Made by a program: the position numbers and the translations under genes. A stretch of DNA of 32,303 nucleotides from an uncultured Pelagibacteraceae bacterium (GTDB lineage Bacteria > Pseudomonadota > Alphaproteobacteria > Pelagibacterales > Pelagibacteraceae), in assembly GCA_902632665.1 (NCBI GenBank), contig CACPDT010000007.1:1-32303 (forward strand), in the 5' to 3' direction. A model generated the notes under the pieces. That model ran no database searches. It was not told the origin of the DNA and was given only the letters and a program-made list of their open reading frames with translations. This document shows, piece by piece, positions 1-32,303 of the stretch (its first letter is position 1; each line of letters starts with the position of its first letter).

Positions 1-779
1 GAATTTTTTGTTGCTACAAAGTAAGTAAAAACTCCATCAAGACCTGACAGAGACTCTTTCATACCTTCTTCTAATGTTGCTCCACTTCGCATTTTTTCAG
101 CTAAATAAACTGCTATAAGTTCAGAGTCACACTCAGACATAAATCTCATTCCTTTATTCTCCAAAGCTCTTCTGTTATTCCAATAATTTGTGAGTTGTCC
201 ATTGTGTACTACAGAAACGTCACTAAAAGGATACCCCCAAAAAGGATGGGCAGATTTAATATCAACACCTGACTCAGTTGCCATACGCGCGTGACCTATA
301 GCGTGTGTTCCAACAAGTTTATCTAAATTATATCTATCACAAACCATCTTTGCATTTCCTAAATCTTTAATTACCTCTAAAGATTTACCCATTGATAAAA
401 TCTCTACTCCAGGAATACTCTCTATTCTTTGAGAAAACTCTAATAAGTCTTTTTTATTATATTCTATTTCATATCTAAGCGAGTAAGGTAGGATACGTTC
501 TTCTTTCACTATTTTAGCACCCAATTCTTTTATACAAGCATCAACTTCTTTTTTCCTTTGATCATATACAGAAACATCTTCAGCTACTGATGAGCTTCCT
601 TCACCAACATTTTCACCTATCTTAATCCTTGCGATAAAATTTTTTCCATCTGTTTCCCCGTACAAAGCGTAACCTGTAGAATCCTCTCCTCTATGCTTCA
701 AGGCTTGCAACATTCCTTGTAATTCAAAGCCTACATTTGAAGATTTGTTTCTATGTATTAATCCCGCTATTCCGCACAT
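1..779 (-). CDS. Class II glutamine amidotransferase, GlxB / MgsA-like (partial, C-terminus runs off the window)
   Basis: Reverse-strand reading from ATG at 779 gives MCGIAGLIHRNKSSNVGFELQGMLQALKHRGEDSTGYALYG..., with the N-terminal Cys nucleophile (MCGI) and RGxD class II GATase motif; later HARMATES...HPFWGYPFSDVSVVHNGQLTNYW. Next to a GS-family ligase. Not in the ORF track because it is open at the window edge. Confidence 0.85.
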   Translation of the reverse strand, partial: MCGIAGLIHRNKSSNVGFELQGMLQALKHRGEDSTGYALYGETDGKNFIARIKIGENVGEGSSSVAEDVSVYDQRKKEVDACIKELGAKIVKEERILPYSLRYEIEYNKKDLLEFSQRIESIPGVEILSMGKSLEVIKDLGNAKMVCDRYNLDKLVGTHAIGHARMATESGVDIKSAHPFWGYPFSDVSVVHNGQLTNYWNNRRALENKGMRFMSECDSELIAVYLAEKMRSGATLEEGMKESLSGLDGVFTYFVATKN

Positions 780-803
780 ATCTTTTCTCTTTCTAATTTT
801 ATT

Positions 804-2273
804 TTAAGGTAAACAATCTAAATAAGTATCAAGATCCCATTGTGTTGTTGCACCAAGAAATCTCTCCCACTCATCATTCTTATACCAATGAAAAACTTTA
901 TACATTTCATCTGGCATTGCAGATTTTATTACCTCATCTTCTGATAATCTTTCTAACGCTTCACCTAAGCTTAATGGAAGTTTTTTTACATCCTTACCAG
1001 CTTTTTGAGCTTCATAGATGTTTCTAGACTCTGGTGCTGCAGGTTTCATTTTTTTAGATATTCCCTCATCGCAAGCTTTAAGTAAAGCTGCACCTAAAAG
1101 GTATGGGTTGTGCATTGAGTCAACTGATCTGTACTCAAATCTTCCCGGAGCAGACACTCTTAATCCACAAGTTCTATTTTGATAACCCCAATCTGCGTAC
1201 ACTGGCGCCCAGAAACCTTGATCCCATAATCTTCTATATGAGTTGACTGTTGAAGAGCCTAGCGCAGTTAGTGCAGGTAAGTGTTTCATTATCCCTGCTA
1301 TTGATTGTAAACCTATTTTACCAGGTAATTGCATATCTTTAGTATCTGGCATAAAAGTATTTGTCCCACCTGATACGTAGCTAAATACCTCTTCAACACC
1401 AGGCAATGTTTTATGGCCCAGTTTGTTGACAGATATCTTACCACCTTTCCAAAGAGACATGTTTGTGTGACAACCACTTGCAGAAACTCCCATAAATGGT
1501 TTTGTCATAAAACAAGCAATTAAATTATGTTCTCTAGCAACTTGCGCACATATCTGTCGATAAGTTGATAGCCTATCAGCATTTCTTAATACGTTATCAA
1601 AAGTCCAATTCAATTCTAATTGACCTGGTGCATCTTCATGATCACCTTGTATCATGTCTAGACCCATTGCATTAGCGTACTCTATAACTTTCATGAAAAC
1701 AGGTCTTAATGATTCAAATTGATCAATATGATAGCAGAAAGGTTTTGAAAATCCTTTACCAGTTGGAGTACCATCTGGATTTTTAGTTAACCACATCATC
1801 TCAGGCTCTGTCCCCACTCTTAACTCAAGATCATGTTTATCTTTAAACTCATCCATGAATATTCTCAAATTTCCTCGACAATCAGAAGTTAAATGACCAC
1901 CTGGATTAACTCTCTCTTCTCTGTTTCTAAAACATGTACAAAAAACTCTTCCGATTCTTTTATCCCATGGTAATTGAACAAACGTTTCAGGATCAGGTAT
2001 CCCCACAAGCTCCATTGCTTCAGGTCCATACCCAATATAATTATTGTGGCGATCTAAAAATAAATTTGCAGTTGAACCATAAACTAATTGAAATCCTTTT
2101 TCGGCAGTTCTTTCCCAATGGTCTGCAGGTATTCCTTTACCTACTACTCTTCCAGTAACAGAAATAAATTGAAAATAAATGTATGTAATTCCTAATTCTT
2201 TAATTTTTTCTCTAACTCTTTTTACAAGTTTTGACCTACCAGGCTGGTTTACGTGTTTTTCTAGATCCGTCAT
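804..2273 (-). CDS. gmaS: Glutamine synthetase-family ligase (GlnT type; candidate gamma-glutamylmethylamide synthetase)
   Basis: 489 aa with GS family motifs (GTEPEMMW, GDHEDAPGQLELNW, CHTNMSLW, NSYRRL, NRTCGLRV, EYRSVDSMHNPYL). Sits by an MgsA/GlxB-like GATase and TMAO/TMA genes, which favours GmaS over an assimilatory GS. The exact substrate is inferred. Confidence 0.7.
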   Translation of the reverse strand: MTDLEKHVNQPGRSKLVKRVREKIKELGITYIYFQFISVTGRVVGKGIPADHWERTAEKGFQLVYGSTANLFLDRHNNYIGYGPEAMELVGIPDPETFVQLPWDKRIGRVFCTCFRNREERVNPGGHLTSDCRGNLRIFMDEFKDKHDLELRVGTEPEMMWLTKNPDGTPTGKGFSKPFCYHIDQFESLRPVFMKVIEYANAMGLDMIQGDHEDAPGQLELNWTFDNVLRNADRLSTYRQICAQVAREHNLIACFMTKPFMGVSASGCHTNMSLWKGGKISVNKLGHKTLPGVEEVFSYVSGGTNTFMPDTKDMQLPGKIGLQSIAGIMKHLPALTALGSSTVNSYRRLWDQGFWAPVYADWGYQNRTCGLRVSAPGRFEYRSVDSMHNPYLLGAALLKACDEGISKKMKPAAPESRNIYEAQKAGKDVKKLPLSLGEALERLSEDEVIKSAMPDEMYKVFHWYKNDEWERFLGATTQWDLDTYLDCLP

Positions 2274-2338
2274 GTTTCCCCTCTAAATGTTTAAGTCAAA
2301 AAGGTAACTGAAAACTATTCGTCTGTCTACTTAGATAA

Positions 2339-3664
2339 CTAACTCCAAGGAAACGGACTGTTCGAAGTAGGGTGAAGTTCACCCTTCTCGTATCGGTTGA
2401 ATCTAAAAGGCTTCAACAAGTCACTTTCTTGTCCTAATATTTCTTTCGCAACAAGCTCACCAACGCCGATCATTTTATAACCATGGTTAGCATCTGCAAT
2501 CATGTAAACATTCTCTAAAAATCTATCGAAAATTGGGAAAGAGTCTGGCGTCATACATCCAAGACCACCTGAAGGACCTTTTCTATATAGATCTGATTTG
2601 CCTTCAAATCTTTTTTGACAATGTGCTAATGCTGAACACCACATTTCGCTAAATGAATTTGTAGTTTGATATTCTGGTGACTCCAATCCATAAGGATCAA
2701 CATTTACATCATCAAAATGTTTTTTAACTATATAAGGAGATGTTCCTCCTTGTACTCCCAAACCTTCAATATCTGGTTTATAATAAATACCCCAAATTTT
2801 ATCCGTGATTAATTTTTTTGTTTTATCTGAATATAATGGCGCCGTTGAATCTACATGAACGACTGGAGGTTGTTTACCATCATTAGTTTTTAAAAAATCT
2901 GGCTCAACTCCAATAACACCTTCTTGCAAAAACCAATATGTCCACATGTCAGTAACATGCATTTTACCATCTTTGCCTTTAATGTTTGCTGTCTTTGGAA
3001 GTTCAAGCATGTTCCAGAAATCTCTCGCCCATGGTCCTGCTCCAATGACCACTTGCTCGCAATCAATTGTACCTTTATCTGTTTCAACACCAGTTACTGC
3101 TTTACTATTACTTCCTCTCTTAAATCCAGTTACCTTAACACCTTTGTGAACATTTACTCCATTTGAGTTAGCTTTGTTTTCTAAAGCTTTAATTGAGTCC
3201 TTGTTGAAAGCGTAACCACCTTTTTTTTCATGAAGAATAGATGTAATTCCTTGCGCTTGCCAATCGTCAAATATACCTCTCATGTAATTCATACAATCTT
3301 TTTCACCTTCAATGAATTCTGACTCATAACCGATTGCTTTTTGTTGCTCATAAATACTTGCAACATCTTCGTGCATAACTTCAGGTGAAATTTGCAAATA
3401 ACCAACTGGATTATATTTAAATGCTTTAGGATCACTCTCCCATACTGAAACTGAGTGAGCCATCAATTCTCTCATTGCGGGTTGAAAATAATTATTACGA
3501 ACTACTCCACAAGCTATTCCACTTGCACCAGCAGCAGTGTCCTTTTTTTCTAAAACTACAATATCACCAGGATTTTTATAAGTTTCTGAAAGTTTCCAAG
3601 CAGTACTCAATCCGTGAATACCTCCACCGATTATTACTACTTTTGCTTTTGTCGGTAATGACAT
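2339..3664 (-). CDS. FAD-dependent oxidoreductase, sarcosine oxidase beta / dimethylglycine dehydrogenase-like
   Basis: 441 aa; N-terminal Rossmann FAD motif VVIIGGGIHGLSTAWKL, then a VVIGAGPWAR segment and a C-terminal DANHGYKMIGVGELVAKEI segment typical of DAO/SoxB enzymes. Confidence 0.85.
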   Translation of the reverse strand: MSLPTKAKVVIIGGGIHGLSTAWKLSETYKNPGDIVVLEKKDTAAGASGIACGVVRNNYFQPAMRELMAHSVSVWESDPKAFKYNPVGYLQISPEVMHEDVASIYEQQKAIGYESEFIEGEKDCMNYMRGIFDDWQAQGITSILHEKKGGYAFNKDSIKALENKANSNGVNVHKGVKVTGFKRGSNSKAVTGVETDKGTIDCEQVVIGAGPWARDFWNMLELPKTANIKGKDGKMHVTDMWTYWFLQEGVIGVEPDFLKTNDGKQPPVVHVDSTAPLYSDKTKKLITDKIWGIYYKPDIEGLGVQGGTSPYIVKKHFDDVNVDPYGLESPEYQTTNSFSEMWCSALAHCQKRFEGKSDLYRKGPSGGLGCMTPDSFPIFDRFLENVYMIADANHGYKMIGVGELVAKEILGQESDLLKPFRFNRYEKGELHPTSNSPFPWS

Positions 3665-3754
3665 ATTCCAATCTTTATTTTTCGTGTAACTTAAATATAT
3701 AATTTTTTATATATATAAAAAATATAAGTATTAAATATATTAAATGATTTTGCC

Positions 3755-4105
3755 CTAGAAACTTAAATTTTTTAATGTCTCTAAGTATTCATTAAATTCT
3801 GCAATGAATGATTTGCTAGGTTTAATAAATTTTTTTCTTTGATCATTAGGCGCCTTTTCTAAAAAAAAAAATCCTTTTTCACAAGCTTCATTGATCATTA
3901 AAGCTGACTTTGGTCTAGATGTTTTAAATAATCTAGTTTTTAATTCTTCAACAGTTAAATGCTCGCTATTTTTAAAAGCGTTCATAACTAATAACATCAT
4001 ATGGTAATGTGAAGGAGATTTTCTAAAAAAATAATTGCTAGAAGTATGAGATAGTTTTACTTGGTCTTCCCAGAATTCTAGCAAATCTTTGGTGGTTTTT
4101 GCCAT
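3755..4105 (-). CDS. MarR-like winged-helix transcriptional regulator
   Basis: 116 aa; reads as a wHTH: HLTVEELKTRLFKTSRPKSALMINEACEKGFFFLEKAPNDQRKKFIKPSKSFIAEFNEYL. Overlaps the tdm stop by 1 bp, so probably cotranscribed. Confidence 0.6.
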   Translation of the reverse strand: MAKTTKDLLEFWEDQVKLSHTSSNYFFRKSPSHYHMMLLVMNAFKNSEHLTVEELKTRLFKTSRPKSALMINEACEKGFFFLEKAPNDQRKKFIKPSKSFIAEFNEYLETLKNLSF

Positions 4106-6444
4106 TACGCTCTTACTCTAGTTTTCTTAGGATCGAAATGTGGGAAAGTTACTATCTTTGCTGAAATTCTTTTTTGATGACCATCAATTTTTCCAACTTC
4201 AACTTCTGTTCCGATTTCAGAGTATTTGTCATCAATTCTACATAATGCAATATTTTTATTTAAAGTTGTACTCAAACACCCGCTTGTAATTACACCAACT
4301 TGAGATCTTCCAATATGAACACAATCACCATGTCCAGCAGGTTCCTTGCCAATAAGCTCTAAACCAACTAATTTTTTTTGTGGATTTGCTTTTCTATCAA
4401 TTAGTATATTTTTTCCTATGAAATCTTCTTCCTTAGTTTTAAGGGGCACTGTAAAACCAACTCCTGCCTCAAAAGGATCTTGTTGACCATCAAATTCATT
4501 ACCGAAAAGAATTAAACCTGCTTCAATTCTTAGTTTGTCTAAAGCTGCAAATCCAGCTGGGATTAAACCATCATTTTTCCCAGCCTCCATTAGCTTATCC
4601 CAAACTTCTGGTGCGTCTTTGGGGTGACACCACACTTCATAACCCAATTCGCCCGTATATCCTGTCCTTGAAACTATTAGTGGAATTCCTTGAAGATCCT
4701 CAATTCTACAAATAGTAAATCTAAACCACTCTAGTTCCTCGATTGTAGGCTGGGTAGGTGGAGTAAAAATTAGTTTTTTAAGTATCTCTCTACTTTTAGG
4801 TCCCTGTATAGAAACGTTACTTATTTGATCAGTGGAATTCTTCACATTAACTTTAAAATTTTTCTTTTTTGCTATTTCTTTTAACCATTCACCTGCATAT
4901 TCATCACCACATATCCATCTAAAACCAGTTTCGCTCAATCTCAATAAAGTTCCATCATCAAACATCATGCCATTGTCATAACACATTGCCGAATAAACAA
5001 CTTGACCCACAGATAATTTTTTTATGTTCCTTGTTAAAGTGTAATTCATTAATTCTTCGGCATCAGGTCCGATTATTTCAAACTTTCTTAAAGACGACAG
5101 ATCTATGAGGACAGCTTTTTCTCTGCATGCATTATACTCCTCAATAACACCATGCTTTGTATAATCATTTGGTAACCAAAAGCCTCTAGCATCAATAAAA
5201 TTTCTAGTTAGTTTTGAGGTTCTTTTATAAAAACCAGAGTTTTTTGTAAGTTTTTTTTCTGAATCTGTTTTCATTCTAAAAGCAAATGATTTCGAAAATT
5301 CTTTTTTTTTGTCATAGGTTCTAACAAAAATGTCAGTTGGATTCCATGAATTACATGGATCTATATCACTAGGACACGCAGTAGTTCCTATAGTTAGATC
5401 TTTGAGCGCTCGAAACATTACATAATCACCCGGTCTAGCATAAGATTCGTCCGAGATTACTGAGTTTAGGCCAGTGGCAGAGGTGTTGAAAAATAAGTTA
5501 ATGGCATGCCATCCTTTTTGTTTTTTTACTCCATATTTATCCATAGAGTCCGTTAAGTTATCTGAGCAATTTGGATGACCAAAATACCCCATATCCTCAT
5601 AATATTTTGAAGTACAAGCTAAATTAAAAGTATCATGCTTTCCTACTGTGTCCCTAATTACTTCAACAAGAGGCTCATGATCAGTATCATAAAATTTGGA
5701 AAAGAGTCCGGGACCAGGAAAAGTATTTCCCATAAAAGTTCTTGTTGTTTGCCAATCAAGACCTTTTTCAATATCTTTATCAAGTTTTCTTGTGTCAAAA
5801 GCGACAAAATCTGAACATTGTCTTCCTGCTGGACTTATGATCTGAATATAGTCTCCTTCTTTTACTTGATATGAAATACATGTTTGTCTGTCGATATTTT
5901 TTTCATAATTTGGCTCATACATTGGGTCAGGAATTATTGTTAATTCTTTGTCATTCTTTATTTTGGCTCTTTTGATAAATAAAGTTAGATCTCCAGATGG
6001 ATTTTGATCACTTATCAACATTTCATTATTTGGTGCTGAAAATATTGCATAACACTTATCTTTTGATTTTAATTTTAGCTTTTCTCCAGACGGGGTATCC
6101 TCATCAAAAACTATTGATGATTTTGATGTAATTACATTTAAGTTTCTTTTTTTGAGCTGGTAGTTTGTAATTAATGAACTTTCATCATTATTATCTAATA
6201 TTTTTTTTATAAAACTAGCTTTAGCATTTTCTTTTAAGTTTAAAATTCCTAAATCATATTTTCCATCTTTGTTAAAACACGTTATCTCGCAAACTTGGTT
6301 TCCTTCATCATTAATTATTTCAATTTCATCATCTGGAAAAATTTGTACGCCAGTTAAACCACCAGCAACAATTACATGTCTTTCAACTCCAGGTGGTAAT
6401 ACATTAAGTCCTGGTTCTTTAATATCTAAAGTTGTAAGCGCCAT
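4105..6444 (-). CDS. tdm: Trimethylamine N-oxide demethylase (aldolase)-like: N-terminal DUF1989 domain plus C-terminal GcvT/aminomethyltransferase domain
   Basis: 779 aa; N-terminal half DUF1989-like (GRQCSDFVAFD, HPNCSDNLTDSMDKYG), C-terminal half GcvT-like (RDxGFWLP..., VLIDLSSLRKFEIIGPDAEELMNYTLTRNI, VSRTGYTGELGYEVWC, AALDKLRIEAGLILFG). This two-domain architecture is that of Tdm. Divergent from a TmoX-like gene. Confidence 0.82.
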   Translation of the reverse strand: MALTTLDIKEPGLNVLPPGVERHVIVAGGLTGVQIFPDDEIEIINDEGNQVCEITCFNKDGKYDLGILNLKENAKASFIKKILDNNDESSLITNYQLKKRNLNVITSKSSIVFDEDTPSGEKLKLKSKDKCYAIFSAPNNEMLISDQNPSGDLTLFIKRAKIKNDKELTIIPDPMYEPNYEKNIDRQTCISYQVKEGDYIQIISPAGRQCSDFVAFDTRKLDKDIEKGLDWQTTRTFMGNTFPGPGLFSKFYDTDHEPLVEVIRDTVGKHDTFNLACTSKYYEDMGYFGHPNCSDNLTDSMDKYGVKKQKGWHAINLFFNTSATGLNSVISDESYARPGDYVMFRALKDLTIGTTACPSDIDPCNSWNPTDIFVRTYDKKKEFSKSFAFRMKTDSEKKLTKNSGFYKRTSKLTRNFIDARGFWLPNDYTKHGVIEEYNACREKAVLIDLSSLRKFEIIGPDAEELMNYTLTRNIKKLSVGQVVYSAMCYDNGMMFDDGTLLRLSETGFRWICGDEYAGEWLKEIAKKKNFKVNVKNSTDQISNVSIQGPKSREILKKLIFTPPTQPTIEELEWFRFTICRIEDLQGIPLIVSRTGYTGELGYEVWCHPKDAPEVWDKLMEAGKNDGLIPAGFAALDKLRIEAGLILFGNEFDGQQDPFEAGVGFTVPLKTKEEDFIGKNILIDRKANPQKKLVGLELIGKEPAGHGDCVHIGRSQVGVITSGCLSTTLNKNIALCRIDDKYSEIGTEVEVGKIDGHQKRISAKIVTFPHFDPKKTRVRA

Positions 6445-6481
6445 TTTTAATTACCTTTTATACTATAAAAATATCTAACTG

Positions 6482-6535
6482 TTGACTATCATTTTACTTA
6501 AGCACATACTAAGGAACTTAATATTAAGAAAGGGG
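6482..6535 (+). promoter_or_regulatory. Putative promoter and RBS for the tmoX-like gene
   Basis: TTGACT (6482-6487), 17-bp spacer, CATACT (6505-6510); AAGGGG Shine-Dalgarno-like stretch just before ATG at 6541. By-eye match only. Confidence 0.45.
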
Positions 6536-6540
6536 AATAA

Positions 6541-7485
6541 ATGCGAAAAATAATATCATTAATTTCTGCACTTATAATCTCAGTGGTAAGTTTTGCTGGT
6601 TTATCAAATGCAGATAGCAAAAAACCCATCGTTATCCCAACTCATAACTGGTCAAGTCAAATTGTGATGGCTTATGTTATTGGTGGAATAATGGAAAGTA
6701 TGGGAAATAATGTAAAATATGTTAATGCTGACTCACAAGCAGTATACGAGTCAATTAGAATTGGCGACGTAACAATATCTCATGAAGTATGGGAGTCTGC
6801 TTTTGGTAAATCATTTACTACAGCTTTAGATAAGGGTGGTTTACTTGACTGGGGTGACCATGAGGCAAGAACTCTTGAGGATATGGGATATCCTAATTGG
6901 GTTGCTGAAAAAGGATTATGCCCAGGACTACCAGACTGGACTGCTTTAAAAAACCCTGCGTGTGCTAAAAACTTTACAACACCTGACTCACCAAATGGAA
7001 AAGGAAGAATGTTGGAAGGTCCACAAACTTGGCATGGTGACTTAATCCCTCAAAGAGTTGATGCTTTAGGATTAGGAGATCTTTGGTGGGTTAAATTTGC
7101 TGGAAGTGCAGACGCACTGTGGGCAGAGTTAGCAGCAGCTGAAAAAGAAGGAAGAGGAACAATCATCTTTAACTGGACGCCAAACTTTACAGATGGTGCT
7201 GGTTTTACATTTATCGACTTTCCTCCATACACAGCTGGTTGTAGACCAGAAGATGGTGGAGATGGAAAATGTGGTTCACCAGATGGTTATTTGAAAAAAG
7301 CAGTTAATGCTGATTTTCCAAAAACTCATCCAGATGCAGCGGCTATGTTTAAAAAACTTTCTTTCACAACAAGTCAAATTGGTGCAATGGCAGCTTTAGT
7401 TGACGTTGACAAAATGACTCACGAAGATGCTGCAAAAGCATGGTTGAAAAAGAACGAGAAAGTTTGGAAAGCTTTTACTAAATAA
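6541..7485 (+). CDS. tmoX: Periplasmic substrate-binding protein, TMAO/betaine ABC transporter (TmoX-like)
   Basis: 314 aa with signal peptide MRKIISLISALIISVVSFAGLSNA; OpuAC-type mature domain (IPTHNWSSQIVMAYVIGGIMESMGNNVKYV..., NWTPNFTDGAGFTFIDFPPY). Adjacent to tdm and the ABC subunits. Confidence 0.78.
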   Translation: MRKIISLISALIISVVSFAGLSNADSKKPIVIPTHNWSSQIVMAYVIGGIMESMGNNVKYVNADSQAVYESIRIGDVTISHEVWESAFGKSFTTALDKGGLLDWGDHEARTLEDMGYPNWVAEKGLCPGLPDWTALKNPACAKNFTTPDSPNGKGRMLEGPQTWHGDLIPQRVDALGLGDLWWVKFAGSADALWAELAAAEKEGRGTIIFNWTPNFTDGAGFTFIDFPPYTAGCRPEDGGDGKCGSPDGYLKKAVNADFPKTHPDAAAMFKKLSFTTSQIGAMAALVDVDKMTHEDAAKAWLKKNEKVWKAFTK

Positions 7486-7508
7486 GGCTTGAAGCAACTA
7501 AATCTTTA

Positions 7509-7544
7509 AATCTCTCCCAACATTGTTGGGGGAGATTTTTTTTT
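7509..7544 (+). terminator. Intrinsic terminator/attenuator after tmoX
   Basis: AATCTCTCCCAAC-ATT-GTTGGGGGAGATT (13-bp arms with one G-T type mismatch) followed by a T tract. Confidence 0.85.
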
Positions 7545-7557
7545 AAGTACAAATTAA

Positions 7558-8019
7558 ATGATTAAATATTTTTTAAGTATATTAATTAGTCTATTATTTT
7601 TTAATCAATCTTTTGGCAAAGATGTAAGTATAAGTGAAAATATTGATCTTGAGTTTGCTTGTGATTTAGAAAAAAAAATAATTAAAAATTCAGAATATAA
7701 TTATCAAACCTTTTTAGCTAAAGATTTAAATGAGAAAGGTTTAGATAAGTTTAAAATTTTATCTAAAAAACCAGAAACACTTTCGATTAAAGGATTATCA
7801 TTATTTCTTTCAGATTCAGCAAAACTTAACGTTAAAGTGGTCAATAAGGATGTAGTTTTATTTAAGTCAATTGATCAAAAAAAAAATTATTCTGAGTCTG
7901 GTATTATTACCAGAAAAACAGGTGAATTAATTCATGAAATAACAAAAAATATAAAAAGTGAAAACTCTGAAAAATATATTTCTATTTATTCATGTAATAA
8001 AGAGGACAAAAAAGTATAA
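7558..8019 (+). CDS. Hypothetical exported protein
   Basis: 153 aa with signal-peptide-like N-terminus MIKYFLSILISLLFFNQSFG; no family recognised. Confidence 0.7.
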   Translation: MIKYFLSILISLLFFNQSFGKDVSISENIDLEFACDLEKKIIKNSEYNYQTFLAKDLNEKGLDKFKILSKKPETLSIKGLSLFLSDSAKLNVKVVNKDVVLFKSIDQKKNYSESGIITRKTGELIHEITKNIKSENSEKYISIYSCNKEDKKV

Positions 8020-8053
8020 TTTTTTTTTAATCAATTTTGTGTAAAATAATATT

Positions 8054-8431
8054 ATGAAAAAATATCTATATATTATTATTTTAAGCTTTCTTATTAGTTC
8101 AGTTGCGCTAGCGCGAAGCACAGGATGTAAAGAAGGAAACTGTGAAAATGGTTTTGGAAAATGGGTTTATACTGACAAGACTACTTATGAAGGTGAGTGG
8201 GTAGGCACTAAGAAAAATGGTCAAGGAGTTGAAACTTGGCCCAATGGATACATCTATAAAGGTGAGTTTAAAAATAGTGAATGGAGTGGAGAAGGTGTTC
8301 TGACTTTTCCGGACGGCTCAACTTATGATGGGGAATGGGCAAAAGGATTTATGAATGGTAAAGGTACTTTTACCTCATCAGACGGAACCCAAAAATCTGG
8401 AATATGGAAAAATGGAAAGTTACAAGAGTAA
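8054..8431 (+). CDS. Exported MORN-repeat protein
   Basis: 125 aa; signal peptide MKKYLYIIILSFLISSVALA, then MORN repeats YEGEWVGTKKNGQGVETWPNG / YKGEFKNSEWSGEGVLTFPDG / YDGEWAKGFMNGKGTFTSSDG. Confidence 0.85.
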   Translation: MKKYLYIIILSFLISSVALARSTGCKEGNCENGFGKWVYTDKTTYEGEWVGTKKNGQGVETWPNGYIYKGEFKNSEWSGEGVLTFPDGSTYDGEWAKGFMNGKGTFTSSDGTQKSGIWKNGKLQE

Positions 8432-8983
8432 ATGTTAAAAGAAAATTTTTTTAATAGAATAAAATATTTGCCTGAGACTACAAAGCAGTTTGGTGGTTTG
8501 TTACTAATTATTCTAATTATATTATCCTCTTTTTTTGCTTTAAACATAATGTTTGGAGGTGGTGATGAACTTGTTAGAAAAATGAAACTAGAGGAGGAAA
8601 GAATTGCGAAAGAAAAGAAATTGAGTGAATTAATATCTAAACTACCTTCGGGTATATTAGTAACTTTTGATGGCACAGATCATTACAAACTAACAGATGA
8701 AGTTTACGAACAAGTTTGTAAAGCGACAAAATTAATTCCACAACGTGCAATTATGGGGGCAAATTTTTTAAATTATAGAGCACATGAAATTTACACAATT
8801 AATGGTAATAAAATTGATGAAACATTTGTTAAGTGGGATGAGGAAAAAAATAAGTGTTTTGCTGGGTTTACGGTAAGTGGGAATAATGTTGGAGTTGACG
8901 AGTCAATTAATGTTAGTGGCGAGGCGTTAAGTTTTTTAAGTACAGGAATTGATACAAGAGTTTATTATATTAAAAATTTTTAA
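8432..8983 (+). CDS. Hypothetical membrane-anchored protein
   Basis: 183 aa; one N-terminal TM segment (FGGLLLIILIILSSFFALNIMFGG). Starts directly after the MORN gene stop. Confidence 0.7.
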   Translation: MLKENFFNRIKYLPETTKQFGGLLLIILIILSSFFALNIMFGGGDELVRKMKLEEERIAKEKKLSELISKLPSGILVTFDGTDHYKLTDEVYEQVCKATKLIPQRAIMGANFLNYRAHEIYTINGNKIDETFVKWDEEKNKCFAGFTVSGNNVGVDESINVSGEALSFLSTGIDTRVYYIKNF

Positions 8984-9046
8984 GGAGAAAGTAACAATAT
9001 TATGGATTTAATTTTATCTTAATTTCATATAACTTATTTAGTATTT

Positions 9047-10075
9047 ATGTCTGATCCAGTAATCAAATGTGAAAATGTTTATAAAATTTTTGGAGCAAAT
9101 GCTCAAAAGATGCTTCAAGACTCAAATGGTAATGTTGACGCTAAAACTTTTCAAGATAATGGCTGTATCGTTGGTGTAAATAATGCTTCCTTTGAAGTTT
9201 CTAAAGGAGAGATGTTAGTTGTTATGGGCTTATCAGGCTCAGGGAAATCAACTTTATTAAGATGTATTTCACGATTAACAGATGCAACAGGTGGAAAAAT
9301 TTTTATAGAAGGCCAGGATCTTTTACAATTAAATAATAAAGACTTAATCAATCTTAGAAGAAATAAAATGGGAATGGTTTTTCAAAGCTTTGCATTACTT
9401 CCACATAAAACTGTTGTTGAAAATATAGCTTTTCCACTTCAAATTAAAGGTGTTAAGACTGAAGACAGTATTAGTAAAGCAATGGATATGGTTAAACTAG
9501 TTGGTCTTGATGGCAGGGAAAACTATTTTCCAAGAGAACTTTCAGGAGGACAGCAACAAAGAGTAGGTATTGCAAGGTCTCTAGCAGTTGAGCCTGATAT
9601 TTGGTTTCTAGATGAACCTTTTTCAGCTTTGGATCCATTAATTAGAAAAGAGATGCAGGATGAGTTTTTAAGACTTCAAGAAAAATTACAAAAAACAATT
9701 ATGTTTATCACTCATGATTTTGATGAAGCCCTAAAACTTGCTGATCGTATTGCAATTATGAAGGATGGTATAATTGAACAACTAGATACACCTGCCAATA
9801 TTGTTTTAAACCCAGCTACAGAATATGTCAGAAAATTTACTGAAGAAGTACCAAGAGAAAAAGTTTTATTAATTAAAGATGTCATGGAGATATCTAAAGA
9901 TAACTTAGGTGATTTAAAAGTTTCAAAAGATGAAATTATAGAAAATGTTGCTGAAAAAATTCTCACTCAAGAAAAATCAGTAGCTGTAATAGATGATAAC
10001 GATCAAATTGTGGGTTCTATCAATCCAACTAAAATAATTAATACAGTTTTTGGGGGAAGAAAGAATAATAATTGA
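9047..10075 (+). CDS. ABC transporter ATP-binding protein (ProV/OpuAA type), TMAO transporter ATPase
   Basis: 342 aa; Walker A GLSGSGKST, signature LSGGQQQRVGIARSL, Walker B IWFLDEP, C-terminal CBS-like region. Subunit letter (tmoV/tmoW) left unassigned. Confidence 0.88.
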   Translation: MSDPVIKCENVYKIFGANAQKMLQDSNGNVDAKTFQDNGCIVGVNNASFEVSKGEMLVVMGLSGSGKSTLLRCISRLTDATGGKIFIEGQDLLQLNNKDLINLRRNKMGMVFQSFALLPHKTVVENIAFPLQIKGVKTEDSISKAMDMVKLVGLDGRENYFPRELSGGQQQRVGIARSLAVEPDIWFLDEPFSALDPLIRKEMQDEFLRLQEKLQKTIMFITHDFDEALKLADRIAIMKDGIIEQLDTPANIVLNPATEYVRKFTEEVPREKVLLIKDVMEISKDNLGDLKVSKDEIIENVAEKILTQEKSVAVIDDNDQIVGSINPTKIINTVFGGRKNNN

Positions 10076-10077
10076 TT

Positions 10078-12231
10078 ATGGAACTTTTAAAAAAATATCC
10101 AAAAACATTTCAGTGGTTATTTTTATTAGTCGTATTTTTTGCTTTATGTTTCGCAATTGAAGTTCCAGAAACGTACAAATTCATTCGTGGTCAAGCAGAA
10201 TTTGTAAAAGATCCAAATCAAAGTAGCTATATCTTTTTAGGCAAAGAGGTGAGATATTATGCTTTTGATGTCTTTTGGAGACTGCCACCATTACTTGGAT
10301 GGTTGCCTATTTGGATTAATGACTCATTATTTTTCTTAATGAACGAATGGATGCCGATTGAAGTTTGGAATGAAGATACGCAAGAATTTAAAAGTCGCCC
10401 GATAGTTTTACAAATAAGCAGAAATTTGACTGCCTTCATGACTTTTTTGATAGAACTAATAAGAGAGATTTTATTAGGCGGTCTTGAGACTATAGTTGCA
10501 TTTACTAGTTGGGATTGGATAGATAAAAATCCATGGGCTGAATTACCAGGATTACCTTGGACTATCGTTGCAGCAGGTGCAGCGCTACTTTCATACAAGC
10601 TAAGCGGCAAAGGTCTAGCTTTGTTTGCAGGTTTAACAATGATTTATATTTCTGTATTTGGTCAATGGAAACCTTCTATGCAAACTCTCTCATTTATTTT
10701 AGTTGCAGCTCCACTATCGTTTATTTTTGGTTTAGGATTGGGAATAGCAGCTTTTAAAAGTAAACGTGTAGAAAAAGCTTTATATCCAATATTACTGGTA
10801 ATGCAGACAATGCCACAATACGCTGTATTGGTACCAGCGTTGGTTCTTTTTGGAGTAGGTGATCATGCTGCAGTAATTATTACTATGGTTGTAGCAATAC
10901 CACCGATGATATTATTGACATTACTAGGTTTAAGAGCAGTGCCTCCAGAGGTTATTGAAGCGGGTAGAATGAGTGGATGTAATAATTTTCAATTAATGTT
11001 TAAAGTATTAATTCCAACTGCAAGAAGAGATATTTTAATTGGGGTAAATCAAGTCATCATGGTGTGTTTTTCGATGGCAGTAATTTCAGCATTTATTGGA
11101 GCAAAAGGTTTAGGATTCAATTTATTATTAGCACTAAACCAACTAAACATTGGATTGGCCTTAGAGGCAGGCTTATGTATTAGTTTAATTGCAATTCTTT
11201 TAGATAAGATGTCTTTGGCATGGGCTAATAAACAAACGGATTATTTTGGTAATCTTACCTTTTATCAAAGAAACAAAAATTTTTTATTTTTTGGTATTAT
11301 ATTTGTTATTGGAATAGTACTCGCTTATGTTGGAACTTTTTTATTTAAAGATACTTTTAATTATTTATTTGAAATTCCACATAATAAAGGAATATCAACT
11401 GCTGATTTTTGGAATAAAGGAGTAGATTGGATTTTTGAGACTTTCTTTGTATATATCAAAGCGTTTAATACATGGTTGATACAGGATGTGCTTCAGCCAA
11501 TGAGAGCACTTTATCTAAGAATGCCTGCAATAGCTACAATAGTTTTGGTTGTTGGTGCAGGGTATCTGATTGGTGGCTTACGTTCAGCGTTGATAGTGTG
11601 TCTTTTAACTTTATTTATCGCATTTAGCCCTTGGTGGGATAGAGCTTTGGTCACAACATATATGGCAACTTTCGGAGTTATAGTTTCTTGTTTGATTGGG
11701 TTTACTGTTGGAACTTTATGTTTTCAAAATAAACATTCAGCAAACTTTATGTTAGGTGTTTGTGATATTTTTCAAACATTCCCATCTTTTGTCTATTTAA
11801 TTCCAGTGATGATGTTGTTCGGTATTACTGATACGTCTGTGCTTATAGCAGTTATAGTTTATGCGACAATACCGGCTACAAGATATACAATTGAGGGACT
11901 AAGAAGTGTTCCAGCTGGACTACATGATGCAGCAACTATGTCAGGTGTAAATAAATTTCAAAGACTAACTAAAATAGAATTTCCTTTGGCTTTTCCACAT
12001 ATGATGCTTGGTATAAATCAGACAATTGTATTTGCTTTGTTTATGGTGATCATAGGAGCATTTATTGGAACAGAAGATTTGGGTCAATACATTTTAAAAG
12101 CATTATCAGATAAAAAAGGTGCTGGAATTGGATTAACGCTTGGCATCTGCGTAGCTTTTATTGCTTTAATATTTGATAACTTAATTAGAGCTTATGTTCA
12201 AAAAAGAAAAAAACACCTGGGTATTGATTAA
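10078..12231 (+). CDS. ABC transporter permease with two fused binding-protein-dependent transport domains (TMAO transporter permease)
   Basis: ~717 aa. Two EAA-like loops: PPEVIEAGRMSGCNNFQLMFKVLIPTA and PAGLHDAATMSGVNKFQRLTKIEFPLA. The ORF track starts at TTG 10072; ATG at 10078, just after the ATPase stop, is the more conservative start. Confidence 0.88.
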   Translation: MELLKKYPKTFQWLFLLVVFFALCFAIEVPETYKFIRGQAEFVKDPNQSSYIFLGKEVRYYAFDVFWRLPPLLGWLPIWINDSLFFLMNEWMPIEVWNEDTQEFKSRPIVLQISRNLTAFMTFLIELIREILLGGLETIVAFTSWDWIDKNPWAELPGLPWTIVAAGAALLSYKLSGKGLALFAGLTMIYISVFGQWKPSMQTLSFILVAAPLSFIFGLGLGIAAFKSKRVEKALYPILLVMQTMPQYAVLVPALVLFGVGDHAAVIITMVVAIPPMILLTLLGLRAVPPEVIEAGRMSGCNNFQLMFKVLIPTARRDILIGVNQVIMVCFSMAVISAFIGAKGLGFNLLLALNQLNIGLALEAGLCISLIAILLDKMSLAWANKQTDYFGNLTFYQRNKNFLFFGIIFVIGIVLAYVGTFLFKDTFNYLFEIPHNKGISTADFWNKGVDWIFETFFVYIKAFNTWLIQDVLQPMRALYLRMPAIATIVLVVGAGYLIGGLRSALIVCLLTLFIAFSPWWDRALVTTYMATFGVIVSCLIGFTVGTLCFQNKHSANFMLGVCDIFQTFPSFVYLIPVMMLFGITDTSVLIAVIVYATIPATRYTIEGLRSVPAGLHDAATMSGVNKFQRLTKIEFPLAFPHMMLGINQTIVFALFMVIIGAFIGTEDLGQYILKALSDKKGAGIGLTLGICVAFIALIFDNLIRAYVQKRKKHLGID

Positions 12232-12238
12232 TTTAAGT

Positions 12239-13570
12239 TTATTTATCTAAAAAAGATTTTGAAGAGTCATCCATAGCAGTTGCCCATGGAGTATGATGTA
12301 TTGGAGCAATGGAACCAGTTACAGGTGATGAAAAAGATTTATTTCTGTAAGTTGAAATATCCTCAACTTTGTGATGTTCCCACTCCTTAAAGTGTTTTCT
12401 AATTAACTCAAAATCAATTTTTGGATAATCAGACATTTCATGAAGCTCTTTTGTATACTCAGTTTGAAAATCAATCATTTGATCAGGATTTTCTAGTTTT
12501 TCTTCCATTGCGACCCACTTATCAATATCTTTTTTAACTTCACTATCATTAGGTATTTTAATCTTATTCATAATCACATCTCTTGCGTACCAAGCTTGGC
12601 AATCAAACATATTAAACGTATGGAATTGATCTTGCATTCCAAGATATAAAAGTTTGTGATTATCTTGCCAAACTACTCCTTTAAATAATTTTGGTGGATA
12701 CAACCTATTTCTAGTTTTTAATTGTAAATTCTCTTCTAAAAAAGGAAAATGGTGCAGATAACCAGTGCATAAAATTACAACATCAGCTTCTTGTTCAGTT
12801 CCATCTTTAAATATTGCTTTTTTTCCAACTAATTTATCTAGATAATGAACTTCTTTCATACCCTCGGGCCATTTAAATCCCATCGGATTATGTCTGTAAC
12901 CAATGGTAACACTCTTGGCTCCGTATTTATTACACTGAAGAGCAATATCCTCTGCTGAATAGCTACTACCTAGCACTATAACATTTTTATCTCTAAATTC
13001 CTCTGCATCTCTAAAATCATGTGAGTGCATAATTCTTCCTGGAAAAGAACTCATTCCCTCATACTCTGGAATAAATGGAACCGAAAAATGACCCGTAGAA
13101 ACTACTACATAATCAAAGTTATCTTTTAAAATTTTATTATTAACTTTATCTTGATAACTCAGCTCAAACTTATCGTCTTTAAAAATTGTATTAACAACTC
13201 TAGTATTAAATTTAATCTTATTTTTTAAATTTCCCTTACTTACTCTCCCAACAATATAATCAAATAAAACTTCTCTAGGTGGAAAAGATGGTATCGGTTT
13301 TCCAAAATGTTCATCAAAGGAGTAATCTGCAAATTCTAAACATTCTTTTGGCCCATTGGACCAAAGATATCTGTACATACTATTTGGAACTGGATCACCA
13401 TACTGATCAGAACCTGTTCTCCAACTATAATTCCATAATCCTCCCCAAGTTTCTTGTTTCTCAAAACAAACCACCTCAGGTATTTTTTCACCATTTTTTT
13501 CTGCTAGTTCAAAGGCTCTCAACATTGATAAGCCACAAGGTCCTGCACCAATAATCGCTACTTTTGACAT
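12239..13570 (-). CDS. tmm: Trimethylamine monooxygenase-type flavin-containing monooxygenase
   Basis: 443 aa; FAD motif AIIGAGPCGLS, FMO fingerprint FPGRIMHSHDFRD, NADPH motif VIVLGSSYSAEDIALQ. Located with TMAO uptake and demethylation genes. Confidence 0.85.
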   Translation of the reverse strand: MSKVAIIGAGPCGLSMLRAFELAEKNGEKIPEVVCFEKQETWGGLWNYSWRTGSDQYGDPVPNSMYRYLWSNGPKECLEFADYSFDEHFGKPIPSFPPREVLFDYIVGRVSKGNLKNKIKFNTRVVNTIFKDDKFELSYQDKVNNKILKDNFDYVVVSTGHFSVPFIPEYEGMSSFPGRIMHSHDFRDAEEFRDKNVIVLGSSYSAEDIALQCNKYGAKSVTIGYRHNPMGFKWPEGMKEVHYLDKLVGKKAIFKDGTEQEADVVILCTGYLHHFPFLEENLQLKTRNRLYPPKLFKGVVWQDNHKLLYLGMQDQFHTFNMFDCQAWYARDVIMNKIKIPNDSEVKKDIDKWVAMEEKLENPDQMIDFQTEYTKELHEMSDYPKIDFELIRKHFKEWEHHKVEDISTYRNKSFSSPVTGSIAPIHHTPWATAMDDSSKSFLDK

Positions 13571-13648
13571 TAAATTATAAAAATTAATAATTTTTAAATG
13601 TATTTTACTAACAAAATGGCCACAATTACAATAAAATAATTATTAGTT

Positions 13649-14608
13649 ATGAAAAATATCTTAATCATAGGTGGTGGCGCTATGGGTTCGGCTTTTACAT
13701 TTCCTTGTATAGATAATAATAATAGAGTTACAATAACCGAGCCTTATAGCAAAAGATTTATTAAGGATTTATCTTCAAAATATAAATATCATTCTTCACT
13801 CAAAGTAAAACTTCCAAAAAAAGTAAGATTTAAAACCTTTTCTAAAAATTTATTAATAGAAAAATTTGATTTGATAGTTGTAGCTTTGAGTTTGTCTGGA
13901 ATAAACTTTATAGGTGAAGAGTTAAAAAGACTAAAGGTAAAAGCTCCAATTTTAGTTTTGACCAAAGGTTTAAAGTATGACAGAAAACTTAATAAAGTAT
14001 TTACAATTTCTGACCAACTAAAAAAAATCTATAACTTAAGAAATATTTTTGTTTTAAAAGGTCCATGTTTAGCCAAAGAACTGGCACGAAAAAAAAAAAC
14101 AAGTGTTATTATTGCAAATCAAAATATTAAGGCCGCAAAAGATATTGGTAGATTTATATCTACCAAATATTATTTAATAGAATATTCAAAAGATGTTGTT
14201 GGTATTGAGGTTAGTTCAGCAATTAAAAATATATATTCCATGATAATAGGAGCTGGACAAAATTTGAATACGTCATCAAATTTATTTCAAAAATCAATGA
14301 ATGAAATGAAATATTTTATAAGATATTTTAAAGGTAAAGAAGAGACAATTTTAGGTTTAGCTGGTGTTGGAGATTTGTATGTAAGTGCTGCTGGTGGAAG
14401 AAATAGTAAAATGGGTAGTTATTTAGGTAGAGGATATACATTTAAATCAGCAAAAAAAAAATTTATGTTAAAAGATACTGTTGAAGGTGAGCAGCTTGCG
14501 AGAGAAATTGCTCCTTTTATTTTAAAGAAAATTAGTAAAAAAAATATTCCCTTGATGATGAGTTTACTAAAAGCAATCTTAAAAAATAAAAAACTAAAGA
14601 TTAATTAA
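13649..14608 (+). CDS. Divergent glycerol-3-phosphate dehydrogenase (GpsA)-family NAD(P) oxidoreductase
   Basis: 319 aa; ILIIGGGAMGSAF Rossmann start, LKGPCLAKELA, IEVSSAIKNIYSMIIGAGQN, LGLAGVGDLYVSA correspond to GpsA motifs but several are non-standard. Confidence 0.75.
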   Translation: MKNILIIGGGAMGSAFTFPCIDNNNRVTITEPYSKRFIKDLSSKYKYHSSLKVKLPKKVRFKTFSKNLLIEKFDLIVVALSLSGINFIGEELKRLKVKAPILVLTKGLKYDRKLNKVFTISDQLKKIYNLRNIFVLKGPCLAKELARKKKTSVIIANQNIKAAKDIGRFISTKYYLIEYSKDVVGIEVSSAIKNIYSMIIGAGQNLNTSSNLFQKSMNEMKYFIRYFKGKEETILGLAGVGDLYVSAAGGRNSKMGSYLGRGYTFKSAKKKFMLKDTVEGEQLAREIAPFILKKISKKNIPLMMSLLKAILKNKKLKIN

Positions 14609-14616
14609 TTATATTT

Positions 14617-15777
14617 ATGAAAATTAATTGGAATTATCCAACAACAGTTTGGGTAGGAGAAAATAGAATTAATGAACTGAGTGAAGCTTGTAAAAATCTA
14701 AATGTAAGTAAACCATTATTTGTTACTGATAAAGATTTAGTAAACTTGCCTTTTATAAAAAATATCATTTCTGATAATCTTAAAAAATTCAACGAATTAG
14801 AGGTTTTTTCGAATTTCACCGGTAACCCGATTGGTGAAAATGTTGAAGAGGGTGTTGTTGAATTTAAAAAAAAAAATTGTGATGGTATTATAGCGATTGG
14901 TGGAGGTAGTGCCCTTGACGTTGGTAAAGCAATCGGTTTTATGTCTGCTCAAACAAGACCTATTTGGGACTTTGAGGATATCGGTGAAAACTGGAAAAGA
15001 GCTTCAACAGAGAACATCCCTTCAATTATTGCAATACCAACAACAGCTGGAACAGGATCAGAAACAGGAAGAGCGTCTGCAATTATTAACAAAAAAACTG
15101 GAATAAAAAAGATTATATTTCATCCAAAAATTTTACCATCAGTTGTTATATTAGATCCTCTATTAACATTAGATCTTTCCCCACGATTAACCGCAGCAAC
15201 AGGTATGGATGCATTAGCTCACAATCTTGAGGCGTTTTGTGCACCCAACTTTCATCCAATGGCAGATGGAATAGCTTTGGAAGGGATGAAATTAATTAAA
15301 GATTCACTTTTAATAGCTTTTGAGGACGGAAAAAATATTGATGCACGACAAAAGTTATTATCCGCCTCATCTATGGGCTCTACAGCATTTCAGAAGGGAT
15401 TAGGTGCAATACACTCATTGAGTCATCCAATTAACTCACAGTTTAATGTCCATCATGGTTTATCTAATGCAATTTTTATGCCATACGTTTTGACATTTAA
15501 TAAATCTTCAATCGAAAAAAAAATAGTTACTATATGTGATTATCTGGATTTAAAAAAAAATTTTGAAAGTTTCTTAGAATGGATCTTGGATTTAAGAAGT
15601 AATTTGAACATTCCAAATAAATTATCTGATCTAATCGATTGCACTAAAATAAATCTTGATCAATTATCTCAGATGGCACTAGAAGATCCCTCAACCAGTG
15701 GAAATCCAAAAAAAGTAAATAAAGATGATTTAAAAAAGATTTACGAATACAGTATTTCAGGAAAATTATTTAAATGA
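14617..15777 (+). CDS. Iron-containing alcohol dehydrogenase family protein
   Basis: 386 aa; IIAIGGGSALDVGKAIG, IPTTAGTGSE, GMDALAHNLEAF, HSLSHPINSQFNVHHG are Fe-ADH motifs including the metal-binding histidines. Confidence 0.9.
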   Translation: MKINWNYPTTVWVGENRINELSEACKNLNVSKPLFVTDKDLVNLPFIKNIISDNLKKFNELEVFSNFTGNPIGENVEEGVVEFKKKNCDGIIAIGGGSALDVGKAIGFMSAQTRPIWDFEDIGENWKRASTENIPSIIAIPTTAGTGSETGRASAIINKKTGIKKIIFHPKILPSVVILDPLLTLDLSPRLTAATGMDALAHNLEAFCAPNFHPMADGIALEGMKLIKDSLLIAFEDGKNIDARQKLLSASSMGSTAFQKGLGAIHSLSHPINSQFNVHHGLSNAIFMPYVLTFNKSSIEKKIVTICDYLDLKKNFESFLEWILDLRSNLNIPNKLSDLIDCTKINLDQLSQMALEDPSTSGNPKKVNKDDLKKIYEYSISGKLFK

Positions 15778-16556
15778 AAAAAATACTTATAGTCGAGGGA
15801 AATCCCAGAAAAGAGAATGAGAGTTTTCAAAAAGTAGGAATACAAACACACACTGAAAGTTTAAAAGATAGCCTCAATTATTTTGTAGAGGAATTAAAAT
15901 TGGATGTAGTAAATCCATCATCTGATGAGAGTATCGAGTCAGTGAAAAGTAATCTTTCAAATTATGATGGATTAATTTGGGGTGGTAGTAGTCTAAATAT
16001 TTATAATAACACCCCTGAAATAAGAAAACAGATTGAATTCATGAAAGAATGTCAAAAAAAAGTTGTAAATATTTTAGCAATATGTTGGGGTATGCAGGTA
16101 GCCGTAACTGCTGCCGGAGGAGAAGTAAAAAAAGCAGATAATTCACATATTGGTATAGCTAATGAAATTATAATTAATGAGATTGGTCAAGATCACCCGC
16201 TTTATCAAAAAAAAGATAAAAAATTCAATTCACCTGCTTTTAATTTTGATGAAGTCAAAATACTCCCGAAAAATGCAATCTGTTTAGCGTCAAATAAAAT
16301 AAATAAAGTTCAAAGTTTATATTTTGAAACAAATGAAAGTAAAGTTTGGGGTTTACAATATCACCCTGAGATAACTTATGAGAAAATGATAAGTTTAATT
16401 AAATTTAGAAAAGATAGATTAATAAATTTAAGAAAAGTTTTTAAAGATGAAAAAGATATTGAAAATCATATATCTTTTATCAAAAAAGAAATTTTAGTCA
16501 CAAACAAAGATAAAAGAATGATGGAGTTAAAAAACTGGTTAAAGAGTCTAAATTAA
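15774..16556 (+). CDS. Stand-alone class I glutamine amidotransferase (GuaA-type GATase) domain protein
   Basis: 260 aa; Cys nucleophile elbow [11 protein letters not shown] and catalytic His/Glu WGLQYHPEI. Starts with a 4-bp overlap with the Fe-ADH stop. Confidence 0.85.
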
Positions 16557-18238
16557 AATAAGCCTTCTATTTCGCCTTTTTTGTTTAGTTTAATAGAGTC
16601 AGCTGCTGGCACTCTTGGCAAGCCCGGCATTGTCATGATTGCTCCACAAACCACAACTATGAATTCAGCACCAGACGATAATCTTATTTCTCTTATTGGT
16701 AATGCATGACCAGTTGGTGCACCTTTTAAATTGGGATCTGTTGAAAAACTATATTGAGTTTTTGCAACACAAATAGGTAATTCTCCATATCCAGATTCTT
16801 CAAAACTTTTGAGTTGTTCTCTAATTTTTGTGTCAGCTATAACTTCATCAGCTCTGTAAATTTCTTTTGCGATTGTTTCAATTTTTTTAAATAGAGGCGT
16901 TTTACTTTCATATAAGAATTTAAAATTAGCCTCATTTTTTTCACATAACTCAGTAACATGACTTGCTAATTCTTTCGTACCTTCACCTCCATTAGCCCAA
17001 TGTTTACAAAGACTTGCTTTTACCCCAAGCTTTTCACAAAACTCTATTAATTCTTTTACCTCTTTATCAGTATCTTTTATGAAATGATTTACAGCTATTG
17101 CAACTGGTAATCCAAACTTTTTTACATTTTCAATATGTCTTTGAAGATTAATCAATCCTTTTTTTAAAGCATCAACATTTTCATTTTTTAAATCATCTTT
17201 TGCAACTCCACCATGCATTTTTAATGCTCTAATAGTAGCAACAATCACAACGCAACTTGGTTTTAAATTTGATTTTCTACATTTAATATCAAGAAACTTT
17301 TCTGCACCAAGATCAGCACCAAAACCAGCTTCAGTCACAACATAATCTGCGAGTTTTAATCCAGCTTTAGTTGCAATAACAGAATTACATCCATGAGCGA
17401 TATTAGCGAATGGTCCCCCATGTATTATTGCAGGATTGTTCTCTAATGTTTGGGTCACATTAGGTCTTAAAGCTTCTTTTAACAGAACAGTCATAGGACC
17501 TTGTGCTTTTAAATCTTTTGCGTGAATAGGTTTTTTCTCTCTTGTATAAGCTATCGTTATATTTCCTATTCTTTTTTCTAAGTCTTCAAGATTATTTGCA
17601 AGACAAAAGATAGCCATAATTTCTGAAGCAACTGTAATATCAAAACCATCTTCTCTTGGAAAACCGTTTGCTACGCCACCAAGATTAATGTTAATTGATC
17701 TAAGAGCTCTATCATTCATATCCATTACTCTTTTCCAAACAATTCTTCTTACATCTATGTTCAATTTATTCCCCCAGTAGATATGATTGTCTATTAGTGC
17801 TGATAAAAGATTATGAGCAGATGTTATTGCGTGAAAATCACCTGTAAAATGAAGATTGATTTGTTCCATTGGCACAACTTGTGCATATCCACCACCTGCC
17901 GCACCACCTTTCATCCCAAAAGAAGGACCAAGACTTGGTTCTCTTAGGCAAACAATAGATTTTTTACCTATTTTATTTAATCCATCATTTAAACCTACTG
18001 ACGTAGTTGTTTTACCTTCCCCTGCTGGAGTAGGGGTAATAGCTGTTACTAAGATTAACTTTCCATCAGGTTTGTCTTTTAATTTTTCCAAATACTCCAG
18101 GTTTACTTTAGCAATATGTCTCCCCATCGGACTAAAGGCTGAGCTTTCATCTGGGACATTTACTTTAGCTAAAATATCCTTAATTGGTTGCATTTTAGCT
18201 TCTCTTGCTATTTGGATATCTGATTTTATGTCGCTCAT
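16553..18238 (-). CDS. fhs: Formate--tetrahydrofolate ligase
   Basis: 561 aa; [19 protein letters not shown]-loop, [76 protein letters not shown]; near full-length Fhs. Confidence 0.97.
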
Positions 18239-18362
18239 TTAAACTTGTTAAATATAAAAAACTGGTCGATTAGTATCTCTTTTTAACACCTTTGGAAATA
18301 TCTAAAAATTATATATAAAAAAAATATGAACTATTTATATTCATTATTATAAATAATGGGTT

Positions 18363-19619
18363 ATGCAAAAATATTCAGTTTTTAGTTTAATCAAAAATGC
18401 ACTTTCAAATCACGAGAATTGGGATTTAGCTTGGAAAGACCCAACACCTAAAAAGGAGTATGATGTAGTGATTATTGGCGGTGGAGGCCATGGTCTAGCA
18501 ACAGCATATTATTTGGCGAAAGAGCACAACATAACCAATGTGGCTATCATAGAAAAAGGTTGGATTGGTGGAGGAAACGTTGGACGTAATACTACGATTA
18601 TAAGATCAAATTATATGTATGATGAAAATGCTTTATTTAGTGAATTTGGCATGAATCTATGGAGAAAGATGAGCCAAGATTTAAACTACAACGTAATGTT
18701 TTCTCCTAGAGGAATCATAAACCTCGCTCACTCTGACGCACAAATGAATGTTTATGCCAGAAGAGGTAATTCCATGCGTTTAAATGGAATAGATGCCGTT
18801 CTTTTAAATAGAGAACAAGTAAAGGAAATTATTCCAATGGCTGATTTTTCTGAAAATGTAAGATTTCCAATTTTTGGTGGATTAATGCAGCCTAGTGCAG
18901 GTACGGCTAGACATGATGCAGTAGCGTGGGGTTATGCGCGTCAGGCAGACTCAATGGGCGTAGATATAATACAAAACTGCGAAGTAATTGGTTTTGATAT
19001 TTCTGCAGGTAAAGTTAATGGGATTAGAACGTCAAGAGGAGAAATAAAAGCAAAAAAAATTGGACTATGTGTTGCAGGAAGCACAAATATTTTGGCTGAA
19101 AAATTAAATATGACTTTGCCAATTGAAACACATTTATTACAAGCTTGTGTATCTGAACCAGTAAAACCAGTTTTAGATAATGTGGTTACTTTTGGTGCTG
19201 GACATTTTTATATAAGTCAATCAGATAAAGGTGAAATGGTTATGGGAGGTGATTTAGATGGTTATAATAGTTACGCCCAACGAGGTAATTTACCGACACT
19301 TCAGCATGTACTTACAGAAGGAATTGCCATGATGCCATTTTTAAGTAAATTAAAAATGTTAAGAACATGGGGTGGTATAATGGATATGTCCATGGATGGC
19401 TCACCAATTATTGATAAAACACACATTGAAGGTTTGTATTTAAATTGTGGATGGTGTTACGGAGGATTTAAAGCTACACCTGCATCTGGTTGGACTTTTG
19501 CTCATACAATTGCGCAAGATAGAGTTCATGAATTGAATGCTGGATATAGTTTAAATAGATTTAATACAGGTCATTTGCTAGACGAAAAAGGGCTTGGAAC
19601 AAAAACTTGGATTTCATAA
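18363..19619 (+). CDS. soxB: Heterotetrameric sarcosine oxidase beta subunit / N-methylglutamate dehydrogenase subunit A-like
   Basis: 418 aa; YDVVIIGGGGHGLATAYYLAKEHNITNVAIIEKGWIGGGNVGRNTTIIRSNY is a SoxB signature; followed by D-A-G type subunits. Confidence 0.88.
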   Translation: MQKYSVFSLIKNALSNHENWDLAWKDPTPKKEYDVVIIGGGGHGLATAYYLAKEHNITNVAIIEKGWIGGGNVGRNTTIIRSNYMYDENALFSEFGMNLWRKMSQDLNYNVMFSPRGIINLAHSDAQMNVYARRGNSMRLNGIDAVLLNREQVKEIIPMADFSENVRFPIFGGLMQPSAGTARHDAVAWGYARQADSMGVDIIQNCEVIGFDISAGKVNGIRTSRGEIKAKKIGLCVAGSTNILAEKLNMTLPIETHLLQACVSEPVKPVLDNVVTFGAGHFYISQSDKGEMVMGGDLDGYNSYAQRGNLPTLQHVLTEGIAMMPFLSKLKMLRTWGGIMDMSMDGSPIIDKTHIEGLYLNCGWCYGGFKATPASGWTFAHTIAQDRVHELNAGYSLNRFNTGHLLDEKGLGTKTWIS

Positions 19620-19889
19620 ATGCTTCATATCAAGTGTCCACATTGTGGAATGAGATCACAAAATGAATTTTCCTATGGAGGAGATGCTAGTGTTAAAAGA
19701 CCTGAACTAGGAAAAGATATATCAGATCAAGATTGGAATAATTTTGTTTACAACAGAAAAAGCTTGAGAGGAAAGCATTGGGAGCTATGGCAACATTTGG
19801 CGGGATGTCGACAATGGATTAAAGTTGAGAGAGATACCGGCTCTCATGAAATCTTTAAAACTTTAAAAGCCGAAGAAGAAATTTCATAA
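19620..19889 (+). CDS. soxD: Sarcosine oxidase delta subunit / MgdB-like
   Basis: 89 aa; IKCPHCGMRSQNEFSYGGDA zinc-binding start typical of SoxD; overlaps soxA by 1 bp. Confidence 0.92.
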   Translation: MLHIKCPHCGMRSQNEFSYGGDASVKRPELGKDISDQDWNNFVYNRKSLRGKHWELWQHLAGCRQWIKVERDTGSHEIFKTLKAEEEIS

Positions 19890-22885
19890 TGACACAAAGT
19901 TTTCGATTAAAGGATGTTGGCTTAATTAACAGAAATAAAAAACTTTCATTTAAATTTAATGGTAAAAAATATTATGGCTATGAGGGTGATAGTCTTGCCT
20001 CAGCACTGATTGCAAATGGTGTTCATTTAATTGGAAGAAGTTTTAAATATCATAGACCCAGAGGTTTTTTTGGAGCGGGAGTTGATGAACCTTATGCAAT
20101 TGTACAATTGTATAGAAATGGTGAGACAGAACCCAATATTAAGGCGACTGAGCAAGAGCTTTTTGACGGGTTAGAAGCAAAAAGTGTAAATTGTTGGCCA
20201 AGTGTAAATTTTGATATTGGTGCAATAAATAATTTTTTGAGAATATTTCTTCCAGCAGGATTTTATTACAAAACATTTATGTGGCCAAAAAGTTTTTGGT
20301 ATAAAATTTATGAACCATTCATCAGAAAAGCTGCAGGACTGGGAACAGCTTCGATAAAACATGATAAAGAGAGATATGAGCATAAATACGAGTATTGTGA
20401 CTTATTAATTGCAGGCTCTGGCCCATCAGGTTTGGCTAGCGCTTATGCTGCAGCTAAAAATGGAGCAAGAGTGATTTTAGCAGAGGACAAATCAAGATTT
20501 GGTGGAACTTTATTAACTAGTGAAGTGAACATAGGAAATAAATCAGGTAAGGAGTGGGCAGATGGTATTATTTCTGAATTGAAAGAAATGCCTAATGTGA
20601 CTGTAAAAAATAGATCTCAAGTTTTTGGTTACTATGATCATAATATGTTGGTTATGTCTGAGAGAGTTAGTGACCATTTACCTAAAACAAAAGAATTTCA
20701 TCCGAAGCAAAGACTTTGGTACATAAGAGCTAAAGAAGTTCTAATTTCATCAGGATCAATTGAAAGACCTATTGTGTTTGGAAATAATGATACTCCGGGA
20801 GTAATGCTCTCATCGGCTGCAAAAGAGTATATGAAAGTTTATGGTGTTTTGGTTGGAAAAAATCCACTTATATTTACTAATAATGATAGTGGGTATGAGA
20901 CAGCTATTGAATTTAAAAAGAATGGTGTTGATCCATTAATTTTAGATACCAGAAGTAATCCAAACTCAGAAATTATTAATGAAGCAAAAGATTTAAATGT
21001 TAAAATAAAAAATTCTTATGTAGTAGTAGCTGCTCAAGGATATAAAAAAGTAAAATCAGCAGATATCGCTAAAATTTCAGAGGATAAAGAACAACTTGGA
21101 ACTATTGAAAATGTAAAATGTGACTGCATTTGTGTTTCTGGATTTTGGACACCTACAATACATTTAGCTTCACAATCAGGAAACAAAACAAAATTTAATG
21201 AGGAGATCGATGCCTTTGTTCCAAGAAAATCAAAACAAAATGAAAAAACACTTGGTGCAGCAAATGGTATTTATACGTTAGAAGAAACTTTAAAAGATTC
21301 ATTTGAAGCTGGACATGAGGTATCAAAGAAAATTACCAACAATGAAAATAGAGTTTCCTTTCCTAATGTTGTAGAAAAAAAATCCTCTATTCATGATAAG
21401 TTTTGGTGTGTACCACTGCCCAAGGGAAAAAATTATAAGAGATTTTTAGATTTTCAAAATGATGTAGCGGTCTCTGACATTGAGATAGCTTTAAGAGAAG
21501 GTTATCGATCAATTGAACATGTTAAAAGATATACTACTCTTGGGATGGCAACTGATCAGGGTAAAACGAGCAATCTAAATGGTTTACAGTTAGTATCTAA
21601 AATAGAAAATAAAGTTGTACCGGCAGTTGGGCATACAACTTTTAGACCACCTTATACACCAGTTTCAATTGGTGCAATAGTTGGTAGAGAAGTTGGCAAA
21701 CATTCAAAGCCTACTAGAAAATCTCCAATGCACTCATGGCATGAAAAAAATAATGCGGTATTTGTTGATGCTGGAGTTTGGTTAAGACCAAGATATTACA
21801 AACGTGGGAATGAAGATTTATTTGAGGCATCAAAAAGAGAAGCAAAAAATGTAAGAACAAATGTTGGAGTTTGTGACGTTACTACATTAGGCAAAATAGA
21901 TATTAAAGGACCAGATGCAGCAGAACTATTAAATAGAGTTTATACCAACGCTTGGTTAAAACTACCAGTTGGTAAAGCTCGATATGGTGTGATGTTAAGA
22001 GAAGATGGTATTGTAATGGATGATGGAACTACAACAAGAATATCAGAAAACCATTACCACATGACAACCACGACTGCACAAGCTGCAAATGTTCTTTCAC
22101 ATTTAGAATATTATTTGCAATTAGTTTGGCCAGAGTTAAATGTTAACGTAGTTTCTAGCACTGAACAATGGGCTGGAGCTGCAATAGCTGGTCCAAAATC
22201 TAGAAATTTATTGCAAAAATTATTCCCTAATTCTGATGTGTCAAATGAAGGACTTCCTTTCATGGGTTACATGGAAGGAGATTTATTTGGTGTCAAAGCA
22301 AGAATTTTTAGAATTTCATTCTCAGGTGAACTTGCCTATGAGGTTAATGTTGAATCTAATAATGGTAATTTCATGTGGGAAAAAATTATCGAAGTTGGTG
22401 AACAATTTAAGATACAACCTTATGGAACAGAGGCTTTATCAACACTTAGAATTGAAATGGGCCATGTAGCTGGTTCAGAACTTGATGGTAGAACAATACC
22501 TTATGATAATTCCTTAGAGGGATTATTAAGTAAGAAAAAAGATTTTATTGGAAAAAGATCTTTATCTAGAAAAGCTTTCATAGCTGAAGATAGACAAAAA
22601 GTTGTTGGTGTTGTTCCGCTAGATAAAAAAACTAGCATACCGGAAGGTTCTCACTTAGTTAAGGACTCAAAAGCACCGTCACCTAATCCTAAATTAGGTT
22701 ATATTTCAGCTTCATGCTGGAGCGTCGAATATGATAATCCATTTTCTCTAGCTATTCTAAAGGATGGAAAAAATATGATTGGAGAAAAATTATTTGTAAT
22801 GTCTCCACTTAAAAACAAAATAATACCAGTTGAAATAGTCTCCTCACATTATGTTGATCCAAAAGGTGAAAGAGTGAGATCATGA
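19889..22885 (+). CDS. soxA: Sarcosine oxidase alpha subunit / MgdC-like
   Basis: 998 aa; N-terminal 2Fe-2S-like domain (FKFNGKKYYGYEGDSLASALIANGVHLIGRSFKYHRPRG), FAD domain (DLLIAGSGPSGLASAYAAAKNGARVILAE), C-terminal GcvT domain. Confidence 0.93.
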   Translation: MTQSFRLKDVGLINRNKKLSFKFNGKKYYGYEGDSLASALIANGVHLIGRSFKYHRPRGFFGAGVDEPYAIVQLYRNGETEPNIKATEQELFDGLEAKSVNCWPSVNFDIGAINNFLRIFLPAGFYYKTFMWPKSFWYKIYEPFIRKAAGLGTASIKHDKERYEHKYEYCDLLIAGSGPSGLASAYAAAKNGARVILAEDKSRFGGTLLTSEVNIGNKSGKEWADGIISELKEMPNVTVKNRSQVFGYYDHNMLVMSERVSDHLPKTKEFHPKQRLWYIRAKEVLISSGSIERPIVFGNNDTPGVMLSSAAKEYMKVYGVLVGKNPLIFTNNDSGYETAIEFKKNGVDPLILDTRSNPNSEIINEAKDLNVKIKNSYVVVAAQGYKKVKSADIAKISEDKEQLGTIENVKCDCICVSGFWTPTIHLASQSGNKTKFNEEIDAFVPRKSKQNEKTLGAANGIYTLEETLKDSFEAGHEVSKKITNNENRVSFPNVVEKKSSIHDKFWCVPLPKGKNYKRFLDFQNDVAVSDIEIALREGYRSIEHVKRYTTLGMATDQGKTSNLNGLQLVSKIENKVVPAVGHTTFRPPYTPVSIGAIVGREVGKHSKPTRKSPMHSWHEKNNAVFVDAGVWLRPRYYKRGNEDLFEASKREAKNVRTNVGVCDVTTLGKIDIKGPDAAELLNRVYTNAWLKLPVGKARYGVMLREDGIVMDDGTTTRISENHYHMTTTTAQAANVLSHLEYYLQLVWPELNVNVVSSTEQWAGAAIAGPKSRNLLQKLFPNSDVSNEGLPFMGYMEGDLFGVKARIFRISFSGELAYEVNVESNNGNFMWEKIIEVGEQFKIQPYGTEALSTLRIEMGHVAGSELDGRTIPYDNSLEGLLSKKKDFIGKRSLSRKAFIAEDRQKVVGVVPLDKKTSIPEGSHLVKDSKAPSPNPKLGYISASCWSVEYDNPFSLAILKDGKNMIGEKLFVMSPLKNKIIPVEIVSSHYVDPKGERVRS

Positions 22886-23469
22886 GTTCAATATCAGCAT
22901 TATCCAATGTTCATTCTACGGGTCATTTTGGTGATCATGCTAATAAAAATGAAGATGAACTTTTGAAAATTTCTGAGTTAAAAAATTTATCAATTGTTCA
23001 AATAGTTCAATATAAAAATTCAAAGATAAATTTTGAAAGTATCAATATAAATCAACTTAAACTAAAAAATGATCCATTAAATGTAGTGAATAATAATGAT
23101 ACAAGAATTTTGTGGAGCGGTCCAAAAAATTGGCTTTTGGTATCAGAAAAAAAAGAGGTTATTAAAGATATTAACACTGAATTTAAAGATACCGATTTTG
23201 CAGTCACAGATTTATCACATTCAAGAGCAGTGATACAAATTGAAGGCCGAGATGTAAAAGAAGTATTAAAAAAAGGCTGTCCCTTTAATTTTAATGATTT
23301 AAAGAAAAATAATTCAATCAATTCCTCATTTCACAATATAGCATTTACTGTGGACATGATAGATACAAATCCAGACAAAATAAGATTGTTTGCGCTAAGG
23401 AGTTTTGGTGAGTCTCTTTATCATTCAATTACTGATGCATCTTTAGAGTTTGGCTATATAGCAAGATAA
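22882..23469 (+). CDS. soxG: Sarcosine oxidase gamma subunit / MgdD-like
   Basis: 195 aa, 4-bp overlap with soxA; LWSGPKNWLLVS, AVTDLSHSRAVIQIEGRDVKEVLKKGCPFNF typical of SoxG. Confidence 0.9.
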   Translation: MSSISALSNVHSTGHFGDHANKNEDELLKISELKNLSIVQIVQYKNSKINFESININQLKLKNDPLNVVNNNDTRILWSGPKNWLLVSEKKEVIKDINTEFKDTDFAVTDLSHSRAVIQIEGRDVKEVLKKGCPFNFNDLKKNNSINSSFHNIAFTVDMIDTNPDKIRLFALRSFGESLYHSITDASLEFGYIAR

Positions 23470-23473
23470 TTAT

Positions 23474-24322
23474 TTAGTCTCTTGTAGCTATGTAAACTCC
23501 TATGGTAGTTATAATAAAGCCCAAAATATCTAAACTAGTTAAATTTTCTCCTAAAAAAAACCAAGCCATAAAAGCGGATGTAGCAGGAATAAGAAAAAAT
23601 ATTGAAACAGTTTTGCTAGCTGAATTTTTTTTTATTAAAAGCATTAAGATTGTAAAAGCACCAAAAGATACAAGAAAAATTTGATGGCTCATTGCTATTA
23701 AAAATGTTTGAGTAAAATTAATATATGGCTCAACAAACAATATTATGATTGTGATATGAAATAAACATCCACCAACTGCTTGATAAAAATTACTTACAGA
23801 CAAGGGTAGATTGTGACTAAGTTTTTTTTGCCAAATTGTAGAAGTTGTTATTGAAATTAAAGCTATTATAGTTGCGATTAATCCTAAGAGAGGTATACCA
23901 GACCCTACATCAAAACCCAAAACCAATGTTGCACCTAAAAATCCCAACAAACCTCCAATCCATTGTTTTAAAGTTACTTTTTCATTTAATACAGGTCCGC
24001 TGAGTAAATTTGTTAAGACTGGCTGAAGTGTTACGATTAAAGCAGCAATACCAGTTGGCATTCCTATTGAAATTGAGTAAAAGACGCCTCCTAAATATAG
24101 TCCATGAAAAAGAATACCACTTAACATTGACTCTATTATATGTTTTTTTTGAATTAGGATTGATTGTTTAAGGTAAAATGAAAATAGTAAAAAACCAATA
24201 GCTACAAAAAAAAATCTAAAAGCCAATGCTGTAAAAGGGTCACTATAATCAATTATTGGCTTGGTGGTTATAAATGCAGAAGACCAAAGTAAAACAAATA
24301 TGAGTGGAAATATTTTGACCAT
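23474..24322 (-). CDS. EamA/DMT-family transporter
   Basis: 282 aa polytopic protein starting VKIFPLIFVLLWSSAFITTKPIIDYSDPFTALAFRF, ~10 hydrophobic segments, ending FFLGENLTSLDILGFIITTIGVYIA. Confidence 0.9.
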   Translation of the reverse strand: MVKIFPLIFVLLWSSAFITTKPIIDYSDPFTALAFRFFFVAIGFLLFSFYLKQSILIQKKHIIESMLSGILFHGLYLGGVFYSISIGMPTGIAALIVTLQPVLTNLLSGPVLNEKVTLKQWIGGLLGFLGATLVLGFDVGSGIPLLGLIATIIALISITTSTIWQKKLSHNLPLSVSNFYQAVGGCLFHITIIILFVEPYINFTQTFLIAMSHQIFLVSFGAFTILMLLIKKNSASKTVSIFFLIPATSAFMAWFFLGENLTSLDILGFIITTIGVYIATRD

Positions 24323-24341
24323 TTCAGGTCTTATAAATTAT

Positions 24342-24752
24342 TTAATCTATAATATTAAGTATTATTAATTTATTTTGTTTTGTCTCTTTACACCATAATT
24401 CATAACTTTCACACATTCTCCATAAATGATCGAAGGCTCTTTGAGAAATCTCAAGAGGATAATGGCTCTTTGCGTAATATAATTCAGGATATTGAATTAA
24501 CTGCTTAACTGACAAATCTTTTTGAATATGAAGTAATCTTAGAGTTTCATCAGGCACCTTTTTTTTTGACACTTTATCAATTAATTCATCATGGAATTTT
24601 CCACTGCTTATTTCATTGTAGGTTGTTGATCCAATAAAATTTTCTATTGCATTGATTGTTGTGAGCTCAGGATTTTTCTTCTTTATCTCACAAATTTTTG
24701 AGTAAATTGCCTCTGCAACCAGTAACACATAAGGCTTTTCTTTAGAGGGCAT
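24342..24752 (-). CDS. Hypothetical protein
   Basis: 136-aa ORF overlapping the racemase-like gene by 1 bp; no family recognised. Confidence 0.6.
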   Translation of the reverse strand: MPSKEKPYVLLVAEAIYSKICEIKKKNPELTTINAIENFIGSTTYNEISSGKFHDELIDKVSKKKVPDETLRLLHIQKDLSVKQLIQYPELYYAKSHYPLEISQRAFDHLWRMCESYELWCKETKQNKLIILNIID

Positions 24753-25501
24753 TATCTATTTTGGTATTTCTTCATAGCAGCGTAAGCTAAAATCAAATTT
24801 GGGTCTAAAAATATTTTTGATGATTTAATTGTCTTAAATGATTTATAGGCAAAAATAGCAATAGGGAGCTCAGTACAACCAAGAATAATTTTTTTACACT
24901 TTTTTTTGATTAAATAATTTATTGCTGGTTTTATCGCATTACTTGCCAATTTTACTTTTCCCATTTTTACAAGTTTAATAGCTTTGTTTACGGACTTACT
25001 TTGAATAGAATTATTAGGAAACACTAAATTATAATCTCTATCAAAAAACTTGTTATAAACACCTGTCTTTAAAGTTCCTTCTGTAGCAAGTAAACCAATA
25101 GAAGAATGTTTTCTACATTTTTTTTTAGCATGGATAAAAACTTCTTTAGGCATATTTACTATTGGCAAGTTAATTCGTTTTTTTAAGTCATTATACCAAT
25201 AATGGGCTGTATTACATGGTATAACTATAAATTTACAATTACTTTTTTTTAAAAGATTGCAACCATAAATTAAACTTTTTAAAACAGATAAATATTTTTG
25301 CTTAGTTTTTTTATTACTAATTTTATTTGATAGCTTGCCAGTATGGATACCAATTGACTCAGGCCTACCAGGAATATTTGATTTATTATAAAGCATAAAC
25401 AGAGGGTAATCTTGATCGATCTTACCTCTATATAAAATTGCAAGTTTATTACAAAAATCTAAACCTGCCTGGGTACCCATTCCACCTAAAATGCCAATCA
25501 T
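24752..25501 (-). CDS. Aspartate/glutamate racemase family protein
   Basis: 249 aa; IGILGGMGTQAGLDF start, both catalytic Cys contexts: VIPCNTAHYW and IILGCTELPIA. Confidence 0.9.
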   Translation of the reverse strand: MIGILGGMGTQAGLDFCNKLAILYRGKIDQDYPLFMLYNKSNIPGRPESIGIHTGKLSNKISNKKTKQKYLSVLKSLIYGCNLLKKSNCKFIVIPCNTAHYWYNDLKKRINLPIVNMPKEVFIHAKKKCRKHSSIGLLATEGTLKTGVYNKFFDRDYNLVFPNNSIQSKSVNKAIKLVKMGKVKLASNAIKPAINYLIKKKCKKIILGCTELPIAIFAYKSFKTIKSSKIFLDPNLILAYAAMKKYQNR

Positions 25502-25534
25502 AAATAATTTTTAAATTTTGTTGTAGAATAGTTC

Positions 25535-25592
25535 ATTGGCTATAAAAATAAATTAATTCTTAATAAAAAAATTAATTAAATTTATAGCCAAT
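25535..25592. repeat. Long inverted repeat (stem-loop) between cspA and the racemase gene
   Basis: ATTGGCTATAAA...TTTATAGCCAAT: 12-bp perfect outer arms, with further AT-rich inner pairing (AAATTAATT / AATTAATT). Confidence 0.75.
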
Positions 25593-25607
25593 TAATTTAT
25601 GTGAAAA

Positions 25608-25814
25608 TTATGCAGTTTTTAAGTTAACTGCTGAAGGACCTTTAGGACCATCTTCAACATCGAAAGTCAAAGCTTGACCCTCATCTAAACCGTTCATACC
25701 AGCATCTCTTACAGCTGAAACATGTACAAACACATCTTTTTCTTTATCGTCACGTTCAATAAAACCAAAACCTTTAGTTGGATTGAACCATTTTACTTTA
25801 CCTTGTAGACTCAT
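25608..25814 (-). CDS. Cold shock protein, CspA family
   Basis: 68 aa: [35 protein letters not shown]..., RNP1/RNP2 motifs intact. Confidence 0.97.
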
Positions 25815-25932
25815 ATTTTTTCTTCTTACTTATTGTTATATTAATTTATTACTTATAATTAAGTAAACATGGCTTTGTTTATAAATATTAGGGTTTTGTC
25901 AACAAATTTAGTGTGTGATAAGACTTTTTTTT

Positions 25933-26400
25933 TCATTCGTGGTCAATAAGCTTAGTTAAATAGATAGAATTAATATCTTCTTTATAGTGGGCAAAGGGTT
26001 TACAAGGTGTAAAATCACATTTTTTAAACAATTTTCTTGCTGGATCAAAAAATTTTCCAGCACCTGTCTCTAAACTTATTCTTTTTATTCTCAACTTCTT
26101 AGCCTCATCAATGAGATGTTTAATGACTTTAATACCATTACCTTGGTTTCTAAAATCATCATGTATTCTAATTGATTTAAATTCACCATGATCTTTGTCT
26201 AAGAACTTTAATGCCCCACAACCAAAAATTTTATCATTTTCCCAAAGACTCCAGAATTTTATTGATGAAACTTTTAAACCTGGAATATCTAGAACATGTG
26301 CACTGCCTTCGGGAGATGCAGCTCTGAGTTCAATAAAATGTTTTGTTAGAAGTTTATTGACCTCCGGGTTATTAAAATTTCCCTCTATTGATTTGAGCAT
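25933..26400 (-). CDS. GNAT-family N-acetyltransferase
   Basis: 155 aa; GEFKSIRIHDDFRNQGNGIKVIKHLIDEAKKLRIKRISLETG acetyl-CoA binding motif. Confidence 0.9.
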   Translation of the reverse strand: MLKSIEGNFNNPEVNKLLTKHFIELRAASPEGSAHVLDIPGLKVSSIKFWSLWENDKIFGCGALKFLDKDHGEFKSIRIHDDFRNQGNGIKVIKHLIDEAKKLRIKRISLETGAGKFFDPARKLFKKCDFTPCKPFAHYKEDINSIYLTKLIDHE

Positions 26401-27447
26401 TTATATCAAAGTTGTTATGTGACCCATTTTTCTTTTATCTTTTACCTCTTTTTTTTGATAATCAAAGAAAAATTCATTTTCATTTAATTTAAAATTTTCT
26501 CTATAGGGTTTGATTTGATTTCCTATAAGATTTAACATTTTTGCATTAGATATTTTTTTGAGTGGAATTTTTTCTAATGAACAGACTGCTCTTACATGGT
26601 TTTCGAATTGACTTATATTAAAAGCATTAATTGTTAGATGGCCAGAATTATGAACTCGAGGTGCTATTTCATTGACATAAAGATTTTCATTTCTATCGAT
26701 AAAGAATTCAACGCAAAGAGTTCCTATATATTTTAATTCTTCTGCAATCCGGATTGTCCAATCTTTAGATTCATCAAATATTTTTTTACTGATTTCTGCA
26801 GGTATTATTGATTGTTTCAATATTTGATCTTCGTGAGTATTTTCAATCGGCTCATATATTTCATAACTATTGTTCCCAAACCTTGTAATAATAACCGATA
26901 TTTCTTTTTTAAGTTTCACCAATTTTTCCAGTATATAGCCTTTTGAAAAATCGATATTCAGTTTATTGATTTCACCAATTTTTTTAATGGGGTATTGACC
27001 CTTACCATCATAACCCATTGTAGTAGTTTTTAAGATTCCAGGTAAAAAATCTCCTAAAGGCTCCATATCAGATTTATTTTCTATTGATGCATATCTAGTA
27101 GTTCTTATATTGAGTTTGTTTACAAAATCTTTTTCTGCAATTCGATGTTGAATTAATCTATTTACTGATGGTTTTGGCAAAACTGGTTTTACCTTGTTCA
27201 TTTCATTTAGAGTTTCATAAGGTATATTTTCAAACTCATAAGTAATTACGTCAATTTCTTTTAGGAACTCTTGCATCTTAAGCTTATCATTGTATTTGCC
27301 ACAAATAAATTTGTTACAAAAATTTTGTGCCGGGGCATCTACATCATCACAATAGATTGTTGTATTGATATTCAATTTTTTAGCTGCAACAGCTAGCAAG
27401 CTTCCTAGTTGACCACCACCAATTATACCCAAATTTTCTATTGACAT
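26401..27447 (-). CDS. purK: N5-carboxyaminoimidazole ribonucleotide synthase
   Basis: 348 aa; ATP-grasp: LGIIGGGQLGSLLAVAAKKL, TTTMGYDGKGQ, LCVEFFIDRNENLYVNEIAPRVHNSGHLTINA. Confidence 0.96.
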   Translation of the reverse strand: MSIENLGIIGGGQLGSLLAVAAKKLNINTTIYCDDVDAPAQNFCNKFICGKYNDKLKMQEFLKEIDVITYEFENIPYETLNEMNKVKPVLPKPSVNRLIQHRIAEKDFVNKLNIRTTRYASIENKSDMEPLGDFLPGILKTTTMGYDGKGQYPIKKIGEINKLNIDFSKGYILEKLVKLKKEISVIITRFGNNSYEIYEPIENTHEDQILKQSIIPAEISKKIFDESKDWTIRIAEELKYIGTLCVEFFIDRNENLYVNEIAPRVHNSGHLTINAFNISQFENHVRAVCSLEKIPLKKISNAKMLNLIGNQIKPYRENFKLNENEFFFDYQKKEVKDKRKMGHITTLI

Positions 27448-27450
27448 TTT

Positions 27451-27942
27451 TTATTTTGGATTTTTTTTTACTGATCTTGTTTGTGATGATCGCCAATTAA
27501 TTAATTTTTTTTTTACAGCAGGATTAGTATTTGCAATTATAGCTGTGGCTAATAAAGCAGCATTTATGGCACCATCTTCACCAATTGCAAGAGTTCCAAC
27601 AGGTATCCCTTTTGGCATTTGCGCTATCGATAATAAACTATCAAGTCCTTTAAGCTTTTTACTCTCAACAGGAACGCCTAAAACTGGAATAGTAGTTATA
27701 GCAGAAATCATACCTGGTAAATGTGCTGATCCACCAGCACCAGCAATGATTACTCCAATATTATTTCTTGATGCACTCTCTGCAAATTCATACATTCTTT
27801 TCGGCGTTCGGTGCGCAGATATAATTTTAGTTTCAAATCGAACACCCATTTTTTTTAGTATATTTGCAGATAATTTCATAGTTTTGAAGTCTGACTGGCT
27901 ACCCATGACGATTGCAACTTTGAGATTTTTATTATTTTTCAT
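27451..27942 (-). CDS. purE: N5-carboxyaminoimidazole ribonucleotide mutase
   Basis: 163 aa; VAIVMGSQSDFKTM, SAHRTPKRM, IAGAGGSAHLPGMISA, GVPV; next to purK. Confidence 0.97.
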   Translation of the reverse strand: MKNNKNLKVAIVMGSQSDFKTMKLSANILKKMGVRFETKIISAHRTPKRMYEFAESASRNNIGVIIAGAGGSAHLPGMISAITTIPVLGVPVESKKLKGLDSLLSIAQMPKGIPVGTLAIGEDGAINAALLATAIIANTNPAVKKKLINWRSSQTRSVKKNPK

Positions 27943-28043
27943 GATTTATTTGTGGAATATTTATTTCAAAATTAGATAAAAATTTCAATAAAATAAATAG
28001 TATTTAAAAAACAACTTGATATGGTTCACTAAATTAAACTGAA

Positions 28044-29009
28044 ATGAAATTTAAAATCGATAATCTTCAATATTGTAAATGGACAAGAAAAGTTTTTGAG
28101 ATAAATCGTGAGGCAGGCCTAGACGCAGTTCATGTTACAATTGTTTATCATGAGGACTTTGATGAACTTCAAAATGAAATTAAAAAATGGCAAACTTTAT
28201 TAAAAGAAAATTCGGATTTAATTTTTTTAGGTCAAAGTTTTAAGGATATTGAAAAAGCAAACAATGAGAATAAAACAGCAATTTTTTTTGGTTTTCAAAA
28301 TTGCTCTCCAATAGAAGATGATATTAATTTAGTTGAAAAAGTTCATATTCTTGGATGTAGATTTATGCAGCTCACTTATAATAATCAATCATTGTTAGCG
28401 ACAGGTTGTTATGAGAAAAATGATAGCGGGGTAACTAATTTTGGACGGGAAGTTATTAGAGAAATGAATAGAGTGGGTATTGTAGTGGACATGTCTCATT
28501 CAGCAGAAAAAAGTACTTTTGATGCAATAGAATTCAGTGAAAAACCAATAGCAATCACTCATGCAAACCCATCCTTTTGGCATGCAGCAAAAAGAAACAA
28601 ATCTTCTGAGTTATTAAAAACTTTAAGTGATAGTGGTGGAATTTTAGGTTTATCTCTCTATCCACATCATCTTAAAGACAATACAAATTGTTCTCTAGAA
28701 AGCTTTTGTGAAATGGTGGCTAAAACAGCAGAAATAATGGATATTAATAATATTGGTATAGGATCAGATCTTTGTTTAAATCAACCAGATGAGGTAGTTG
28801 AATGGATGAGAAATGGAACCTGGTCAAAAAATAAAAATTATGGCGAGGGTTCCAAAAATAAACCAGGATTTCCTAAACAACCTAATTGGTTTGAAGATGC
28901 GAGAGGTTTTAAAAACTTAGAGGTAGGTTTAAAAAAGATTGGTTTTTCAGAAACTGAGACTAATGGAATACTAGGAAACAATTGGTATAACTTTTATAAG
29001 ACTATTTAG
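28044..29009 (+). CDS. Membrane dipeptidase (peptidase M19 / amidohydrolase fold)-like protein with atypical metal-site residues
   Basis: 321 aa; GCRFMQLTYNNQSLLATGCYE, VGIVVDMSHSAEKSTFDAIEFSEKPIAITHANPS, IGIGSDLC align with M19 regions. In-frame TAA 9-7 bp upstream of the ATG excludes an N-terminal extension. Confidence 0.8.
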   Translation: MKFKIDNLQYCKWTRKVFEINREAGLDAVHVTIVYHEDFDELQNEIKKWQTLLKENSDLIFLGQSFKDIEKANNENKTAIFFGFQNCSPIEDDINLVEKVHILGCRFMQLTYNNQSLLATGCYEKNDSGVTNFGREVIREMNRVGIVVDMSHSAEKSTFDAIEFSEKPIAITHANPSFWHAAKRNKSSELLKTLSDSGGILGLSLYPHHLKDNTNCSLESFCEMVAKTAEIMDINNIGIGSDLCLNQPDEVVEWMRNGTWSKNKNYGEGSKNKPGFPKQPNWFEDARGFKNLEVGLKKIGFSETETNGILGNNWYNFYKTI

Positions 29010-29011
29010 AT

Positions 29012-30667
29012 ATGAATGTTGAATTAAGAGATCCTAATATCATAATGAAGTTATCAAGACTTGGTTCTTTCCATCAATCAAGATTATCTTTTTTACGAAG
29101 TTTTTTAAGTGAATTTAAAGATTGGCAATATAGTAGAGATCTATTTAATTTAGACCATGAGGGTTATGGCACAGCAGTATACTCATTTAAAAAAAAAGAC
29201 AGGGTTTATTCTTTAATTTGTTATGCGAACAAAATTAATGATAATGAAAGATCAGATAGGGTAATAGCAACTAAGTGGGATGCAGCTTTTACATTACATG
29301 ATGGAGTACCTTTAAAAGATGATGTTGAAAGATTAAGAAATGAAGTTCCAAAACAAGAAGTTGGTAGATTATCTTACAAAGAATTAACATTATCTAGAGC
29401 AAACAAATCTGTAAGGGTATTTGATCATGTTGTTGAAAGTTTAAGTAATGGAAACCAACCTGATTTAAAGCTTCTTGAAAAAGTTGGATATTTATACAGA
29501 ACTACAGCAGTTTATGGGTCAGGTAAGTTTGGTTTAGCAGATCGATTTAGAATTAAAAATAGAGAGGAAATTAATGGACCATTTAGATTAGAGATGATGT
29601 TAGTTTATTTAGTCAGACAATTTACATTTGATCAAGTTAATCATGTTGCAAAAAATAGAAATCCCAACTTAGCTGTTAAATTAGATCCGAAAATTTGTAG
29701 AAACTTGGGGATAGGAAATTCCACTGGATTAGGAATGGCACCATTTATAGTTAATCATCCAACTTTATTAAATAATTGGATACTTAGTAGAGAAATTGCA
29801 CTAAAAAAAATAAGAGAAATTAAAATCGTAAAAATACAAGATAAAGATTTATTCAAAGATTGTGTGAAAAGTTCTCTCAAAAATATTACTAGCTGGAATA
29901 CAGAGAGTGAATATCAACTCAAAAAAATTAAACTTTTGCTAAAAGATATCAAAAAATTTATCAATTTCTTGGAAAACGAATTTGATTTTCAAAAAAATTA
30001 TCCTTTTAATGAAATTTATCTTTGGCTAGAGAAAGAAACTTGTGAGGAGTGTATTGAATATGTAGTCTCAATCATGATGGAGCCTTTTAGTGATATAGTT
30101 CAGCCATTAGTTGGGCAAATGAGTTCTGAGGAAGAAAAATATTTTAATATCCCAACTGAGCGTAATGTCGGAGATTTAAAAAAGATTTTAGAAAATAAAT
30201 ACTCAGATATTTTAAAGATTAATTTTAAAACACAAGAAAGTAATCATAAATTTTGGTTTATTTCAAAAAATAAAGAAGAGCCAAGATTAGCAAATCGTTT
30301 TGAAGAAAATGGTGCAGATTTAGAACAACCCCTGGCAATAGCTAGAGATATAAAAAAATTGTATGAGAGATTGTTGTCATTAAAAGATAATTTAAAAATT
30401 AATCAATTTTTAATTGATAATTCTGATTTAAGACATGTTGTTAGAAGAGCCTTTGTTATTGAAAAATTTCCATATTCAGAAATACAAGATAATACTATTG
30501 GAGAAAATTTAGTTCCAATTGATATGTTGCGATTAAAGTTATCTTTTTTTGGAGCTTTAAAATTTGATCCAAGATCTGACAAGTGGTTGAGAATATGTAT
30601 GTTTCAAGGTGCGCCACTCCCAAATGAATTAAAAGATTATGATGAGCAATGGGTTTATAAAACCTAA
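29012..30667 (+). CDS. Conserved-looking hypothetical protein of unknown family
   Basis: 551-aa uninterrupted ORF, 2 bp after the M19-like gene stop; distinctive blocks YRTTAVYGSGKFGLADRFRI and GIGNSTGLGMAPFIVNHPTLLNNW. Confidence 0.8.
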   Translation: MNVELRDPNIIMKLSRLGSFHQSRLSFLRSFLSEFKDWQYSRDLFNLDHEGYGTAVYSFKKKDRVYSLICYANKINDNERSDRVIATKWDAAFTLHDGVPLKDDVERLRNEVPKQEVGRLSYKELTLSRANKSVRVFDHVVESLSNGNQPDLKLLEKVGYLYRTTAVYGSGKFGLADRFRIKNREEINGPFRLEMMLVYLVRQFTFDQVNHVAKNRNPNLAVKLDPKICRNLGIGNSTGLGMAPFIVNHPTLLNNWILSREIALKKIREIKIVKIQDKDLFKDCVKSSLKNITSWNTESEYQLKKIKLLLKDIKKFINFLENEFDFQKNYPFNEIYLWLEKETCEECIEYVVSIMMEPFSDIVQPLVGQMSSEEEKYFNIPTERNVGDLKKILENKYSDILKINFKTQESNHKFWFISKNKEEPRLANRFEENGADLEQPLAIARDIKKLYERLLSLKDNLKINQFLIDNSDLRHVVRRAFVIEKFPYSEIQDNTIGENLVPIDMLRLKLSFFGALKFDPRSDKWLRICMFQGAPLPNELKDYDEQWVYKT

Positions 30668-30676
30668 TCTTAAACT

Positions 30677-31288
30677 ATGAAATCCTTAAGTGAGATAGAA
30701 ACTACAGCTAAGAGGGCAAGTCGAGCTGTTGGTTATTCATGGGGTATAGCAGAGGAAGTTGGGAAATCTATAAGATTATCCGAATTATTTGGTTTTCCAG
30801 CGATCAAACATCTTAATCAATATTATCAAAATAAAAAAAAAGAAAATTTTGAAGAGATAAAACTAATTAATAAGATTAACAAATCAGATAGATCATCTTT
30901 TTGTCCAATTATGTTCGGTGTTAATTTCATTGATCAAGTAAAAAACCTTGAAAATTTAAAAAAGTGCTCAGTTGAAAATCTCGCTTATCCATTGTTACTT
31001 TTACCTTTTTTAAGTAGAGCTTCAGAAATTAATGGAAAAAAATTATTAATTTTATTTGATGATTGTAAATTTTTATTGAATTTTAATGTGACTATCTCAT
31101 CTAATATCTTGGATAAAGAAATGCCAATGTTAGCAAAAAAAGTAGAAATAAGTTTTTTAGACAATGAAGATAACTTTTCCGATCAAGATTGGAAAAATCT
31201 TTATAAACTTGCAGAGGATACATTTGTAGAGGAGACTGATAGTTTAAAAGAGGGTGCAGCGGGAGCTGGTTTGACTGATAATGACTGA
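30677..31288 (+). CDS. DUF3726-like protein
   Basis: 203 aa; MKSLSEIETTAKRASRAVGYSWGIAEEVGKSIRLSELFGFPAIKHL resembles DUF3726 proteins from memory; 9 bp after the 551-aa gene. Confidence 0.6.
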   Translation: MKSLSEIETTAKRASRAVGYSWGIAEEVGKSIRLSELFGFPAIKHLNQYYQNKKKENFEEIKLINKINKSDRSSFCPIMFGVNFIDQVKNLENLKKCSVENLAYPLLLLPFLSRASEINGKKLLILFDDCKFLLNFNVTISSNILDKEMPMLAKKVEISFLDNEDNFSDQDWKNLYKLAEDTFVEETDSLKEGAAGAGLTDND

Positions 31289-31439
31289 GGATAAAGAAAT
31301 AGAAAAAAATCTTAAAGATTTAGATGATATTTGCGATGAATGTAAAGAACAGGATGAAAGTGTTTCTCAAAATTTAATTTTAACTGGTTTTAAAATTTGT
31401 AAGTCTTGCAGGGTTTCAAAAACAATTTTTCCAATCTAA
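31281..31439 (+). CDS. 52-aa double-CxxC (zinc-ribbon-like) microprotein
   Basis: MTEDKEIEKNLKDLDDICDECKEQDESVSQNLILTGFKICKSCRVSKTIFPI*; 8-bp overlap with the preceding stop (ATGACTGA). Absent from the ORF track, whose shortest entry is 60 aa. Confidence 0.7.
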   Translation: MTEDKEIEKNLKDLDDICDECKEQDESVSQNLILTGFKICKSCRVSKTIFPI

Positions 31440-31978
31440 ATATGATTAATCGGTAAGGCGTTCATTCTACTTACTACAAATGAAATAGATAAAAAGACAA
31501 TTATTAAAAACGACATAAAGACAATTCCAAATGATTTTAAGTTAGATTTAAGATTAAGAACTTGTCGCGTCGAGATAATTAATCCAGCAAAAATCCAAAA
31601 TTGTGTAAGAAAAATTATAGGAATCATTAATTCTGGTGTAACAGCAAAAAATCTTAGGAGACCAGGCGCGTGAGCGAAACCAACCGCTGTTAATACTTTT
31701 TTAAAGGGAGCTTTACTATTTTTATCAGGAAAAAGTTTTACACCGATAACAAAGATTAATATTGCCCAAACAAACCAAGTTAATATTGCAGTCACTCCTG
31801 ACATTGCAACAGCTGTTTTAAAAATGGTGTTTGCAGCAACTGCACCAGCAATTCCATCTAAAATCATAATAATACCTGCAAAATAAACTGAGGCTTCACC
31901 AAAATTTTTACTATCGGAATAAAGCGTTTTATCTAGTTTGATAGATCTTAAAATAATACTTAAAAATTCACCGAACAT
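31436..31978 (-). CDS. Yip1-like integral membrane protein
   Basis: 180 aa, about five hydrophobic segments; GVTAILTWFVWAILIFVIGVKLFP...FKKVLTAVGFAHAPGLLRFFAV is Yip1/YIP1-family-like. Confidence 0.6.
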   Translation of the reverse strand: MFGEFLSIILRSIKLDKTLYSDSKNFGEASVYFAGIIMILDGIAGAVAANTIFKTAVAMSGVTAILTWFVWAILIFVIGVKLFPDKNSKAPFKKVLTAVGFAHAPGLLRFFAVTPELMIPIIFLTQFWIFAGLIISTRQVLNLKSNLKSFGIVFMSFLIIVFLSISFVVSRMNALPINHI

Positions 31979-32083
31979 TTATTTTTTTTTATTTTTTTGC
32001 TCTTTGTAAGATACGATTAATGGGAATATTATTAAAGCAATAGCTATAAGAATGCAAATTCCTATTAAGAAGCCTTTTGTCAT
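31979..32083 (-). CDS. Small single-TM protein
   Basis: Reverse-strand ATG at 32083: MTKGFLIGICILIAIALIIFPLIVSYKEQKNKKK*; stop abuts the Yip1-like start. Below the ORF track size. Confidence 0.5.
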   Translation of the reverse strand: MTKGFLIGICILIAIALIIFPLIVSYKEQKNKKK

Positions 32084-32093
32084 TTAAGATGAA

Positions 32094-32111
32094 GGGGGAG
32101 TAAACTCCCCC
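32094..32111 (-). terminator. Stem-loop between the right-edge CDS and the small membrane ORF
   Basis: GGGGGAG-TAAA-CTCCCCC perfect 7-bp GC-rich arms, conspicuous in AT-rich DNA; weak T tract on the minus strand. Confidence 0.6.
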
Positions 32112-32121
32112 ATAAATCAGA

Positions 32122-32303
32122 TTAACCTTTTACAACTTCTCTTGTATTAGCGTTGAAAGATTCTTTAAATGGAATATCAACTATAACTGCATCTACAGGC
32201 TTACCTGGAGTATCAGAGTATTTTTCAGGTAAATGAACTTTATATTTAGTTCCAACCTTACCTTTTGGAAATCCATTTGCATTTAATGTTCCATCAAAAG
32301 GAA
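32122..32303 (-). CDS. C-terminus of a probable GcvT/aminomethyltransferase-family protein (partial)
   Basis: Reverse reading ...PFDGTLNANGFPKGKVGTKYKVHLPEKYSDTPGKPVDAVIVDIPFKESFNANTREVVKG*; resembles the C-terminal barrel of GcvT-like proteins. Family call is tentative. Confidence 0.4.
   Translation of the reverse strand, partial: PFDGTLNANGFPKGKVGTKYKVHLPEKYSDTPGKPVDAVIVDIPFKESFNANTREVVKG

Follow-up and report, generated by a model that had tools for sequence, protein, structure and literature searches.

Here, we find that three adjacent genes of a Pelagibacteraceae (SAR11) contig, which encode an M19-like protein, a 551-aa protein of a new family and a DUF3726 protein, are the functional unit of a cassette previously read as comprising four genes. 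We consider it fairly probable that the products of this trio form a catabolic module leading from an imported N-methylated solute of betaine type towards N-methylglutamate; homarine (N-methylpicolinate) is the most likely substrate. The window, i.e., the whole stretch of 32,303 nucleotides that was analysed, has its close matches in single-cell and metagenome-assembled Pelagibacteraceae genomes. SAR11 bacteria are the most abundant heterotrophs in the ocean, and the flow of carbon and nitrogen through the sea is shaped by the N-containing solutes that they take from algae.

A three-gene unit and a resident 52-aa gene

Four open reading frames described in an earlier note were re-found on the forward strand at the same positions and with the same spacing. 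They encode the M19-like protein (28044 to 29009, 321 aa), the 551-aa protein (29012 to 30667), the DUF3726 protein (30677 to 31288, 203 aa) and a 52-aa double-CxxC protein (31281 to 31439), and their first two spacers measure 2 and 9 bp, whereas the last two genes overlap by 8 bp. Near-constant spacing of the four genes across some 80 SAR11 loci, together with low dN/dS values against nine close relatives (about 0.02-0.07 for the M19-like gene, 0.05-0.10 for the 551-aa gene, 0.10-0.19 for the DUF3726 gene and 0.02-0.10 for the 52-aa gene), indicates that all four are genuine genes. The earlier proposal of an enzyme module, transcribed as one and centred on a large protein outside the known families, is supported for three of the four genes.

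The distribution of the three genes across genomes is tightly linked. Among 385 alphaproteobacterial genomes, the 551-aa gene is present in 53 and the DUF3726 gene in 43, all of them among those 53; in 43/43 cases the latter lies directly downstream of the former on the same strand. The 551-aa and M19 genes occur in an identical set of 26 of the 41 related genomes. None of 14 well-known control genomes encodes DUF3726, and a phylum-wide sample contains the 551-aa family in 22 of 299 genomes. A search of viral contigs for relatives yielded none.

The 52-aa gene behaves differently from the trio. In the genomes searched, it occurs solely in the genus of the window, and no cassette outside this genus was found to carry it. 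At an empty site (L219) of genome G016, purE, the 52-aa gene and a YIP1-like gene follow one another in order and no remnants of the M19, 551-aa or DUF3726 genes are left; soxBDAG-type genes are also missing from this region of G016. The empty site shows joint gain or loss of the three genes and identifies the CxxC gene as a resident of the locus that stands outside the module. Its earlier assignment as a fourth, metal-binding member, for which the 8-bp overlap and the strong conservation within the genus speak, is therefore not supported: a module including the 52-aa gene is contradicted by L219, and a metal-carrier role of its product within such a module is highly improbable, given that the gene is missing from cassettes beyond the genus and present without a cassette. 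The 52-aa protein itself retains all four cysteines in 84/84 distinct sequences, with an invariant core CDEC...SVSQNLILTGFKICKSCRVSKTIFPI, and its gene is conserved genus-wide between purE or the cassette on one side and the YIP1-like gene on the other.

Features of the encoded proteins

The M19-like protein matches PF01244 (Peptidase_M19, 7e-70) over residues 16-318 and its nearest solved chain is PDB 2i5g, annotated as 'amidohydrolase' (1e-56). The previous M19 assignment is confirmed, and the fold is that of the amidohydrolases. The metal site, however, is divergent. Canonical M19 enzymes bind their binuclear zinc centre through an HxD motif, a bridging Glu and two His. Alignment against GliJ and further dipeptidases of the M19 family places Gln (Q85) at the position of the bridging Glu in 146/146 family members; the N-terminal HxD is missing, with D-x-L-Q in its place, while H152, H173 and D242 are invariant in the same 146 sequences. 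Loss of both the bridging Glu and the HxD makes it unlikely that the protein functions as a classical binuclear dipeptidase.

The 551-aa protein was previously described as a large novel protein, and this description is borne out by the profile and structure searches: nothing significant was found in Pfam, NCBIfam or PDB, profile search included. Across 47 diverse members, with identities down to 22%, the family has 30 invariant columns, many of them Arg and Gly. No Cys or His is invariant among these members, which argues against a protein-bound metal. An AlphaFold (AF2) model built from 62 SAR11 sequences reached a pLDDT of 68, with low confidence precisely in the conserved loops, and no fold was obtained; a Foldseek search with this low-confidence model returned nothing significant (best E 0.14).

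For the DUF3726 protein, the family assignment was confirmed (PF12525, 8e-21, 74.2 bits vs. a gathering cut-off of 22.1) and could be refined by AlphaFold modelling and profile comparison to a probably diverged, shortened Ldh_2 (type-2 malate/lactate dehydrogenase) fold. The AF2 model has a pLDDT of 84, and the top 21 Foldseek matches are all of Ldh_2 type, with probabilities of 0.87-1.00 and modest TM scores (0.36-0.52) and E values (5e-3 or weaker). Alignment of the DUF3726 and Ldh_2 profiles with hhalign (P 4e-4) covers the N-terminal 60 columns alone, and members from Vibrio and Sinorhizobium give weak Pfam Ldh_2 matches. The family further has a conserved Gly/Ala-rich C-terminal tail. A literature search on DUF3726 and the SAR11 locus tags found no papers. 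The Ldh_2 family includes delta1-piperideine-2-carboxylate reductase.

It is tempting, if tentative, to propose that the 551-aa and DUF3726 proteins constitute a new class of enzyme with no recognisable flavin-, metal- or Rossmann-type site, whose reaction would be the opening of an N-methylpyridinium (or similar N-heterocyclic) ring. DUF3726 would then be a repurposed dehydrogenase fragment serving as partner subunit; the family would span Alpha-, Beta- and Gammaproteobacteria and include a deeper clade with other substrates.

Gene neighbourhoods and the probable link to N-methylglutamate dehydrogenase

Gene-neighbourhood analysis of 551-aa homologs across Alphaproteobacteria, as proposed in the earlier note, showed that the trio is co-conserved far beyond close relatives, among bacteria of the sea and of soils, contrary to what the note had named as grounds for rejecting the cassette. 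In Phaeobacter, Aliiroseovarius, Sulfitobacter, Shinella, Aminobacter and Pararhizobium, the three genes lie inside an operon-like run composed of a LysR regulator, an aldehyde dehydrogenase, M19, 551-aa, DUF3726 and often an Ldh-family oxidoreductase; a BCCT or glycine-betaine-type ABC transporter is usually present as well. In Phaeobacter inhibens DSM 17395, the 551-aa homologue is WP_014881811.1 and the DUF3726 protein is WP_014881812.1. Unannotated records of Vibrio campbellii and Caballeronia contain a similar series of LysR, aldehyde dehydrogenase, M19, BCCT transporter, 551-aa and DUF3726 genes. Among 55 neighbourhoods of the 551-aa gene, some of which are short or from related strains so that the counts are not independent, M19 is nearby in 50 and Ldh_2 in 24; 21 contain an aldehyde dehydrogenase and 19 contain BCCT or ProX/ProV transporters. 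The aldehyde dehydrogenase of Rhodobacterales scores best, below the cut-off, against 2,5-dioxovalerate (2-oxoglutarate semialdehyde) dehydrogenases.

Within SAR11, the surroundings differ. In a sister family the trio is convergent with an aldehyde dehydrogenase, joined by Ldh_2 in one genus (g3), and a PotABCD-like transporter adjoins; in one genome of this family (G038) the cassette is divergent from a soxBDAG/Mgd-type operon. At three loci of the sister family, the cassette comes with an aspartyl/asparaginyl beta-hydroxylase-like gene (PF05118). No aldehyde dehydrogenase, Ldh_2 or regulator adjoins the cassette in the window's genus, where candidates for the two dehydrogenase partners are just paralogues of 31-38% identity that lie in unrelated places and also occur in cassette-less genomes.

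The window also carries, 5 kb upstream of the cassette, a soxBDAG-type operon (18363 to 23469, forward strand; recognised by soxB, soxA and soxG models), which follows fhs for formate-tetrahydrofolate ligase (16553 to 18238, reverse strand; PRK13505, 2e-277). SAR11 bacteria have two soxA paralogues; a 2011 study proposed that one operon is sarcosine oxidase and the other N-methylglutamate dehydrogenase (Mgd), but left open which is which (PMC3160333). In a SoxA tree including the solved sarcosine oxidase 2gag, 2gag and the second SAR11 paralogue are separated with 100/100 support from the window paralogue and six cassette-adjacent copies. An earlier tree without 2gag agrees, with 6/6 cassette-adjacent copies on the window's side; three of the six come from close relatives, so that the independent evidence amounts to about four cases. 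The split makes the window operon the better Mgd candidate and ties the cassette to Mgd rather than to sarcosine oxidase. By this phylogeny, the window operon is probably mgdABCD, which also suggests that SAR11 soxB2D2A2G2 (SAR11_1281-1284, PMC3160333), matched by its position beside fhs, encodes N-methylglutamate dehydrogenase. The linkage is not strict: genus g2 of SAR11 family f2 has the cassette without Mgd-type SoxA, with the other SoxA paralogue at most, and Mgd-type SoxA occurs without the cassette in some SAR11 genomes, e.g., the incomplete G001 and G006.

Other parts of the window were also annotated. Positions 3-13570 correspond to the SAR11 methylamine/TMAO region, with the start of a glutamine-amidotransferase-type gene, a glutamine synthetase III-like gene, a DAO oxidoreductase, a DUF1989-GcvT (tdm-like) gene, a betaine/TMAO-type ABC transporter and trimethylamine monooxygenase (tmm). 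Three ORFs at 7558-8983, one with MORN repeats and two lacking a Pfam match, interrupt the gene set of the betaine-type ABC transporter between the substrate-binding protein and the ATPase/permease. An aspartate/glutamate racemase-family protein is encoded at 24752-25501; its closest match is the cysteate racemase CuyB, at 144 bits and thus below the cut-off of 190.

Homarine as the most likely substrate

Three features together, namely the link to Mgd, the transporters for betaines and the set of oxidoreductases, suggest an N-methylated substrate that enters as a betaine and leaves as N-methylglutamate; the N-containing osmolyte context proposed in the earlier note is in line with these neighbours. 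Ferrer-Gonzalez et al. reportedly describe a homarine operon, homABCDER, of five genes and a regulator that is said to occur in SAR11, SAR116 and Rhodobacterales and to lead to N-methylglutamate and glutamate. LysR and five structural genes are found together in Rhodobacterales and Rhizobiales loci, and the window has three of these genes together and no regulator. Matched by gene context and not gene by gene, the cassette is probably part of the published homarine operon. The 2026 study (Ferrer-Gonzalez et al., Nat Microbiol 11:1531; PMC13390433) is reported to describe homarine catabolism as a conserved bacterial pathway with Mgd among its enzymes. Homarine is an abundant algal solute that is quickly taken up by Ruegeria pomeroyi (PMC12817926). 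The earlier expectation of an undescribed system has become doubtful, as the homarine pathway very likely covers these genes. The 551-aa family is without known relatives.

Catabolism could follow a chemically consistent route. After import of the N-methylated, betaine-like substrate, for which homarine is the best candidate, the N-methylpyridinium ring might be activated and opened between C5 and C6 by the 551-aa protein with DUF3726 as partner. The M19 protein may then hydrolyse an amide or imine intermediate, e.g., by N-formyl removal, with C6 leaving as formate, which could be taken up through the fhs of the window. Oxidation of the C5 aldehyde by the aldehyde dehydrogenase would give the N-methylimine of 2-oxoglutarate, and the Ldh_2 enzyme would reduce this to N-methylglutamate. 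Demethylation to glutamate would be catalysed by Mgd, with tetrahydrofolate enzymes completing the route.

A rather less probable reading, which we nevertheless take seriously, is that the same kind of catabolic module, also with Mgd-type demethylation downstream, serves another N-methylated or betaine-type solute such as proline betaine, another pyridine betaine or clade-specific substrates. Because the transporters are not the same in all cassettes (BCCT, ProXWV, PotABCD-like), different clades may use different substrates. A deep clade including Sinorhizobium and Alloyangia (24-27% identity) keeps 551-aa, DUF3726-like and M19 genes with an IclR regulator and a polyamine-type or other ABC transporter instead; in three loci from Sinorhizobium, Alloyangia and another alphaproteobacterium the order is IclR, 551-aa, DUF3726-like, M19 and a PotABCD-type transporter, which suggests a different substrate there. 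A cassette member adjoins DMSP genes in Phaeobacter, and an M19-type dipeptidase gene (pepD) precedes the dimethylglycine catabolic genes of Vibrio and Pseudomonas (PMC12093977). However, the association of the cassette with the Mgd clade and not with sarcosine oxidase fits the homarine report, as does its occurrence in SAR11 and Rhodobacterales.

Two further readings seem to us far less plausible. Location in the SAR11 methylamine region, where the window carries tmm, tdm, the betaine/TMAO-type transporter and the glutamine synthetase III-type gene, led us to consider the cassette as an accessory to trimethylamine/TMAO use. This is improbable: at other loci, a LysR, dehydrogenases and transporters of its own go with the cassette, methylamine genes were not seen nearby in the 55 neighbourhoods, and the incomplete genomes noted above have Mgd-type SoxA without it. 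Even less credible is a unit for the hydrolysis of peptides or cell-wall dipeptides with a true M19 dipeptidase at its centre, since its one point of support, membership of the M19 family, is countered by the altered metal ligands shared by all members and by oxidoreductases and betaine transporters as neighbours.

The three-gene module provides a compact genetic marker for the proposed use of N-containing algal solutes and helps to assign which SAR11 'sarcosine oxidase' operon is Mgd (PMC3160333). It also ties two families, 551-aa and DUF3726, to one probable pathway and points to unrecognised ring-opening or amide chemistry, and their roles merit structural or biochemical study.

The cassette resembles several known systems in part. 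Its M19-like protein shares the fold family of the membrane and renal dipeptidases, GliJ and 2i5g and keeps two His and one Asp, but has Gln for the bridging Glu, no HxD and a gene context of small-molecule catabolism. The predicted structure of DUF3726 probably resembles that of the Ldh_2 family (PF02615), to which its profile aligns over the N-terminal 60 columns, whereas its length of about 200 aa vs. 330 leaves out much of the enzyme, the Foldseek E value is only 5e-3 and a separate full-length Ldh_2 is often encoded in the same operon. The window operon at 18363-23469 shares the architecture of mgdABCD and heterotetrameric soxBDAG and is a candidate for the next step, but lies outside the three-gene module and is missing from some cassette-bearing SAR11 genomes. 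In comparison with the reported homABCDER, just three of the five genes are clustered in the window, where no regulator adjoins, while the cassette as a whole agrees with that operon in occurring in SAR11 and Rhodobacterales, in comprising five genes and a regulator in Rhodobacterales, and in its link to Mgd.
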